Shown here: in pieces, positions 1-60,337 of the stretch
Numbering within the stretch: the stretch's first letter is position 1
How the letters are laid out: each line of letters starts with the position of its first letter
Assembly (NCBI RefSeq): GCF_003075435.1
Contig: NZ_QCZJ01000032.1
Coordinates: 1-60,337 of the forward strand
Source: Terrimonas sp.
GTDB taxonomy: Bacteria > Bacteroidota > Bacteroidia > Chitinophagales > Chitinophagaceae
Direction of reading: 5' to 3'
Length of the DNA: 60,337 nt
Position numbers and translations under genes: made by a program
Notes under the pieces: generated by a model
The model's database searches: none
What the model saw: the letters and a program-made list of their open reading frames with translations, nothing else
Told to the model about the DNA's origin: nothing

Positions 1-210
1 TTCTAACTCTCTGACTACTTTTTGCTTAAAGCTAATACTATACCGGATCACCGTTTGGACATCTCTTGTCATGGTATTACAGATTTTTTTGTTCTTAAAT
101 CTGTCTACTTATGCTAGGACAAGACATGCTGTTGGGATCCAAAAAGCCTGCAACTCATAACCTGCAACCATTTATAAAAATATCCCCCGAAGCCGCAAAC
201 GCTGCTGAAA

Positions 211-236
211 GCTGATCGCTGATAGCTAAATGCTGA
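211..236. repeat. Imperfect direct repeat, left copy
   Basis: This 26-base stretch matches 815-840 at 23 of 26 positions. The two copies lie on either side of the small lipoprotein gene. Both sit in low-complexity runs of gctgat/gctgac words, which look like a dispersed intergenic element. The rest of 1-240 shows no gene or RNA. Confidence 0.5.
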
Positions 237-240
237 TACC

Positions 241-717
241 TCAATCTATATCTCCCCTTGCCTGCACATTTGCCCCATTAAGCACTTTCACATAATACCC
301 CTTTTGCCCCACCAGGTCGGTGTATTTTATGGGTAGATTAGAGCCACTGCTCATTACAGGACTGGTTACCAATGAGCCTGTATTACCGTTTACCAAACCT
401 AAGTTCGAGAAAACCAACTCATTACCTGATGCATCTTCCTTATTTATTACTGCCTCAAAAGTAGCATTTGACTGCCGGAAAGGCTGGCTTATGGAAATAG
501 TGATTTTTGCATTACCGTTTGCCAGTTGGTCTATGCGGAAACTCCCTGCGTCTACAGGGCTGCCACTGGAGGAATTATAGAGGCTATATTCTTTATAACC
601 AATACTTGGATTCTCGTCTTTATCTTTTTTACAGGCCAAAAACACATTAACAGCTACGATAATTACAGCGCAAAGCAATGCGGTGTTAAACATTCTTTTT
701 GTCATAGTCAAAGTCAT
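241..717 (-). CDS. Small predicted lipoprotein of unknown function
   Basis: I do not recognise the family. The N-terminus is a lipoprotein signal: a hydrophobic stretch followed by the lipobox FLAC and then KKDKDE, so the mature protein would start at the Cys near residue 29. About 125 polar, Ser/Asn/Gly-rich residues follow, with alternating hydrophobic positions that suggest a small beta-rich domain. It is therefore probably anchored in a membrane facing the periplasm or outside. The first ATG gives 158 residues; a second ATG four codons later (705) leaves a more usual signal peptide and may be the real start. The gene lies downstream of ilvE on the same strand, 112 bases away, and is flanked by two copies of a degenerate repeat. 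Confidence 0.6.
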   Translation of the reverse strand: MTLTMTKRMFNTALLCAVIIVAVNVFLACKKDKDENPSIGYKEYSLYNSSSGSPVDAGSFRIDQLANGNAKITISISQPFRQSNATFEAVINKEDASGNELVFSNLGLVNGNTGSLVTSPVMSSGSNLPIKYTDLVGQKGYYVKVLNGANVQARGDID

Positions 718-814
718 TTGACTATACCATATAGAATATCATACCAGTATGAGATATCAGGTTTCAGGCAGGTATCAGGTTGTTATGCTGACAGCCGACT
801 GCTGATGGCTGGCG

Positions 815-840
815 GCTGATCGCTAATATCTAAATGCTTA
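815..840. repeat. Imperfect direct repeat, right copy
   Basis: This is the second copy of the repeat at 211-236 (23 of 26 identical). It overlaps the last codons of ilvE, so part of it is coding. Confidence 0.5.
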
Positions 841-1894
841 ATAACCAACCATGTGTATCTGCCACTTTTCTTTCTTTAATGGCATCCATATTCGCTTTTA
901 CCTTTGAGCTTAACGCCCAGTTGGCTTCATTAAATTCCATCACATAATCTTTATACTTCAATTTCTGTATCATGGCAATGGTGGCCGCAGTGCCTGTTCC
1001 AAATACTTCCTGTAATTTCCCCTCAATATGGGCATTTACCACCTCATCAATATGAATACGGCGCTCTTCCACTTTTACACCCATTTCCTGTAATATTGTT
1101 ATCACGCTGTTTCTTGTAACACCATGCAGGATAGTTTCCTCTTCTAAAGAAGGTGTAAGCGCTACATTATCTATTACAAAAAACACATTCATCATACCTA
1201 CTTCCTGTAGCCATTTATGTTCAAAAGCATCCGTCCATAGTACCTGGTCGTAGCCCTGCTGTTGTGCCTTTGTAGCCGCCAGCATACTTCCGCCATAATT
1301 ACCCGCGTTTTTTGCAAAACCAACACCACCAGGAGCGGCGCGGGTGTATCTTTCTTCCACCAGTATATTCATTGGTTTGGGAAAATACGGCCCGGTTGGG
1401 CTTAAAATGATCAAAAACTTATACGTTTCAGAAGGGCGAACACCCAGTATCTGATCCGTTGCAAACATAAACGGACGGATGTACAGCGAGTGATCTTTTT
1501 TATTGGGTATCCAGTTTTTATCCAGGGCAATGAGCTGGCGCATCCCTTCTATAAAAATTTCTTCAGGCACTTCAGGCATATTCATTCTTTGCGCAGAAGT
1601 ATTGAATCTCTTGAAATTGTCGTAAGGTCTGAAAATAAATGCTTCGCCATCAGCATCCTTATAGGCTTTAATACCTTCAAAAATAGATTGCCCGTAATGT
1701 AATGCCGCAAGTGAAGGATCAAGAACAAGTGGTTGGTAAGGCTTGATCTCCACGTTCGTCCACTTACCATTTTCATATTCTGCTTCCAGCATATGATCGG
1801 TAAAATATTTTCCAAAAGGAAGGTTTTCAAGCGACACGTCGTTCAGCTTACTCCTTTCTATCCTTGTTACTTTTATATCCATTGCGGCAACCAT
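830..1894 (-). CDS. ilvE: Branched-chain amino acid aminotransferase
   Basis: This is a class IV PLP-dependent aminotransferase. It performs the last step of Val/Leu/Ile synthesis (and the first of their breakdown), exchanging an amino group between the 2-oxo acid and glutamate in the cytoplasm. The PLP lysine is most likely K195 in AKNAGNYGGS, the characteristic motif of the BCAT type. Other family marks are HYGQSIFEGIKAY near residue 67, YIRPF near 138 and the late GTGTAA motif. The length of 354 fits the eukaryote-like BCAT subgroup common in Bacteroidota. An alternative ATG four codons downstream would remove only MVAA. No other ilv or leu genes are nearby. Confidence 0.95.
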   Translation of the reverse strand: MVAAMDIKVTRIERSKLNDVSLENLPFGKYFTDHMLEAEYENGKWTNVEIKPYQPLVLDPSLAALHYGQSIFEGIKAYKDADGEAFIFRPYDNFKRFNTSAQRMNMPEVPEEIFIEGMRQLIALDKNWIPNKKDHSLYIRPFMFATDQILGVRPSETYKFLIILSPTGPYFPKPMNILVEERYTRAAPGGVGFAKNAGNYGGSMLAATKAQQQGYDQVLWTDAFEHKWLQEVGMMNVFFVIDNVALTPSLEEETILHGVTRNSVITILQEMGVKVEERRIHIDEVVNAHIEGKLQEVFGTGTAATIAMIQKLKYKDYVMEFNEANWALSSKVKANMDAIKERKVADTHGWLLSI

Positions 1895-1912
1895 AAAACA
1901 CTATTTTTGTTG

Positions 1913-1920
1913 CAAAGAAA
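1913..1920 (-). promoter_or_regulatory. Possible -7 element for ilvE
   Basis: On the minus strand this reads TTTCTTTG followed by CAAC, one base away from the Bacteroidota -7 consensus TAnnTTTG. It would start transcription about 12 bases before the ilvE start codon. No clear -33 TTG box was found at the right distance, so the call is weak. Confidence 0.3.
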
Positions 1921-1961
1921 CGAAAAAACCGGCTGGCTTAAAAGCCGCTAATCAAATTAAC

Positions 1962-2465
1962 ATGAGCTTAAAACAAATTATTTTGTCTCCCGAAACGCTG
2001 GCTCAGCTATATACTTCGCCTGTTATTGATACACAATCCACCGAAAAGCCCAACCCTGTAAAAGAACAAACAGATACCATAAAATATCTTGGATCAAATA
2101 AAAAAAATATCAGCATACTTGTAAGGGCTGCTGATGCGCCGTTTCTGAACGATAAGCTATTCAATTTTCTTGCAGGTATATTAAATGCCTGTAGACTTAA
2201 TATGGCAGATGTGGCATTAATTAATATTTTGTCTGCAAATAATGCCGGGTATACTGCCATCAACAATATTACCAATCCTGAAAAAACGATATTATTTGAT
2301 GTTAGCGCGCAGGACATATCATTGCCCTTACAGTTCCCGCATTTCCAGGTACAGCGCTTTAATAATGTAATGTACCTTTCTGCCCCCTCACTCAATGTAA
2401 TTGAGACTGATAAAGCCATAAAAGCACAGCTTTGGGCCAGTTTAAAACAGTTATTCCAATTATAA
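1962..2465 (+). CDS. Conserved hypothetical protein, possible psi (HolD)-like fold
   Basis: There is no signal peptide or membrane segment, so this 167-residue protein is cytoplasmic. After a variable N-terminus, residues from about 48 read as a hydrophobic strand (ISILV), then DAPFLNDKLFNFLAGIL, a DVALINI strand, a second strand (KTILFDV) and a C-terminal helix KAQLWASLKQLF. This order resembles the gammaproteobacterial DNA polymerase III psi subunit, which has a strand, a P-x-L-x-D helix, a strand, and a final helix with ALW. That resemblance is my inference and may be chance. The gene lies 10 bases upstream of rdgB on the same strand, so the two are probably co-transcribed, which would fit a nucleotide or replication role. 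Confidence 0.75.
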   Translation: MSLKQIILSPETLAQLYTSPVIDTQSTEKPNPVKEQTDTIKYLGSNKKNISILVRAADAPFLNDKLFNFLAGILNACRLNMADVALINILSANNAGYTAINNITNPEKTILFDVSAQDISLPLQFPHFQVQRFNNVMYLSAPSLNVIETDKAIKAQLWASLKQLFQL

Positions 2466-2475
2466 TTATTAACCT

Positions 2476-3072
2476 ATGCAGCAACTCATTTTTGCTACCA
2501 ATAATCAACACAAGGTTGCCGAAATACGTGCTTTCCTGGGAAACGGCTTTGATATTGTCACCCTGAAAGAAGCAGGCATTGATACCGACATTCCCGAACC
2601 TTATAACACGCTGGAAGAGAATGCCCGGACAAAATCTGAAACCATTTATAAAATGACCGGCACTGATTGTTTTGGAGAAGATACCGGGCTGGAAGTATAT
2701 ACTTTAAACGGAGAGCCGGGCGTAAAAAGCGCCAGGTATGCAGGTGATGGGCGCGATTTTGCAGCCAATATTGATAAATTATTGCACAATCTTGAAGGGA
2801 AGACCGATCGTTCAGCCCGCTTCAGAACAGTTATATCTTTAATAATCAATGGAAAAGAGCATCAGTTTGAGGGTATTTGCGAAGGGCAGATCATAGGGCA
2901 TTACCGTGGAACAGCCGGTTTTGGGTATGACCCCGTTTTTGTACCGGAAGGTGATACCCGTACATTTGCCGAAATGTCTCTGGAAGAAAAAAACAAATTC
3001 AGCCATAGAGGAAAGGCAATGAAAAAACTAATATCTTTCTTACTTAATAAGATAAAACACCCGCAGCAATAG
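2476..3072 (+). CDS. rdgB: Non-canonical purine NTP pyrophosphatase (Ham1/RdgB family)
   Basis: This enzyme hydrolyses ITP, dITP and XTP to the monophosphate and pyrophosphate, keeping deaminated purines out of DNA and RNA. All family signatures are present: the N-terminal nucleotide-binding TNNQHKVAEI (residues 8-17), the metal/base region GEDTGLEVYTLNGEPGV near 67, FGYDPVF near 150 and the C-terminal SHRGKAM. The length of 198 is normal. It is cytoplasmic. It follows the unknown gene at 1962 by 10 bases and precedes an ECF sigma gene by 37 bases, so a three-gene transcript is possible. Confidence 0.96.
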   Translation: MQQLIFATNNQHKVAEIRAFLGNGFDIVTLKEAGIDTDIPEPYNTLEENARTKSETIYKMTGTDCFGEDTGLEVYTLNGEPGVKSARYAGDGRDFAANIDKLLHNLEGKTDRSARFRTVISLIINGKEHQFEGICEGQIIGHYRGTAGFGYDPVFVPEGDTRTFAEMSLEEKNKFSHRGKAMKKLISFLLNKIKHPQQ

Positions 3073-3109
3073 CCAGGTAATTAACATGGCTCAATATTAA
3101 TGCAGAAAA

Positions 3110-3667
3110 ATGTCTATACAAAGCAACCATACGACCACCGAAGCCGACTTAATAAAAGGCTGCATTGCCGGCGAAAGACGAATGCAGGAGATTTTATATC
3201 AACGTTTCTCTCCGAAAATGTATGCCGTCTGCCTTAGATATGCCAATAAAGCTGAAGACGCGCAGGATATTCTACAGGATGGTTTTGTAAAAGTTTTTAA
3301 GAATCTTCACATGTACAGGGGCGAGGGTTCTTTTGAGGGATGGATTAGAAGGATTTTTGTAAATACCGCTATTGAACATTATCGCCGGCAGGTAAATCTT
3401 TACCCGGTTACCGAAGGGCATGAGAACGCGCTTGAAGCCAAAGATTTATCAGCACTGGATTCGCTGAATATGAAAGACCTGATGGGTATTATACAGGAAC
3501 TTTCACCGGGCTATAAAACAGTATTTAACCTTTATGTGATAGAAGGTTATTCACATAAAGAAATAGCGGAAATGATAGGCATAAGTGAGGGAACAAGCAA
3601 ATCGCAATTGGCAAGAGCAAAGGGCATTTTGCAAAACATTATAAGAACCAGATTAACACCATCATAA
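3110..3667 (+). CDS. ECF-type RNA polymerase sigma factor
   Basis: This is a 185-residue sigma-70 family protein of the extracytoplasmic function class. Region 2 is visible as AEDAQDILQDGFVKVF and GSFEGWIRRIFVNTAIEHYRR (-10 recognition and core binding). Region 4 is the helix-turn-helix HKEIAEMIGISEGTSKSQLARAK (-35 recognition). There is no extra C-terminal domain. The next gene, 22 bases downstream, encodes a membrane protein with a cytoplasmic head that is probably its anti-sigma partner. Nothing in the sequence identifies the signal or target promoters. This one is not linked to a SusC gene, unlike the sigma factor at 40905. Confidence 0.93.
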   Translation: MSIQSNHTTTEADLIKGCIAGERRMQEILYQRFSPKMYAVCLRYANKAEDAQDILQDGFVKVFKNLHMYRGEGSFEGWIRRIFVNTAIEHYRRQVNLYPVTEGHENALEAKDLSALDSLNMKDLMGIIQELSPGYKTVFNLYVIEGYSHKEIAEMIGISEGTSKSQLARAKGILQNIIRTRLTPS

Positions 3668-3689
3668 AAAAGCTACCCTGTTGACAACC

Positions 3690-4688
3690 ATGGAATGGAA
3701 CAAAAAACTATATGAACACGAAGTAATCCCACCTGAACATGTGTGGAACAAGATCGTGCATGATCTTGATAACGAGTGTATCGTTTTCAAGGATAAGTTG
3801 TTTCATGCCGAAGAAGCCCCGCCGGAGCACTTGTGGAGCAAAATAACCGGTGACCTGGATAATGAATACATCATATTTAAGGATAAATTATTTAACGCAG
3901 AGGTAACACCTCCATCCGCCGCATGGAATAATATCCAGGCAGTACTTGATGGTAATACAACCGGCAAAGTACCTGTAATCAGTCTTTCAGGAATTTTTAA
4001 AATAGCCGCGGCGGCTGCCGTAATTGGTATACTGTTTTTTACCACCAATTATTTTATTAATACCAACAAAGCTGAGGCAGACAAACCCACAGCGCAGCAA
4101 ACTGTAAAGCCCCGGCAAAACAATGATGCAGGTAAAAATAATGTGCAGCAGGAGGTTGCTGCTGATCAATCTGCACCATCTGCCAAAAAGGACAAATCAT
4201 TAATAGCTTCTTCTTTTGAAATAAGTAAGAACAGGAAGCAGGAAAGCATAAGGCAACATAATACAACATACAATGAAGGAGGTGTTTCCATCAGCACACC
4301 TTCTTTGGCATTTGTAGAGGCAGCGCAATCTGCTGTTACCGATAAATATGACCTTGGAAGCAGCTCCAGCAAACGGGTTCGTAATCTTAAAGGTGAAATA
4401 AAAGAAGATATCAGCCTGCTTGATCTGCCTAACAGTTATTTTTTAATGACCGGCCCCGATGGACAATCTATCCGCGTTTCTTCAAAATTCAGAAATACCA
4501 TACAATACTTAAATGGCAGCGGCAATGAAGAATTGCTTGATGTAATTTTAAGAGAAAGCCGTTACTGGAAAAATATTTTCAGGGAGTGGAAGGAAAAAGT
4601 AAGCAATTCCACCTTTGTGCCTTCAGCTAATAACTTCATGGATATTGCAGAGCTCATGCAACTGCTTCATCAAAACAACGGGAAATAA
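3690..4688 (+). CDS. Membrane protein with triplicated N-terminal module, probable anti-sigma factor
   Basis: I chose the ATG at 3690; a TTG three codons upstream is less likely. Residues 7-96 are three consecutive 30-residue modules. The first two share PPEH(V/L)W, KI, DLDNE and FKDKLF, and the third is diverged (PPSAAW, LDG). A transmembrane helix follows (FKIAAAAAVIGILFF, around residues 97-118). After it come a Gln/Lys/Asn-rich linker and a C-terminal domain with LPNSYFLMTGPDGQSIRVSS near 250. The order cytoplasmic head, one membrane span, periplasmic domain and the position directly after an ECF sigma gene suggest an anti-sigma factor. No classical zinc (ZAS) motif is seen, so this is inference from context. 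Confidence 0.75.
   Translation: MEWNKKLYEHEVIPPEHVWNKIVHDLDNECIVFKDKLFHAEEAPPEHLWSKITGDLDNEYIIFKDKLFNAEVTPPSAAWNNIQAVLDGNTTGKVPVISLSGIFKIAAAAAVIGILFFTTNYFINTNKAEADKPTAQQTVKPRQNNDAGKNNVQQEVAADQSAPSAKKDKSLIASSFEISKNRKQESIRQHNTTYNEGGVSISTPSLAFVEAAQSAVTDKYDLGSSSSKRVRNLKGEIKEDISLLDLPNSYFLMTGPDGQSIRVSSKFRNTIQYLNGSGNEELLDVILRESRYWKNIFREWKEKVSNSTFVPSANNFMDIAELMQLLHQNNGK
3708..3977 (+). repeat. Three tandem 90-base units within the anti-sigma-like gene
   Basis: The units start at 3708, 3798 and 3888 and each encodes 30 residues. Units 1 and 2 are clearly related at the protein level and partly at the DNA level (gataac/gataat gag..., aaggataa...). Unit 3 keeps only the Leu-(Tyr/Phe), Pro-Pro, Trp and Leu-Asp positions. 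Confidence 0.7.
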
Positions 4689-4734
4689 TTTTTAAAGAAC
4701 AACCTGCTGTTTATCTTTACTTAAAACCAAAAGC

Positions 4735-5184
4735 ATGGCAAGGGTAAAGCTGGAAGTTCCCTCAACATTTTCTTTTCAAACAACCATACCAATCCGCATT
4801 ACCGATGTAAACTATGGTGGTCATGTTGGTAACGACAGTATACTATCTATTTTACATGAGATAAGAATACAGTTTCTGAAAAAGTTTGGCTGCGATGAGA
4901 AAAACTTTTTTGGGGCAGGGTTAATTATGAGCGATGTAGCGATAGAGTTTAAAAAGGAGTTATTTTATGGAGATCTTCTTTATGCATCTGTTACAATACC
5001 CGGTTTTGATAAACTAAGTTTTGATATTTTTTATAAACTGGAAGTAACTGCAGGTGAAAAAAAGACTATTGTAGCGCTCGCAAAAACAGGGATGGTATGT
5101 TTTAATTATGATACCAGGAAAATTGTCGCGGTTCCCGAAGAAGCAAAAAAAAAGGGCTTTGATGGAAATCAATGCCCGTTTTAA
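4735..5184 (+). CDS. Acyl-CoA thioesterase, hotdog fold (4HBT family)
   Basis: This 149-residue cytoplasmic protein should hydrolyse an acyl-CoA thioester. The 4-hydroxybenzoyl-CoA thioesterase-like signature is visible: RITDVNYGGHVGNDSILS at about residues 21-38, where the Asp/Asn and the GGH turn line the active site. The long helix HEIRIQFLKKFG follows. The central strands include DVAIEFKKELFYGDLL and the closing strand region MVCFNYDTRKIV. The substrate cannot be read from the sequence; the YbgC/FadM-like type is the closest description. TATCTTTA at 4712-4719 resembles the Bacteroidota -7 box and would give a very short leader. Confidence 0.85.
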   Translation: MARVKLEVPSTFSFQTTIPIRITDVNYGGHVGNDSILSILHEIRIQFLKKFGCDEKNFFGAGLIMSDVAIEFKKELFYGDLLYASVTIPGFDKLSFDIFYKLEVTAGEKKTIVALAKTGMVCFNYDTRKIVAVPEEAKKKGFDGNQCPF

Positions 5185-5339
5185 TCCAATATCTTATGAA
5201 AAACCTGACACAAGATTAATGTCCTTTCCGCTTTGTTTTACATTACACTGAGTAAACGGCAGAAAATTTGAGTGAATGGATACAGTCCCGGAAAATATAG
5301 TGAGCGAAACTGTATTTATTTGTTTTAATATAAAATATT

Positions 5340-6254
5340 ATGAAGAATTTTAATCGAAGGGATTTTTTAAAAAGCAGCGCGGCGCTGCTGCCTATACCGC
5401 TTATCGGGTATAGCTTTGATATGAAAGCAACCAAACCCTTATTATCATTTTCCACGTTGGGTTGCCCTGACTGGAGTTTCGATGAGATACTGAGCTTCGC
5501 TGCCCGGCATGGTTTCAGCGGTATAGAATTCCGTGGCTTACACCGTGAAATTGATCTTAGCAAAGCCCCGGATTTCAGCGCGGCAAACATCCGTACATCC
5601 CTGCAAAAATTAAAGCAACATAAATTACGCATCATCAATCTTGGCGCATCAACCGCGCTGCATTATACCAATAAGGCAGAGCGGGAAAAAAATATTGATG
5701 AAGCAAAACGCTACATAGATTTAGCGCAGCAATTGAATTGCCCATACATACGTGTATTCCCTAACAAGCTTCCGAAAGATGATACAAGAAATGCGGTAAT
5801 AGAATTAATTATTGATGGTTTAAAAACATTAGGCGACTACGCAAAAAATACCAAAGTAACGGTGCTGATGGAAACACATGGCGATGTGGTATATACCGCT
5901 GACCTTGTAAGAATTATGGAATCGGTAAATCATCCCAAAGTGGCGCTGGTGTGGGATATTGCCAATATGTGGACAATAACCAAAGAACCTCCGGCAGAAG
6001 TATATCCCAAATTAAAACCATATATCCGCCATACGCATATTAAAGATGCTACCCTTGATGGAGATAAAGTTAACTATGTGCTGTTAAGCAAGGGACAGGT
6101 ACCCATTTTTGAAGCCATTGATCTTTTACACAAAGATGGATATAAAGGGTTTTACAGCTTTGAATGGGAAAAGCTCTGGCATCCTGAACTAATGGAGCCG
6201 GATATTGCATTTGCGGATTATGCAAAAGTGATGAAAGAATATTTTAAGATTTGA
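5340..6254 (+). CDS. Exported sugar phosphate isomerase/epimerase-like protein (xylose isomerase-like TIM barrel)
   Basis: The N-terminus NRRDFLKSSAALLPIPL is a twin-arginine signal, so the protein is probably folded with its metal in the cytoplasm and exported by Tat. The rest is an AP-endonuclease-2/xylose-isomerase-like barrel: a start strand FSTLGCPDWSFDEILSFA, GIEFRG near 60, YIRVFPNKLP near 138, a metal-ligand region VLMETHGDVVYT near 178, ALVWDIANMW, HTHIKDA and a final FYSFEWEKLW. These carry the Glu, Asp, His and Glu expected for divalent metal binding. The substrate is unknown; such proteins act on keto sugars or inositol-like compounds. At 304 residues it is full length and appears to be a single-gene unit. 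Confidence 0.85.
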   Translation: MKNFNRRDFLKSSAALLPIPLIGYSFDMKATKPLLSFSTLGCPDWSFDEILSFAARHGFSGIEFRGLHREIDLSKAPDFSAANIRTSLQKLKQHKLRIINLGASTALHYTNKAEREKNIDEAKRYIDLAQQLNCPYIRVFPNKLPKDDTRNAVIELIIDGLKTLGDYAKNTKVTVLMETHGDVVYTADLVRIMESVNHPKVALVWDIANMWTITKEPPAEVYPKLKPYIRHTHIKDATLDGDKVNYVLLSKGQVPIFEAIDLLHKDGYKGFYSFEWEKLWHPELMEPDIAFADYAKVMKEYFKI

Positions 6255-6285
6255 GATTTCTGATTTGAGATTTTTGATTTGAGAT
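6249..6285. repeat. Short tandem repeat, 14-base unit, about 2.6 copies
   Basis: Units begin at 6249, 6263 and 6277 and read atttgagattt(c/t)tg. The array overlaps the end of the preceding gene by two codons and then continues as noncoding DNA. The region 6286-6416 up to ssrA holds only AT-rich sequence with repeated tttcaaat words. Confidence 0.6.
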
Positions 6286-6416
6286 GGGGATGTCGCGGGG
6301 GTGTTGGGGGATTGTTGTTTATGGTTTGTATATTTGCAGTTGGTTTGAAAAAAAATAATTGTGGTTTATTCTTCATTTTCAAATTTCCACACTTTCAAAT
6401 TTTCAAATTACCTCCC

Positions 6417-6787
6417 GGGGCTGACCGGTTTTGACAGCAAAGTTCTTTGTACGAGTAAGCATGCGGTGCGTTGGATAATTAGCACCTTAATCTGAATATT
6501 CAACAATTTAAATGGCAATACACAGTATGCCATGGCTGCCTAATCAGTGATTAGTTAGTCATTTGGGCCGCCGTCCGGGTCTGTCTGTTACCGAGGGCCG
6601 CCGCCGACTTAAAAAGAAAACGGAATGCTGTTATGCAAGGCTGTGCGCATAACATAAGACCTATACAGCTAAGGAATACATTGGTATGTTGATGTCCGGT
6701 TTGTTCCCGACAATTAATCATCAAATAAGCATGTAGAAGGCGTATGGCGGATTTGTTTGGACCAGGGTTCGACTCCCTGCAGCTCCA
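6417..6787 (+). ncRNA. ssrA: Transfer-messenger RNA (tmRNA)
   Basis: tmRNA rescues ribosomes stalled on broken mRNA and tags the unfinished protein for proteolysis, working with SmpB. The 5' end GGGGCTGACC pairs with the 3' end CAGCTCC over seven base pairs (one G-U), forming the tRNA-like acceptor stem. The T arm reads GGTTCGACTCC, as in tRNA. The reading frame at 6514-6540 encodes the tag GNTQYAMAA, followed by TAA at 6541. The Gly start and YAMAA end match Bacteroidota tags as I know them. CCA is not encoded: ACAA follows the stem. The length of about 371 is typical. The pseudoknot region 6545-6730 is present but I did not fold it in detail. Confidence 0.96.
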
Positions 6788-6788
6788 C

Positions 6789-6826
6789 AAAGAGGAGAAT
6801 GACGAAACATTCTCCTCTTTTTCTTT
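6789..6826 (+). terminator. Rho-independent terminator of ssrA
   Basis: A perfect 13-base-pair stem (6789-6801 with 6808-6820) surrounds the loop acgaaa and is followed by a T-rich tail. It starts one base after the mature tmRNA end. Its reverse complement also ends in A/T, so it may serve the minus-strand gene that ends at 6853 as well. Confidence 0.9.
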
Positions 6827-6852
6827 CAAAGAACAGGCAGTTCCTGCCGCTT

Positions 6853-9800
6853 TTAATTTTTCTGATCATACTTAAATGCCTTATTGGGATAAGGTGGTGG
6901 CGGTGGCACAGGCACCGGTTTCGCTTTAATAAGCTCCTGCAGATGCTTTACCGCATACTCCAGTTGTGCATCTTTTCCTTTATAAGTTTCAAACGGAAGA
7001 TTATCTACTTCAATATCCGGGATAACCCCTTCTCCTTCAATAAGCCACTGCCCTTCTGGTCCATATACACCAAACTCCGCGGCGGTAGCCACGCCATTAT
7101 CTACCAGCCGGTTACTGCCGGTAAGCCATATTTCTCCGCCCCAGGTGCGCATGCCCACCACTTTACCTAACCCCAGTCTACGGAAGCCTTCAGTTATTGC
7201 TTCCCCGTCAGATGCAGTTTGCTGATCGCACAAAATAACCATATGCCCACGGAAAGCATATTGCATATTCCATGTAGGTTTACCGGCACGCGCCTGCCAG
7301 TACATCCATGCCTTACGCATCAGCTTCTCCAATACCCAGCTATCTATATTGCCGCCATTATTATTGCGCACATCTATTATCAAACCGCTCCTGTCAAATA
7401 CAGGATAGAATTGTTTTACAAAATCATCCATATCATTACTCCCCATTGCTTTCAAATGAATATACCCGATATCATTATGGCTCATGCTATCCACCTTTCC
7501 ACGGTTGGTCAATTCCCATTCATTATACCGGAGCAGGTTATCTGTATACCATGCGCAGGGCTTAATAACTTCATTATAAGTTTTACCTGCTTTATCAACC
7601 AGTGTCAGCTTTACCGGGCGGTTTACTTTGTTCAGTAGTAAGGCCTGCACAGCCGCAACTTCTTTAACCGGAATATTATCAACTATGGTAATGATATCTC
7701 CTTCACGGATCTTAGACCCACGCATGGCAAGCGGAGAACGAAAATCAGGATAGTCAGGGTCTGTATTATAAATATGTACGATCTTTTCTCCTTCTGCCGT
7801 ACGCTCTGTATGTGCACCTAAAAAAGACATCGGCATCTGGTCGGGCGAATACCGTTTATCACCGCCCCCTACAAACGTATGTAATGCCGATAACTCACCG
7901 ACCATCTGGCTGATCAGGTCATCCAGTTCATAGCGATCCGTGATCCTTTCTACCAAAGGCTCATATTGTTTGCGTATCGCAAGCCAGTCAACGCCATGCA
8001 TTTTCCTGTCATAAAAATAATCTCGCATCAGCAGCCATGCATCATGAAATATCTGTTTCCAATCCTGCACCGGATCCAGCACATACGACCAGTTGTCTAA
8101 AGCAAGCTTTGATTTTTCGGCATCCACTTTTTGCCCGTTTGCATCCGCTATCGCCATTGAACGGTTCTGGTAAAAAAGCAATGCTTTATTTTTCTTTTGT
8201 GAAAGCACAATTGCACTTATACCTTTGGCAACCTCAACAGGCTCGTATTTTTTAGCAGCTTCAATTTTTAATGCCATTAATGCGGCTCCATCTCTTCCGC
8301 CTTCATTTCCTCTATCCAGCCAATACAAATAACCATCGGCTACCAGCAACGCATTATAGTTCCCGCTCTTAACCGGCACCTCGTACAATTCACCTGTAAC
8401 ACGATTCCAGTCTATTTCTGCCGGCTCTGCAGGTTTAACAGTCTTTGCTTTTTTATTTTTACCATCAGCTACTGTTTCTTTTTTTTCCATCCATAGCGAA
8501 TCACTCAGCCATGAGTCTTCCACCACAAAAGGAAATTTAGCAGCACTGTCGAGCGCCATTGCATACATATTAGTCGTTTCAGTATAATAAGGTTCAGGCT
8601 GGCGTGAGCCCCAGGGGCTGAACACTTTTGTTTTCAGGTTTCTGTCAGAGAGAAAATACAGCCATTTACCATCTTTGCTCCACGAAGGGCTATAACTATC
8701 GAGCCGGGTAGTGGTAATGGGGCGCATAGATTTTTTACGAATATCATATATGCATATCTGGCTGTTCTGATTGCTGATGCTGTGCTGGAACGTAAGGTAT
8801 TTGCTATCGGGCGACCATACAAGTTCCTGTATACCGCCATACGAACTATCATAGGTAAACTGAACATTGCCATTTGTCATATCTGCTATGCTCAGGGCCT
8901 CATTCTTATCTATAAAAGCTACCCATTTGGCATCCGGTGATACTGAAAAATTTTTGATCAGCGTTTTTGTATTGTGTGTTACCTGTTTTGCGCTGTCACT
9001 TCCGTCGGCAGATAATTTCCATATTTCAAATGATCCGCTTTTGTCGCTTAATACAGCAACGGTTTTGTCGTCAATAAAATGTATCTCACGGTGACGGATA
9101 CCGTCTTGTTTTGGTATTTCTACCCAGCGGTCGCTTTTAGCAGGCGAAACAAATACACGGCCACGGCTTATTAATGCCGCGTAATTACCGCCTGGCGATA
9201 AATCAGCATCACTGATAGTATTTGTCGGGTTTTTTATCCAGCGTGGTTTACGCTGATCAAAATCTGATTGTAATGTTATTGACAATAATTTTTCCTGGTT
9301 GGAAGCAATATCATACAACCATATATCAGCTCCTTTTTGATATACAATACGACCATTTTGTAATGAAGGCGTTTGCAGATCCCATCCTTTGGAAAAGGTT
9401 TGCTGCTTCAGATCTTTTCCGGAAGTATTCATGCTCCATAGGTTCATAGTGCCGTCTCTGTCGCTGAGAAAATATATACGCCCGTTAAAAAACATCGGGC
9501 TCGTACTGGTACCTTTAAAATCGCCGGTAAGATTAGCCGCCTCATGCTTACCATCAAATTTCCATACCTGCTCAATGAACCCGCCCTGGTAGCGTTTTGT
9601 TTTACTGCCCTGGTTGGGATAACGGGTAAAATATAAATTACCATCGCCATCATAAACCCCCAATGATGCCTGCCATAATGGAATTGGTTCGCGCTGCAAG
9701 CTTACCGGGTCAATAGTGAACAGTTGAGGCGTTTCTATCTGCGTGTAAAGATTACTCCTGAACAATATTTTTCCATTCTGCAAAAAACCGGAAGGGTATA

Positions 9801-10119
9801 CTGCGCTGCCATCATACGTGATGCGGCGGGGAATACCACCTTCCGCAGGCATTACATATAATTCTGATGGTCCTTCGTATTGCCCAACAAAAGCAATCTG
9901 CTTTCCATCAACAGAAAAACAAGGGACTGATTCCATACCGGCATGTGTTGTAAGCCTTGCTGTTTTGCCACTGCCGATATCATAAGTCCATAAATCACCT
10001 TCGGCAGTAAACACTACGGTATTTTGATAAATGGCAGGATAACGATAATATCCTTTTTGTTGAGCATGTGCAGCAACATTGCACAGCAATACCACGGCAA
10101 ACAGGAGGTAATTACGCAT
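6853..10119 (-). CDS. Tricorn-like S41 family serine protease, exported
   Basis: This 1088-residue protein has a Sec signal peptide (MRNYLLFAVVLLCNVAAHAQQ), so it is periplasmic. Residues about 20-520 hold WD40-like PD40 propeller repeats (for example FSVDGKQIAFVG, SVSPDAKWVAFID, WSKDGKWLYFLSDR). Then come the tricorn core domain (WKQIFHDAWLLMRDYFYD), a PDZ domain (GSKIREGDIITIVDNIPV) and the S41 catalytic domain. The nucleophile Ser lies in QTASDGEAITEG, and GMRTWGGEIW follows. The C-terminus ends in a proline run (PVPVPPPPPYP). Known relatives degrade oligopeptides or unfolded proteins. The length is usual for bacterial tricorn homologues. It stands alone on the minus strand and ends against the ssrA terminator. 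Confidence 0.93.
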   Translation of the reverse strand: MRNYLLFAVVLLCNVAAHAQQKGYYRYPAIYQNTVVFTAEGDLWTYDIGSGKTARLTTHAGMESVPCFSVDGKQIAFVGQYEGPSELYVMPAEGGIPRRITYDGSAVYPSGFLQNGKILFRSNLYTQIETPQLFTIDPVSLQREPIPLWQASLGVYDGDGNLYFTRYPNQGSKTKRYQGGFIEQVWKFDGKHEAANLTGDFKGTSTSPMFFNGRIYFLSDRDGTMNLWSMNTSGKDLKQQTFSKGWDLQTPSLQNGRIVYQKGADIWLYDIASNQEKLLSITLQSDFDQRKPRWIKNPTNTISDADLSPGGNYAALISRGRVFVSPAKSDRWVEIPKQDGIRHREIHFIDDKTVAVLSDKSGSFEIWKLSADGSDSAKQVTHNTKTLIKNFSVSPDAKWVAFIDKNEALSIADMTNGNVQFTYDSSYGGIQELVWSPDSKYLTFQHSISNQNSQICIYDIRKKSMRPITTTRLDSYSPSWSKDGKWLYFLSDRNLKTKVFSPWGSRQPEPYYTETTNMYAMALDSAAKFPFVVEDSWLSDSLWMEKKETVADGKNKKAKTVKPAEPAEIDWNRVTGELYEVPVKSGNYNALLVADGYLYWLDRGNEGGRDGAALMALKIEAAKKYEPVEVAKGISAIVLSQKKNKALLFYQNRSMAIADANGQKVDAEKSKLALDNWSYVLDPVQDWKQIFHDAWLLMRDYFYDRKMHGVDWLAIRKQYEPLVERITDRYELDDLISQMVGELSALHTFVGGGDKRYSPDQMPMSFLGAHTERTAEGEKIVHIYNTDPDYPDFRSPLAMRGSKIREGDIITIVDNIPVKEVAAVQALLLNKVNRPVKLTLVDKAGKTYNEVIKPCAWYTDNLLRYNEWELTNRGKVDSMSHNDIGYIHLKAMGSNDMDDFVKQFYPVFDRSGLIIDVRNNNGGNIDSWVLEKLMRKAWMYWQARAGKPTWNMQYAFRGHMVILCDQQTASDGEAITEGFRRLGLGKVVGMRTWGGEIWLTGSNRLVDNGVATAAEFGVYGPEGQWLIEGEGVIPDIEVDNLPFETYKGKDAQLEYAVKHLQELIKAKPVPVPPPPPYPNKAFKYDQKN

Positions 10120-10515
10120 AAAAACAGGTTTGTGTTTGAATAGAATAAAGTGATCATCTGGAAAAGGCTAATTCATTTTTATATGCGGCAAGGACACATT
10201 TCACTGATTGTAAATTTAATCAGTTATTTTTTATTTATACTATAAAGGGGGCTGTAGGGTGCATTCCTGTTTTTGTACATTTATTGTATATAATTAGAAC
10301 CCGGAATACTCTGATTGTGCGGAACTTGCAGGATATACTCTGTGATATTCAGCCATGATCTGCGTTATCAGTTGTTATGCTTCGCCTTTTTTGTGCAGCG
10401 ACAATTTGGAATGTACTCACACTCCTCTGCATGCATCTTGATAAAATATTCTATATTTAAACTACCTATCTTATCCTGCGGCAACTATTATTATTTACAG
10501 GCTCATAAAGCGAAT
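10120..10515. other. Divergent intergenic region
   Basis: This 396-base region separates two divergently transcribed genes. It holds an AT-rich palindrome at 10203-10224 (ACTGATT, eight bases, AATCAGT), which might be a protein-binding site. The reading frame of the downstream TPR gene is open back to 10315, but that part encodes a Cys-rich, unconvincing peptide and is probably not translated. No RNA gene is seen. Confidence 0.4.
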
Positions 10516-13209
10516 ATGAATAAGCTGTATAGCGTTTTGCTTTTTCTTCTGGTTGCATTATGTCATAATGGAAATGCACAAAAACTATATGGTTTTGTAT
10601 TTGAGCAAAACAGCGGCAATAAACCGGTAACAGGAGTGATTGTAAAGTCGATGCTGGCAAACCAAACATTAACTACAGACAATGGCAGCTATACTTTAAA
10701 CTTTCAAAATGGTAAACCCGGCCATAGTGCTGTGCTTATTATTGAAAAGGAAAAATGGGTTATTACTGAAAAATCGAAACTTGAGGTAAATCTTCCGCTC
10801 GATCCCTTCAATCATCCGCACAATATAATCATGTGCAGGGCAGATGTTTGGGCTAAACAAAACCAGGATAACAAAATATTGCTAAACAAATTACTTAAGG
10901 ATGCTTTGCAAAAACAAAAGGCAGCATTAAATAAGCAAAGCAGCGATTATCAAAAAACGATTGACTCCCTGGAGGAACAATATGTAAGATCGCAGAGAAA
11001 CCTGGGTGAAATAACAGAAGCCTTAAGCCGGGTAAACCTGGACGACGTATCGGAAACCGAGAAAGCCGCTTATGCGTATTTTACTGAAGGAAAAATAGAA
11101 GAAGCTATCCTGCTTCGTGAGACATTGCAAAGTGAAAAAAACCTGTTAATTGCCAACCAGCGATTAAAGGAATTAAAAAGCAAAACGCTTGTCAATGATT
11201 CGGCTTTGGCAAGTGTATACAATACAATCAACCTGCATCGAAGGAATCTAAAAGAGGAAATTACCCTTGCACAACTTCGTTTCGATTGGAAAACGGCTGA
11301 GAGGAAATTAAAATTCCTTGCTGAAAACGACAGCCTTAATTATGAGAACCTTTTCAGCTATGGTGATTTTTTATATAATCAAAATGATTTTGATAAAGCG
11401 GATATGATTTTCGAAAAATTAATATCCGTATTCACCACCCTTAACCAGGCAAATGCAAATGCCTTTGGACCCAACCTGGCTGACGCATTATATAAATCAG
11501 GTATCATTAAAAAAACAAAGCATCAATTCAGTAATGCTGAAAGATTAATACAGCAATCCTACAGCATCTATAATAATTTATATAAAAAGGATGTAAATAC
11601 ATTTATTCAGCCCTTCACTGAGATTGCTGTCGCCCTTGCAGATATTCACGGAAGATTACGCCTGTTTTCAAAAGCTGAAAATGAATACCGGCAGGCATTG
11701 GTCATTATTGATCAAATCAAATCTTCAAACAGGAATATTTATACTTTACTATTGGCAGAAATACAAAGCGGGCGGGCAGCTTTAAGCATGTATACCAATG
11801 ATTATTCAGCGGCAGAAAAATTATTTAAGGAAGCATTAAGCAAACGAAGAAGTCTTGATAGCATATATCCTTTATCGCAGGAACCTGATATTGCCGCAGT
11901 TCAAACAAAGCTGGCTGCTGTATATATTCAGCAGAAAAAATTTGATGCAGCGAAAGTATTGCTTACACACTCGCTGGAGGTATACAAAAAATTTCAACAA
12001 ACTTCCCCTTTGATATTTACTCCGTTGGCTGCAGAAGTACAAGCACTTTTAGGAGATGTATATACGGTAAGGGCAGACCTTGGCACTTATGCCGTAAACA
12101 AACCAGACAGTACTGCTGCCCATGATTACTTCAGTTCATCATTGCAATCATTCCGTATACTTGCCACTCAAACCCCGGAAGTATATGAACCGGCGCTTGC
12201 CAATACCTGCTACCATTTTGGTATATTCTTTAACGAGGCAGCAGAATCAGATTCTGCAGAAGCATTATACACGCAAGCCATCGGTTTATATGAAAAGCTT
12301 GCCAGTCAAACACCTGCCGCTTTTGATATACCATTGGCAAAAGCGCAGCAAAAGCTGGCGAAATTATACACGCTTCACAATAGTGAATCTGCAAAAATTT
12401 TATTAAGCAAATCACTTGCTATTTATAAAAAGTATGCCGCGGCAAAAGAAAATATGGAATTGCCAATAGCCGACATAATGTTTGATGTGGCAATTGTTAA
12501 CCGCTATGCCGGCACCGCATACTCAAAACAGGAAAAAGAACATTTGCTTAAGCAAAATTTGCAGGAGTTTAAAGAACTACTGCCTGTTTATAAGCGCCTG
12601 GATGATAAGTATCCCGGTGTATACAAAGAGGATATCGAATCAATTAAAACATTTATTTCAAGCACAGATAATGAATTAAAAAGAATTCAGCAACTGGATT
12701 CTTCAGTATACACTTCGGTAAGTGATTCAGATAGAGCAGTGCAGGAGTTGTCGGGTATGATGTATGATATTCAGACGGCTACTTCTCTTAGTAATAAACT
12801 TATGCTGCAACAATCGCTGGTTGCTAAGAAAAAGGCATATATAAAAGCAGGTAATTTTAGCGATATCATATCATTAGGACATGATTTAAACAGCTTATCT
12901 TGGTATTTATTATTCAGTAAGAAATATAAAGAGGCTGAAGAGGCGGCTACAGAAGCATTAAATCCTGCATTTAAAAAACCGGAAGGTTACGACAAAGAGA
13001 TTGAGTATGCAAAAGCAAACCTGGCGCACGCACTTTTGTTGCAAAACAAATTTGATGATGCAAAAAAAACATATTTATCATTAAAAGGCAGGAACTATAT
13101 AGATGGAACAAGTTATGTTAGCATGTGCATAGATGATATAGACCAATTGGAAAAGGCAGGAATAACACATAAAGATTTTGAAAAAATAAAAACTTTACTG
13201 GTAGAATAA
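10516..13209 (+). CDS. Exported tetratricopeptide-repeat protein with N-terminal CarboxypepD-reg-like domain
   Basis: The start at 10516 gives a clean Sec signal peptide (NKLYSVLLFLLVALCHNGNAQ); the frame is open upstream but lacks signal-like sequence. Residues about 21-95 resemble a carboxypeptidase regulatory-like (Ig-like) domain: YGFVFEQNSGNKPVTGVIVK and TTDNGSYTLNF. A charged coiled-coil-like part follows (about 110-215), and then many TPR or TPR-like helical repeats up to the end, with recurrent pairs such as FDKADMIFEKL, YSAAEKLFKEAL and FDAAKVLLTHSL. TPR arrays are protein-binding scaffolds. The gene sits 11 bases before a TIR-domain gene, so the two are almost surely co-transcribed and may act together at the inner membrane. 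Confidence 0.85.
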   Translation: MNKLYSVLLFLLVALCHNGNAQKLYGFVFEQNSGNKPVTGVIVKSMLANQTLTTDNGSYTLNFQNGKPGHSAVLIIEKEKWVITEKSKLEVNLPLDPFNHPHNIIMCRADVWAKQNQDNKILLNKLLKDALQKQKAALNKQSSDYQKTIDSLEEQYVRSQRNLGEITEALSRVNLDDVSETEKAAYAYFTEGKIEEAILLRETLQSEKNLLIANQRLKELKSKTLVNDSALASVYNTINLHRRNLKEEITLAQLRFDWKTAERKLKFLAENDSLNYENLFSYGDFLYNQNDFDKADMIFEKLISVFTTLNQANANAFGPNLADALYKSGIIKKTKHQFSNAERLIQQSYSIYNNLYKKDVNTFIQPFTEIAVALADIHGRLRLFSKAENEYRQALVIIDQIKSSNRNIYTLLLAEIQSGRAALSMYTNDYSAAEKLFKEALSKRRSLDSIYPLSQEPDIAAVQTKLAAVYIQQKKFDAAKVLLTHSLEVYKKFQQTSPLIFTPLAAEVQALLGDVYTVRADLGTYAVNKPDSTAAHDYFSSSLQSFRILATQTPEVYEPALANTCYHFGIFFNEAAESDSAEALYTQAIGLYEKLASQTPAAFDIPLAKAQQKLAKLYTLHNSESAKILLSKSLAIYKKYAAAKENMELPIADIMFDVAIVNRYAGTAYSKQEKEHLLKQNLQEFKELLPVYKRLDDKYPGVYKEDIESIKTFISSTDNELKRIQQLDSSVYTSVSDSDRAVQELSGMMYDIQTATSLSNKLMLQQSLVAKKKAYIKAGNFSDIISLGHDLNSLSWYLLFSKKYKEAEEAATEALNPAFKKPEGYDKEIEYAKANLAHALLLQNKFDDAKKTYLSLKGRNYIDGTSYVSMCIDDIDQLEKAGITHKDFEKIKTLLVE

Positions 13210-13220
13210 ACCTGGCACAA

Positions 13221-14291
13221 ATGGCAGAAGCGCAGGAAAAGCCGATAGATATTTTTATTTCGTTTAAAAGTGCTGATGTAGAGTTAGCAAAAACGCTGTA
13301 TGCTTACCTGCGCTCAAAAGGACTATCTGTTTTTCTGTCATCGGAAACTTTACCACAGTTAGGCAGCAGCGATTATCGAAAGGCTATTGATAAAGCTTTG
13401 GATGAATGCAGGCATATGATTGTAGTAAGCAGTAAGGTTGAATACCTCAATTCATCATGGGTTGAAGCAGAATGGGGATTTTATATAGGAGAAAAAAGAG
13501 CCGGAAGAAAGAAGGGAAACATTCTTACTGTTGTAACGGATGATATTGAAATCAAAGACCTGCCTGCAAGCCTTAGGTATTACCAGGTTATTTTCTACAA
13601 TAAAGAAAATTTCGATCAGATTGCCGCTTATACCGGTAAAGATTATGAAGACCCTCAGTATAAGCCTAAGCCTGTTAGCTTTTTCAAATCAAAAAAAATA
13701 TTGCCGGTTGTTTTAATATTGATTGCAGGAGCGGCCATATGGTATTATATCAATGAAAAGAATAAACCTTTTGATATTACTGTTTTTGCGGAGAAAGAAA
13801 AAGCACTACAATTAAACGCTGACTACCCGGCCTTTGAAAACGGACTGTTGAATTTATATATTGGTAACAAGGAAGATAACAGAACTATTTTAGCCAACCA
13901 GCCTGTTACGTTTCAACAAGTGCCGGCATCTTTTTTAAATCAAAAAGCCGCCGTAAAAATGAATTCTCCTTATTGGAAACTTACTGCAGATTCTATTATT
14001 ATCAGCAAGTTGCCAGTTCATTTATCGCTGATACCTAATGGAACATTGGCAACTATTTATGGGAATATTAAAGACGTACAGGGCCAACCTGTTGCAGATT
14101 GCTTAATAAGCGTTGATACAGACACAGTCATCAACGCCAGTGCAGCAGGACTGTTTAAAATAATATTACCTTACCACATGCAAAAGAGCCAGTACAAGAT
14201 AGTTGTAGGCAAAGAAAATTACCAATCCCAGCGACTGGATTATTTTCCCGGATCAGGAAACATAGATATCATTATGAAAAAAACGAAGTGA
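13221..14291 (+). CDS. Transmembrane TIR-domain protein with extracytoplasmic CarboxypepD-reg-like domain
   Basis: Residues about 8-130 form a TIR domain: the opening strand DIFISFKSAD, the box-2-like region VFLSSETLPQLGSS, and SSWVEAEWGFYIG, in which Glu84 lies four residues after Trp80. That spacing matches the catalytic Glu of NAD-cleaving TIR domains. A single membrane helix follows (ILPVVLILIAGAAIWYYI, about 160-177). The remaining 180 residues would face the periplasm and end in a beta-rich domain (YGNIKDVQGQPVADCLISVD) of the same general type as the N-terminus of the preceding protein. TIR domains act in signalling and antiphage defence by making or destroying nucleotide signals. The function here is unproven. 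The gene ends one base before the convergent gene at 14293. Confidence 0.88.
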   Translation: MAEAQEKPIDIFISFKSADVELAKTLYAYLRSKGLSVFLSSETLPQLGSSDYRKAIDKALDECRHMIVVSSKVEYLNSSWVEAEWGFYIGEKRAGRKKGNILTVVTDDIEIKDLPASLRYYQVIFYNKENFDQIAAYTGKDYEDPQYKPKPVSFFKSKKILPVVLILIAGAAIWYYINEKNKPFDITVFAEKEKALQLNADYPAFENGLLNLYIGNKEDNRTILANQPVTFQQVPASFLNQKAAVKMNSPYWKLTADSIIISKLPVHLSLIPNGTLATIYGNIKDVQGQPVADCLISVDTDTVINASAAGLFKIILPYHMQKSQYKIVVGKENYQSQRLDYFPGSGNIDIIMKKTK

Positions 14292-14292
14292 G

Positions 14293-14685
14293 CTACTTTG
14301 CTATTTCCCTGCTTATCATCTTCCTTTTAGCATAGAAATAATCAATCAGCAGTACAGCAATCAAAATAGCCAATCCAAAAAACTCTCTTGTATCTTCTAT
14401 CCAGGGAGTAGAAGCCTTCATGGTTCCGGCAATATTTTCTGCATTATGCTCCGTAGCCCAATCCCAAACACCATCTTTTTCAACAAACAGGTAAACAGCA
14501 TATACTGCGTACAATGCTATTCCCAATAAGTATAGCCTGGGATAATAACGACCTTTTGCAGCAAACCAGCAGAGTATTGCACCGTACATGTAAATAGGAA
14601 TCCATACATAAGGATCAGGATCGTTGTATTGCAATGCAGCAGAAAAAACGAAAAGCAGGCAAAAGATGATATTGAAGATTCTCAT
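14293..14685 (-). CDS. Small integral membrane protein, TMEM220-like family
   Basis: This 130-residue protein has about four hydrophobic helices: IFNIIFCLLFVFSAALQ, IPIYMYGAILCWFAA, LYLLGIALYAVYAVYLFV and FFGLAILIAVLLIDYF. The YNDPDPYVWIPIY motif after helix 1 and the W(I)EDTREFFGL motif before helix 4 match the TMEM220 family (a domain of unknown function) as I remember it. It is located in the inner membrane. It converges on the TIR gene. The region 14686-14935 upstream of it holds no convincing gene. Confidence 0.75.
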   Translation of the reverse strand: MRIFNIIFCLLFVFSAALQYNDPDPYVWIPIYMYGAILCWFAAKGRYYPRLYLLGIALYAVYAVYLFVEKDGVWDWATEHNAENIAGTMKASTPWIEDTREFFGLAILIAVLLIDYFYAKRKMISREIAK

Positions 14686-14935
14686 GATTGCAATTTATGT
14701 AAAGTTATGGTCGCATTTTATTTTTTCGCTGAACAAAAAAGTAAAGGATGCCACACCAAGACGCGGATAAAACTGATTTTCACAGAATATGATCCTTTAA
14801 ATTCCATGCAACCCATATACTCAGTGTTCTATTCCGGATACCGAACTAAAAAAGAGAGAAGAGAAACGCAAGATCGTTAAAGCTTTAACTCACTACTCAC
14901 GTTTCTATACCAATATCATCTGATTGACCTAACGC

Positions 14936-16312
14936 TTACCTGGTTCTGCCCCAACCGAACCAATCATTAAAATTGGCGTAAATAAGCAGGCTGAATAAAA
15001 TAACCATACCTACAATTTGCGCATACTCTAAAAATTTATCGCTGGGCTTTCTGCCGGAGATCATTTCAACCAAAGTAAACAATACATGTCCTCCATCTAA
15101 TGCAGGTATTGGCAGCAGGTTCATAAATGCCAACGCTAATGAAAAGAAGGCCGTGATATTCCAGAATCCTTCCCAATCCCAACCTGTATTAGGGAAAACA
15201 GAGCCCATTGCTTTAAATCCTCCCACACCTTTATATGCACCGGTTTTAGGAGATAAGATTAATTTAAACTGATCAATATAGTATTTCAGTTTTTTGCCGG
15301 CAAATTTTACACCTGCAGGAAATGACTCAAAAAATCCGTAATTAATTACGTTCAGTTTCAGTACTCCCAGGCTATCAAGATCAGTGATGGAGCCTGCCAA
15401 AACAAAACCAAGTTGCCCGTTATCATTTACCGGCGCCTGGAATCTAACAGTATCATTTCCTCTCAAAACACCCACTTCAATATTTTTTCCTTTATTATCG
15501 CCTAACATTGAGGAGAATTGATCAAAGAATTGTGCCGGGGTATTATTAACAGAAAGTATTTTATCACCTGGTTTTAATCCGGCTTTAAACGCATTACCTG
15601 TATCAGCCACAATTTTTGCTACAACAGGTATGCGCGGCTCAAGCAGGGTTATACGGCTCCTGCGCTTTTCAACCAATTGGCCTATAAGATCTACGGGCAA
15701 TGTTATTGCTTCCATTTTCCCGTCTCTTTCAACTTTCACTGTTCCACCCAGTATTAATTGAGGAACAATATCAGTATAATCATCAATGGTTCTATCTCCA
15801 ACAGCAAGTATCTTATCCCCGTTTTTGAATCCAAGCTCAAACATCAGACTATCAGAAAAAGCAAGCCCGTATTTCATAGAACTGACCGGCACTTTCTTTT
15901 CGCCCCATGTAAAAAGGATCATACTGTAGATTAGAAAAGCCAGCAACACATTCATGGTTACACCACCCACCATAATGATCAGCCTTTGCCATGCCGGTTT
16001 GCTTCTGAACTCCCAGGGTTTTGGTGGTTGTTTCATTTGTTCTTTGTCCATGCTTTCATCAACCATACCTGATATTTTTACATAGCCGCCCAATGGCAAC
16101 CAGCCAATACCGTATACAGTTTCACCTATTTTCTTTTTAAACAAAGAAAACCAGGGATCGAAGAAAAGATAGAATTTTTCAACCCTGCATTTAAACCATT
16201 TTGCAGTAATATAATGCCCGAATTCGTGAACAATTACCAATATAGACAGTGCTAATAGTAATTGTACTGCCTGTAAGCCCACCTGTGCCCAATTGATTGC
16301 TAATAATGTCAT
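14936..16312 (-). CDS. rseP: Site-2 intramembrane zinc metalloprotease (RIP, RseP family)
   Basis: RseP cleaves membrane anchors such as anti-sigma factors and remnant signal peptides within the inner membrane. The zinc site HEFGH is at residues 29-33 in the first membrane helix, and the third ligand motif LDGGH is at about 405-409. Two PDZ domains lie between them (FKNGDKILAVGDRTIDDY and FKAGLKPGDKILSVNNTP). The length of 458 is usual. It follows dxr by 92 bases on the same strand, a neighbourhood (dxr-rseP) seen widely in bacteria. Possible substrates in this window are the anti-sigma proteins at 3690 and 41627, but that is only a guess. A small hairpin (16326-16343) lies in its leader. Confidence 0.95.
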   Translation of the reverse strand: MTLLAINWAQVGLQAVQLLLALSILVIVHEFGHYITAKWFKCRVEKFYLFFDPWFSLFKKKIGETVYGIGWLPLGGYVKISGMVDESMDKEQMKQPPKPWEFRSKPAWQRLIIMVGGVTMNVLLAFLIYSMILFTWGEKKVPVSSMKYGLAFSDSLMFELGFKNGDKILAVGDRTIDDYTDIVPQLILGGTVKVERDGKMEAITLPVDLIGQLVEKRRSRITLLEPRIPVVAKIVADTGNAFKAGLKPGDKILSVNNTPAQFFDQFSSMLGDNKGKNIEVGVLRGNDTVRFQAPVNDNGQLGFVLAGSITDLDSLGVLKLNVINYGFFESFPAGVKFAGKKLKYYIDQFKLILSPKTGAYKGVGGFKAMGSVFPNTGWDWEGFWNITAFFSLALAFMNLLPIPALDGGHVLFTLVEMISGRKPSDKFLEYAQIVGMVILFSLLIYANFNDWFGWGRTR

Positions 16313-16404
16313 ATTAATTTAAATAGACCTGCTGTTACAGGTCGAGGTTGTAAATAAAAGTAAAAATCGATGATTAATTGTGTTAAATAGTATAAATATG
16401 CGTT

Positions 16405-17559
16405 TTAGAGGTTGATTAGTGAAGCCGCAAAATTACGGGCCTCCGCATCGCTCTCAAAATATTCTTCGAGCGTGGGTTGAGCAATGTGTTTGATCTTGTC
16501 CATAGCTCTTTCTACCAGTTCAGTCATATCAAGAAAACCGATACGGTTTCTTAAAAATCCATATACTGCAATTTCATTGGCGGCATTCATTATGCAGGGC
16601 ATATTACCTCCTCTTTTCAATGCTTCTACGGCAAGCGCCAGGTTGCGGAATGTTTTTATATCCGGCTGTTCAAAATGCAATGAAGCAGCCCTTGAAAGAT
16701 CATACCGCGGAAACTTATTGGGTATACGCTGCGGAAAAGCCAATGCATACTGTATAGGCAGCTTCATATCCGGCAATCCCATCTGCGCTTTAATGCTTCC
16801 ATCCTCAAACTGCACCATAGAGTGAATAATGCTTTGTGGATGAACAACCACCTGTATCTGGTCAGGATTAAGATTAAACAGCCATTTTGCCTCAATCATT
16901 TCCAGTCCCTTGTTCATTAATGTTGCGGAATCAACAGAAATTTTAGCTCCCATATTCCAATTAGGGTGCTGCAATGCATGTTCCTTTTTTACATTCACCA
17001 AAAAATTAGGCTTCTTTCCTAAAAACGGACCGCCGGAAGCGGTGAGAATAACTTTTTCAATCTTATTTCTTGTTTCACCAACAAGGCATTGAAAAATAGC
17101 CGAATGCTCGGAATCAACAGGTATGATAGGCACACGCTTTTCAACGGCTTTCTGCATTACAATATCACCTGCAACCACCAGGGTTTCTTTATTGGCTAAT
17201 GCAATTACCTTACCTGCTTCAACAGCCTTTAATGTAGATTTCAGTCCGGCAAAACCCACAATTGCCGCCAGCATCATATCATAAGTATCAAAGGTTGCTA
17301 CTTCTTCCAATGCTTTTTCGCCGGCAAAAACTTTTACATCAGTTCCGGCCAAAGCCTCTTTTACCACGGGATATTTTGCTTCATTTACTATTACAACAGC
17401 ATTGGGATTAAATTTTTTTGCCTGTTGTATCAGCAGGTTTTCATTGGAATATGCCGTAAGAATTTCCACTTCAAACCTATCCGGATTTTCAGCAATTACT
17501 TCCAGTGCCTGTGTACCGATTGAACCGGTTGAGCCAAATATGCCTATTCGTTTTTTCAT
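16405..17559 (-). CDS. dxr: 1-deoxy-D-xylulose 5-phosphate reductoisomerase
   Basis: Dxr converts DXP to 2-C-methyl-D-erythritol 4-phosphate with NADPH and a divalent metal, the committed step of the non-mevalonate isoprenoid pathway in the cytoplasm. The NADPH-binding motif GSTGSIGTQALEVI is at residues 8-21, ANKETLVVAG near 120, the metal site PVDSEHSAIFQCL near 148, and the substrate-binding parts ASGGPF and WNMGAKISVDSATLMNKGLE near 175-215. The length of 384 is normal. It starts five bases after the GH3-family gene, so the two share a transcript, with rseP downstream. Confidence 0.97.
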   Translation of the reverse strand: MKKRIGIFGSTGSIGTQALEVIAENPDRFEVEILTAYSNENLLIQQAKKFNPNAVVIVNEAKYPVVKEALAGTDVKVFAGEKALEEVATFDTYDMMLAAIVGFAGLKSTLKAVEAGKVIALANKETLVVAGDIVMQKAVEKRVPIIPVDSEHSAIFQCLVGETRNKIEKVILTASGGPFLGKKPNFLVNVKKEHALQHPNWNMGAKISVDSATLMNKGLEMIEAKWLFNLNPDQIQVVVHPQSIIHSMVQFEDGSIKAQMGLPDMKLPIQYALAFPQRIPNKFPRYDLSRAASLHFEQPDIKTFRNLALAVEALKRGGNMPCIMNAANEIAVYGFLRNRIGFLDMTELVERAMDKIKHIAQPTLEEYFESDAEARNFAASLINL

Positions 17560-17564
17560 TCCTT

Positions 17565-19064
17565 TTATACCTCCTGAACGTATTTTGAAAGCTCATCCGC
17601 AATTTTCCTGTCGTTACTCAGCCTGGGCACTTTATTTTGTCCGCCAAGCTTTCCAACGCTTTTCATATAATCTATAAACCCGTTTTTTCTAACAGGTCTT
17701 ATTTTTAATGTTTGAAGAATATTGCCTGCAATTAAATCATCGTAGTAAATATTCTTTTGCCGGAGATTAAGATCAACCTCTGCCGTAAATTCATCCAGGT
17801 TTGCCGGGCGGTCTTCAAATTCTACGAACCACTCGTGGTAGCTTCTGCCCCTGCCCTGCTCTACCATTGGCGCTACAGTAAATTCAGTAATTTTTACGCC
17901 GCCTTTTTCCGCAGCCTTCATCAGGCTATATTCCACTTCTTCGCCAATTACATGCTCACCAAAAGCTGAAATATAATGCTTAATGCGACCGGTTACTATA
18001 ATCCTGTACGGATCTAATGATACAAATTTTATAGTATCTCCAATATTATACCCCCACAAGCCGGCATTGCTGTTAATTATAAGCGCATAATTTTCTCCAA
18101 CCTTTACATCTTTTAAAGTTAAACGTTTTGGATCAGGTTTGCCGATTTCCTGTACAGGCATAAATTCGAAAAAAATTCCAAAATCGGTATTCAGTAATAG
18201 GCCCTCGTGCTTTTGAGAATCCTGGAAAGCAAAAAAGCCTTCGGATGCCGGGTATGTTTCAATGGTATCAATCTTTTGACCAATGCTCTCAAACAATTTT
18301 GCTTTATAAGGGTCAAAATTTACACCACCCTGCACCAATACGCTGAAATTAGGGAATAACTCCTTTATTTTTTTGCCACTTCGTTGCTCCAGCCGGTCAA
18401 AATACATTTGCACCCATGGCGGAATACCGCTGATCACTGTCATGTTCTGATCAATGGTTTCATCCACTATTTTTTCCAGCTTGGTTTCCCAGTCTTCAAT
18501 ACAATTGGTTTCGTAACTGGGCAACTGGTTGGTGCGCAGGTACCTTGGTATCAGGTGATTGGAAATACCGCTTAATCTCCCGGTTGGTATCCCTCCTACC
18601 CTTTCCAGTTCGGGGCTGCCACTCAAAAAAATCATTTTTCCATCAGCGCAGGAGTAATTGCCGGTTTCTGTCATATAACAGAAAAAGGCATTCCTCGCCG
18701 TATCAAAATGGTTATCTACCGAATCTTTGGTAATAGGTATATACTTGGTTCCGCTGGTGGTGCCGGAGGTTTTGGCAAAATATATCGGAACACCCTTCCA
18801 CAATATATTATGTTTGCCCTGCTTGATCAGCTCTATATAAGGCTTAAAAGCCTCATAATCCCGCAGCGGCACAGCCTGGCTGAACTCGGCATACGTATTA
18901 ATATTATTGAACCCATGGTCCTTTCCGAATTGGGTTTTTCGCCCGGTTTTCAGCAGTTCCTTCAGAATACGCTCCTGGTCTTCCAGGGCCGTATGCATGG
19001 ATTTTTTAATCTGTTTGTATATATAACCGGCAAATGGCTTTGCCAGAAGAGATTTGATCTTCAT
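17565..19064 (-). CDS. GH3 family protein (acyl-acid-amido synthetase-like)
   Basis: GH3 enzymes adenylate a carboxylic acid and join it to an amino acid; plant members conjugate auxin and jasmonate. The bacterial substrate is unknown. The ATP-binding signature AKTSGTTSGTKYIP is near residues 90-103. The adenylation-fold motifs YPASEGFFAF near 265 and NAGLWGYNIGDTIKF near 335 (corresponding to the YxxxE and GxxGD motifs) are present. The C-terminal lid follows from about 360 (GRIKHYISAFGEHVIGEEVE). It has no signal peptide and is 499 residues long. It is the first gene of an apparent GH3-dxr-rseP unit with a near-consensus promoter. The link to isoprenoid synthesis is positional only. Confidence 0.88.
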   Translation of the reverse strand: MKIKSLLAKPFAGYIYKQIKKSMHTALEDQERILKELLKTGRKTQFGKDHGFNNINTYAEFSQAVPLRDYEAFKPYIELIKQGKHNILWKGVPIYFAKTSGTTSGTKYIPITKDSVDNHFDTARNAFFCYMTETGNYSCADGKMIFLSGSPELERVGGIPTGRLSGISNHLIPRYLRTNQLPSYETNCIEDWETKLEKIVDETIDQNMTVISGIPPWVQMYFDRLEQRSGKKIKELFPNFSVLVQGGVNFDPYKAKLFESIGQKIDTIETYPASEGFFAFQDSQKHEGLLLNTDFGIFFEFMPVQEIGKPDPKRLTLKDVKVGENYALIINSNAGLWGYNIGDTIKFVSLDPYRIIVTGRIKHYISAFGEHVIGEEVEYSLMKAAEKGGVKITEFTVAPMVEQGRGRSYHEWFVEFEDRPANLDEFTAEVDLNLRQKNIYYDDLIAGNILQTLKIRPVRKNGFIDYMKSVGKLGGQNKVPRLSNDRKIADELSKYVQEV

Positions 19065-19091
19065 TTATTTATGCAAGAATAGTTGAGGTTG

Positions 19092-19099
19092 CAAAGATA
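19092..19099 (-). promoter_or_regulatory. -7 promoter element for the GH3-dxr-rseP unit
   Basis: On the minus strand this reads TATCTTTG followed by CAA, a perfect match to TAnnTTTG, the -7 element used by the primary sigma factor of Bacteroidota. It places the transcript start about 20 bases before the GH3 start codon. No good -33 TTG was found at the usual distance. Confidence 0.5.
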
Positions 19100-19154
19100 G
19101 CTTTACACAGGTAAAGAGGCACGTTAAAGCTTGTAAGTTTTTTTCTGCTATTTA

Positions 19155-19185
19155 TTTGACATAAACAAAATTAACCCTACCTTTG
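19155..19185 (+). promoter_or_regulatory. Promoter of rplU-rpmA
   Basis: TTTG at 19155-19158 and TACCTTTG at 19178-19185 are separated by 19 bases, which fits the Bacteroidota -33/-7 consensus well. Transcription would begin near 19192, about 14 bases before the rplU ATG. Confidence 0.7.
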
Positions 19186-19205
19186 CACTCCTTAAAATTT
19201 GACTC

Positions 19206-19508
19206 ATGTTCGCAGTAGTTAAAATCGCCGGTCAGCAATTTAAAGTTCAGCAGGGACAAAACCTGTACGTTCCGCACCTTTCAGGTAAAGCGGGAGATAC
19301 TGTAGAGTTCAGTGATGTATTGCTGGCTAACAGCGGAGACGCTATTTCCGTAGGCGCTGATGTAAAAGTTAAAGTAAAAGCTGAAATCGTAAAAGAAGTT
19401 CAGGGTGATAAAGTGATCGCTTTTAAAATGAAAAGAAGAAAAGGTTTCCGCAAGAAACATGGTCACCGTACTTTATATACTCAAATCAAAGTAACTGATA
19501 TTGCATAA
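19206..19508 (+). CDS. rplU: 50S ribosomal protein L21
   Basis: L21 binds 23S rRNA in the large subunit. The N-terminus FAVVKIAGQQFKVQQGQ and the C-terminal RRRKGFRKKHGHRTLYTQIK are the standard L21 signatures. The length of 100 is normal. It precedes rpmA by 41 bases, as in most bacteria, and has its own strong-looking promoter. Confidence 0.98.
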   Translation: MFAVVKIAGQQFKVQQGQNLYVPHLSGKAGDTVEFSDVLLANSGDAISVGADVKVKVKAEIVKEVQGDKVIAFKMKRRKGFRKKHGHRTLYTQIKVTDIA

Positions 19509-19549
19509 GTTTTTGCTTACAGCATTATTGAATTTTAAATCTTTTAAAC

Positions 19550-19816
19550 ATGGCACATAAAAAAGGTGAAGGTAGTGTAAAGAATGGCCGCGATTCGCAA
19601 AGCAAACGTCTTGGCGTTAAAATCTTTGGTGGTCAGCCAGCAGTAGCCGGAAACATTATTGTTCGTCAGCGTGGTACTTCTTACCATCCTGGTAAGAATG
19701 TTGGTGTTGGAAGAGACTATACTTTGTTCGCATTAAGTGATGGTGTTGTTGAATTCAGAAAAGGAAAGAACGCCAAAACTTTTGTATCTGTAACAGCAGT
19801 AGAGGCTTCCATATAA
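19550..19816 (+). CDS. rpmA: 50S ribosomal protein L27
   Basis: L27 sits near the peptidyl transferase centre with its N-terminal tail. [19 protein letters not shown] is the expected start (no Firmicutes-type leader to be cleaved), and [19 protein letters not shown] and GRDYTLFAL are family motifs. It has 88 residues. It is the second gene of the rplU-rpmA unit; the histone-like gene follows 81 bases later. Confidence 0.98.
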
Positions 19817-19897
19817 AAAAAAATTTTGTAGTTAGAAAAATGTTTTTAATTTTATTGCGTTAATCCATTTATTATCTAACCATTAAATTCTAAAAAC

Positions 19898-20026
19898 ATG
19901 GCAACTGCAAAGAAAGCTGCAAAAAAAGCTGCTCCTAAAAAAGCTGCAAAAAAAGCTGCTCCTAAGAAAGCTGCAAAAAAAGCTGCTCCTAAAAAAGCTG
20001 CTAAGAAAGCTGCTAAGAAAAAATAA
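19898..20026 (+). CDS. Small histone H1-like Lys/Ala/Pro-rich protein
   Basis: This open frame encodes 42 residues, MATAKK followed by repeats of AAKKAAPKK. About 20 residues are Lys and almost all others are Ala or Pro, the composition of the histone H1 C-terminal tail and of bacterial HC1/AlgP-like tails. It should bind DNA (or RNA) without sequence preference through charge. The gene itself is three direct copies of a 27-base unit plus a shorter end. An ATG in a typical A-rich context, a clean stop and an immediate strong terminator argue that it is real. Similar short proteins are found in many Bacteroidota. It lies after rpmA, perhaps co-transcribed with it. Confidence 0.85.
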   Translation: MATAKKAAKKAAPKKAAKKAAPKKAAKKAAPKKAAKKAAKKK

Positions 20027-20060
20027 GCTAACGCTGATTTTTAATAGAGCAAAAAATATA

Positions 20061-20084
20061 AAGTCCCTTTCAGGGACTTTTTTT
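20061..20084 (+). terminator. Rho-independent terminator after the histone-like gene
   Basis: The eight-base-pair perfect stem AAGTCCCT / AGGGACTT has a three-base loop (ttc), followed by a run of T. A second small hairpin (TGCCCT ga AGGGCA) follows at 20090-20103. The rest of the gap to 20260 holds only a weak -7-like TATCTTAG near 20230. Confidence 0.9.
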
Positions 20085-20260
20085 TGCTCTGCCCTGAAGG
20101 GCAGGGCAATTCAACTTTATCCGGAATTCCTGATGACTAACTCATTTTACTTTTCCTTAATATAGCCCCGGGTATGAATTGCCTTATTCTTCAGAGCGGG
20201 CATAGTTTTCTGCCACAATAATATTCAGCCTATCTTAGCAACTGAACTTCATTATTTATT

Positions 20261-21934
20261 ATGGACAATTACCAGGTTGCCGAGTTTTTTTCCCTGCTGT
20301 CAAAACTGATGGATATCCACGGTGAAAACAGCTTTAAATCAAAATCGTATTCAATAGCCGCTTTTAATATTGATAAACTGCCCACGCCGCTGCAATCTTT
20401 GCCGCCGGAACAAATATTTTCTATAAAAGGAATTGGTGACGCCACCGGCAAAAAAATTCTGGAAATTATTAATACCGGCAAACTGCTGGCGCTTGAAGAT
20501 TATATACAAAAAACACCGCCCGGTGTTATAGAAATGCTGAATATAAAAGGGCTGGGACCCAAAAAGATAGCCGTGGTTTGGAAAGAAATGGGCATAGAGT
20601 CTATCGGGGAATTATTATATGCCTGTAACGAAAACAGGTTGTTGCTATATAAAGGCTTTGGCGAAAAAACACAGCAGAACGTAAAAAGCTATATTGAATT
20701 TTACCTGCGCAGCAAGGGCAGCTATCTTTTTGCGGAAATAGAGCCTTATGCGCTCACGCTTCAGCAGCAACTTCAAAAACATTTTTCAAAAAACCGCTTT
20801 GAGCTCACCGGAGCTTTCCGCAGGCAAACGCCAACCATTGATGTTTTGGAATGGGTTACTGATGCCGATCTTGCTGTATTAGAAAAATATTTAACCGAAC
20901 ATTCATTTACGCTTGCAGAAAAAAATACTACGGATATTATTTTCAAATCGCCTGAAAATACAAGTCTTCGTTTTTATGCAGCCCGGCAGGATAATTTTGG
21001 CAGCATTTTGTTTCATACCACATCTTCAGCAGCATTCTTAAATGAATGGGAGAAAAAATTCCCTGCAGTTGCCACATTTACAGAAGAAGACCAGCTATTT
21101 AAAGCTGCATCCGTACCATATATACTACCCTGCCTGCGCGAAAAAGAAACAATTATCGCTAAAGCGATTGGCAATCAACTGCCTGAACTTATTCAGCCAA
21201 ACGACATAAAGGGAATCATTCATAGCCACAGCAACTGGAGCGATGGAGTGAATACCATTGAAGAAATGGCTAAAGCCTGTATAGACCAGGGGTTGGAATA
21301 CCTGGTGATCAGCGATCATAGTAAATCAGCGTTTTATGCCAACGGACTAAAGGAAGACAGAATAAAAGAACAACACCGGTATATTGATGAGCTCAATGAA
21401 AAATTAAAACCGTTTAAAATATTCAAAAGCATTGAAGCTGATATTCTTAATGATGGCAATCTTGATTACAGCGACGATATATTATCTACATTCGATTTAG
21501 TGATTGCTTCTGTTCACTCCAACCTCAAAATGCCTGAAGAGAAAGCAATGATGCGGCTTAGTGCCGCTATCCGGAATCCTTACACTACAATTTTAGGGCA
21601 TTTAACAGGAAGGCTGCTATTAAGCCGGGAGGGCTATCCGGTGGATCATGAAAAGATTATTGAATTATGCGTGGAGAATGATGTAGTAATAGAATTAAAT
21701 GCGCATCCCCGCCGCCTTGATATGGACTGGATATGGATTGACCATGCAGTTGAAAAAGGAGCGCTTATTTCCATTGACCCGGACGCACATGATATAGCCG
21801 GGTTTATTGATACCCGCTATGGTGTGCTGGCGGCACAAAAAGCAGGACTAACAAAGCAGAACAACCTGAGCAGCTTTGAGTTAACAGCGTTTGAACAGTT
21901 TCTCAGTAAAAGAAAGCAAAAAAAAGGTTTATAA
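20261..21934 (+). CDS. PolX-family protein with degenerate polymerase site and intact PHP nuclease domain
   Basis: The layout is that of bacterial DNA polymerase X (557 residues). Residues 1-80 form the 8-kDa-like helical domain, helix-hairpin-helix motifs lie near 53-63 (IFSIKGIGDATG) and 94-104 (NIKGLGPKK), a nucleotidyltransferase-like middle spans about 150-300, and a PHP domain spans 315-557. In the middle, the motif G-S-x-RR...D-x-D reads GAFRRQTPTIDVLEW: the two catalytic Asp positions are Val195 and Glu197, and the third (normally V-D-L-R) is Ser235 in TSLRFYA. Polymerase activity is therefore unlikely. The PHP metal motifs are intact: HSHSNWSDG (321-329), SDHS (351-354), a Glu near 386, SVHS, LGH and DPDAHD. 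I infer a 3'-5' exonuclease or AP endonuclease role in DNA repair. Confidence 0.9.
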   Translation: MDNYQVAEFFSLLSKLMDIHGENSFKSKSYSIAAFNIDKLPTPLQSLPPEQIFSIKGIGDATGKKILEIINTGKLLALEDYIQKTPPGVIEMLNIKGLGPKKIAVVWKEMGIESIGELLYACNENRLLLYKGFGEKTQQNVKSYIEFYLRSKGSYLFAEIEPYALTLQQQLQKHFSKNRFELTGAFRRQTPTIDVLEWVTDADLAVLEKYLTEHSFTLAEKNTTDIIFKSPENTSLRFYAARQDNFGSILFHTTSSAAFLNEWEKKFPAVATFTEEDQLFKAASVPYILPCLREKETIIAKAIGNQLPELIQPNDIKGIIHSHSNWSDGVNTIEEMAKACIDQGLEYLVISDHSKSAFYANGLKEDRIKEQHRYIDELNEKLKPFKIFKSIEADILNDGNLDYSDDILSTFDLVIASVHSNLKMPEEKAMMRLSAAIRNPYTTILGHLTGRLLLSREGYPVDHEKIIELCVENDVVIELNAHPRRLDMDWIWIDHAVEKGALISIDPDAHDIAGFIDTRYGVLAAQKAGLTKQNNLSSFELTAFEQFLSKRKQKKGL

Positions 21935-22015
21935 CTGGTTAGTCAAATACTCAATTTTTAGAACAATTACTCAACCATCGTAAAGTAAGGATCACACTTT
22001 TAATAAATTGCATCA

Positions 22016-25000
22016 TTGCTTAAAAAAATCCATATCGCACAATACTTCTTTGCGATTGTGTTCAGCGGGATAATGCATTCTGCCGCTGCACAATTGAGTG
22101 ACTATCATTTGCAGATATTTGACCATACTTCAGGAATACTTCCAGGCGGTATTTCGCAGTTGGTAAAAGACAAAAAAGGTCTTTTGTGGATTTTATACGC
22201 CAATAAAGTGCAATGCTTTGACGGACAGCTGATCCAAACTTATGACCCTACCAACGCGCTTCAAACTTTTTATTGCGATAAAAATAACAGGATATGGGTA
22301 TGCGCTGACAGCGGCCCTTTTCTTTTTTCAGAGAAGAAAAATACGTTTGAAAAAATCCATGTTAAAACAAATAACCAGGATCTGTTATCCGGGTATATAA
22401 TGGAATTTCCGGGTGGTGAAATTGTATTACTGACCAATAACGGATGCTTCTCCTACAATCAATCGCTAAATCAGTTTGAGCAGATCAAAGATCATCCTTT
22501 TTTATTGCGGAGGTTCACCCCCAATGCCAGCGAGATGTATCAGAACCTGCTGTTTGTTCATAATGACAAATATTTATTCAGGTACAATATTCAAACAAAA
22601 GAAGTTGACAGCCTGCCTGCTATTGAAACATACGGTATTTATCCTATTTCCAGGGATAGCCTCCTGATCAATACAAGAGGGGATGTTGTGCGCTGGTATG
22701 ATTTCAATACCCAAAAAATAACTACAGCTTACTTTGACCAAAAGGCAAAAACCTCTTTTAATTTAAGAAATACAGTATCTATCGCACCTTCCCGGTTTTT
22801 ATTAGCGTCCTCGGTGGGACTTATTGAATATGACGCTTCAAGCAAGGTTTTTCTAAAAAGAAACTTTTTTCTTGATGGCATGCGGGTGGCAACAAATGAA
22901 TATGCCACCTATATTTATTATGATACAACAGAAGGGAATGCATGGATGGCAACTAACGAAGGCGTTGCAAAATTCGCTGTGCGTGATGAGCCAATCGGCT
23001 TTGTGAAGATTAAGCAAATGGATGATGAAATTTCTGCAGGTATTGATGATATAAGAAGAATTATTGAAGATAAGGACGGCAATATCTGGACAGCAACCGG
23101 GTATGGCTTTGCACGTTTTGGTAAAACAAGTGGCAACTGGAAGGTATTTTCTCCCACCGGAGATGGCAAAAAAACACTGAATCACGAATCCATAAGAGGT
23201 TTGCAATATGATGGCAAATACCTGATACTTGGTCCAACCAGTACCGGAGTATGGTTGTTTGATCCGACAACAGAAACCTATACACATCCCCGCTATACAA
23301 CCGATGCTGTAAAACAAAGAGCAGAAAAAGACTTTATCAGCGACATTATAAAAATGAACAACGGAGATTTTTTAATCTCGGCCCGCAGTGCATTTTATAT
23401 ACTAAAAGCAAAAACATACGAAATACATTCGGTTATACCGATTGATTATGTTCCGGAGTTTAAAACTGTTACTGCTAATGGCTCGGATGGTATAACCTGG
23501 ATAGGCTCCGCTACCGGCTTATACTATATGGATTCTACATTTAAAAAATTGAATACAGTAAATTTTCCAGCCGGTTTTTTACCTGTTAGTAGTGGACTGC
23601 TATTACGCGATAACCGTTTTATGTTTTCGTGCAACGGAGGTTTATTTACGGCTAAACATGATGAGCACACCGGAACAGTATCAATAACAAAAATGACCGA
23701 TGTTTTTGATGGAATGCCATTGGCAATAACCTATCTTGACAACAATGGCGTTATCTGGGGAGCATCAGACAAAGGTATTGTACGCTTTAACCCTGTTAAG
23801 TCTACATTCCGCAAATATGACTATTCAGACAATATACAGGGCTACACTTTTAATGGCAGCGCATGGTATAAGGACAGTGATGGCAGAATTTATTTCGGCG
23901 GAACCAATGGGCTCAATTACTGGCATCCTGAAAGTTTTTCCGTAACGCCGGAGCCCTATGATATTTATGTTAGAAAAATAAGGATAGGCAATAAAGCATA
24001 TTCGCCTATTTCATTTGACAGTATAGCACCGGTCAAATATGATGAACAATCTATTGATGTTGAATTTGGTGCAGCTTATTTTAATAACCCGGAAAAGGTA
24101 AAATACCGTTACAAACTTGAAGGTGTTGATAAAGAATGGAAAGATGCAGGAGCAGGTAACCTGATCAGGTTTACTTCATTGTCGCCAGGTCATTATACAT
24201 TCAAAATACAGGGCAGCTTAAACCAGGTAGACTGGAAAGACGCCAAAGCAAAAATTTCTTTTGAAATACTACCTCCGTTTTGGTTAACATGGTGGTTTCT
24301 TTCTTTATGCGGTGTATCAATTATCGGCATTGTGCTGCTGATCATGCGCAATCATCGCATAAAAATCCGGGAAAAACAGGAGGAACTGGAGGCAGAACAA
24401 TCCATTAATCATTTTTCCTCAAGCATTCATGCCGGACAGTCTGTAGATGATATTTTGTGGGATGTTGCAAGAAATTGTATCAGCCAGCTATCCTTTGAAG
24501 ATTGTGTTATTTACCTGGTAGATGAAGACAGGCAGGTATTGGTACAAAAAGCTGCATTCGGACCTAAGAGCCCAAAAAATTATGTAATAACCAACCCTAT
24601 TGAAATCCCTATAGGCAAAGGCATTACAGGCAATGTAGCCTTAACAGGCAAACCAGAAATTGTAAATGATACCTCTATTGATCCAAGATATATAGTGGAT
24701 GATGCGATGCGCTATTCCGAAATAGCTATTCCTATCAAAGCCGGGGAACAGGTATTGGGAGTTATTGACTGTGAGCATTCGAAAAAAAGGTTTTTTACAC
24801 AGCGGCATTTATTTATTCTTACAACAATAGCCTCTCTTTGTGCAAGCAAAATAGTAAGATCAAGAATTGAAGGACAAAAGCAGGAAGCAGAACGCGTTTT
24901 GCGTGATACCCAGCAAAAAATGGCAGAAATTGAAATGCAGGCCCTGCGTGCGCAAATGAACCCGCATTTTATTTTTAATTGTCTTAATTCTATCAACAGG

Positions 25001-25567
25001 TATATCGTAAAGAGTGACCAGGCCACAGCTTCATTATATCTTACCCGTTTTGCCAAGCTGATAAGACTGATACTGGATAATTCAAACAATAAATCCGTTT
25101 CGCTGGCCAGTGAATTAGAAGCTCTTCGGCTTTATATAGAAATGGAAAGCATCAGGTTTGAAAAGCAGTTTACGTATTCCATTTCCGTTGATAAAGATGT
25201 TCAACAGGATCATATATATGTACCGCCACTGATCATTCAGCCTTTTGTTGAAAATGCTATCTGGCATGGTTTATTGCATAAGGAGACCGCCGGTCATCTT
25301 TACATTACTTTCAGCAGGAAAATTCAGAACATTCTGCAATGTACTATTGAAGACGATGGTGTAGGCCGCGAAAAAGCAAAGGAGCTTAAAAGCAAATCAA
25401 CCTCAACCAAAAGATCGCTGGGAATGAAATTAACAGAAGACAGGCTTTCTTTGTTAAACAGGCAAACATTACTGGATGCCACAGTGGAAGTGCTTGACCT
25501 GAAAGACAGATCGGGTGAAGCTACCGGTACCAAGGTAATATTAAAAATTCCCGTTGATGCCTATTAA
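22016..25567 (+). CDS. Sensor kinase: beta-propeller, Y_Y_Y, GAF and LytS-type kinase domains
   Basis: The start is TTG at 22016, chosen because it begins a complete Sec signal peptide (LKKIHIAQYFFAIVF... AAAQ). A periplasmic two-bladed propeller sensor follows (repeats such as DKKGLLWILYANKVQCFDG, EDKDGNIWTATGYGFARF, DNNGVIWGASDKGIVRF). Then come a Y_Y_Y domain (YRYKLEGVDKEW, about 700), a membrane helix (WWFLSLCGVSIIGIVLLIM), a GAF domain (about 800-960) and a His_kinase/HATPase module. The phospho-acceptor His is in AQMNPHFIFNCLN; the ATP site has FVENAIWHG and EDDGVGRE. At 1183 residues it is a full-length hybrid of the propeller type but without DNA-binding or receiver domains; its partner is the next gene. 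Confidence 0.93.
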   Translation: MLKKIHIAQYFFAIVFSGIMHSAAAQLSDYHLQIFDHTSGILPGGISQLVKDKKGLLWILYANKVQCFDGQLIQTYDPTNALQTFYCDKNNRIWVCADSGPFLFSEKKNTFEKIHVKTNNQDLLSGYIMEFPGGEIVLLTNNGCFSYNQSLNQFEQIKDHPFLLRRFTPNASEMYQNLLFVHNDKYLFRYNIQTKEVDSLPAIETYGIYPISRDSLLINTRGDVVRWYDFNTQKITTAYFDQKAKTSFNLRNTVSIAPSRFLLASSVGLIEYDASSKVFLKRNFFLDGMRVATNEYATYIYYDTTEGNAWMATNEGVAKFAVRDEPIGFVKIKQMDDEISAGIDDIRRIIEDKDGNIWTATGYGFARFGKTSGNWKVFSPTGDGKKTLNHESIRGLQYDGKYLILGPTSTGVWLFDPTTETYTHPRYTTDAVKQRAEKDFISDIIKMNNGDFLISARSAFYILKAKTYEIHSVIPIDYVPEFKTVTANGSDGITWIGSATGLYYMDSTFKKLNTVNFPAGFLPVSSGLLLRDNRFMFSCNGGLFTAKHDEHTGTVSITKMTDVFDGMPLAITYLDNNGVIWGASDKGIVRFNPVKSTFRKYDYSDNIQGYTFNGSAWYKDSDGRIYFGGTNGLNYWHPESFSVTPEPYDIYVRKIRIGNKAYSPISFDSIAPVKYDEQSIDVEFGAAYFNNPEKVKYRYKLEGVDKEWKDAGAGNLIRFTSLSPGHYTFKIQGSLNQVDWKDAKAKISFEILPPFWLTWWFLSLCGVSIIGIVLLIMRNHRIKIREKQEELEAEQSINHFSSSIHAGQSVDDILWDVARNCISQLSFEDCVIYLVDEDRQVLVQKAAFGPKSPKNYVITNPIEIPIGKGITGNVALTGKPEIVNDTSIDPRYIVDDAMRYSEIAIPIKAGEQVLGVIDCEHSKKRFFTQRHLFILTTIASLCASKIVRSRIEGQKQEAERVLRDTQQKMAEIEMQALRAQMNPHFIFNCLNSINRYIVKSDQATASLYLTRFAKLIRLILDNSNNKSVSLASELEALRLYIEMESIRFEKQFTYSISVDKDVQQDHIYVPPLIIQPFVENAIWHGLLHKETAGHLYITFSRKIQNILQCTIEDDGVGREKAKELKSKSTSTKRSLGMKLTEDRLSLLNRQTLLDATVEVLDLKDRSGEATGTKVILKIPVDAY

Positions 25568-25577
25568 AAATGATATT

Positions 25578-26327
25578 ATGATTACGTGTATAATAATTGA
25601 TGATGAAAAGAACGCTCTTGAAATGATGGAGTGGTTATTGAAAACGTATTGCCCGCAGGTTAAAATACTTGACATGTGCAATTCCGCGGAAGCAGGAATT
25701 GAAGCCATCAACAAATACCATCCTGAAGTGGTTTTTCTTGATATTGAAATGCCAAAGATGAATGGCTTTGATATGCTGGAGCAGTTAGACAAAATTGCAT
25801 TCGATATTGTTTTCTGTACGGCATATGATCAGTTTGCCATAAAAGCTTTCCATTACAGTGCATTGAACTACCTGTTAAAACCTGTTGACCCGGATGATCT
25901 GCAGGCTACCGTTAAACGTATTGAAGAAAAAAAGAGCATCCCCACCAAGGAACAGTTTCAGCTTTTATTGCAAAATATACAACAGCCTCAAAAACAAACA
26001 CCGCCACGCATTGCGCTTTCTTCAGGCGATGGTTTGATTTTTATTGCCACAAGAGATATTATATACTGCGAAGCAGAAAGTAATTATACTTCGGTTGTGC
26101 TGGCAGATGGCAAAAAGATCATTGTTTCAAAAGTGCTTAAAGAAATTGATGAAGCGCTCAGCGGCCCTGATTTTTTCAGGGTGCATAGCTCTTTTCTCAT
26201 TAACCTTAATCACATCAAAAAATTTGTAAGAAGCGATGGTGGATATATCATTATGGACAATGATGCATCTATCAGTATATCAAGAAGCAAGCGCCAGGAG
26301 TTTATGGAGATGTTCTCTAAATTCTGA
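25578..26327 (+). CDS. LytTR-family response regulator
   Basis: Residues 1-120 form a receiver domain with the acidic pair IIDDE, the phospho-acceptor Asp in FLDIEMPKMNG, the Thr in FCTAYDQ and the Lys in LLKPVDP. Residues about 140-249 form a LytTR DNA-binding domain: IALSSGDGLIFIATRDIIYCEAESNYT and FFRVHSSFLINLNHIKKF. LytTR proteins bind pairs of direct repeats in promoter DNA. I chose ATG 25578, since MITCIIIDDE is the usual start; ATG 25557 would overlap the kinase stop and add seven residues. It is the partner of the kinase immediately upstream, and translation of the two is probably coupled. Confidence 0.94.
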   Translation: MITCIIIDDEKNALEMMEWLLKTYCPQVKILDMCNSAEAGIEAINKYHPEVVFLDIEMPKMNGFDMLEQLDKIAFDIVFCTAYDQFAIKAFHYSALNYLLKPVDPDDLQATVKRIEEKKSIPTKEQFQLLLQNIQQPQKQTPPRIALSSGDGLIFIATRDIIYCEAESNYTSVVLADGKKIIVSKVLKEIDEALSGPDFFRVHSSFLINLNHIKKFVRSDGGYIIMDNDASISISRSKRQEFMEMFSKF

Positions 26328-26345
26328 GCATTGTGCTTTAATAAA

Positions 26346-26369
26346 CATTAAGGCATTAAGGGCATTAAG
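26346..26369. repeat. Triplet of cattaag words
   Basis: The sequence cattaag occurs three times here, eight to nine bases apart. It is a low-complexity intergenic element. Confidence 0.4.
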
Positions 26370-26386
26370 CTTTTTTATCGCAAAGC

Positions 26387-26409
26387 TCGCTGTGGAGCGA
26401 CACTTTTTC
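26387..26409 (+). terminator. Possible terminator of the kinase-regulator unit
   Basis: The short stem TCGCT / AGCGA with a four-base loop is followed, three bases later, by a run of five T. The stem is only five base pairs, so the call is tentative. Confidence 0.35.
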
Positions 26410-26499
26410 CCTTGCGAACTTTGTTCCGCTGCGTCCATTGTGTAGGACATACTTTTAAATTAGATTATAACACCAAAACCCAGGTTTCCTTTATGTCAC

Positions 26500-27318
26500 C
26501 TACACTTTCTCTGCTTCTATAGCTTTTTTTACACTTCCGTATTTCAGCAAAAGCACTTTGGCTTTTTCATAATCCGTAATGCCTGAGCGCTCCATCAGCA
26601 TTTTAGTGCCGCGGTCAACCAGCTTGGTATTGCTCAGCAGCATATTCACCATCCTGTTATCCTCCACCCTTCCCAATTGTATCATTATAGAAGTGGAGAT
26701 CATATTCAACACCAGTTTTTGGGAAGTTCCGCTTTTCATTCTTGTACTGCCTGTTATAAACTCAGGACCTACAGCTACTTCTATAGGATAATCTGCCGCT
26801 TCAGTTAAAGGCGAACCAGGATTATTGGTAATGCAACCGGTAATAATGCCCTGTTCCCTGCATTTTTTTAAGGCAGCAATCACATAAGGTGTAGTACCGC
26901 TGGCAGCAATGCCTATCACCACATCTTTATCATTTATATGATGTCCAGACAGGTCATCCCATCCCTGTGTTAAACTGTCTTCCGCAAATTCAACAGGCTG
27001 GGTCATAGCTTTTTTACCGCCGGCAATAATACCTACCACCAGTTCAGGCGGTACACCGTAAGTAGGCGGGCATTCGCTGGCGTCTACTATAGCAAGCCGC
27101 CCGCTTGTACCGGCGCCGATATAAAACAACCTGCCGCCCGCAAGCATCTTATCAACTGCCGCATTAACCAGCCTTTCTATTTGAGGGATAGCACGCTCGA
27201 TAGCATCCGGCACTGTTTTATCTTCTTTATTGATGTTAGCTAAAATTTCGGCAACAGGCATTTTCTCCAGGTGACGATAAGGAGAAGACTGTTCAGTTAT
27301 CTTGATAAAATCATTCAT
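26500..27318 (-). CDS. murQ: N-acetylmuramic acid 6-phosphate etherase
   Basis: MurQ removes D-lactate from MurNAc-6-phosphate to give GlcNAc-6-phosphate, an entry step of peptidoglycan sugar recycling in the cytoplasm. The SIS-type sugar-phosphate fold is seen with GRLFYIGAGTSGRLAIVDASECPPTYG (residues about 62-88), VIGIAASGTTPYV near 133 and the family-typical PEFITGSTRMKSGTSQKLVLN near 190. Glu of SECPP is the catalytic position known for the family. At 272 residues it is slightly shorter than the E. coli enzyme (about 298), mostly at the C-terminus. It lies 23 bases downstream of the kinase-like gene, forming a two-gene salvage unit. Confidence 0.96.
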   Translation of the reverse strand: MNDFIKITEQSSPYRHLEKMPVAEILANINKEDKTVPDAIERAIPQIERLVNAAVDKMLAGGRLFYIGAGTSGRLAIVDASECPPTYGVPPELVVGIIAGGKKAMTQPVEFAEDSLTQGWDDLSGHHINDKDVVIGIAASGTTPYVIAALKKCREQGIITGCITNNPGSPLTEAADYPIEVAVGPEFITGSTRMKSGTSQKLVLNMISTSIMIQLGRVEDNRMVNMLLSNTKLVDRGTKMLMERSGITDYEKAKVLLLKYGSVKKAIEAEKV

Positions 27319-27341
27319 GGTATTTAATCAGCAGAATTTGG

Positions 27342-28187
27342 TTATTTATGATATTCGGATAATCCTTCCATAGGATTCTTCAGTACCCTTCCCATGGTAA
27401 ATTCATATGCATTACAAAGATCCTGTAAAACATCTTTAAAATAATAGGATATACCGCCTACAAAACTAACAGGTTGCGTCCAGCTTTCGCGAAACTTGCA
27501 GATATGCTGAAAGAAAAAATCGTTCAGGGCATCTTCAATAATATTCTCAACCATATAATGTCCGCGGTTTTCTGACAAAAACGGAGCAAACGATGCAAGA
27601 TAGCGGTTTGCCATCGGCTTTTTGTAAACATTATCAAGTATAATATCCTTATTAATATTAAACTTAAGGTCAAACCGCCCCTGCAGTTCTTCATCAAAAG
27701 TTCCGTACAGGTAATATTGAAGCACTTTTTTTCCGAGACAGGCGCCGCTTCCTTCATCCCCCAGCACATAACCCAGCCCGGGTTTATTATTAGTTATTTT
27801 TTTGCCATTGTAATAACAGGCGCTTGAACCAGTTCCCAAAATACAGGCTACGCCCTTATCATCTCCATATAATCCTCTTGCAGCAGCCATTACATCGTGT
27901 GTTACTTCAATTTTAACGGCAGCTTTAAAAACGCTTTTCAGTGCTTTTTTAACAATATTGGCATTAGCAGTATTAATACAACCTGTGCCATAATAATAAA
28001 TTTCGGCTATTTCGGCTTTCCCCGTAAAAGGCGCTAATTCATTGCGTAGTATAGTACTTATCTGTTCAGTATTAAGAAAATAGGGACTGATGCCCTGTGT
28101 AAAAATACTTTTCTTCGTTTTGCCATTAATCAGGCACCATTCCGCCTTTGTTGCTCCGCTATCTGCTATCAATTTTATAACCGGCAT
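27342..28187 (-). CDS. BadF/BadG-type N-acetylglucosamine/N-acetylmuramic acid kinase
   Basis: This is an ASKHA-fold kinase of 281 residues. The phosphate-1 motif is LIADSGATKAEWCL (residues 5-18), the phosphate-2 region is ACILGTGSSACYYNGK near 115, and GYVLGDEGSGACLGKKVL near 140 is the BcrAD/BadFG-type signature of GlcNAc kinases. In front of murQ its likely job is to phosphorylate MurNAc (and GlcNAc) taken up from wall turnover, as MurK does in some bacteria; this is inferred from context. The alternative is a plain GlcNAc kinase. There is no membrane segment. Confidence 0.85.
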   Translation of the reverse strand: MPVIKLIADSGATKAEWCLINGKTKKSIFTQGISPYFLNTEQISTILRNELAPFTGKAEIAEIYYYGTGCINTANANIVKKALKSVFKAAVKIEVTHDVMAAARGLYGDDKGVACILGTGSSACYYNGKKITNNKPGLGYVLGDEGSGACLGKKVLQYYLYGTFDEELQGRFDLKFNINKDIILDNVYKKPMANRYLASFAPFLSENRGHYMVENIIEDALNDFFFQHICKFRESWTQPVSFVGGISYYFKDVLQDLCNAYEFTMGRVLKNPMEGLSEYHK

Positions 28188-28223
28188 TATTAATTTGAAC
28201 TTATTTTATGAAATTCGTGCTCT

Positions 28224-28231
28224 CAAAGATA
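28224..28231 (-). promoter_or_regulatory. -7 promoter element for the kinase-murQ unit
   Basis: On the minus strand this reads TATCTTTG, an exact match to TAnnTTTG, about 37 bases before the kinase start. Its position between the divergent genes supports the later start (28250) for the protease on the other strand. Confidence 0.45.
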
Positions 28232-28249
28232 ATATACAAACGCAGACGA

Positions 28250-29842
28250 ATGAGTAATAACAGGTTCAGATTGTGGTTACCCCTGATTTTCTCCCTGGTG
28301 ATGATCTTAGGCATGTTTTTCGGCTATAAAATGAGGGAAAAGATGCCGGTTGGCGCGAAATTCTTTTCAACTGAAAAAAAGGGTACTGTGCAGGAAGTAC
28401 TGGATCTTATCTCCAACCGCTATGTAGATCCTATAAAAACAGACACCCTGGCAGATGCGGCAATACAGGAAATGCTCACCCATCTTGACCCGCATTCCAT
28501 ATTTATTCCGGCAGAAGACCTGCAGCAGGTAAATGAAGACCTGGCGGGTAAGTTTGAAGGTATTGGTATTGAATTCAATATTTTTAATGATACCATCAAT
28601 GTATTAAGCGTATTGAAAGGAGGGCCCTCGGAACAGGCTGGCTTACAGGTAGGAGATAAATTTTTGAAAATAGGTGACTCTGCGGTGGTTGGTAAAAAAA
28701 TAGATGGCGATATGGTGCGCCAGTTATTGAGAGGGTTACGAGGCTCTAAAATCAAAGTAATTGTACTCCGCGCCAATGAGAAAAAAGAATACAGCATTAC
28801 AAGAGGTATTATTCCATTGTTTTCTCTTGATGCCGCTTATATGATCGCTCCTTCTACAGGATATATCCGTTTGAACAAATTTTCTGAAACTACATACGAA
28901 GAATTTATGGAAGCCATGCAAAAGCTAAAAGAGCAGGACGTACAAAAAATGATCCTTGATTTGCGGGGCAACGGAGGAGGCATTTTGCAGGAAGCCGTGG
29001 AAATTGCTGATGAGTTTTTAGATGACAACAAGCTTATTGTATACACCCAGGGCGACCATGTAAACAAGCAGGAATTCAGGGCGAAAAGGGAAGGTATTTT
29101 TGAAAAAGGGAAGTTAGTGGTGCTTATTGATGAAGGTTCTGCATCAGCCAGCGAAGTATTAACCGGCGCGTTGCAGGATTGGGACAGAGCAGAGGTAGTT
29201 GGGCGCCGCAGCTTCGGCAAAGGATTGGTACAGGAACAATATAATTTAACCGATGGGTCAGCGCTGAGGTTAACTATTGCGAGATATTATACGCCGCTGG
29301 GAAGATCTATTCAGAAACCTTATGACCAGGGGCTGGAAAATTATAATGATGAATTACTGGATCGTTACCACAAAGGCGGGTTGATGAATGCAGACAGCAA
29401 CAGGAATGATAAAGGTCAGGCATACCAAACGCCGGATGGTAAAAAGGTATATGGCGGCGGTGGAATAACGCCTGATGTTTTTGTTGCCATTGATACCGCA
29501 GGTATTACCGATAAAATTGCAAGGTTATATACCAAAAACACAATCGGTAATTTTGTATACAACTATTATGTTGACAATATCAGCCAGTTTAAATTATTTA
29601 CAGATCCTGCATCGTTTGAAAAGGGCTTTGATGTAGACGATAAAGTATGGAATGCCCTTACTGATTTTGCCAAAAAGGATAGCATTCCACTTAACGAGCT
29701 CTCTCCGTCTGATAAATCGTTTTTGCGCCAGCGTTTAAAAAGCTTGTTTGCAAGGCAGCAATGGCGCAATGAAGGATTTTACGAAGTAAATAATGTTAAA
29801 GATCCTATAGTTAAAAAAGCTTTGGAAGAATTAAATAAATAA
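28250..29842 (+). CDS. C-terminal processing peptidase, S41A family, with PDZ domain
   Basis: I chose ATG 28250, which directly precedes the membrane anchor (NRFRLWLPLIFSLVMILGMFFGYKM); an in-frame ATG at 28208 would add 14 residues and cover the opposite promoter. After the anchor comes the N-terminal helical part (ISNRYVDPIKTDTLADAAIQEMLTHLDPHS), a PDZ domain (GGPSEQAGLQVGDKFLKIGD) and the S41 catalytic domain. The Ser nucleophile is in DEGSASASEV and the Lys base is in RSFGKGLVQEQY, forming a Ser/Lys dyad. It is periplasmic and membrane-anchored, cutting C-termini of exported proteins. The length is typical. Confidence 0.95.
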   Translation: MSNNRFRLWLPLIFSLVMILGMFFGYKMREKMPVGAKFFSTEKKGTVQEVLDLISNRYVDPIKTDTLADAAIQEMLTHLDPHSIFIPAEDLQQVNEDLAGKFEGIGIEFNIFNDTINVLSVLKGGPSEQAGLQVGDKFLKIGDSAVVGKKIDGDMVRQLLRGLRGSKIKVIVLRANEKKEYSITRGIIPLFSLDAAYMIAPSTGYIRLNKFSETTYEEFMEAMQKLKEQDVQKMILDLRGNGGGILQEAVEIADEFLDDNKLIVYTQGDHVNKQEFRAKREGIFEKGKLVVLIDEGSASASEVLTGALQDWDRAEVVGRRSFGKGLVQEQYNLTDGSALRLTIARYYTPLGRSIQKPYDQGLENYNDELLDRYHKGGLMNADSNRNDKGQAYQTPDGKKVYGGGGITPDVFVAIDTAGITDKIARLYTKNTIGNFVYNYYVDNISQFKLFTDPASFEKGFDVDDKVWNALTDFAKKDSIPLNELSPSDKSFLRQRLKSLFARQQWRNEGFYEVNNVKDPIVKKALEELNK

Positions 29843-29862
29843 CGATTGCAGTTTTATTGCCG

Positions 29863-29898
29863 CTGATTCCATCGCCCTGTATCGCATGATGGAATCAG
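29863..29898. terminator. Inverted repeat downstream of the processing peptidase
   Basis: CTGATTCCATC at 29863-29873 pairs perfectly with GATGGAATCAG at 29888-29898 across a 14-base loop. It begins 20 bases after the stop codon. A T-rich stretch follows only ten bases later, so it may act as a weak terminator or transcript-stabilising hairpin. Confidence 0.4.
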
Positions 29899-30030
29899 GG
29901 TTACAACAATTTCTTTTTCATAGAATAGCATACGGAATACACGGATGATATTGATTACCGAGGATACATTTCGTAATTATCCGCCACAGGCATGCATTCC
30001 ATGTTGCATTCGTTGCCAGGAATGTCCTTA

Positions 30031-30867
30031 TCATAAGGTATATTGGTATTCAATTCGTCCAACCAGCTTTTTTTGCTTGTTATAACCGCGCTCTTCCGTT
30101 CGTAAGCCTTGCTCATTGTAAAGGTATTTCCAGATAATATAATTACTGGCATCCTGTTGCATATTAATCATTTGTACCAGCCGGTTGTTTTCATCATACT
30201 CAAAAATATAATCCGGTACAAGCTTTTGTAATCTCTCATTATATCTTACTATGTCGGTTAAGCGGTTAAGCGAATCATAATAATAGTACGTCTTGCCTTT
30301 TGAAACATTTCTCCACCAGCTTTCTTCTTCAAGAATATTCCCTTTTTCATCCGTTAAGAATTTTACAGTGGTGGTGTCTGTATTATTTTTTATGTATAGC
30401 ATATATTCCGGCAGGCCCTGCGCATTGTAGAACCATACATGTTTTTCTGTTTGCTTTCTCTTATCCATAAGCCCGGTTACGGTATTAACTGCGGCTGATA
30501 GTTTACCTGTTGAATCAAAACTATATTCATAAACGGTAAGCACTTCATTAGTGCTGTCAACAGACTTATATAACTGTGCCTTGAAATTATAGAAAGCAGT
30601 AAGGGATGAGTTACCGGCTACCCCAGATCTTGTTACGGTCCTGATCTGTGTATACCCACTGTTCGGTTTTATATTACAGCTGAAATCTTCAGATGGTATA
30701 CCATCTGCTTCAAAACTGAGCAGGGAAACCTGCCGCACTTTATTCTTTTTATAAGCTTGTTGCACAGCAGCGTTCTGACCGGTAAGTATTATATCCCGGT
30801 AATAATATTGCGAAAAGGAGAACCGGGCAAACAAAAAGGTTAAACAAATGAGGATAAGTTTTTTCAT
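30031..30867 (-). CDS. Exported protein with YD/RHS-like repeats, unknown function
   Basis: The start at 30867 gives a clean signal peptide (KKLILICLTFLFARFSFSQ); the frame is open to 30900, but a likely promoter lies inside that extension. The mature part of about 260 residues carries repeats of the RHS/YD kind: YEYSFDSTGKLSAAVN, KTYYYYDSLNRLTDIVRYN, YIFEYDENNRLVQMIN and YLYNEQGLRTEERGYN. Such repeats form a beta-strand shell in Rhs and teneurin proteins. Here they number only about six and there is no toxin-like C-terminal domain, so I see no toxin. The protein is probably periplasmic or outer-surface. It diverges from the DUF3667 gene. Confidence 0.75.
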   Translation of the reverse strand: MKKLILICLTFLFARFSFSQYYYRDIILTGQNAAVQQAYKKNKVRQVSLLSFEADGIPSEDFSCNIKPNSGYTQIRTVTRSGVAGNSSLTAFYNFKAQLYKSVDSTNEVLTVYEYSFDSTGKLSAAVNTVTGLMDKRKQTEKHVWFYNAQGLPEYMLYIKNNTDTTTVKFLTDEKGNILEEESWWRNVSKGKTYYYYDSLNRLTDIVRYNERLQKLVPDYIFEYDENNRLVQMINMQQDASNYIIWKYLYNEQGLRTEERGYNKQKKLVGRIEYQYTL

Positions 30868-30897
30868 AATAGAATACTGAGGATGCTTCATAGAAAG

Positions 30898-30905
30898 CAA
30901 AAGTA
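30898..30905 (-). promoter_or_regulatory. -7 promoter element for the YD-repeat gene
   Basis: On the minus strand this reads TACTTTTG followed by C, an exact TAnnTTTG match. The transcript would start near 30891, after the first in-frame ATG (30900) and 24 bases before the ATG at 30867, which supports the shorter protein. Confidence 0.45.
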
Positions 30906-30928
30906 TTATTTTTAATAAAATTTACAGC

Positions 30929-32299
30929 GTGTCGCACTTTAAGGAAAGAAAGGAAAAAAACTGCTTAAACTGTAATGCAGAAGTGATTGGCAGGTTTTGC
31001 CATGTTTGCGGACAGGAAAATATAGAGCCCAAAGAATCAGTATGGCATCTTATCACTCATTTTTTTTATGATATCACCCATTTTGATGGCAAGTTTTTCA
31101 ATACTGTAAAATACCTGCTGCTACGGCCGGGGTTTCTTACTGCTGAATATGTAAGAGGAAAGCGAATGACATACCTGCACCCGATACGAATGTATGTTTT
31201 TACCTCAGCCTTTTTCTTTCTTATATTTTTCTCATTCATCAGCCCGCATAGCGAGCCTGAAAAAGAAGGCATTGAAGGATTAAAAGAGGCATTAATCCTT
31301 AAACAGAACGAGCTTAAGAATTTAAAAGAAATGCAGGAGGGCACTAAAGACAGCCTTATAAGAGCTGCAGTTACCAAAGCAATGCATAAATATGACATAG
31401 AAATTGCAACATTAACTGACAGCATCAGCAAAATGGAAAGCAGCGAAGGTGCAAAAGATAAACAAGCGGAAGATCTTCCTGTGTTCATCCGTAAAAAAAT
31501 ACCGGAGATAAAGGGAACGATTGATTCTGTGACCCGGGAAGTGCAAAAAGAGATTGATAAAGAGAAAAGCGGTGCTATTGATTCTCCTGAACATAACACG
31601 GATACCGGCTACAGGTACAAACAACCTGTTTCACTCAAAAAAGATACCATAAGCGCAAAAAACACAATAGGTAAAAAAGATACCGCAGCTAAAAGTGATA
31701 CCCCTACTGTAAAAAGAAACCGGAACGTCAGCACGGATGTTCTTGACTTTGAATTTTATAAAGATGAAGCCACATATCTCGCCGTACAAAAAGAACTTCC
31801 CCCCGAAAAACAGGATGGCTCTATTAAGCGCTCTCTTATACTGAAGCTGTTACACTGGCATGAGCAACAAAGCAAAGACGGAGGAAAAGCTTTTGAAACA
31901 TTGAAAGAGAAATTCAAGCATTCATTTCCTACATTGCTCTTCGTATCACTCCCCATTTTTGCATTCCTGCTAAAATTACTTTACGTAAGGCGTACAAAAT
32001 TTTATTATGCCGACCATGGCATATTTGCCATACATACCTATTGCGCAACTTTTATTTTGCTGCTGCTGTATTATATGTTCGATGCAATAGGCGATAACGC
32101 AGGATGGTGGATTTTCTATCTCATTAAAGCGGCATTAGTCATATATATCATGTACTATACCTATAAAGCCATGCGGAATTTTTATGAGCAGGGACGTTTT
32201 AAAACATTTATTAAATACCTGTTCCTGGGCTTTATGACATCCATAGTAATGACATTCCTTATTCTTGTGTTTTTTGTTATATCAGCATATAATGTATAA
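30929..32299 (+). CDS. DUF3667 domain membrane protein
   Basis: The start is GTG. Residues 11-29 hold a zinc-ribbon-like set of four Cys (CLNCNAEVIGRFCHVCGQ). It is followed by the DUF3667 signature: HFFYDITHFDGKFFNTVKYLLLRPGFLTAEYVRGKR and YLHPIRMYVFTSAFFFLIFF. A long charged coiled-coil-like middle (about 105-300) is inserted between the first membrane helix and three or four C-terminal helices (for example FPTLLFVSLPIFAFLLKLLY, FLGFMTSIVMTFLILVFF). It is an inner-membrane protein of unknown function that is common in Bacteroidota. It ends nine bases before mazG, so it may head a DUF3667-mazG-kinase transcript. Confidence 0.85.
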   Translation: MSHFKERKEKNCLNCNAEVIGRFCHVCGQENIEPKESVWHLITHFFYDITHFDGKFFNTVKYLLLRPGFLTAEYVRGKRMTYLHPIRMYVFTSAFFFLIFFSFISPHSEPEKEGIEGLKEALILKQNELKNLKEMQEGTKDSLIRAAVTKAMHKYDIEIATLTDSISKMESSEGAKDKQAEDLPVFIRKKIPEIKGTIDSVTREVQKEIDKEKSGAIDSPEHNTDTGYRYKQPVSLKKDTISAKNTIGKKDTAAKSDTPTVKRNRNVSTDVLDFEFYKDEATYLAVQKELPPEKQDGSIKRSLILKLLHWHEQQSKDGGKAFETLKEKFKHSFPTLLFVSLPIFAFLLKLLYVRRTKFYYADHGIFAIHTYCATFILLLLYYMFDAIGDNAGWWIFYLIKAALVIYIMYYTYKAMRNFYEQGRFKTFIKYLFLGFMTSIVMTFLILVFFVISAYNV

Positions 32300-32307
32300 T
32301 AGTATTT

Positions 32308-33084
32308 ATGGAAACTACTGAAACTGCTTTTTTAAGATTAGTAAATATCATGAATGACCTCAGGGAAAAATGCCCCTGGGATAAGAAACAAACCATCCAG
32401 ACATTACGCGCTCTTACCATAGAAGAAACATACGAACTTGCAGACGCGATTACTGAAAACAACTGGAAGGATATAAAAGAAGAGTTAGGCGATGTGCTGC
32501 TCCATATTGTTTTCTATGCAAAGATCGGCGCAGAACAGCAACAGTTTACGATTGATGATGTTATCAATGGCATATGCGGGAAACTGATAGCCCGCCACCC
32601 GCATATATATGGAGATGTAAAGGTTGAGAATGATGAGGACGTGAAAAGAAACTGGGAAAAATTAAAGCTGAAAGAAGGAAAAAAATCTGTACTGAGTGGC
32701 GTGCCTACATCGCTGCCGGCAACGGTAAAGGCTATGCGCCTGCAGGAAAAAGCAAAGCAGGTTGGTTTTGAATGGGACAACCGCGCACAGGTATGGCAAA
32801 AGGTTGAAGAAGAGATGCAGGAGTTGCAGGAGGCAATAAAAGCAAACAACCAGGATGCTGTTGAGGAAGAATATGGCGATCTTATATTTTCTTTAATTAA
32901 CTATGCACGATTTTTGCATATTGACGCGGAAAACGCACTGGAACGTACCAATAAAAAATTTATACAACGGTTTACTCAAATGGAAGAAGCCGCGACAGGA
33001 ACAGGTAAAAGCCTGGCAAACATGACGCTGGAAGAGATGGATGCGATATGGAACCGTATTAAAATACAAAACAAAGCAATTTGA
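32308..33084 (+). CDS. mazG: Nucleoside triphosphate pyrophosphohydrolase MazG
   Basis: MazG hydrolyses NTPs and dNTPs to monophosphates and pyrophosphate and can lower (p)ppGpp-related stress signals in E. coli. Two MazG domains are visible. The first has CPWDKKQTIQTL, EETYELADAI and EELGDVLLHIVFYA (the E-x-x-E...E-x-x-D metal motif). The second has EEEMQELQEAI and EEEYGDLIFSLINYAR. The linker YGDVKVENDEDVKRNWEKLK is typical. It has 258 residues and is cytoplasmic. Its stop overlaps the TTG start of the downstream kinase by four bases (TTGA), so the two genes are translationally coupled. Confidence 0.96.
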   Translation: METTETAFLRLVNIMNDLREKCPWDKKQTIQTLRALTIEETYELADAITENNWKDIKEELGDVLLHIVFYAKIGAEQQQFTIDDVINGICGKLIARHPHIYGDVKVENDEDVKRNWEKLKLKEGKKSVLSGVPTSLPATVKAMRLQEKAKQVGFEWDNRAQVWQKVEEEMQELQEAIKANNQDAVEEEYGDLIFSLINYARFLHIDAENALERTNKKFIQRFTQMEEAATGTGKSLANMTLEEMDAIWNRIKIQNKAI

Positions 33085-36000
33085 AAAAATTCTGGGGCGA
33101 TCTGTTTTATAATAATGGATACCTGCTTATTGGGGCAGCCTGGCTTTTTACGCTCTCATTTATCTTTAGTAACTACTGGTCTTATACTTCATCTCCCAGA
33201 GGAGTAAAAAAATCCCTGGAAAAATATGTGTGGCGTAATGAAGAAGATTTTGATAGTTTTTTAAGAGATACCTCTTTAATAAGAAAGTTTACTTACAACG
33301 AAGAAAAAGAAGAAGATGTAATACAGATAAGAGAGAAAGATTATAGTTTTTTTCTTTACAACCAGATAGACACGGCAAACTATGAACTGATCTTCTGGAA
33401 TACCCAATCTATATTGCCTGAGGAAACGTTATTAATGAATGATAGTACCAACTTTATCAAATCATTAACCAACGGACAGTACCAGGTAATAAAAAAAAGG
33501 TTGAATACCGGCAGTAAAAATTCACTTGCCCTCTACCTGCTGCCGATACGCCGGCAATATGTGCTCGAGAGCGAATATCTCCGGAATGGTTTTGTAAATC
33601 AAAGTAATCTTGAGGATAGTTATTCCCTTTCATTTGCTCCAACTGATTTTCCTATACGAAGCAAAACAGGTGAAACATTGTTTTACCTGCAGCCTAAACC
33701 ATTCAGCGATGCCGAAGGATATGACTGGGTAACGCTCCTTTTCAGAGTGGCAGGCTCTCTGCTTATTCTTTTTTTCCTGCATAATATCGGTATTGCTATT
33801 TCAAAATCCATAAGCCCGGTTGCAGGAGTTGCGTTTATGGTGATTTTATTAACAGGGCTAAGATTTTTAAGTTATATTTTTCATATACCTGCTAATTTCC
33901 GCCAGTTTGAGTTGTTTAATCCCCGTGTATACGGTTCAAGCTTTATTTCACCCTCGCTGGGGGATTTACTCATAAACTCTCTGATATTTTTCTGGCTCGT
34001 AATTTTTGCACGTGTTCAGTTTTATGGCCGGGGATTAAGGCTTGATACACTCAGCCCGGCATGGAAAAGAGCAATATTGATTCTATTATCTACCATTCTT
34101 CTGGTAACCACTTTAATATGCGGTCATGTTATACGAAGCCTCGTTGCCGATTCGCAGATATCACTTGATGTAACCAATTTCTTTACACTTAATATTTACA
34201 GTGTATTTGGCTTTGCGGTATTATGCTGTGTATCCATAAGCTATTTTATATTCTCCCAGGCCATCCTCAACATGATGGAAAGAATGATCCGGAAAGCCTA
34301 CTATGTGCAGATTGTACTTGTTGCCTTTATAGGCCTTTTAATTTTAAGTGTAAGAGTTAACAGTCCTTATATACTTTTTGAGTTACTCATCCTGGTTTGG
34401 GTATTATTTTATGTATACCTGATGAACAAAATTCCGCTCAATTTTGTACGGAGTAATTTTGTTGCCGGGAACGCGATGTTCTGGCTATTTATTTTCTCTG
34501 CGTCTATTGCAGCCATAATCATATCACAAAACCGCACCCGTGAGCTTGAGCTAAGAAAAAGAACTGCGGAAAAACTGGTTATACAAACAGATCCGTCAAG
34601 TGAGCGGTTGTTAAACATAGTAACCCAAAGTTTTACTAATATATTTTTTCTCAGCAATCTTGATAAAATTACTAATCCTGCAAAAAATGCGAGATTTAAA
34701 GACAGTATACTGAATGCGTATTTTGAACCTTTTACCAGCAAATATGAGACTGAGCTTTTCTTTTTTAACGCTGAGGAACAACCACTGGGCAATGGAGGGA
34801 GGCTTACATATGATGAGATCAACAGCATATACTCCGTGCAGGGCAAGGCTACTAAAATTCCTGAGCTGCGATATTATGAAACCGCTTTCGACAAGTTCAG
34901 TTATGTATATTCAAGGGAAATAAGAGATAGTTCTAAAAACATCAGGGCATATTTTTTTATGCTTGCTAATCCCAAGCGATACAGGAGTGATGCCTTGTAT
35001 CCCGAATTATTTAAGCAGGCGGAAGATTTTTCTTTTGAGAACACACCTGACTATGCATACGCCATTTATGTTGACAGAAATTTACAGGCTTACGTTAATG
35101 ATTATAGCTTTCCAACTGTTCTGAATGATGAAAACATTCCTAAACAGGATTTTTACGACAGGTATGTAAATGGCTACAGCGAACTGTGGTATAAATCGGG
35201 CAACAAGGTTGTTGTGATAACACGCCGCAGCAGTTTTATTATGGAAGCTATCGCTCTTTTCTCATACCTGTTTGTTGGCTTTTTGATATTGGTTGTAATT
35301 TTCCAGGTTGCCAGCATTATCATTCTCTCAGGATTCAGGATAAGAGCATTACGAACGCTCACAGATTTCAATATCAGGTCGCAGATTTATGCAACCGTAA
35401 TTTTTGTGAGTGTGTTTGCCCTGGTAATCGTAGGCGGAACCACCATCGTATTCTTTACATCTTCGTATAATAAAAATAATAAAGACAGGTTAAGCAAATC
35501 CATCCAGGACATTTCTAAAGAATTAAAAAGCAAAATAAGCGATCACCGTATGAAGGACGAAGTGATGCAGGTATATGATTCTGCATACAGCAGGGAATTG
35601 AGGCAACAAATAGCAAACCTTGCCCAATCACATGACGTTGATGTGAACCTCTATAATTCAGACGGATCACTTCAGATTTCTTCTCAGCCATTTGTATATA
35701 ACAAGGGGGTATTGAGCAGAATGATGGAACCGCTGGCGCTATACAATCTTCAAAAGCTCAAAAAAATACAATATATACAGGAAGAAAGCTATGGAAAGAT
35801 GAAATACCTGAGCATTTATGTACCTGTATTAGGCGACAACCGCAATGCTGTTGCTTATCTCAATATTCCATATTTTAATTCGCAGAACAGGCTGAAGCAA
35901 CAGATCGCCAGCTTTCTTGTAACCATTATTACTATAAATGCATTTATATTTTTGTTAGCCGGCATCATTGCATTGTTCCTTACCAACAGGATTACCGGAT

Positions 36001-36860
36001 CATTTACACTTATCGGCGCCATGATGCGTGATGTAAATCTTGGTAAACACAATGCTGAGATAGTATGGACTAAAAAAGATGAGATAGGTGTGCTGGTAAA
36101 AGAATATAATAAAATGGTGCAAAAACTGGAAGACAGCGCCGCTGCTCTTGCAAAAACAGAAAGAGAAGGTGCATGGCGCGAAATGGCAAGACAGGTGGCG
36201 CACGAAATCAAGAATCCGCTTACACCGATGAAGCTGAGTATTCAATATCTTCAAAAAGCCATAAGCAATAATGCGCCAAATGTAAAGGAACTATCATCTA
36301 ATGTAGCACAAACCCTGGTTGAGCAAATAGACCACCTCTCACGCATAGCTGCGGAGTTTTCACAGTTTGCTAATATCGGCAATTCAAAAAACGAGGTGTT
36401 TGATCTGAATGTATTATTAAATTCACTCGTGTACCTGCATGATGTGCAGGAAAGAGTGAGCGTAAAGCTACATACCGGCGATGACCCAATTATAATCAGC
36501 GCCGACAAAACACAGATCAACAGGCTTTTTACCAACCTGCTGCAAAATGCAATTGAGGCGATCCCTGAGGATGAAACCGGCTATGTTTCCGTACTCAAGG
36601 ATGAGAACAATGATGCTGTTACTATCAGCATAAAGGATACCGGCGCAGGTATTTCTAAAACCGCCCGTGTCAATATTTTTACACCCAACTTTACTACAAA
36701 AACATCCGGCACCGGTTTAGGATTAGCCATATGCAAAGGCATAGTTGAGCAGGCACGAGGCAACATCTGGTTTGATACGGTTGAGGGAAAGGGCACTACA
36801 TTTTTTGTAGAGCTGCCGTTATATAAAAATGGTGAGGATAGTAATGTTGCTTTGAATTAG
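33081..36860 (+). CDS. Large multi-membrane-span sensor histidine kinase, NtrY-like
   Basis: The start is a TTG that overlaps the mazG stop. Of 1259 residues, the N-terminal 800 hold about ten to twelve membrane helices with two large extracytoplasmic stretches (about 30-205 and 490-720). Then come a HAMP domain (ALFLTNRITGSFTLIGAMMRDV...), a HisKA domain with the phospho-acceptor His1041 in VAHEIKNPLTPMKLS, and an HATPase domain with N, G1 and G2 boxes (LLQNAIEAIP, IKDTGAGIS, TSGTGLGLAIC). The kinase core resembles NtrY. No response regulator is adjacent, so it is an orphan. It ends 33 bases before a convergent gene. Confidence 0.92.
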   Translation: MKKFWGDLFYNNGYLLIGAAWLFTLSFIFSNYWSYTSSPRGVKKSLEKYVWRNEEDFDSFLRDTSLIRKFTYNEEKEEDVIQIREKDYSFFLYNQIDTANYELIFWNTQSILPEETLLMNDSTNFIKSLTNGQYQVIKKRLNTGSKNSLALYLLPIRRQYVLESEYLRNGFVNQSNLEDSYSLSFAPTDFPIRSKTGETLFYLQPKPFSDAEGYDWVTLLFRVAGSLLILFFLHNIGIAISKSISPVAGVAFMVILLTGLRFLSYIFHIPANFRQFELFNPRVYGSSFISPSLGDLLINSLIFFWLVIFARVQFYGRGLRLDTLSPAWKRAILILLSTILLVTTLICGHVIRSLVADSQISLDVTNFFTLNIYSVFGFAVLCCVSISYFIFSQAILNMMERMIRKAYYVQIVLVAFIGLLILSVRVNSPYILFELLILVWVLFYVYLMNKIPLNFVRSNFVAGNAMFWLFIFSASIAAIIISQNRTRELELRKRTAEKLVIQTDPSSERLLNIVTQSFTNIFFLSNLDKITNPAKNARFKDSILNAYFEPFTSKYETELFFFNAEEQPLGNGGRLTYDEINSIYSVQGKATKIPELRYYETAFDKFSYVYSREIRDSSKNIRAYFFMLANPKRYRSDALYPELFKQAEDFSFENTPDYAYAIYVDRNLQAYVNDYSFPTVLNDENIPKQDFYDRYVNGYSELWYKSGNKVVVITRRSSFIMEAIALFSYLFVGFLILVVIFQVASIIILSGFRIRALRTLTDFNIRSQIYATVIFVSVFALVIVGGTTIVFFTSSYNKNNKDRLSKSIQDISKELKSKISDHRMKDEVMQVYDSAYSRELRQQIANLAQSHDVDVNLYNSDGSLQISSQPFVYNKGVLSRMMEPLALYNLQKLKKIQYIQEESYGKMKYLSIYVPVLGDNRNAVAYLNIPYFNSQNRLKQQIASFLVTIITINAFIFLLAGIIALFLTNRITGSFTLIGAMMRDVNLGKHNAEIVWTKKDEIGVLVKEYNKMVQKLEDSAAALAKTEREGAWREMARQVAHEIKNPLTPMKLSIQYLQKAISNNAPNVKELSSNVAQTLVEQIDHLSRIAAEFSQFANIGNSKNEVFDLNVLLNSLVYLHDVQERVSVKLHTGDDPIIISADKTQINRLFTNLLQNAIEAIPEDETGYVSVLKDENNDAVTISIKDTGAGISKTARVNIFTPNFTTKTSGTGLGLAICKGIVEQARGNIWFDTVEGKGTTFFVELPLYKNGEDSNVALN

Positions 36861-36893
36861 AAATATTATAGTACGAGCTACAAACCAGCAAAC

Positions 36894-37610
36894 TTAGCTC
36901 CGGATCATCAGAAGCTCAGCCCATTGCATTCCCTGAGGTAATGCTTTATCAGCAAACTCAATGTGTATAACTCTTCTTCTTTTGAAATTTGTTGTTCTGC
37001 CTGAACTGTGCAGCAATAGAGGTTTCATGATCATAATTCCTCCTGCAGGCACTTCACACACCTTTTCAGATGCTTTTCTCCAGTCAATTGTTTCCGGCCG
37101 GTATATTCCCCTCACATGCGAACCAGGTACAACTTTTAAAGCGCCGTTATTTACATTAGTATCATCAAGATGAATACGAATAGTAAATATATTTTCAAGA
37201 TATTCTACGGCAGGCTTAACTGCAAATTGATTATACTTAGTCGTCCATCGTGTAAAGCCTTTGTATGCTACTTTGTGATCAACCGAAATCGTTAAATCCT
37301 GGTGATAAGATACATACCAGTTAGAACTTTCAGGTTTATCAAAATATATACTCTTAACCACAAAATACTTGCTTCCAAACAAACCTGTAATTACACGTTT
37401 TAGTTTATGGCTAAAAATTAATTCACCTGCATCAGGAATTTCTTTTAAAAATTGGCGGATAGCAAAAATATCATTTGATTTACGAAAAGTATCCTTTGTT
37501 TTGTCTGCTTCATCAATAATAGAAATTATTTGCTGAACTTCCTGCATGGAATATATATCCGCTATAGTTGTAAAGCCATTTTCATTTAATTCAGGCCTGT
37601 ATGTATTCAT
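36894..37610 (-). CDS. Phytanoyl-CoA dioxygenase-like Fe(II)/2-oxoglutarate oxygenase
   Basis: This 238-residue cytoplasmic oxygenase has the double-stranded beta-helix signature of the PhyH family. The first two iron ligands are His and Asp in YHQDLTISVDHK (about residues 99-110). The third ligand is the His in LLLHSSGRTTNFKRR, where the Arg that would bind 2-oxoglutarate follows. HLDDTNVNNGALKVVPGSH is the conserved central motif. It hydroxylates some small molecule while turning 2-oxoglutarate into succinate; the substrate is unknown. It lies 18 bases downstream of the FAD/Fe-S dehydrogenase, so the two are co-transcribed and may act in the same pathway. Confidence 0.87.
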   Translation of the reverse strand: MNTYRPELNENGFTTIADIYSMQEVQQIISIIDEADKTKDTFRKSNDIFAIRQFLKEIPDAGELIFSHKLKRVITGLFGSKYFVVKSIYFDKPESSNWYVSYHQDLTISVDHKVAYKGFTRWTTKYNQFAVKPAVEYLENIFTIRIHLDDTNVNNGALKVVPGSHVRGIYRPETIDWRKASEKVCEVPAGGIMIMKPLLLHSSGRTTNFKRRRVIHIEFADKALPQGMQWAELLMIRS

Positions 37611-37628
37611 ATTACCGTACTAAAATTA

Positions 37629-40550
37629 TCATAACAATGCCTCATACAATACCTCCACAGGGTGCAATGCTTTTTTAGAAGCCCCGTCTTTTATCTGGTG
37701 CCTGCAACTGGTGCCGGGTGCAGCAATAATATCATCTCCTTCTGCTTTTCTTACTGCCGGCAACAATACAAGCTCAGCAACCTTCATAGAAAGCTCATAA
37801 TGTTCTTTTTCATAGCCGAAAGAGCCGGCCATGCCGCAGCACCCGGAAGGAATGGTTTGTACTTTATAACCTTTAGGAATAGAAAGTATCTTAACTGTTG
37901 GCATTACAGATGATAATGCCTTTTGCTGGCAATGTCCGTGCAGCATTACTTTTTTTGATGCTGACGTAAATAAGGTCGTATCAATCCTGCCACGATCCAG
38001 CTCCATAGAAAGAAATTCATCTATCGTCCATACATTTTTAGAAAGGTTTTTTGCCGCTTCAAATATATCATCATCAGCCAGGTCAATATACTCGTCTCTG
38101 AAAGTGAGTATAGCAGAAGGTTCTACCCCTATCAAAGGTGTTTCTTCTGTAATGAATGGTGCAAGATTTCTTATATTTTGTGCTGCAATAACTTTTGCTT
38201 TACGCAGTAATCCTTTACTTAACCATGAGCGCCCGCTCTCTGTATGCTGCGGTATCTCCACTTCATACCCTAACCGCTCTAAAAGCAATATCGCCTTAAT
38301 CCCTATTTCGGTATCATTATAATTGGTAAACTCATCGCAAAAGAAATATACTTTTTTCTTTGCAGGAGCAGGGGCTGTATTGTTTCTTTTGTGTATTTTA
38401 TACCAACTCAGCAAAGTGGTTTTATATAATTGCGGCATAGAACGATCAGCCGCGAAGCCCGTAAACTTTTTTATTAACCCGCTGGCAAAACCATTGGTCA
38501 TAAAAAAATTATATACACCCGGTACTATTGCGCCCAGTTTTGAAAAGTTACCAAAGTTGGCTATCATTCTGCTGCGCAGCGGTATACCATTCGCATCATA
38601 ATACTGCTGTAAAAACTCAGCCTTCAGTTTTGCCATATCCACGTTGGAAGGACATTCAGACTTACAGGCCTTACAACTCAGGCACAAGTCCATCACTTCC
38701 TTGATCTCTTTATGATCAAAACGATTCGCTTTTGTGGAATGTGTTAAAAACTCACGCAGTATATTCGCCCTTGCCCTGGTAGTATCTTTTTCATTTCGGG
38801 TAGCCATATACGATGGGCACATGGTTCCACCGGATAAATGTGTTTTACGGCAATCACCGGAGCCGTTACATTGCTCCGCATGCTGCAATACATCCTGGTT
38901 GTGATAACGAAAAACTGTTTTAAACGCCGGCGTTCGCTGTCCCGGCGTATAGCGCAGCATCGTATTCATGGATGGCGTATCAACGATCTTGTTAGGATTG
39001 AAAATATTATGCGGGTCCCAGGCCTTTTTAATTTCTTTCAGCAACGCGTAATTTTTTTCGCCTACCATCTGCTTAATAAATTCTCCGCGTAATCTGCCAT
39101 CACCATGCTCACCACTTAATGAGCCATTATATTTTTTTACCAGCGTTGCTATCTCTTCCGCTATAATGCGGAATAATTTATTTCCCTCTGCTGTTTTTAA
39201 ATTAATGATAGGACGCAGATGTATTTCTCCACTACCAGCATGCGCATAGTGCACAGAATACAAACCATATTTAGCAAGAATAACATTAAAGTCCCGGATA
39301 AAATCAGGCAGGTCATTCACATCCACTGCTGTATCTTCTATAACAGGCACCGCTTTTTCATCGCCCGGCAAATTACTCAGCAGGCCAAGCCCTGCTTTAC
39401 GCAATGTCCATATCTTTTTAGTATCATCGCCCATCAACAACGGGAAATGATACCCTAAACCTGCGGTACGCATTTCAGCTTCTGCTGCTGCAGCGGCGGC
39501 TTCTACGGCTTCCTTTGTATCCCTGCTGAATTCAATCACCAGTATAGCACCCGGATCGCCCTGTACAAAAAACCTGTTCTTGCGCTGCTCAATATTGTCT
39601 TTAGTACACTCAAGAATAAAATGGTCAATCAGCTCGCTGGCAGATACATTGTATTTTAAACCAATAAGATTGGCACGCAATGCTTCATCAATTGAATTAA
39701 AATGCACACATAACAAACCGGAAACTTTTGGAGGCAGCGGTACTACATTCAGCTTTATTTCTGTAATAAAAGCAAGCGTACCTTCAGATCCTGCTATCAG
39801 TTTACAAAAATTAAAATCAGGTTCGCCTGCTGTAAATGGCGCCGTATCAAGCAATACATCTGCGGCATACCCGGTATTTCTTCTTTCTATTGTTTTTTTG
39901 GGAAACTCTTTTCGGATTTCCTGCTGGTTATCGTAGTTGCTCAGCAGTTTCCTTATATCCTTATATATTCTTCCCTCAAGCGTATCAGTTTCACATTTGG
40001 CATGAAAGCTGTCAATATCCATCGCACAAAACTCCGCTTCAGAGCCATCACTCAGTAACGCTTTTACTGCCAGTAAATGTTCACGTGTGCTCCTGTACAC
40101 TACAGAATTTGATCCGCAGGAATTATTACCCACCATACCGCCGATCATCGCTCGGTTAGCCGTTGACGTTTCAGGACCAAAAAACAATCCATACGGTTTT
40201 AAAAACATATTCAGCTCGTCACGAATTACACCCGGTTGAACCCTTACCCAGCGTTCTTCCTTATTCAGCTCCAATATTTTAGTAAAGTATTTCGACACAT
40301 CTACAATAATACCATTGCCTACTACCTGCCCTGCAAGTGAAGTACCTGCTGTACGGGGAATAAGCGATGTATGTTCCTTATTCGCAAAAGCGATCAGTTT
40401 TTTTATATCATCAATAGATTTTGGAATAGCCACTGCCTGTGGCATTTCCCGGTATGCAGACGCATCGGTAGCATACAATGTTCTGATAACATCATCATCA
40501 TAAAACTCGCCTTCCAGTTCTGCAGCCAGTTGCTTAAAATTATTCGTCAT
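37629..40550 (-). CDS. FAD- and Fe-S-binding D-2-hydroxyacid dehydrogenase, YdiJ-like
   Basis: This 973-residue fusion resembles D-lactate or D-2-hydroxyglutarate dehydrogenases. Residues about 33-290 form a PCMH-type FAD domain (VAIPKSIDDIKKLIAFA, PRTAGTSLAGQVVGNG, GGMVGNNSCGSNSVVYRSTR). Residues 290-540 are the FAD-linked oxidase C-terminal domain (YAHAGSGEIHLRPI, SGEHGDGRLRGEFI). Next come Fe-S motifs: a modified first cluster (CNGSGDCRK...TMCPSY) and a classic CLSCKACKSECP. Two CCG-type domains end the protein (HGHCQQKAL, SGCCGMAGSFGYE). It oxidises a 2-hydroxyacid and passes electrons to the membrane or quinones, acting in the cytoplasm. The exact substrate is inferred from family only. 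Confidence 0.92.
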   Translation of the reverse strand: MTNNFKQLAAELEGEFYDDDVIRTLYATDASAYREMPQAVAIPKSIDDIKKLIAFANKEHTSLIPRTAGTSLAGQVVGNGIIVDVSKYFTKILELNKEERWVRVQPGVIRDELNMFLKPYGLFFGPETSTANRAMIGGMVGNNSCGSNSVVYRSTREHLLAVKALLSDGSEAEFCAMDIDSFHAKCETDTLEGRIYKDIRKLLSNYDNQQEIRKEFPKKTIERRNTGYAADVLLDTAPFTAGEPDFNFCKLIAGSEGTLAFITEIKLNVVPLPPKVSGLLCVHFNSIDEALRANLIGLKYNVSASELIDHFILECTKDNIEQRKNRFFVQGDPGAILVIEFSRDTKEAVEAAAAAAEAEMRTAGLGYHFPLLMGDDTKKIWTLRKAGLGLLSNLPGDEKAVPVIEDTAVDVNDLPDFIRDFNVILAKYGLYSVHYAHAGSGEIHLRPIINLKTAEGNKLFRIIAEEIATLVKKYNGSLSGEHGDGRLRGEFIKQMVGEKNYALLKEIKKAWDPHNIFNPNKIVDTPSMNTMLRYTPGQRTPAFKTVFRYHNQDVLQHAEQCNGSGDCRKTHLSGGTMCPSYMATRNEKDTTRARANILREFLTHSTKANRFDHKEIKEVMDLCLSCKACKSECPSNVDMAKLKAEFLQQYYDANGIPLRSRMIANFGNFSKLGAIVPGVYNFFMTNGFASGLIKKFTGFAADRSMPQLYKTTLLSWYKIHKRNNTAPAPAKKKVYFFCDEFTNYNDTEIGIKAILLLERLGYEVEIPQHTESGRSWLSKGLLRKAKVIAAQNIRNLAPFITEETPLIGVEPSAILTFRDEYIDLADDDIFEAAKNLSKNVWTIDEFLSMELDRGRIDTTLFTSASKKVMLHGHCQQKALSSVMPTVKILSIPKGYKVQTIPSGCCGMAGSFGYEKEHYELSMKVAELVLLPAVRKAEGDDIIAAPGTSCRHQIKDGASKKALHPVEVLYEALL

Positions 40551-40904
40551 ATGTATTAGGCCCGTAAGCGGAAAAGTATACTGCCTTTTTGCAGCGCAAA
40601 TTTACGGGTAATTTCTATGCTCCCTATGAAAAATCGCAGGCTTCTTTCGCAAATGGAATGGAGGAATATTTGATTTTGCGAAAATGCAAATATGGAGTTT
40701 CAACCTCTGGGAAATAAAATTTTAATCCCAACTACGACTTTTCACTTTCCCGGTTGTCTTCTTATAAGGTGTATGAAGTTCATTCAGCATTGGTGCTTGG
40801 TAAACCATAAAATGTTAGTGAACTGAAAAAAATATTTTATATTTTTAATTGAGGGTTAATAGAAAACAGCCTGTTATCTTTCAAAACCTGCTTAATGATA
40901 ACGA
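40551..40904. promoter_or_regulatory. Divergent promoter region between dehydrogenase and PUL sigma gene
   Basis: This 354-base gap separates divergent genes and holds no gene I can support. For the plus strand, TTG at 40849-40851 and TATCTTTC at 40875-40882 are a weak -33/-7 pair with 23-base spacing, placing a start about 15 bases before the sigma gene. No operator-like repeats stand out. Confidence 0.35.
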
Positions 40905-41507
40905 ATGCTTAGCGCTTCTGAAGATAGAGAAAGATGTCTTTTAGATGAGGTAGCCAATGGTGATGAAAAGGCTTATGCTGTGTTATTCCACACTTACCGA
41001 CCCAAAATTTACTCTTTTATCTTTCGTATATCCGGCTCAGTCCAATCAGCCGAAGATGTTACCCAGGATGTATTCGCTAAAATATGGCAACGCAGGGCAG
41101 ATATGGTCAGCATTAAAAACTTTAATGCCTATATTTTCCGTGTAGCCCACAATCACTTTCTGAATGCCATGAAAAAAATGGCCAAAGAGACACTTGTGCT
41201 ACAAAAAATTGAAAAACAATCAGCTTCAGTGCAAGAAGTGTGTGAAGGGCTGGAAAGAAAAGAACTTCGCCGCTTATTTCATTTTGTGGTGGATGAACTG
41301 CCGCAAAAGCAGAAGATGGTATTCCTGCTAAGCAAGGAAAAAGGAATGAAACAGGAAGAAATTTCTGAGCAGCTTAATATTTCTGTAGTAACGGTTAAAA
41401 GCCATATGACGCAGGCATTCCGGAACATACGGAAGAAATTAAAAGCCGTTTATTACTTTATTACTATACCTTTTGTAATTATGCTCACCTCTTTTTTTAT
41501 GTGTTAA
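40905..41507 (+). CDS. ECF sigma factor of the PUL (Bacteroidota SusC-linked type)
   Basis: This 200-residue sigma-70 family protein has region 2 (GDEKAYAVLFHTYRPKIYSFIFRI, AEDVTQDVFAKIWQRR, NFNAYIFRVAHNHFLNAMKK) and region 4 (LPQKQKMVFLLSKEKGMKQEEISEQLNISVVTVKSHM). The C-terminus carries a hydrophobic tail (YYFITIPFVIMLTSFFMC) that is often seen in this subgroup. It is followed by a FecR anti-sigma gene 119 bases downstream and then SusC. By analogy with such trios it should activate the SusC promoter when the SusC receptor meets its ligand and FecR releases or helps it. Confidence 0.95.
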   Translation: MLSASEDRERCLLDEVANGDEKAYAVLFHTYRPKIYSFIFRISGSVQSAEDVTQDVFAKIWQRRADMVSIKNFNAYIFRVAHNHFLNAMKKMAKETLVLQKIEKQSASVQEVCEGLERKELRRLFHFVVDELPQKQKMVFLLSKEKGMKQEEISEQLNISVVTVKSHMTQAFRNIRKKLKAVYYFITIPFVIMLTSFFMC

Positions 41508-41626
41508 TTTTTTTTGACGCCATACGACTTTCTCTTTTCTCCGTTGTCATATATCTTACCTATATAACATTATTGGGTTTTTGTGCCGCTTTTGAATGTT
41601 CAATTCAGAATTAAAAAACAGAGAAG

Positions 41627-42817
41627 ATGGAAGAATTAGATGAAAGACTCTACTATCTGATGGATCGCCTTTTCAACAATAGCTGCACACAGGCAGAAAA
41701 AGAAGAGCTGGCTTATTGGATAGAAAAAGCACAGGATGATACAAAGCTAAAGCACTATTTGTCGGATATGTGGAACCGGTTTGAACCTTTGGAAGACATG
41801 GCTGAAGAAAAAGCAAACCACCTGTTTAGTTCTGTTACCGGGACCAATACACCTGCTGTTCTTCAGTCAAAATCAAAAAGCAGGTATTTGTTGTTTTCAG
41901 GCATTGCTGCTGCCTGCATCCTGGTCATAGCCAGCGGAGCTTATATCTTTTTTTCCGGACAATCGAAAATCAATACGACCCACGCAATTGCTGATAAAAA
42001 ACAAAGTACTGTAAATGACGTTGCGCCGGGGCAATTTAAAGCAAAGCTCACATTATCAGATGGATCACAGGTTGTGTTGGATACGGTTCGGGGACAGATC
42101 ATTACCGGAGAAGGAGCTGCACAGATAAATACTTCTAACGGTCACCTTTACTACAACATCTCTACGGAAAAACAAAAAGAAACAGTATACAATACACTTG
42201 CCACCAACAGGGGAGAACAATATTCCATGACTTTATCGGATGGTACAAAACTCTGGCTGAACGCGGCTTCTTCTGTACGGTTTCCTGTAGCTTTTACCGG
42301 CAATTACCGCGATGTGGAAATTACAGGAGAAGTGTATTTTGAAGTAGCCCGCAATAAAGAACAGCCGTTCAGGGTAAAAGCAGGAGAAGAGCAAATTGAA
42401 GTACTGGGAACGCATTTTAATATTAATGCCTACAGCGACGAACCTTTTATACGTACTACTTTGATTGAAGGATCGGTGAAAGTGAATCTCGGCACCTCAA
42501 GCACTTTACTTAAACCCAATGAGCAGGCCCTTGTAAAAAATGGAGACACTAAAATAAACGTTTCCCCCGCAGACGGGCAGGCTGCTATTGCATGGAAGAG
42601 CGGTTATTTTAAACTGACTAATAGCGAAGTATCCGACATTATGCGGCAAATAGCACGCTGGTATGATATTGAAGTAGTCTACAAAGGAAATGTTCCATCC
42701 GGTACCATTTCCGGCGAAGTGCCGAGAAGCCTGAACTTATCGGAAGTATTAAAAGTGCTGGTACTAAGCGATGTGCGTTGCCAACTGGAGGGAAAAACAC
42801 TGATTATTACTAATTGA
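41627..42817 (+). CDS. FecR-type anti-sigma factor with DUF4974 domain
   Basis: This 396-residue inner-membrane regulator has a cytoplasmic head (1-85, containing DERLYYLMDRLFNNSCTQ and ELAYWIEKA), one membrane helix (about 87-109, YLLFSGIAAACILVIASGAYIFF) and a periplasmic FecR domain. That domain carries RGEQYSMTLSDGTKLWLNAAS, GEVYFEVARNKEQPFRV and VLGTHFNINAY. The C-terminal DUF4974 domain (SGYFKLTNSEVSDIMRQIARWYDIEVVY) would contact the signalling domain of SusC. It lies between the sigma gene and susC, the usual order for a transenvelope signal relay. Confidence 0.95.
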   Translation: MEELDERLYYLMDRLFNNSCTQAEKEELAYWIEKAQDDTKLKHYLSDMWNRFEPLEDMAEEKANHLFSSVTGTNTPAVLQSKSKSRYLLFSGIAAACILVIASGAYIFFSGQSKINTTHAIADKKQSTVNDVAPGQFKAKLTLSDGSQVVLDTVRGQIITGEGAAQINTSNGHLYYNISTEKQKETVYNTLATNRGEQYSMTLSDGTKLWLNAASSVRFPVAFTGNYRDVEITGEVYFEVARNKEQPFRVKAGEEQIEVLGTHFNINAYSDEPFIRTTLIEGSVKVNLGTSSTLLKPNEQALVKNGDTKINVSPADGQAAIAWKSGYFKLTNSEVSDIMRQIARWYDIEVVYKGNVPSGTISGEVPRSLNLSEVLKVLVLSDVRCQLEGKTLIITN

Positions 42818-42837
42818 TCATCAGTCTGAATATAAAA

Positions 42838-42863
42838 ACCGTCCTGCGGACAGGCAGGACGGT
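42838..42863. repeat. Perfect hairpin between fecR and susC
   Basis: ACCGTCCTGC and GCAGGACGGT form a ten-base-pair perfect stem around a six-base loop (ggacag). No T-run follows, so it is not a standard terminator. It begins 20 bases after the fecR stop and is GC-rich compared with its surroundings. It could limit read-through or be a dispersed palindromic element. Confidence 0.6.
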
Positions 42864-42953
42864 AAATCGTTCAGGCGACCCACGCTGCATAAGCTGCGTT
42901 GGAAAACAACATACCAATTGCCATTGATTGTTTAACCCAAACATTACAAAGTT

Positions 42954-45900
42954 ATGTATTTAACGGCTCTTTGTCACTATCAGTGCATTAATATAAGTGC
43001 ATTGACCAAAACGGTGCGTATCATGAAATTGACTGCAATTTTATTATTGATTGGTTGTCTTCAGGTATCGGCCAACAGCCATTCACAAACCATTACTCTT
43101 TCGGAAAAAAATGCTCCTTTAAAAAAAATTTTCATGGAGATAAAGGCGCAGAGCGGGTACACTTTTGTGTACCGGGACGAATGGCTAAAGCTTGCTAAAA
43201 ATGTTGATTTAAATCTCCGGAATGTGAATATCAGACAGGCGCTGGACGCATGCTTCAAAGGACAGCCTTTAACCTATACAATTATTAAAACAGCCGTGGT
43301 CATACGTCTTCTTGAAAAAAAGGAGGTGCTGGACCAGACGGGTGATTCCTTAGATGCCCCGCCTCCTATTGACATAAAGGGCAGGGTAACGGATGCTGAA
43401 GGAAAGCCTTTGGAAGGAGTTTCGGTAACAGTTAAGGGTTCTGCATGGGGGACAAAGACAGATGCGTCAGGATATTTTGTTTTAAATGGGATAGAGGAGA
43501 AAAACGTATTGATCTTTTCAATTGTAGGCTATCAAAGCCAGGAAACTATAGTTGGCAAACAGGAGGAACTGAATATAAAACTTATTGTGGTGCAGGAAGT
43601 GCTGGATGATGTTGTTGTTATTGGATACGGCTCTGTAAGGAAAGCTGATTTGACCGGTGCTGTATCATCAGTTAAACAGAGTGATATAGGTAATGTGGTT
43701 ACTTCGGATGTTGGCAGCATGATACAGGGACGTGTTGCAGGTGTAAATGTTGTAAATGCAAACGGAGTTCCGGGAGCAGGAAGTAAAATACTGGTTCGCG
43801 GAACCGGAACTTTATATAATGCCGATCCTCTCTATATTATTGATGGTATGCCGGGCAGCTTCTCAGCCATCAATACTTATGATATAGAATCAATTGAAGT
43901 GTTAAAAGATGCCGCATCTACAGCTATTTATGGTGCCAGGGCCGCCAATGGGGTAGTATTAGTTACGACTAAAAAAGGGAAAACAGGCCCCTTAAGAGTT
44001 ACTTTAAATGCATATGCAGGCATAGCACAAACACCCAGAAAACTGCCAATGTTAAACGCAAGTCAATATATTGATTTGGCTGTAGAAACTGATCCTGCTT
44101 TCTGGTCAAAAGCAAAACGATTTATGCCTGTTAGTGATGGAGGATTGGGTTACACGGAAGAATGGGCACGTACTTCACGAAATGATATACAGAATGTTTT
44201 ATTTAAGAATGCACCTCAGCAGGAGTATCATATAAACTTAAGCGGTGGTTCGCCCAATATCAACTACAGTTTTTCCTTAAACTACAGAAACCAGGATGCT
44301 ATTATTAAAGGCTTCAACCATCAAAGATTAAACATACTCTCTAACATCGAGTATAAATACCGGAGCATCTTCAAAATCGGAAATAATATGAGCTATGCCC
44401 GAATTGAAGATAATGGTATTCCTTTTACAGGATATGCTGCTTCTTTAATGTCTGCTTTGAACTATGCGCCCTATATGGATTTATATGATGCGGATAATTC
44501 ATGGGGGTATTCACAAATGTCCAATGCCCTTGATGCCGGAAGCAGTTTTAACCCTTTACCCGAAATTTTTACCCGGCAACGAATAAGTAAAACAGGGGTA
44601 TTGCAGAACCAGGTGTATGGAGAAGTGAATATTTATGATGGACTACGATTCAGAAGCCAGTTGATTTACACACAAAGCTCTCCATTTTACCAGGAGTGGT
44701 ACCCAACCTATGCCCAGGGCGGGTTACAATATCCCGCACAGATAACAAAAAATATAAGCTGGTCACAATCCTCCACATGGGAAAATTATTTTTCCTATGA
44801 CAAGTCTTTAGGAAAGCATCACATTTCGGCAATGGCAGGGATGTCAGGCTCTAAAGCAACATTCAATAACTCCTATGGAATGGGAGGAATAGGAACCAGT
44901 TCTCCCGATCTTCCATGGGAAAACTATAATGTGTTAATGATATCTCAAACACCCACTTCCAGCGTAACAGGAGAAGCAGTAAGCCATTATGCTTATCTGT
45001 CTTATTTCGGTCGTATTAACTATTCCTTTTTGAACAGATACCTGCTAACGCTGAATTACAGGCAGGATGCTTCTCCTAATTTTGCACCAGAGAATCGTTG
45101 GGGACGTTTTCCTTCAGCAGCATTTGCCTGGAAAGTTAATGAAGAAGCTTTTTTCAGCAATATTCAACAAGTTAATCAGTTAAAACTAAGATTGAGCTGG
45201 GGACTCTCAGGCAATGACCGTATTCCCAATTATGGATATTTATCAACATTATTTAAAGGGTATAATTCGGCAGGATTTCCCAACGGAGTTGGCGCGGCTT
45301 TCGGGCTTCCTGGAACATGGATACAGGGAACTACTTCTAATGCTTTAGCTTCCGTAGGAATCAAATGGGAAGATTCTGAAGCATATAATATTGGCATTGA
45401 CCTCGGCATGTGGCAAAATAAGTTTACTGCATCTCTGGATCTTTATATTCGCAACACCAACAATATTCTTGTACAGGTGCCTATTAACCCCTCTGCAGGT
45501 ATTGATGTTGCTCCTTTTTCCAATGCAGCTTCTGTACGTAACAGAGGATTTGATTTATCTCTGGGATATAATGAGCATATCGGGAAAAATTTCAGGTTCA
45601 GCCTTTCCGGCGTAATTGGATATGTTACAAACAAGGTAACATCTCTTGGTACCGGTGAACCAATCTGGAATGCACCACTTGAATCAAGTGAATTCATTAC
45701 ACTCACTACTATTGACAATCCTATTGGCTCATTTTATGGATATAAAATGGATAAAGTGCTTTCTACTACCGCTGAGGCAGAAGTCTATAATACTAAATAT
45801 GGATTAAGTGCAGCCGCAGGTGATATTGCTTTTAAGGATATTGCAGGACCCAAAGATGCAGATGGTAAGCCTACAGGACCTGATGGAAAAATTGATGATA

Positions 45901-46436
45901 ATGACAGAACGTTCATAGGAAGCCCGATTCCTAAATTTAACTATGGCTTTAATATTAGTGCCTATTATAAAAAGTTTGACCTGAATATAGGAGGAACCGG
46001 TATTGCCGGGGTTCAGATATATGATTTCTTTTCTCACACCATTCGCACAACAGAACGATTAAAAAGATGGAGGCAGGAAGGAGATATTACTGATGTGCCA
46101 AGAGCCGTAAGTGGTGATAATAACAGGAATGGAAGGGTGTCGGACAGATTTGTAACAGATGGGAGCTTTTTGAAAATAAGAAATATCACATTGGGATATA
46201 CAATAATTCCCAAAGATTTCAGTGACTACATAGATAATTGCAGGATATATATTACGGTTCAAAACGCATTGTGTTTTACAGGGTATAAAAGCTTCGACCC
46301 TGAGTTAGGATCAATGAATGCTAATGGAGGAGGGAACGAGGCTAATTATAATCTTCAGAGAGGCATTGCTGGTCAGTATAACAATTTTCCTAATCCCAGA
46401 ATTTTTATGCTGGGTGTTAGCCTGTCATTTAAATAG
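42954..46436 (+). CDS. SusC/RagA-family TonB-dependent outer-membrane transporter with STN domain
   Basis: This protein imports oligosaccharides across the outer membrane, driven by TonB. After the signal peptide (best seen from an internal ATG at 43023, KLTAILLLIGCLQVSANSHSQ; the upstream ATG is also possible) comes a secretin/TonB short N-terminal (STN) domain at 46-118, which takes part in signalling to FecR. A CarboxypepD-reg-like domain is at 139-213. The TonB-box/plug start DDVVVIGYGSVRK is at 218-230, the plug contains ILVRGTGTLYNADPLYIIDGMPG, and the rest is a 22-strand barrel with a typical aromatic C-terminus (LGVSLSFK). At 1160 residues it is complete. susD follows by 58 bases. Confidence 0.97.
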   Translation: MYLTALCHYQCINISALTKTVRIMKLTAILLLIGCLQVSANSHSQTITLSEKNAPLKKIFMEIKAQSGYTFVYRDEWLKLAKNVDLNLRNVNIRQALDACFKGQPLTYTIIKTAVVIRLLEKKEVLDQTGDSLDAPPPIDIKGRVTDAEGKPLEGVSVTVKGSAWGTKTDASGYFVLNGIEEKNVLIFSIVGYQSQETIVGKQEELNIKLIVVQEVLDDVVVIGYGSVRKADLTGAVSSVKQSDIGNVVTSDVGSMIQGRVAGVNVVNANGVPGAGSKILVRGTGTLYNADPLYIIDGMPGSFSAINTYDIESIEVLKDAASTAIYGARAANGVVLVTTKKGKTGPLRVTLNAYAGIAQTPRKLPMLNASQYIDLAVETDPAFWSKAKRFMPVSDGGLGYTEEWARTSRNDIQNVLFKNAPQQEYHINLSGGSPNINYSFSLNYRNQDAIIKGFNHQRLNILSNIEYKYRSIFKIGNNMSYARIEDNGIPFTGYAASLMSALNYAPYMDLYDADNSWGYSQMSNALDAGSSFNPLPEIFTRQRISKTGVLQNQVYGEVNIYDGLRFRSQLIYTQSSPFYQEWYPTYAQGGLQYPAQITKNISWSQSSTWENYFSYDKSLGKHHISAMAGMSGSKATFNNSYGMGGIGTSSPDLPWENYNVLMISQTPTSSVTGEAVSHYAYLSYFGRINYSFLNRYLLTLNYRQDASPNFAPENRWGRFPSAAFAWKVNEEAFFSNIQQVNQLKLRLSWGLSGNDRIPNYGYLSTLFKGYNSAGFPNGVGAAFGLPGTWIQGTTSNALASVGIKWEDSEAYNIGIDLGMWQNKFTASLDLYIRNTNNILVQVPINPSAGIDVAPFSNAASVRNRGFDLSLGYNEHIGKNFRFSLSGVIGYVTNKVTSLGTGEPIWNAPLESSEFITLTTIDNPIGSFYGYKMDKVLSTTAEAEVYNTKYGLSAAAGDIAFKDIAGPKDADGKPTGPDGKIDDNDRTFIGSPIPKFNYGFNISAYYKKFDLNIGGTGIAGVQIYDFFSHTIRTTERLKRWRQEGDITDVPRAVSGDNNRNGRVSDRFVTDGSFLKIRNITLGYTIIPKDFSDYIDNCRIYITVQNALCFTGYKSFDPELGSMNANGGGNEANYNLQRGIAGQYNNFPNPRIFMLGVSLSFK

Positions 46437-46494
46437 CATATTTCAGAAACTGCTTACAAATAGCCAATTCATCAACTGAATCAAAATTATTTAT

Positions 46495-48111
46495 ATGTAT
46501 TTCTCAAGATTAATCAAAGTAAGAAACATACAGATAAAAAAAGTGTTGTTTGTTATTCTTGTATCTGTATTTTTTTCATGCTCAAAAGACATGGTAAACC
46601 TGAATGATCCGCAGAATTTTAATGAAGGCAATTATTTCTCAAATATGAACGAATGCCTTGAGTCGGTAGCGGCAGTTTATTCAAATCTTGTTGATCCAGG
46701 ACTTGATAAATATTTCTACCATGCTATTGATGCGCTGGGACAGGAAATGGCACTGCTCACCGGAACAGAACCTACTCAGCCTCAGTTCAACAATTATAAT
46801 GTTGACGCTAATAACCCGATTAATGCATGGATATGGAAGTCACTTTTTCGCCAGGTGTGGCGTGCTTCATTTGCTTTGGAAAAGATCGAAACATGGCAGC
46901 CTGTTATCGAATCAGAACAGCAGCAAAAGGAGTATATGATCGGAGAATGCAAATTTTTCAGAGCATGGAGTTATTATTATCTCACACAACTTTATGGCGA
47001 TGTTCCTATGCATCTTACAGCCAGTGATATTAAAACAAATCCGGCAAAAGCATTAACGCCTGTTGCTCAAATTGGTTCCACTATTATAGAACCCGAATTA
47101 CTGAGTGCTATACAAATGCTGCCGTCTAAATGGGAGAGTAAATATCTCGGGCGCATAACAAAAGGTGCTGCACAAACTTATCTTGCCAAATATTATATCG
47201 GTGCTGCTAAGTTTAATGAAGCTATTACCCAGTTAAATAATGTAATAGATGATGTAACTGCAGGATATACTTATTCTCCTGATTTTTATGGTATGTTTTC
47301 TAACGATGACAACCGCATTAATCCGGAGATTATAATGCAAACTATTCATGATGCCAGCGATGCGGCAAGTCTTTGGTTTTATTTTTTGATTGACCTGCAT
47401 GAGAAGTCCGGAAAGAATTCATACAACAACAAAATGAACTATTATTCACGAAATGACATGTGTGATTTTCCCCTCACTGATGCGGCTGTTTCAAATGCAA
47501 ATGCCAATCAGTTTGTATATACACTTAATGGAAGTGATTATATTGATCCGCGTGCTGCTATGACTTTTTATGGAGGAACAAATCCCGATGGAACAACGCT
47601 TGGCGCTACAACATATATTGGAGGCAATTGGCCTTATGCTCCCCACGAGGAAGGAAAATCAAATACCGGCTACATGCTTAAAAAGTATATGCCTTTTGAA
47701 AACGTGAGTGTAATTTCAAGCTTTGGGGGAAATGCCGGAGAAAATTCAACAGTCTGGACACGCTTAACTGATGTTAAATTGTTGCTTGCAGAAGCCAAAC
47801 TGTTCAGCAATGATATTCCGGGTAGCTTTAACCTCATTAATGAAGTAAGAACACGCCCTGCTGTTGCAGCTGAACCTTATACAAGCCAATTTACAAATGC
47901 CGATGATGCCTTTAAAGCATTGATGAAAGAGCGGTATGTAGAACTTTCCTGCGAACAGCATCACTGGTTTGACCTTCGTCGTTGGGATATGCTTGGCAAG
48001 ATTGATATGACCGCGCAAATTGCTGCGGAGTCTGGTAAAACAATGCCCGCCGCAGCAAAAACACTTCCCCTGCCACAAGGTGAAAAAGATACCAACCCAT
48101 TTATTGATTAA
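46495..48111 (+). CDS. SusD/RagB-family outer-membrane glycan-binding lipoprotein
   Basis: This surface lipoprotein forms a lid on SusC and captures the glycan. The lipoprotein signal ends in SVFFSCSKDMVNL (Cys near 29). The TPR-type SusD core is seen in FFRAWSYYYLTQLYGDVPM near 160 and ITKGAAQTYLAKYYI near 220. The C-terminal region has the typical LLLAEAKLFSN and ERYVELSCEQHHWFDLRRWDML, and ends in LPLPQGEKDTNPFID. The length of 538 is normal. The binding specificity cannot be read from the sequence. The gene lies between susC and a GxGYxYP-like gene, on the same strand. Confidence 0.96.
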   Translation: MYFSRLIKVRNIQIKKVLFVILVSVFFSCSKDMVNLNDPQNFNEGNYFSNMNECLESVAAVYSNLVDPGLDKYFYHAIDALGQEMALLTGTEPTQPQFNNYNVDANNPINAWIWKSLFRQVWRASFALEKIETWQPVIESEQQQKEYMIGECKFFRAWSYYYLTQLYGDVPMHLTASDIKTNPAKALTPVAQIGSTIIEPELLSAIQMLPSKWESKYLGRITKGAAQTYLAKYYIGAAKFNEAITQLNNVIDDVTAGYTYSPDFYGMFSNDDNRINPEIIMQTIHDASDAASLWFYFLIDLHEKSGKNSYNNKMNYYSRNDMCDFPLTDAAVSNANANQFVYTLNGSDYIDPRAAMTFYGGTNPDGTTLGATTYIGGNWPYAPHEEGKSNTGYMLKKYMPFENVSVISSFGGNAGENSTVWTRLTDVKLLLAEAKLFSNDIPGSFNLINEVRTRPAVAAEPYTSQFTNADDAFKALMKERYVELSCEQHHWFDLRRWDMLGKIDMTAQIAAESGKTMPAAAKTLPLPQGEKDTNPFID

Positions 48112-48178
48112 AAAATCTCTTAGAAAAAATAATTCAGTGCAAGCTAAAAATACATTCAACAAAAATCTCTTTGCAGGG

Positions 48179-49900
48179 ATGATCAAGCCTGTATGTATTT
48201 ATTTGATGAGTATGTTTCTTATCCTTGAGATTGCGTGTGAGAATAAGCGACATATATACATATACAACCTTATCCGGAAAGAAAACATTGAGAGGTATGA
48301 TGAGGCTATGCTTGTAGCCTGTTTACAGGGTATTGCCAACAGGCAAAAGCCTGTTGTATACGTAATCTCTGAAAATAATACCCAGCCGGAGTACTGGCTA
48401 AAAAAATTCAGTGCTGGAACTGGCTGGCTCCGTGATACAAAAGCAGATACCCTTAAAAGTATGGATGCATTGTTTGAACTTGTCAGGAGCAGGATTAATG
48501 GCGCTGTTATATGGGATCCCCATGTGCCCGCTACCATAAATGTAGCCACCACCATTGCCGGTGTAGAAAATGCGGTGGTATTAAGCCCTGAGTTTGCGGA
48601 AAAATACCTGGAAAAATGGGGTATTCCTGTTGTCAGGGACCTCAGGGGAATGTTTACCGGAAAGGAATCGGGCAGCGCAAAAAACGATGCCTACAGGTGG
48701 GCAATCAAAAACTACCTGAGCAAAGGACGTTGTTATATGCATCGTGTATTTCTTTCGGAGGATGCTTATTCCACAAGAGCCAAAGGCGATATAGGCTATG
48801 TAGTTACAAGGGATTGGGCTGTACACAAAGGTTCATTTGTGTTTGATCTTTCTCCCTGGGGGGATGAACAGCCCCAGGACGACCCGGAGCAGCCATTGGG
48901 TACGGACCTGGAAACGTATAAAATGATGCTGGGCGAGATATTACGACAAACCGATGGTAAAGAGATGACGGAAATAGCAGGTTTTTTCCCGTTTTCCAAA
49001 TACAGCAATATGCCCGATCACCCGAGCAGGCATGAAGCTGTTCCAACAGAGTGGGAGTCTGTTTTTTTAATGTCGCCTTATAACTGCTATCAGAATACGG
49101 CAGCAAGTTATTGCTTCAATCAGTCATTCCACAGCCAGGCACCGGTAAAAAAGCTGAAACAACATCGCCCATCTGTTGAAAAAAAATTAGAGAACAAAAC
49201 CTATATATGCATCCTGATGGCAGATTATGATTCCGCTACACCTTTGTACGAATTTTTATATAAGCACTGGGAGGATAAGCAAAGAGGGAAAATACCCTTC
49301 ATCTGGGGGATAAATCCAAATTTGATTGAAACATATCCTGATATAATAGAATACTTCTACAATACAGTCTCTGAAAATGATTATTTCGGTGCAGATGCCA
49401 GCGCCGCGGGATATATCAACCCCAACAGGATTTTACCGCAATACCTCCCATTGTTCATCAGGCACAATCAAAAGTTCTTTAATCAGCTCGATCTGACCAT
49501 AGCGCCGATGGTTTTAGACTGGGATGAGCCTGCCGACCAGGTAAAAGACGCCTATGCACAGTTTTCGCCCGATGGGTTTGCTACGATCATTTACGACTTT
49601 CATACGGAAACCGTAAAACATCCAAAGCCGGAAGTATGGAAGGGTATGCCGGTTATGGACCTGCATAACCATGCCAATGAATTCAAAAGCGTGGGAGAAG
49701 CCGCAAAAGCAATGTCAGGCGCCATTCCAACGGGTGAGGCAACGCCGGCATTTCATTTCTTCAGGATCGTATGGACTTCGCCTTCAAATGTAATTGCCGG
49801 TATAGAGGAGTTAAAGCGTATACGTCCCGACCTGGATATTGAAGTAACAGACCCTTATAATTTTTTTAACCTCTTTAAGGAATATTACAGCAATAAGTGA
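48179..49900 (+). CDS. GxGYxYP-like exported protein of the PUL
   Basis: The start at 48179 was chosen because the N-terminus (IKPVCIYLMSMFLILEIACENK) then forms a signal, possibly a lipoprotein one with Cys20; the frame is open further upstream, over the end of susD. The 573-residue protein resembles the GxGYxYP family, found in PULs and thought to bind or cleave sugars: an N-terminal NLIRKENIERYDEAMLVACLQGIANRQKP part, FVFDLSPWGDEQPQDD near 221, and the C-terminal motif region. That motif reads AAGYINP (409-415) instead of GxGYxYP, with the first Gly and the Tyr before Pro replaced. No catalytic residues can be assigned. It overlaps no other gene and precedes the CoA ligase by 62 bases. Confidence 0.8.
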   Translation: MIKPVCIYLMSMFLILEIACENKRHIYIYNLIRKENIERYDEAMLVACLQGIANRQKPVVYVISENNTQPEYWLKKFSAGTGWLRDTKADTLKSMDALFELVRSRINGAVIWDPHVPATINVATTIAGVENAVVLSPEFAEKYLEKWGIPVVRDLRGMFTGKESGSAKNDAYRWAIKNYLSKGRCYMHRVFLSEDAYSTRAKGDIGYVVTRDWAVHKGSFVFDLSPWGDEQPQDDPEQPLGTDLETYKMMLGEILRQTDGKEMTEIAGFFPFSKYSNMPDHPSRHEAVPTEWESVFLMSPYNCYQNTAASYCFNQSFHSQAPVKKLKQHRPSVEKKLENKTYICILMADYDSATPLYEFLYKHWEDKQRGKIPFIWGINPNLIETYPDIIEYFYNTVSENDYFGADASAAGYINPNRILPQYLPLFIRHNQKFFNQLDLTIAPMVLDWDEPADQVKDAYAQFSPDGFATIIYDFHTETVKHPKPEVWKGMPVMDLHNHANEFKSVGEAAKAMSGAIPTGEATPAFHFFRIVWTSPSNVIAGIEELKRIRPDLDIEVTDPYNFFNLFKEYYSNK

Positions 49901-49962
49901 TCAAACAGAAAACCTTATGCAAACCGCCAAATGAATGTTCAAACACAATATTATTTACTGTT

Positions 49963-51525
49963 ATGGAAATGCCTCTCACTCCGTTAGAATTTTCAAGACG
50001 CGCCCGGAAGCTGTATGCCGGCAGGGTAGCGGTGATTGATGGTGAGCTGAAGTATACCTACAGCCAGTTTTTTGATCGTTGCGATCGCTGGTCGTATGCA
50101 TTGCAACAAATGGGTATTGTGCGGGGAGACCGTGTAGCGTATATAGCTACCAATACACATGCCCAGTTGGAAGCATTTTATAGTGTTCCACAAACCGGGG
50201 CGATCCTGGTTCCTGTAAACTACAGGCTCTCCGCCGAAGAGTTTGCTTACATCATCAACCACAGCGGAGCGGTAGCTGTATGTGTACATAGCGATTACCT
50301 GACGGCAGTAGAAAACATAAAAGACCAGTTACCGGGTGTAAAGCATTTTATTGCACTGGAAGGAGAAAGAGAAGGATGGGTAAGCTATGAAAAACGCATA
50401 AAGCTATCGCGGGTAAAATATGCACCCGTAGACATTCAGGAGCAGGACCTGATTACCATCAACTATACCAGCGGCACAACAGCCCGACCCAAAGGCGTGA
50501 TGATCACGCACCGGAACGCCTATATGAATTCAATCGGCTCTCTTGTTCATTTTGATCTTTCTGTAAAAGAGCGCTACCTCTGGACCCTCCCTATGTTTCA
50601 TGCCAACGGGTGGACTTTTGTGTGGACCATCACGGCCTGTGGTGGCACGCATGTCTGCCTGAGAAAGACCGACGCCCAAAGCATTTTCCATTTCATTAAC
50701 CGGGAAAGCATAACCTTGTTTTGCGCAGCTCCCACGGTATTGATCAGTATTGTTAACGCGCCGGAAGGTTTGCGTAAGCAAGCTCCTGCAGGCATTCGTG
50801 TGATTACAGCGGGCGCCCCGCCTGCAGCGGCAACTATTGAGCGCATTGAAAATGAGCTGGGGTGGAATCTTATACAGGTATACGGGCTGACAGAAACGGC
50901 GCCTTTTATTTCTATTTGCGAACCACTTCCTGAACACTGCCATCTCACCCCATCTCAACTGGCTGTTATTAAAGCAAGGCAGGGGGTAGAGCTGATCACT
51001 TCCGGGGAACTGATGGTAATAGATGGAGAAGACAACGAAGTGCCGCACGATGGTAATACAATGGGAGAAATAGTAGCCAGGGGAAATGTAGTTATGAAAG
51101 GCTATTACAACGACCCGGAGGCTACCAACAAAGTGTTGGTAAATGGTTGGTTCCATACCGGGGATATGGCTGTAATACACCCTGATGGCTATATAGAGAT
51201 ACGGGACAGGGCAAAAGATATTATCATCAGCGGCGGTGAGAACATCTCTTCCGTAGAAGTAGAATCGGTTTTATTGCGCCATCCGTCTGTTAAAGAAGTG
51301 GCTATTGTAGGGATGCCGCATGAAAAGTGGGGACAGTCACCCCACGCTTTTGTGGTGCTGCACCAGGGATATTCCGTTACGGAAGACAATCTCAGGTCGT
51401 TTGTAGGGCAACACCTTGCATCTTTTAAAAAACCGCAGTGGGTAACTTTCGTTAAAGAGCTTCCTAAAACAGCTACCGGGAAGATACAGAAATATGTATT
51501 GCGGGGCGGACGATCTAATATTTAA
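49963..51525 (+). CDS. Acyl-CoA synthetase (AMP-forming, long/medium-chain or aryl acid type)
   Basis: This cytoplasmic ligase activates a carboxylic acid with ATP to the acyl adenylate and then the CoA thioester. ATG 49963 gives the usual start MEMPLTPLEF; the frame is open to a GTG at 49897 that overlaps the previous stop, so a longer form is possible. The P-loop YTSGTTARPKG is at 168-178, with QVYGLTETAPF near 305, GWFHTGDMAVIHPDGYIEI near 390, the hinge RDRAKDIIISGGENIS, and the catalytic Lys in LPKTATGKIQK near the end. At 520 residues it is full length. Its place inside a PUL is unusual and suggests that the acid comes from the glycan. The true acid is not known. Confidence 0.93.
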   Translation: MEMPLTPLEFSRRARKLYAGRVAVIDGELKYTYSQFFDRCDRWSYALQQMGIVRGDRVAYIATNTHAQLEAFYSVPQTGAILVPVNYRLSAEEFAYIINHSGAVAVCVHSDYLTAVENIKDQLPGVKHFIALEGEREGWVSYEKRIKLSRVKYAPVDIQEQDLITINYTSGTTARPKGVMITHRNAYMNSIGSLVHFDLSVKERYLWTLPMFHANGWTFVWTITACGGTHVCLRKTDAQSIFHFINRESITLFCAAPTVLISIVNAPEGLRKQAPAGIRVITAGAPPAAATIERIENELGWNLIQVYGLTETAPFISICEPLPEHCHLTPSQLAVIKARQGVELITSGELMVIDGEDNEVPHDGNTMGEIVARGNVVMKGYYNDPEATNKVLVNGWFHTGDMAVIHPDGYIEIRDRAKDIIISGGENISSVEVESVLLRHPSVKEVAIVGMPHEKWGQSPHAFVVLHQGYSVTEDNLRSFVGQHLASFKKPQWVTFVKELPKTATGKIQKYVLRGGRSNI

Positions 51526-51544
51526 TCACAACAACAGGAATGAT

Positions 51545-54220
51545 ATGGGTGTATTTAAAATAATGCTGAAAACCACGTACCTGAGCTTGTTGCTATTTTT
51601 TGAGGCGTATGGAAACGGGTTACCGATCGACGGGAAAGCCACCAGGGAAACAGTTTATCTATATAAAAACCTTGTGGAACTGTCAAAAAGCGGGCAGTTC
51701 CTTTTCGGCCACCAGGATGCATTAGCCTACGGCGTTGGCTGGAAGTCCATACCCGGTAAAAGTGATATAAAAGAGGTGACCGGAGATCACCCTGCCTTGT
51801 GCGGCTGGGACCTGGCAGGCATTGAAACAGGAAGCCCGGTAAATATAACCGGTGTTCCTTTTACAGAAATAAAGCAGCATACGGTAGAAGGATATGAACG
51901 TGGAGAAATAATTACCTATAGCTGGCACATGATGAACCCGCTGACCGGGGGAGCTGCCTGGGATGCGAAAAAAGGAACGGTTTCTTCTGTTTTGCCCGGT
52001 CATGAAAAACATGAAATATACAGGCACTGGCTGGATGCAGTTGCCGGGTTTATGCTTAGCCTGAAAGATAAAGACGGCGTATCAATACCTGTTATCCTCC
52101 GCCCTTTTCACGAGCTTAACGGCAACTGGTTCTGGTGGGGAGGAAAGAATACCACGCCAGGTGAATATAAGCAGCTCTGGCAGTTTACCGTAAGTTACTT
52201 GCGGGATGAAAAGAACGTTCACAATGTTTTGTATGCCTTCAATACGGATGTATTCAAATCTGAAAATGAATTTTTACAAAGATATCCCGGCAATGAATGG
52301 GTGGATATCGTAGGCTTTGATATTTACCAGCAAAAACATCACTCCAACCAATCTTTTGCCCGCAAGCTGGGAAAAGGCCTGGCAATGCTGAATGCTATCG
52401 CCTTACAACAAAATAAGATACCTGCGCTAACGGAATTCGGATATAATAAACTGCCCGATGATAAATGGTGGACACAGGTTTTTTCAGAAACGGTAAAAAA
52501 GCACAGGCTGGCATATGCGATGTCCTGGCGTAACTCCGGAACAACCGAATACTATGCGCCCTATGCGGGACAGCAGTCTGCTGAAGATTTCAGGTCATTC
52601 TACCATTCAGGCATTGCTTTGTTCAGCAAAGAAGCCCGGCGCAGAAAAATGTATCAATCAACGGATTCTTCCACGGTTAAAGTTTTTGAAACCAATATTA
52701 CTATGGATGACGGGATTGCGCTGAGTACTCGTATTTTTCTGCCAGACACCAATAAAGCCTTTGCCGCGGTATTGATCCGCACTCCTTACAATAAAGAGCT
52801 TGAGATGTGGATAGATAAAAGATTTCTTTCCAACAATATCGCGATCATTATACAGGATGTAAGAGGAAAATATAAATCCGGGGGTGCATTTTATCCATTC
52901 GCAAATGAAAGAGCAGACGGATTATCTACATTGAGGTGGATAAGAAAACAACCCTGGTCAAATGGCATAGTAGGCGGCTGGGGAGTAAGCTATATGGGCT
53001 ATACCCAATGGGTGATAGCAGATTCGCTGGATGCGGCCGCGCCACTGCTTACGAGCGACGATATGTATAGCTTCATATACCCGGACGGTGTTCTTTCCTT
53101 GCAATCTGCCTTTTTATGGGGGTATGCCAATGCTGCAAAAAGCGGGGAAGACATGTCGGCGGAAAGAGTCCGTCAACGGTTAAGCCGTTTGCCGCTCTCC
53201 GTAGCAGCCGACTCTATCGCATTCCTGCTGGACTGGCTGAAGCATGAAAAAAGAGACGGGTATTGGGACAAACTGCAATTTCACGGACCCATTACCTCTC
53301 CTGTCATTTCCATAGCAGGCTGGTACGATATTTTTTTGAAAGGCCAGCTAAACGGCATGCAGCAATTAGCGAAGGAGGGAAACCCGCAAAACAAATATAT
53401 AATCGGACCCTGGGCACATGGACTAACAGGCTATAAAAACGATTACGGAGGAGAAAAGCGAACCGGATCTTACGGGCAAATGAGTTTTGAGTATATGCTG
53501 AGCGCTTTGAAAGGCAGGAGCGTCCATCTTCCACCTCCGCTTAAGGAAAGCAGGTTTAATTTATTCATAATGGAAAGAAATGAATATGCAGGTTCAGATG
53601 TGTGGCCCCCTGAAGAAACTACCAGCGTTCCTTATTACCTGCAGGCAGATCATTCATTAAGCATTCAGCCTCCGGCAAAAAGCAAAATATATGCTTATAC
53701 ATATGACCCCTCCGATCCTTATCCCAATTATGGCGGGACCTTTTTGGGCGATAGCGTAGGACCGGCTTTGCAAAACAGGAATATCAGCAGGACCGACCAG
53801 GTAAATTTTGAAACGCCTGCTTTTGAAGAACCGCTTATATTGTTAGGTCCCATATCAGCTTCTCTTTGGCTGTCAGGCAATACAGACTGTAGTGATATAA
53901 TCGTATGCCTAGAAGATGTATTTCCCAATGGAAAGATCATTAACATACAGGAAGGCGCTTCAAAAGTTTTTTTTAAAGGCAAAGAAGCGCAAAAACAAGA
54001 CATTTCCGTATGGGCTACAGGTTACCAGTTAAACCCGGGGCACAAATTGCGGGTAACTATATGCCCGAGTCGTTTTCCCAGGTTTAACAGAAGCCTTAAT
54101 ACCTGCGAGCCCATATACGAAGCAAAACAGGTACATAAGGCAACCCAAAAAATTCATGTTGGACCTGGAACGCCTTCCGGTATTTACCTGCCTGTATATA
54201 CATTCAATAAACCAAAATAG
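51545..54220 (+). CDS. Two-domain enzyme: GH26 beta-mannanase fused to CocE/NonD-type esterase
   Basis: The start at 51545 gives a signal peptide (KIMLKTTYLSLLLFFEAYGNG); 51563 and 51494 are alternatives. Residues about 28-370 form a GH26 clan-A glycosidase: the acid/base Glu190 lies in RPFHELNGNWFWWG and the nucleophile Glu297 in ALTEFGY, with SWHMMNPLTGG near 126. Residues about 375-891 form a CocE/NonD (S15-like) alpha/beta hydrolase: the nucleophile Ser482 is in GGWGVSYMGY, Asp595 in AGWYDIF and His625 in GPWAHG, followed by the jelly-roll X-Pro dipeptidyl-peptidase-C-like domain. GH26 enzymes mostly cut beta-mannan. The second half should cleave an ester or amide. I infer a secreted enzyme that both cuts the backbone and removes side acyl groups. 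Confidence 0.92.
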   Translation: MGVFKIMLKTTYLSLLLFFEAYGNGLPIDGKATRETVYLYKNLVELSKSGQFLFGHQDALAYGVGWKSIPGKSDIKEVTGDHPALCGWDLAGIETGSPVNITGVPFTEIKQHTVEGYERGEIITYSWHMMNPLTGGAAWDAKKGTVSSVLPGHEKHEIYRHWLDAVAGFMLSLKDKDGVSIPVILRPFHELNGNWFWWGGKNTTPGEYKQLWQFTVSYLRDEKNVHNVLYAFNTDVFKSENEFLQRYPGNEWVDIVGFDIYQQKHHSNQSFARKLGKGLAMLNAIALQQNKIPALTEFGYNKLPDDKWWTQVFSETVKKHRLAYAMSWRNSGTTEYYAPYAGQQSAEDFRSFYHSGIALFSKEARRRKMYQSTDSSTVKVFETNITMDDGIALSTRIFLPDTNKAFAAVLIRTPYNKELEMWIDKRFLSNNIAIIIQDVRGKYKSGGAFYPFANERADGLSTLRWIRKQPWSNGIVGGWGVSYMGYTQWVIADSLDAAAPLLTSDDMYSFIYPDGVLSLQSAFLWGYANAAKSGEDMSAERVRQRLSRLPLSVAADSIAFLLDWLKHEKRDGYWDKLQFHGPITSPVISIAGWYDIFLKGQLNGMQQLAKEGNPQNKYIIGPWAHGLTGYKNDYGGEKRTGSYGQMSFEYMLSALKGRSVHLPPPLKESRFNLFIMERNEYAGSDVWPPEETTSVPYYLQADHSLSIQPPAKSKIYAYTYDPSDPYPNYGGTFLGDSVGPALQNRNISRTDQVNFETPAFEEPLILLGPISASLWLSGNTDCSDIIVCLEDVFPNGKIINIQEGASKVFFKGKEAQKQDISVWATGYQLNPGHKLRVTICPSRFPRFNRSLNTCEPIYEAKQVHKATQKIHVGPGTPSGIYLPVYTFNKPK

Positions 54221-54236
54221 TTTAAACGAAAATCTT

Positions 54237-55481
54237 ATGACCGTCAATAAACTTTTGTATGTATTTGTATTGATGTGCAGCAACACGTTTGCACAAACCA
54301 AGGCGTTTAAAAGTATACGGGATTTTAATGTAACGCCCTCTAATACTGCGGCCGTAAATAAGATCAACCTGCAAAAAGCAATTGACTGGGCTTCCCGGAA
54401 AGGCGCTGCCTTATTTGTAGAGCCCGGTGAGGAACCCTATGCCGTTGATGGCGGAATTATCCTTAAACCCAATGTATCGCTGATTGGCGCCAATGGACCC
54501 GTTCCAGGGGGAACTTCTCATCCTTCAAAAAAGCAACCTGTGGGCAGTGTATTTAAGATCACAGATAAAACAAATTCCTTCATTACCGTAGAATCTGCCA
54601 CACAAATCAAGGGTATACAATTTTGGTATCCTGACCAAACGCTTACCGATGCAAAAGTAATCATTCCTTATCCCGCCACTATTCAAAATGCAAAAAACAA
54701 GCTGGTGGAAGGTGTATACCTCTCCTGCCTGACTTTTTATGGAGAATACCTCGCTATGGACTTTACTGCAAGCCTGCGGCACCCGGTGGCGCTGGTAATA
54801 TCTGAGCATTGCTACGGGTATCCTTTAAGCGGTGAATTTATCCGCATCAGCCATTGTTATGATATACCACGCATATTGCATTGCCATGTGAACCCTGCAC
54901 TTCAACGGTTGTTTAAAGGAGATTACTCCCCTGCGGTTATCGACGCGGTGGTGGCACAAAAAACCTATGCCTATGCTATTGACTATACAGACAATGCCCA
55001 GTTGATGGACCTCTTCACGTTTGGAACCTACGGCGGTATTATGCTCGGCGGCGATACCTACGGACAACTGACCAACTTTAATTTTGATTGTGTAGCCACC
55101 GGCATTTATAAAAAGGGAAGCCAGGCAGTGAACAGGAACTGGCAGATATCACAGGGTTCCATCATTTCAAACACCGGGGAAAAAGTAAATGACCTGCATC
55201 CTGTTATTATAGAAGGAGAAGGGCACACTTCTTTAAGCAATGTTGAGATCTTTTCCGGCCCAAACCTGGCCCTGACCACTGTACCCGAACATCAATCCTG
55301 GGATTATTTACTGGTAAGAGGAAACAAAAAACTCACTGTAACCCTTACGGGGTGCAGAATGGTAAAATACATGGCTGATAATCCCATAAGTGTAGAAAAT
55401 AAAGCTGCTGTTATACAGGTAATAGGTTGTGTAGACAAAAACCAGGCGCCGTTAAATTGTATAATCAATGAGCAGCCATGA
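54237..55481 (+). CDS. Exported pectin-lyase-fold (right-handed beta-helix) protein
   Basis: The start at 54237 yields the signal peptide NKLLYVFVLMCSNTFAQ. The rest (about 395 residues) begins with SIRDFNVTPSNTAAVNKINLQKAIDWASRKGAALFVEPGE, the start of pectate-lyase-3/GH28-type domains. Then DGGIILKPNVSLIGANGPVPGG and rungs of beta-helix follow (FITVESATQIKGIQFWYP, FIRISHCYDIPRILHC, NWQISQGSIISN). I could not identify catalytic Asp or Lys residues of known lyases or polygalacturonases, so the activity is open. It lies 16 bases after the GH26-CocE gene in the PUL and is probably secreted to the periplasm or surface. Confidence 0.8.
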   Translation: MTVNKLLYVFVLMCSNTFAQTKAFKSIRDFNVTPSNTAAVNKINLQKAIDWASRKGAALFVEPGEEPYAVDGGIILKPNVSLIGANGPVPGGTSHPSKKQPVGSVFKITDKTNSFITVESATQIKGIQFWYPDQTLTDAKVIIPYPATIQNAKNKLVEGVYLSCLTFYGEYLAMDFTASLRHPVALVISEHCYGYPLSGEFIRISHCYDIPRILHCHVNPALQRLFKGDYSPAVIDAVVAQKTYAYAIDYTDNAQLMDLFTFGTYGGIMLGGDTYGQLTNFNFDCVATGIYKKGSQAVNRNWQISQGSIISNTGEKVNDLHPVIIEGEGHTSLSNVEIFSGPNLALTTVPEHQSWDYLLVRGNKKLTVTLTGCRMVKYMADNPISVENKAAVIQVIGCVDKNQAPLNCIINEQP

Positions 55482-55649
55482 TACTGTTTATTAACTATAC
55501 TGACGTACCTGGCGCTTCTTTGCGGCTTTGCGTAGAAGATAAGTAGCCATTCACGCAAGGACACAAAGTTTGCCGCAGAGAGCGCAAAGTGCCATCAGTT
55601 TTTTTTGTGTACTTATTTGGCTTGTTGCCGGACATTTAATTATTTAAAA

Positions 55650-56579
55650 ATGAAAAAGTATATTTTTCTTTTATTGACATTTACGATCGTTGCACTCAAC
55701 AATACTATTGCACAACAGAAGGTTACGCGCCTATCAGATGTTGTTTATGACCACAGGGATGGAATGGCTTTTGTTTTTGACGTGATCCGCCCTGTAAAAC
55801 AAAATGGAGCGGCTATTTTATACATCTTAAGCGGAGGATGGGTATCAAGAGATGCCACGAGTATATCCACCGGTTCCTACAGATCGTATACTGATAAAGG
55901 GTATACTGTTTTTATTATCAGCCATGGGTCTCAGCCGAGATATAATATCCCGGAGATATTCAGCCAGGTGCAACGTGCCATAAAATTTATCCGGTACTAT
56001 GCAGGCAAATATGGCATTGATCCGGAAAAGCTGGGCGTAATGGGGCATAGTGCCGGCGGTCATTTGTCTGTTTCATCAGCCGTTTTTGGAAAGGAGGCCA
56101 TGACAGAAGAAGCATACAGAAAGGAATATAATGTTCCCAAAGAAGATAAGGTTGATGCTGTTAACCTTGTTTCCAGTAAGATCCGCGCAGTGGCCTGTTT
56201 TTATCCTCCTACCAACTTCATTCAATATGCCGACGCCGATTCCAACTGGTTTGATTTTCCTAAAGTAAGGAATGTTTCTGCTAATGGTTCCTTTATTGCC
56301 ACGCCGGATAGTTGCAGGGATTTCCAAAACAAAATACTCAGATCAATTTCCCCATACTATTTCATTACAAAAAACACGCCTCCTGTTTTAGTCATCCACG
56401 GAACCGATGATGGTCTGGTGCCGTATAGCCAGTCTGTTTCATTGATTGCTGAACTGAAAATGCATGATGTTCCCTGCAGGTTGATCTCCAAGCAGGGAAA
56501 GGATCATGGTTGGCCTTATGAAAAGCAGGATGAGGATGCCTGTATTGCCTGGCTTGACAAATATTTATCGGGAAAATGA
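55650..56579 (+). CDS. Exported alpha/beta hydrolase (esterase/lipase-like)
   Basis: ATG 55650 gives the signal peptide KKYIFLLLTFTIVALNNTIAQQ. The 309-residue protein is an alpha/beta hydrolase of the BD-FAE/esterase type: oxyanion region ILSGGWVS near 60, nucleophile Ser134 in GHSAGGH (132-138), Asp in HGTDDGLVPY near 265 and His in KDHGWPY near 292. It probably removes acetyl or other acyl groups from the glycan. Upstream, 55482-55649 contains the genome-wide type of tail (cgcaaggacacaaag..., gcgcaaagtgcc) seen in Bacteroidota intergenic regions. It is the last plus-strand gene before the convergent rhamnose cluster. Confidence 0.9.
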   Translation: MKKYIFLLLTFTIVALNNTIAQQKVTRLSDVVYDHRDGMAFVFDVIRPVKQNGAAILYILSGGWVSRDATSISTGSYRSYTDKGYTVFIISHGSQPRYNIPEIFSQVQRAIKFIRYYAGKYGIDPEKLGVMGHSAGGHLSVSSAVFGKEAMTEEAYRKEYNVPKEDKVDAVNLVSSKIRAVACFYPPTNFIQYADADSNWFDFPKVRNVSANGSFIATPDSCRDFQNKILRSISPYYFITKNTPPVLVIHGTDDGLVPYSQSVSLIAELKMHDVPCRLISKQGKDHGWPYEKQDEDACIAWLDKYLSGK

Positions 56580-56606
56580 TGAAACAGAATATATAAAGCT
56601 CTTTCT

Positions 56607-56629
56607 ATACGAAGTTTCCAACTTCGTAT
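56607..56629. repeat. Perfect inverted repeat between convergent genes
   Basis: ATACGAAGTT and AACTTCGTAT form a ten-base-pair stem with a three-base loop (tcc). It lies between the stop codons of the convergent esterase and kinase genes, where a bidirectional terminator is expected. A second small palindrome (gttcttccggaac) follows at 56637-56649. Both may be parts of a dispersed element. Confidence 0.65.
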
Positions 56630-56662
56630 TCCCTATGTTCTTCCGGAACTTAGTCCCGAACC

Positions 56663-58027
56663 TTACTTATTACTATGATAATACATCAAATCAATGATGC
56701 TGGCAGGAAGCTCCTTAGTATTCCAATGTTCGTGGATTGACAAAGCGGTACCCATAGATGTAGCCTGGGCTACAGATGCTGCGTATACTTCAATATTAGG
56801 AAATGCATCTGCAAGCAAGTGCATATACACAGGGTTCTTACCAAAACCTCCATCTACAAAAATGCGTTTTACTTCACGGCTTCCTTCAAGTACTAATTTT
56901 GTAGAAATAACCTGCTTGTAAATAATATCTGCAATAAGTTGATGATAGGCATGTTCATAATTTGAAAACAAATTAATATCCCTGGAAGGAAAAGCTGTGA
57001 TTTGCCCATCAGAGAGATTAAAGCCTGATTGATCATTAGTTAAGCGGTCAATAATACTGTTATCGAATTTTACTGTAGTATAATAATTAGCGGGCTTATT
57101 AAAATGTGTTGCCAATAATTTAACCTGCTGCTCATGTTCATAGCCTGCAAATAATCGAGAAGCTTTAACCGGTTGCTTTTTGTAAGTAAGATAACATAAG
57201 CAATCTTGTTTCAGTTGCTCTTCGGTTAAAGGAGTATCATTAAAAGGATTCAGGCTTATTGCCCATGTACCTGTAGATAATAAAATGAATGGCTCTTTAA
57301 AATTCAGCAAATAAGGAATCAGTGCTGCTGAGCTATCATGTAGTCCGATACCCATTTTTACTGTTCCTTTTTGTATTGCAATATCTATAGCATCGTCAGC
57401 AGATTGTATAGGTGCTAACTTATCTGCAATTCCTTCTTTCGTCACCCATTCATGATATTGCATGGTAGTAAAATCCCACAGCATGGTATGACAACCAATA
57501 CTGGTAATATCAGATGAAAACATTCCGTTAAGCAGCGAACTGATATATTGAGGTAAATGCAGGGAGTATTTTATTTTCTTAAAAACCTCTGGCTTGCTTT
57601 TACTGATATTATACAATAACATACCTGAATTTAAACTACCTAATACCGGAGACGCTGTATGCTGCGACACCTTAACAACACCTCCATACTTTTCGTAAAA
57701 TGCTTTTTGTAAATCTTCAGGATATGGTTTAAGATAATTGTATAATGGTGCAACGGGTTTTCCTTTTTCATCTATATGAACTAAACTTGCTCCGTAAGCC
57801 GTTACATTTACCGCCACAATATCAAACTCCTTTAATTGCTGTATTTCCTCAAATGATTGCTTTACCCAATTGGTGAGCGCCTGCACATCTTCACACATAT
57901 CTCCATCATCATCCTGTATTTCTGTAAGATTGGTACTTTTTTCATATACAATCTCATAATCTTCATTAAACAGAAATACTTTTTTATTTGTTTTTCCTAT
58001 GTCGTATATCGCTATTACGGGGATCAT
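56663..58027 (-). CDS. FGGY-family carbohydrate kinase, probable rhamnulokinase
   Basis: This is a 454-residue cytoplasmic sugar kinase of the ASKHA fold. The N-terminal phosphate motif is AIYDIGKTNKKVFLFNEDYE. IGLHDSSAALIPYLL near 225 and FILLSTGTWAISLNPFND are typical of FGGY kinases of the rhamnulokinase/fuculokinase group. The C-terminal ADP-binding part has VKRIFVDGGFGKNPVYMHLL. Its neighbours on the same strand (L-rhamnose isomerase, mutarotase, dehydrogenase/aldolase) point to L-rhamnulose as substrate, giving L-rhamnulose 1-phosphate. L-fuculose is the alternative. It is the last gene of the cluster. Confidence 0.87.
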   Translation of the reverse strand: MIPVIAIYDIGKTNKKVFLFNEDYEIVYEKSTNLTEIQDDDGDMCEDVQALTNWVKQSFEEIQQLKEFDIVAVNVTAYGASLVHIDEKGKPVAPLYNYLKPYPEDLQKAFYEKYGGVVKVSQHTASPVLGSLNSGMLLYNISKSKPEVFKKIKYSLHLPQYISSLLNGMFSSDITSIGCHTMLWDFTTMQYHEWVTKEGIADKLAPIQSADDAIDIAIQKGTVKMGIGLHDSSAALIPYLLNFKEPFILLSTGTWAISLNPFNDTPLTEEQLKQDCLCYLTYKKQPVKASRLFAGYEHEQQVKLLATHFNKPANYYTTVKFDNSIIDRLTNDQSGFNLSDGQITAFPSRDINLFSNYEHAYHQLIADIIYKQVISTKLVLEGSREVKRIFVDGGFGKNPVYMHLLADAFPNIEVYAASVAQATSMGTALSIHEHWNTKELPASIIDLMYYHSNK

Positions 58028-58242
58028 TGTTTGAGAATGCCGGAATTTGAAATTTAATATTTAAACCCTGCCTACCGACAGGCACTACAACACAAAGCCA
58101 CAAGGTTCGCAAAAATATTTTTACGTTTAAAAACTTCCAGTTTCAGTTTTGCGTTTTTACATTTCGCCTCTCACTTTTCACCTTTGCTTGTTCTTCATTC
58201 ACCCCTGCACCATTCTTACCACATACCACCAATCACTTACTA
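58028..58242. other. Intergenic region of the rhamnose cluster
   Basis: This 215-base gap separates the isomerase (upstream on the minus strand) from the kinase. It contains a short hairpin around 58069-58084 (TGCCT...AGGCA) and a C/T-rich stretch. No RNA gene or ORF is convincing. The gap may hold a secondary promoter for the kinase. Confidence 0.4.
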
Positions 58243-59517
58243 CTACAATCCTGTTGCTACTGTTTTTGCTCCACGATTCTTAATTAATTTTGCTCTCACT
58301 TTTTCGTTGCGGAAAAAGCCCACAGGATCAAGTACACCGCCTGCACGTAACCGGGCTTCAGCAACCAGGGATCTTAAATCTGTACGGAAGGTATTCTGTA
58401 ATATTTCCTGGGCAGCTACCACGTCATTATTTTGTTGAGCTTCCTTCAGCGCTTTTCTATCAACACTTAAAGCTTGTGCATACGATAACATAATTGCTTC
58501 AACAGACTGCAATAAATCTTCCAGGGGATCTTTTACATTATGCGAGGCATCAATCATCCAGCCCATGTCTGTAACATGATCCATTCCTTTGGCATCCATT
58601 CCTTCCACTAATTCATTAAATATGAGGAATAGCTGGTAAGGCTTAATACTTCCTGCAGTTAAATCATCATCGCCATATTTAGAATCGTTGAAATGGAACC
58701 CACCCAACTTTTCTTCCATCAATAACAAAGAAACAATTTGTTCGATATTAGCATTGGGTAAATGGTGACCAAGATCAACCAAGGTATATGCTTTTGGACC
58801 AAGTTTGCTTGCATATAAATATGATTGCCCCCAATCGCCAACTGTGGTAGAGTAGAAATTAGGTTCAAAAGCTTTGTACTCTACAAATATTTTCCAGTCG
58901 TCGGGCAATGCTTTGTATATCTCCTGCAATCCGGCTAACGTATGTTGAAAAGCTTCCCTGAAATTTAACTGACCGGGAAAACAAGAGCCGTCAGACAACC
59001 AAACGGTTAATGATGTTGACCCTAATTCAACACCATATTTTATCACCTCAATATTATGATCAATGGCCTGTTGACGAACAGCTTTATTTACATTTTGCAG
59101 TGAACCAAACTTATAACTCAATGCCTGATCAGGTTGATCCTGGAAAGTATTGGAGTTCATTGCATCGAACCGCAAACCATTTTGTGCGGCAAGCGCTTTA
59201 ATATGCGAGGCGTTCTCCGGAATATCCCATGGAATATGCAAAGAAATAGCCCCACTGGACTGGTTCAGCTTATGCAGCAAACCTATATCTTCTATTTTTT
59301 CTTCAAGGTTGCGCGGTTCACCGCCGCCTGAAAACCGACCGAACCTTGTACCCCCGGTACCCAAAGCCCAACTGGGTATTGCTACCTGAAACTCTTTTAA
59401 TTTAGCTATTATCTTTTCTGCATTCGTTATAGTTGAAACAGTATAATCGAGCCTGCGCTTATGATCGTTCAGCAAGCCCTCATTATAATTATCTATGCTA
59501 TATTTCTCTACTTGCAT
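58243..59517 (-). CDS. rhaI: L-rhamnose isomerase, RhaI (Pseudomonas stutzeri) type
   Basis: The enzyme interconverts L-rhamnose and L-rhamnulose in the cytoplasm. The 424-residue sequence resembles the broad-specificity L-rhamnose isomerase type and not E. coli RhaA. Family marks are PSWALGTGGTRFGRF near 48, SLHIPWDIPENASH near 94 and DAMNSNTFQDQ. The metal-site residues are visible as Glu in FVEYKAFEP, Asp in TLVDLGHHLPN and His/Asp in GGFHFNDSKYGDDDL, as expected for this barrel. It lies 13 bases downstream of the mutarotase gene. Related enzymes accept other aldoses, so the substrate rests partly on context. Confidence 0.93.
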   Translation of the reverse strand: MQVEKYSIDNYNEGLLNDHKRRLDYTVSTITNAEKIIAKLKEFQVAIPSWALGTGGTRFGRFSGGGEPRNLEEKIEDIGLLHKLNQSSGAISLHIPWDIPENASHIKALAAQNGLRFDAMNSNTFQDQPDQALSYKFGSLQNVNKAVRQQAIDHNIEVIKYGVELGSTSLTVWLSDGSCFPGQLNFREAFQHTLAGLQEIYKALPDDWKIFVEYKAFEPNFYSTTVGDWGQSYLYASKLGPKAYTLVDLGHHLPNANIEQIVSLLLMEEKLGGFHFNDSKYGDDDLTAGSIKPYQLFLIFNELVEGMDAKGMDHVTDMGWMIDASHNVKDPLEDLLQSVEAIMLSYAQALSVDRKALKEAQQNNDVVAAQEILQNTFRTDLRSLVAEARLRAGGVLDPVGFFRNEKVRAKLIKNRGAKTVATGL

Positions 59518-59530
59518 ATTTTAAAATATT

Positions 59531-59845
59531 TTATGGCATGTAAAAAACTTCTTTTAAAGGAACACTAACTGGTGAAGCATCAGGATTGGTTTCCATGATA
59601 TCCTTCATATAGTTCCACCATTTTTGCATTACAGGGTGTTTGGGTAAATCATCCAAAGCGGTGTTATCATTTATTTGTAAATATCCAAAGAGATTATTGG
59701 TACGCTCATCCAAGAAAATGGAATATTCCTGTACGCCTGTTTGCTTTAATAATGCCTGCAATTCAGGCCAAATTTCGTCGTGGCGTTTTTTGTATTCCGC
59801 CTCGTACCCTTTATGTAGTTTTAATATGAAAGCCTGGCGTTGCAT
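59531..59845 (-). CDS. rhaM: L-rhamnose mutarotase
   Basis: RhaM speeds the alpha/beta anomer exchange of L-rhamnose. The 104-residue ferredoxin-like protein has the family signature RHDEIWPELQALLKQTGV (residues about 21-38), where the His is the catalytic residue, and HPVMQKWWNYMKDIM near the end. It is cytoplasmic and of standard length. It lies between the SDR/aldolase gene (83 bases upstream, with a large inverted repeat) and rhaI. Confidence 0.96.
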   Translation of the reverse strand: MQRQAFILKLHKGYEAEYKKRHDEIWPELQALLKQTGVQEYSIFLDERTNNLFGYLQINDNTALDDLPKHPVMQKWWNYMKDIMETNPDASPVSVPLKEVFYMP

Positions 59846-59867
59846 GTTATTGTTATGTTTTTGCCTA

Positions 59868-59920
59868 AAACCTATAAGGTTTGCAGGGCAGACAGGCAGC
59901 GCTGCAAACCTTATAGGTTT
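59868..59920. repeat. Large perfect inverted repeat (19-bp arms) upstream of rhaM
   Basis: The arm AAACCTATAAGGTTTGCAG (59868-59886) is matched exactly by its reverse complement at 59902-59920, with a 15-base loop. Each arm is itself nearly palindromic (AAACCT-ATA-AGGTTT). It fills the gap between the SDR/aldolase gene and rhaM. It may be an mRNA-stabilising hairpin, a regulator site or a dispersed palindromic element. Confidence 0.85.
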
Positions 59921-59927
59921 AAATACT

Positions 59928-60337
59928 TTATCTCACAAAAGCCATCGCCACACCTCCGTCAACATTCAGCACATTACCTGTTGATTTATTCAGCAACCCG
60001 CCCACAAAGGCAAAACATGCATTGGCAATATCTTCCGGTAAAATAATTTCATTAAGCAATGTGCGGCCTGCATAGTATTTAGGCAGCTCTTCTACTTTTA
60101 TACCATACGCTTTTGCACGACCTTCAGCCCAGCCGCCGCTCCATATATTACTGCCGGAAATCACAGCATCTGGATTTACTACGTTCACCCTTATATGGTC
60201 TTTTCCAAGTTCGGCCGCATTCAGTCTTGACAAATGCAACTGCGCAGCTTTTGCAGAACCATAACCGGCATTATTCGGCCCGCTTACCAATGCGTTTTTA
60301 CTTACTATATTCAATACATCACCACCCAGGTTTTGTT
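59928..60337 (-). CDS. C-terminal part of a short-chain dehydrogenase, probably bifunctional rhamnulose-1-phosphate aldolase/alcohol dehydrogenase (truncated by window end)
   Basis: The frame is open to the end of the window, so the N-terminus is missing. The visible 136 residues end a Rossmann-type short-chain dehydrogenase: the catalytic motif region SKNALVSGPNNAGYGSAKAAQLH contains the Tyr-x-x-x-Lys pair, followed by DHIRVNVVNPDAV and the closing IANACFAFVGGLLNKSTGNVLNVDGGVAMAF. This form (SGPNNAGYGSAKAA) is typical of the fused aldolase/dehydrogenase of rhamnose pathways, which splits L-rhamnulose 1-phosphate to L-lactaldehyde and DHAP and then converts lactaldehyde. The aldolase half would lie outside the window, so the fusion is inferred. 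It is the most upstream visible gene of the rhamnose cluster. Confidence 0.87.
   Translation of the reverse strand, partial: QNLGGDVLNIVSKNALVSGPNNAGYGSAKAAQLHLSRLNAAELGKDHIRVNVVNPDAVISGSNIWSGGWAEGRAKAYGIKVEELPKYYAGRTLLNEIILPEDIANACFAFVGGLLNKSTGNVLNVDGGVAMAFVR

Follow-up and report, generated by a model that had tools for sequence, protein, structure and literature searches.

The stretch of Terrimonas sp. DNA analysed here (60,337 nucleotides, hereafter the window) contains a gene coding for one polypeptide in which a complete glycoside hydrolase family 26 (GH26) domain is joined to a complete CocE/NonD-type hydrolase, made of a Peptidase_S15 core and a PepX_C domain, as confirmed by an uninterrupted frame and by the domain matches. 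In the interpretation that we hold with moderate confidence, its product is an exported two-domain enzyme of a SusC/SusD-type operon, whose GH26 half would free beta-mannosides and whose CocE half would strip a non-acetyl acyl group, the released acid being activated by a ligase of the same operon and the fusion gene having arisen by a deletion. From the evidence below we infer the activities of the two halves, the exo mode of the first, the identity of the acyl group, the cell location and the role of the ligase.

The fusion gene and its operon

The frame at 51545–54220 (+ strand) was free of stops and its translation gave 891 aa, with an alternative in-frame start at an upstream ATG (51494). 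The corresponding genes were available from the MAGs of two further species: Chitinophagaceae bacterium ACE_BAC12 (genome G007, locus L023), which carries the same fusion at 90–91% identity, and Sphingobacteriales bacterium 44-15 (genome G008, locus L024), in which GH26 and CocE are two adjacent genes. The parts of the window gene are as follows.

51545..54220, + strand, GH26-CocE fusion gene (891 aa; same fusion in L023)
51629..52423, + strand, GH26 domain (Pfam span residues 29–293; homology with BoMan26A reaches residue 360)
52112..52114, + strand, E190, predicted acid/base (in 28 of 29 alignment rows; the exception is the L024 row holding the esterase without GH26)
52433..52435, + strand, E297, predicted nucleophile (in 28 of 29 alignment rows, with the same exception)
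52637..52696, + strand, joining stretch of 20 residues (fusion point at about 52658–52663, from DNA alignment with L023 and L024)
52709..53422, + strand, Peptidase_S15-type alpha/beta hydrolase core (residues 389–626, with Y415, S482, D595 and H625 inside)
53585..54178, + strand, PepX_C domain (residues 681–878)

Pfam matches were found for GH26 (PF02156, residues 29–293, E 8.9e-45, 153.8 bits against a cut-off of 20.2) and, both far over the cut-off, for Peptidase_S15 (residues 389–626, E 2e-43) and PepX_C (residues 681–878, E 2.1e-22), and the NCBIfam model TIGR00976 (CocE_NonD) covered residues 386–884 (E 9.2e-78, 262.6 bits against a curated cut-off of 66.3). The six catalytic residues E190, E297, Y415, S482, D595 and H625 were all in place, and their motifs were all present in L023 and in the corresponding L024 genes. 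The first-pass annotation, which had proposed a GH26 and a CocE/NonD domain fused in one frame, both catalytically complete, was thus borne out, and the five residues it named (E190, E297, S482, D595 and H625) were all correct. It had also called the protein secreted: by eye, the N-terminus indeed resembles a Sec signal peptide that lacks a lipobox Cys, and inspection of the fusion protein, also by eye, noticed no type IX sorting domain; a periplasmic place for the enzyme appears at least as likely as its release outside.

The gene lies among the following co-directional genes.

40905..41507, + strand, sigma-70-type (ECF-like) factor (homologue in G008; the G007 stretch ends short of it)
41627..42817, + strand, FecR-type anti-sigma factor (Pfam; kept in three species)
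42954..46436, + strand, SusC/RagA outer-membrane transporter (Pfam, NCBIfam; kept in three species)
46495..48111, + strand, SusD-type surface binding protein (Pfam; kept in three species)
48179..49900, + strand, GxGYxYP putative glycoside hydrolase (Pfam; kept in L023 and L024; the mechanical ORF opens at 48020)
49963..51525, + strand, acyl-CoA synthetase (AMP-binding), cytoplasmic by appearance (kept in L023 and L024; the mechanical ORF opens at 49897)
54237..55481, + strand, unclassified 441-aa protein (no Pfam family; signal-peptide-like start; beta-helix-like motif by eye; kept in L023 and L024)
55650..56579, + strand, BD-FAE-type esterase (signal-peptide-like start; closes the conserved operon)

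The order FecR, SusC, SusD, GxGYxYP, acyl-CoA synthetase, GH26(+)CocE, 441-aa protein and BD-FAE was common to the three genomes, all genes being co-directional, and the combination of a SusC/SusD pair, co-directional degradative genes and a regulator is that of a polysaccharide utilization locus. Beyond the operon, the flanks differ among the window, G007 and G008. Rhamnose-type genes at 56663–59517 (- strand) were rejected as part of the operon, as they lie on the opposite strand and have no homologue downstream in the G007 and G008 stretches; because the flanking stretches differ in these genomes, the conserved operon was taken as the unit, with the rhamnose-type genes outside it. The names of the latter are tentative, the FGGY kinase and the L-rhamnose-isomerase-like gene scoring below the NCBIfam cut-offs.

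A classical mannan utilization locus has partners such as GH36, GH130, epimerase or GH2 inside it. None of these turned up when the operon genes were matched against Pfam, GH130 and GlcNAc-2-epimerase-family genes being located elsewhere in the genome, on other contigs. The B. ovatus locus, as described in PMC5217682, has a GH36 partner, which the window operon is without.

The GH26 and CocE-type halves

The closest solved relatives of the GH26 half were BoMan26A (4zxo, E 2.4e-84) and CjMan26C, to which it is alike in fold and in catalytic residues. Its predicted model had pLDDT mostly above 90 and retrieved 4zxo as the best Foldseek match, with a TM of 0.95 by target length. In GH26 enzymes the acid/base and nucleophile glutamates terminate strands 4 and 7, respectively, and E190 and E297 correspond to them, the residue roles being taken from PMC5217682. 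That paper describes BoMan26A as mainly mannobiose-forming, with a suggested periplasmic place, and CjMan26C as an exo-mannobiohydrolase. According to the same paper, loop 2 of BoMan26A closes the cleft and is kept in place by the loop-8 residue Arg-327, Arg-324 and Glu-328 form a salt bridge, and the enzyme can still accommodate a mannosyl at -3 (PMC5217682). Loop 2 of the window GH26 half aligned with that of BoMan26A without any gap. Loop 8 was two residues shorter, precisely at Arg-327/Glu-328, so that BoMan26A differs from the window domain in having this loop-holding Arg/Glu pair, as well as in not being fused to an esterase; this stretch varies in both length and sequence among the aligned GH26 homologues. 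The GH26 half is thus probably of the mannobiose-forming type, with an exo mode that is uncertain because loop 8 is without the residues holding the exo loop of BoMan26A. Acting on a beta-mannan-like chain, it would release short beta-mannosides, of which mannobiose is the likeliest. As regards the term mannanase proposed for it, the nearest enzymes are mannobiose-forming and exo-type, and not typical endo-mannanases.

For the esterase half, the best solved relative was cocaine esterase, alike over the full length (E 1.1e-55), the best amino-ester hydrolase following at 3.6e-17. Cocaine esterase comes from Rhodococcus, and the CocE-type family is known mostly from drug and antibiotic esters. 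S482, D595, H625 and Y415 aligned with S117, D259, H287 and Y44 of cocaine esterase, which we take to be its catalytic triad and oxyanion Tyr, and all four are therefore kept. F510, W525, F597 and L734 aligned with W151, W166, F261 and L407, which presumably line its acyl pocket, making the pocket of the window esterase hydrophobic as well. The window esterase differs from cocaine esterase in being exported by appearance, C-terminal to a glycoside hydrolase and part of a glycan-uptake operon, and shows alignment gaps at a region that we take to be the helical lid of cocaine esterase. The PDB title of 3puh presents cocaine esterase as a dimer. Because the AlphaFold model obtained for the esterase half (pLDDT mostly below 50) was unusable, its pocket was read from the sequence.

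At the four pocket positions, the L023 and L024 esterases have F, W, F and L, as in the window. Three of the four are acidic in the own-genome paralogue L002 (D, F, E and E) and in L111 (D, F, E and D); W, W, F and C were found in L108, L109 and L110, and E, W, F and a gap in L107. Acidic residues in the acyl pocket are a feature of the amino-acid ester hydrolase/X-Pro peptidase subgroup and are absent from these positions of the fusion, so that a bulky hydrophobic acyl group seems more likely as its substrate than an aminoacyl group and, in our judgement, likelier than acetyl. The CocE-type half would remove an ester-linked acyl group, probably aromatic or fatty and not acetyl, from the same chain as the GH26 half or from its fragments. 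A sugar ester does not follow from a hydrophobic pocket alone, since L108, L109 and L110 partly share this pocket and no glycan operon was found in the short stretches read around L108 and L109.

Origin and distribution of the fusion

A stop or frameshift between the two halves, at about 52640–52690, was one of the doubts raised by the first-pass annotation. None was found, and L023, from an independent assembly, has the same continuous frame across the joint, thus ruling out an assembly artefact or an overlooked stop. The L024 GH26 gene is closed by a stop at 11159–11161, and the esterase is read in a different frame, for which 11148 (a position that makes it overlap the end of GH26) and 11196 are candidate starts; a signal-peptide-like stretch, as judged by eye, comes next. 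The DNA alignment across the joint was clean on either side, with L024 having a net 169 bp more than the window. These comprise the last GH26 codons with the stop, and the esterase start with its entire signal-peptide-like stretch. A short linker marks the joint, placed where GH26 naturally ends and the mature esterase begins.

One in-frame deletion in a two-gene ancestor is the simplest explanation of the fusion, because the opposite course requires both a signal peptide and a frame change to have been gained by insertion at precisely that site. Two adjacent and probably overlapping operon genes would have been joined by this single event, which would have removed the last part of GH26 along with the esterase's signal peptide, leaving one export signal to serve both halves. 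A before/after pair of one operon's genes is therefore available within one genus, making the benefit of joining measurable with natural parts.

Purifying selection acts on both halves. By the Nei-Gojobori method, dN/dS between the window and L023 was 0.13 for GH26 (339 codons) and 0.16 for CocE (507 codons); between the window and L024 it was 0.15 and 0.11, respectively, with CocE synonymous sites near saturation in the latter comparison (dS 1.76). The linker gave 0.50 over 20 codons only, too short to weigh. The fusion has been retained over about 9% protein divergence between the window and L023.

In a sample of 98 genomes, 12 of them of the window's genus (own genome included), the fusion was found at E <= 1e-3 in two, namely the window genome (G000) and G007. 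A GH26 gene with a CocE partner was present in 3 of the 12 genus genomes, fused in G000 and G007 and as two genes in G008. Searches of 395 phylum genomes (E <= 1e-30) and 395 class genomes (E <= 1e-40) retrieved the fusion from the own genome only, at thresholds that could miss fusions of a distant GH26 with a distant CocE; the three samples overlap. Only one GH26 match, that of the fusion itself, was found in the window genome. Among 80 examined contig loci with GH26 relatives (80 of 232 relatives), scanned up to 10 kb on each side and less at contig ends, one had the fusion and 78 had no CocE homologue beside GH26 (phmmer E <= 1e-5, frames of at least 80 aa). The search with the esterase half gave eight matches in 394 family genomes (E <= 1e-30), three being the operon-bearing species (74–100% identity) and the other five standing at 32–34%. 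No GH26 was found on reading the frames of L107, L108 and L109, the first also Pfam-scanned and covered for the locus-contained part of its 1460-aa frame; L110 (598 aa) and L111 (622 aa) have, by length alone, no room for a full GH26 besides the esterase. The possibility that the architecture is common was thus not supported in the sampled genomes, where at the thresholds used it occurs in the window genome and G007 only.

In the open-access PMC literature, neither the GH26 and CocE/NonD pairing nor a link of cocaine esterase with a glycoside hydrolase and polysaccharide utilization was found, and titles and abstract starts of open-access PMC papers suggested no mannanase-esterase fusion of such type and no CocE-type carbohydrate esterase. 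No viral carriage of the fusion was found. Plasmid records gave 444 matches, none of which covered 80% of the query in one place, the best five being those inspected.

Acyl group, substrate and rival explanations

The acyl-CoA synthetase matched long-chain fatty-acid-CoA ligase models, with PRK06187 above its cut-off and the best NCBIfam match, PRK08162, below its own. Long-chain ligases and a feruloyl-CoA synthetase are among its solved relatives. Together with the hydrophobic esterase pocket, the ligase points to a non-acetyl decoration, which may be aromatic or fatty. The released acid would enter the cell and then be activated by the operon's own synthetase; that a non-acetate acid is used is suggested mainly by the constant place of this gene in the operon.

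As for the sugar, weak hints point to a mannose-containing substrate. The 441-aa protein, whose predicted structure (pLDDT 30.7) was discarded, is scarce: it matched in 6 of 294 family genomes, namely the three operon-bearing species and three others. In two of these others its gene adjoins a GH92 gene, and in the third (G019) no glycoside hydrolase was found among the four scanned neighbours of the homologue. GH92 is a family of alpha-mannosidases. The GxGYxYP protein, scarce too, matched in 1 of 395 phylum genomes, the own one (E <= 1e-40, in a sample not known to include G007 and G008). GxGYxYP proteins occur in an alpha-mannan-responsive locus of B. thetaiotaomicron, and the paper describing this (PMC4071793) reports that no catalytic activity had been found for them.

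Tentatively, as something possible and not yet probable, the operon might harvest both parts of an acylated beta-mannoside: the fusion and the BD-FAE esterase would strip and cut a glycan or glycolipid bearing aromatic or fatty acyl groups, the sugar would be taken up via SusC/SusD, and the non-acetyl acid set free would be turned into an acyl-CoA as fuel or building block. If so, the fusion would carry out the first, committed reaction in an uptake system dedicated to "sugar-plus-acyl" compounds. Candidate substrates would be hydroxycinnamoylated mannans or an acylated mannoside such as a mannosylerythritol lipid; open-access PMC papers gave nothing usable on the degradation of the latter.

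A more conventional mannan enzyme may be envisaged, in which the CocE half is an acetyl-mannan esterase, the fusion conveniently pairs a mannanase with a deacetylase, and the acyl-CoA synthetase has no part in the process. Plant beta-mannans carry acetyl more commonly than any other acyl group, and an acetyl xylan esterase is among the solved relatives of the operon's BD-FAE esterase; two deacetylating esterases belong to a Bacteroidota mannan system described in PMC13276840. This explanation seems rather unlikely to us, given a pocket that is hydrophobic and cocaine-esterase-like, and the presence in all three operons of a fatty/aryl-type acyl-CoA ligase, not needed for acetate. Indeed, acetate is activated by other enzymes. 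Should the esterase half instead be an amidase or peptidase (S15 X-Pro type, or an amino-acid ester hydrolase) whose target is an amide or peptide decoration, its membership in S15/PepX_C, families that include such enzymes, would be accounted for, but cocaine esterase matches far better (1.1e-55) than the solved amino-acid ester hydrolases do (3.6e-17), and the pocket has none of the acidic residues found in L002 and L111, which makes this activity very improbable. Of the "ester or amide" decoration first proposed, the ester is therefore kept and the amide is less likely, the pocket being cocaine-esterase-like and not acidic as in L002.

A different question is whether the joining itself matters. 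A chance, harmless deletion might have left two sites without functional coupling, an account that we regard as credible although not the likelier one, and which is compatible with the function proposed for each half, the two not being mutually exclusive. The location of the joint at the natural GH26 end and mature esterase start with a short linker, the presence of the fusion in 2 of 12 genus genomes and the loosely constrained linker (dN/dS 0.50, only 20 codons) would all agree with it. The strong purifying selection on both halves and the persistence of the fusion through about 9% protein divergence argue against it; adjacency, shared operon and short linker are equally expected under functional coupling and hence not decisive.

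Returning to the favoured reading, an exported enzyme that would cut beta-mannosides and strip a non-acetyl acyl group, its description as a new glycan-degrading design was not supported in that form, as hydrolase-esterase fusions are already known. The PDB entry 6mly, with molecule name "Bifunctional GH43-CE protein", likewise has glycosidase and esterase domains in one polypeptide, and differs from the window fusion in both glycosidase and esterase family. We know of no acyl-CoA ligase in loci of bifunctional GH-CE proteins. What is new is the CocE/NonD partner for GH26 and an operon with an acyl-CoA ligase, whereas the GH-esterase fusion design is known; a glycan operon with its own acyl-CoA ligase thus becomes a candidate physiological setting for a CocE-type hydrolase. 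Neither the two-gene state in the sister species nor the acyl-CoA synthetase of the operon had been noted in the first-pass annotation.

GH26 and GH5-like domains were found fused in L006 and L013, of the same family, so that GH26 fusions as such are ordinary there. In both, as in the window, the GH26 relative is one half of a two-domain enzyme, and the partner looks by eye like a second, GH5-type glycosidase and not an esterase.

Neighbours of the fusion gene in the SusC/SusD operon

49963-51525, +, acyl-CoA synthetase, within the operon
54237-55481, +, 441-aa protein without a Pfam family

An acyl-CoA synthetase gene, for which a SusC/SusD operon is an unusual setting, was included in the operon in all three species (the window genome, L023 and L024), and the substrate of this enzyme could allow the glycan decoration to be identified. 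No family was assigned by the Pfam search to the 441-aa protein, the start of which is suspected, as judged by eye from the sequence, to form a pectate-lyase-like beta-helix. Distant homologues of this protein were adjoined by GH92 genes in two of three other genomes.

CocE-type proteins in other genomes

L107 1-3096, +, transglutaminase-like domain and CocE/S15 hydrolase (1460-aa open frame)
G548:C2:134116-135825, CocE-type match from the search of phylum genomes

Another CocE/S15 hydrolase in fused form was found in L107, a locus from a genome of the window's family, where a transglutaminase-like domain precedes the hydrolase in the same open frame. For the match in genome G548, the open frame was reported as 1474 aa, with one TAG within the match.

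TPR/TIR pair and tmRNA

10315-14291, +, TPR-repeat protein, then TIR-domain protein
6417-6788, +, tmRNA gene, encoding the tag peptide GNTQYAMAA

The TPR-repeat and TIR-domain proteins are possibly a signalling or defence pair. Among the PADLOC models, the TIR part gave weak matches (best PDC-S66, at 1.1e-10; SAVED-TIR and ThsB weaker still), and the TPR-repeat protein none.
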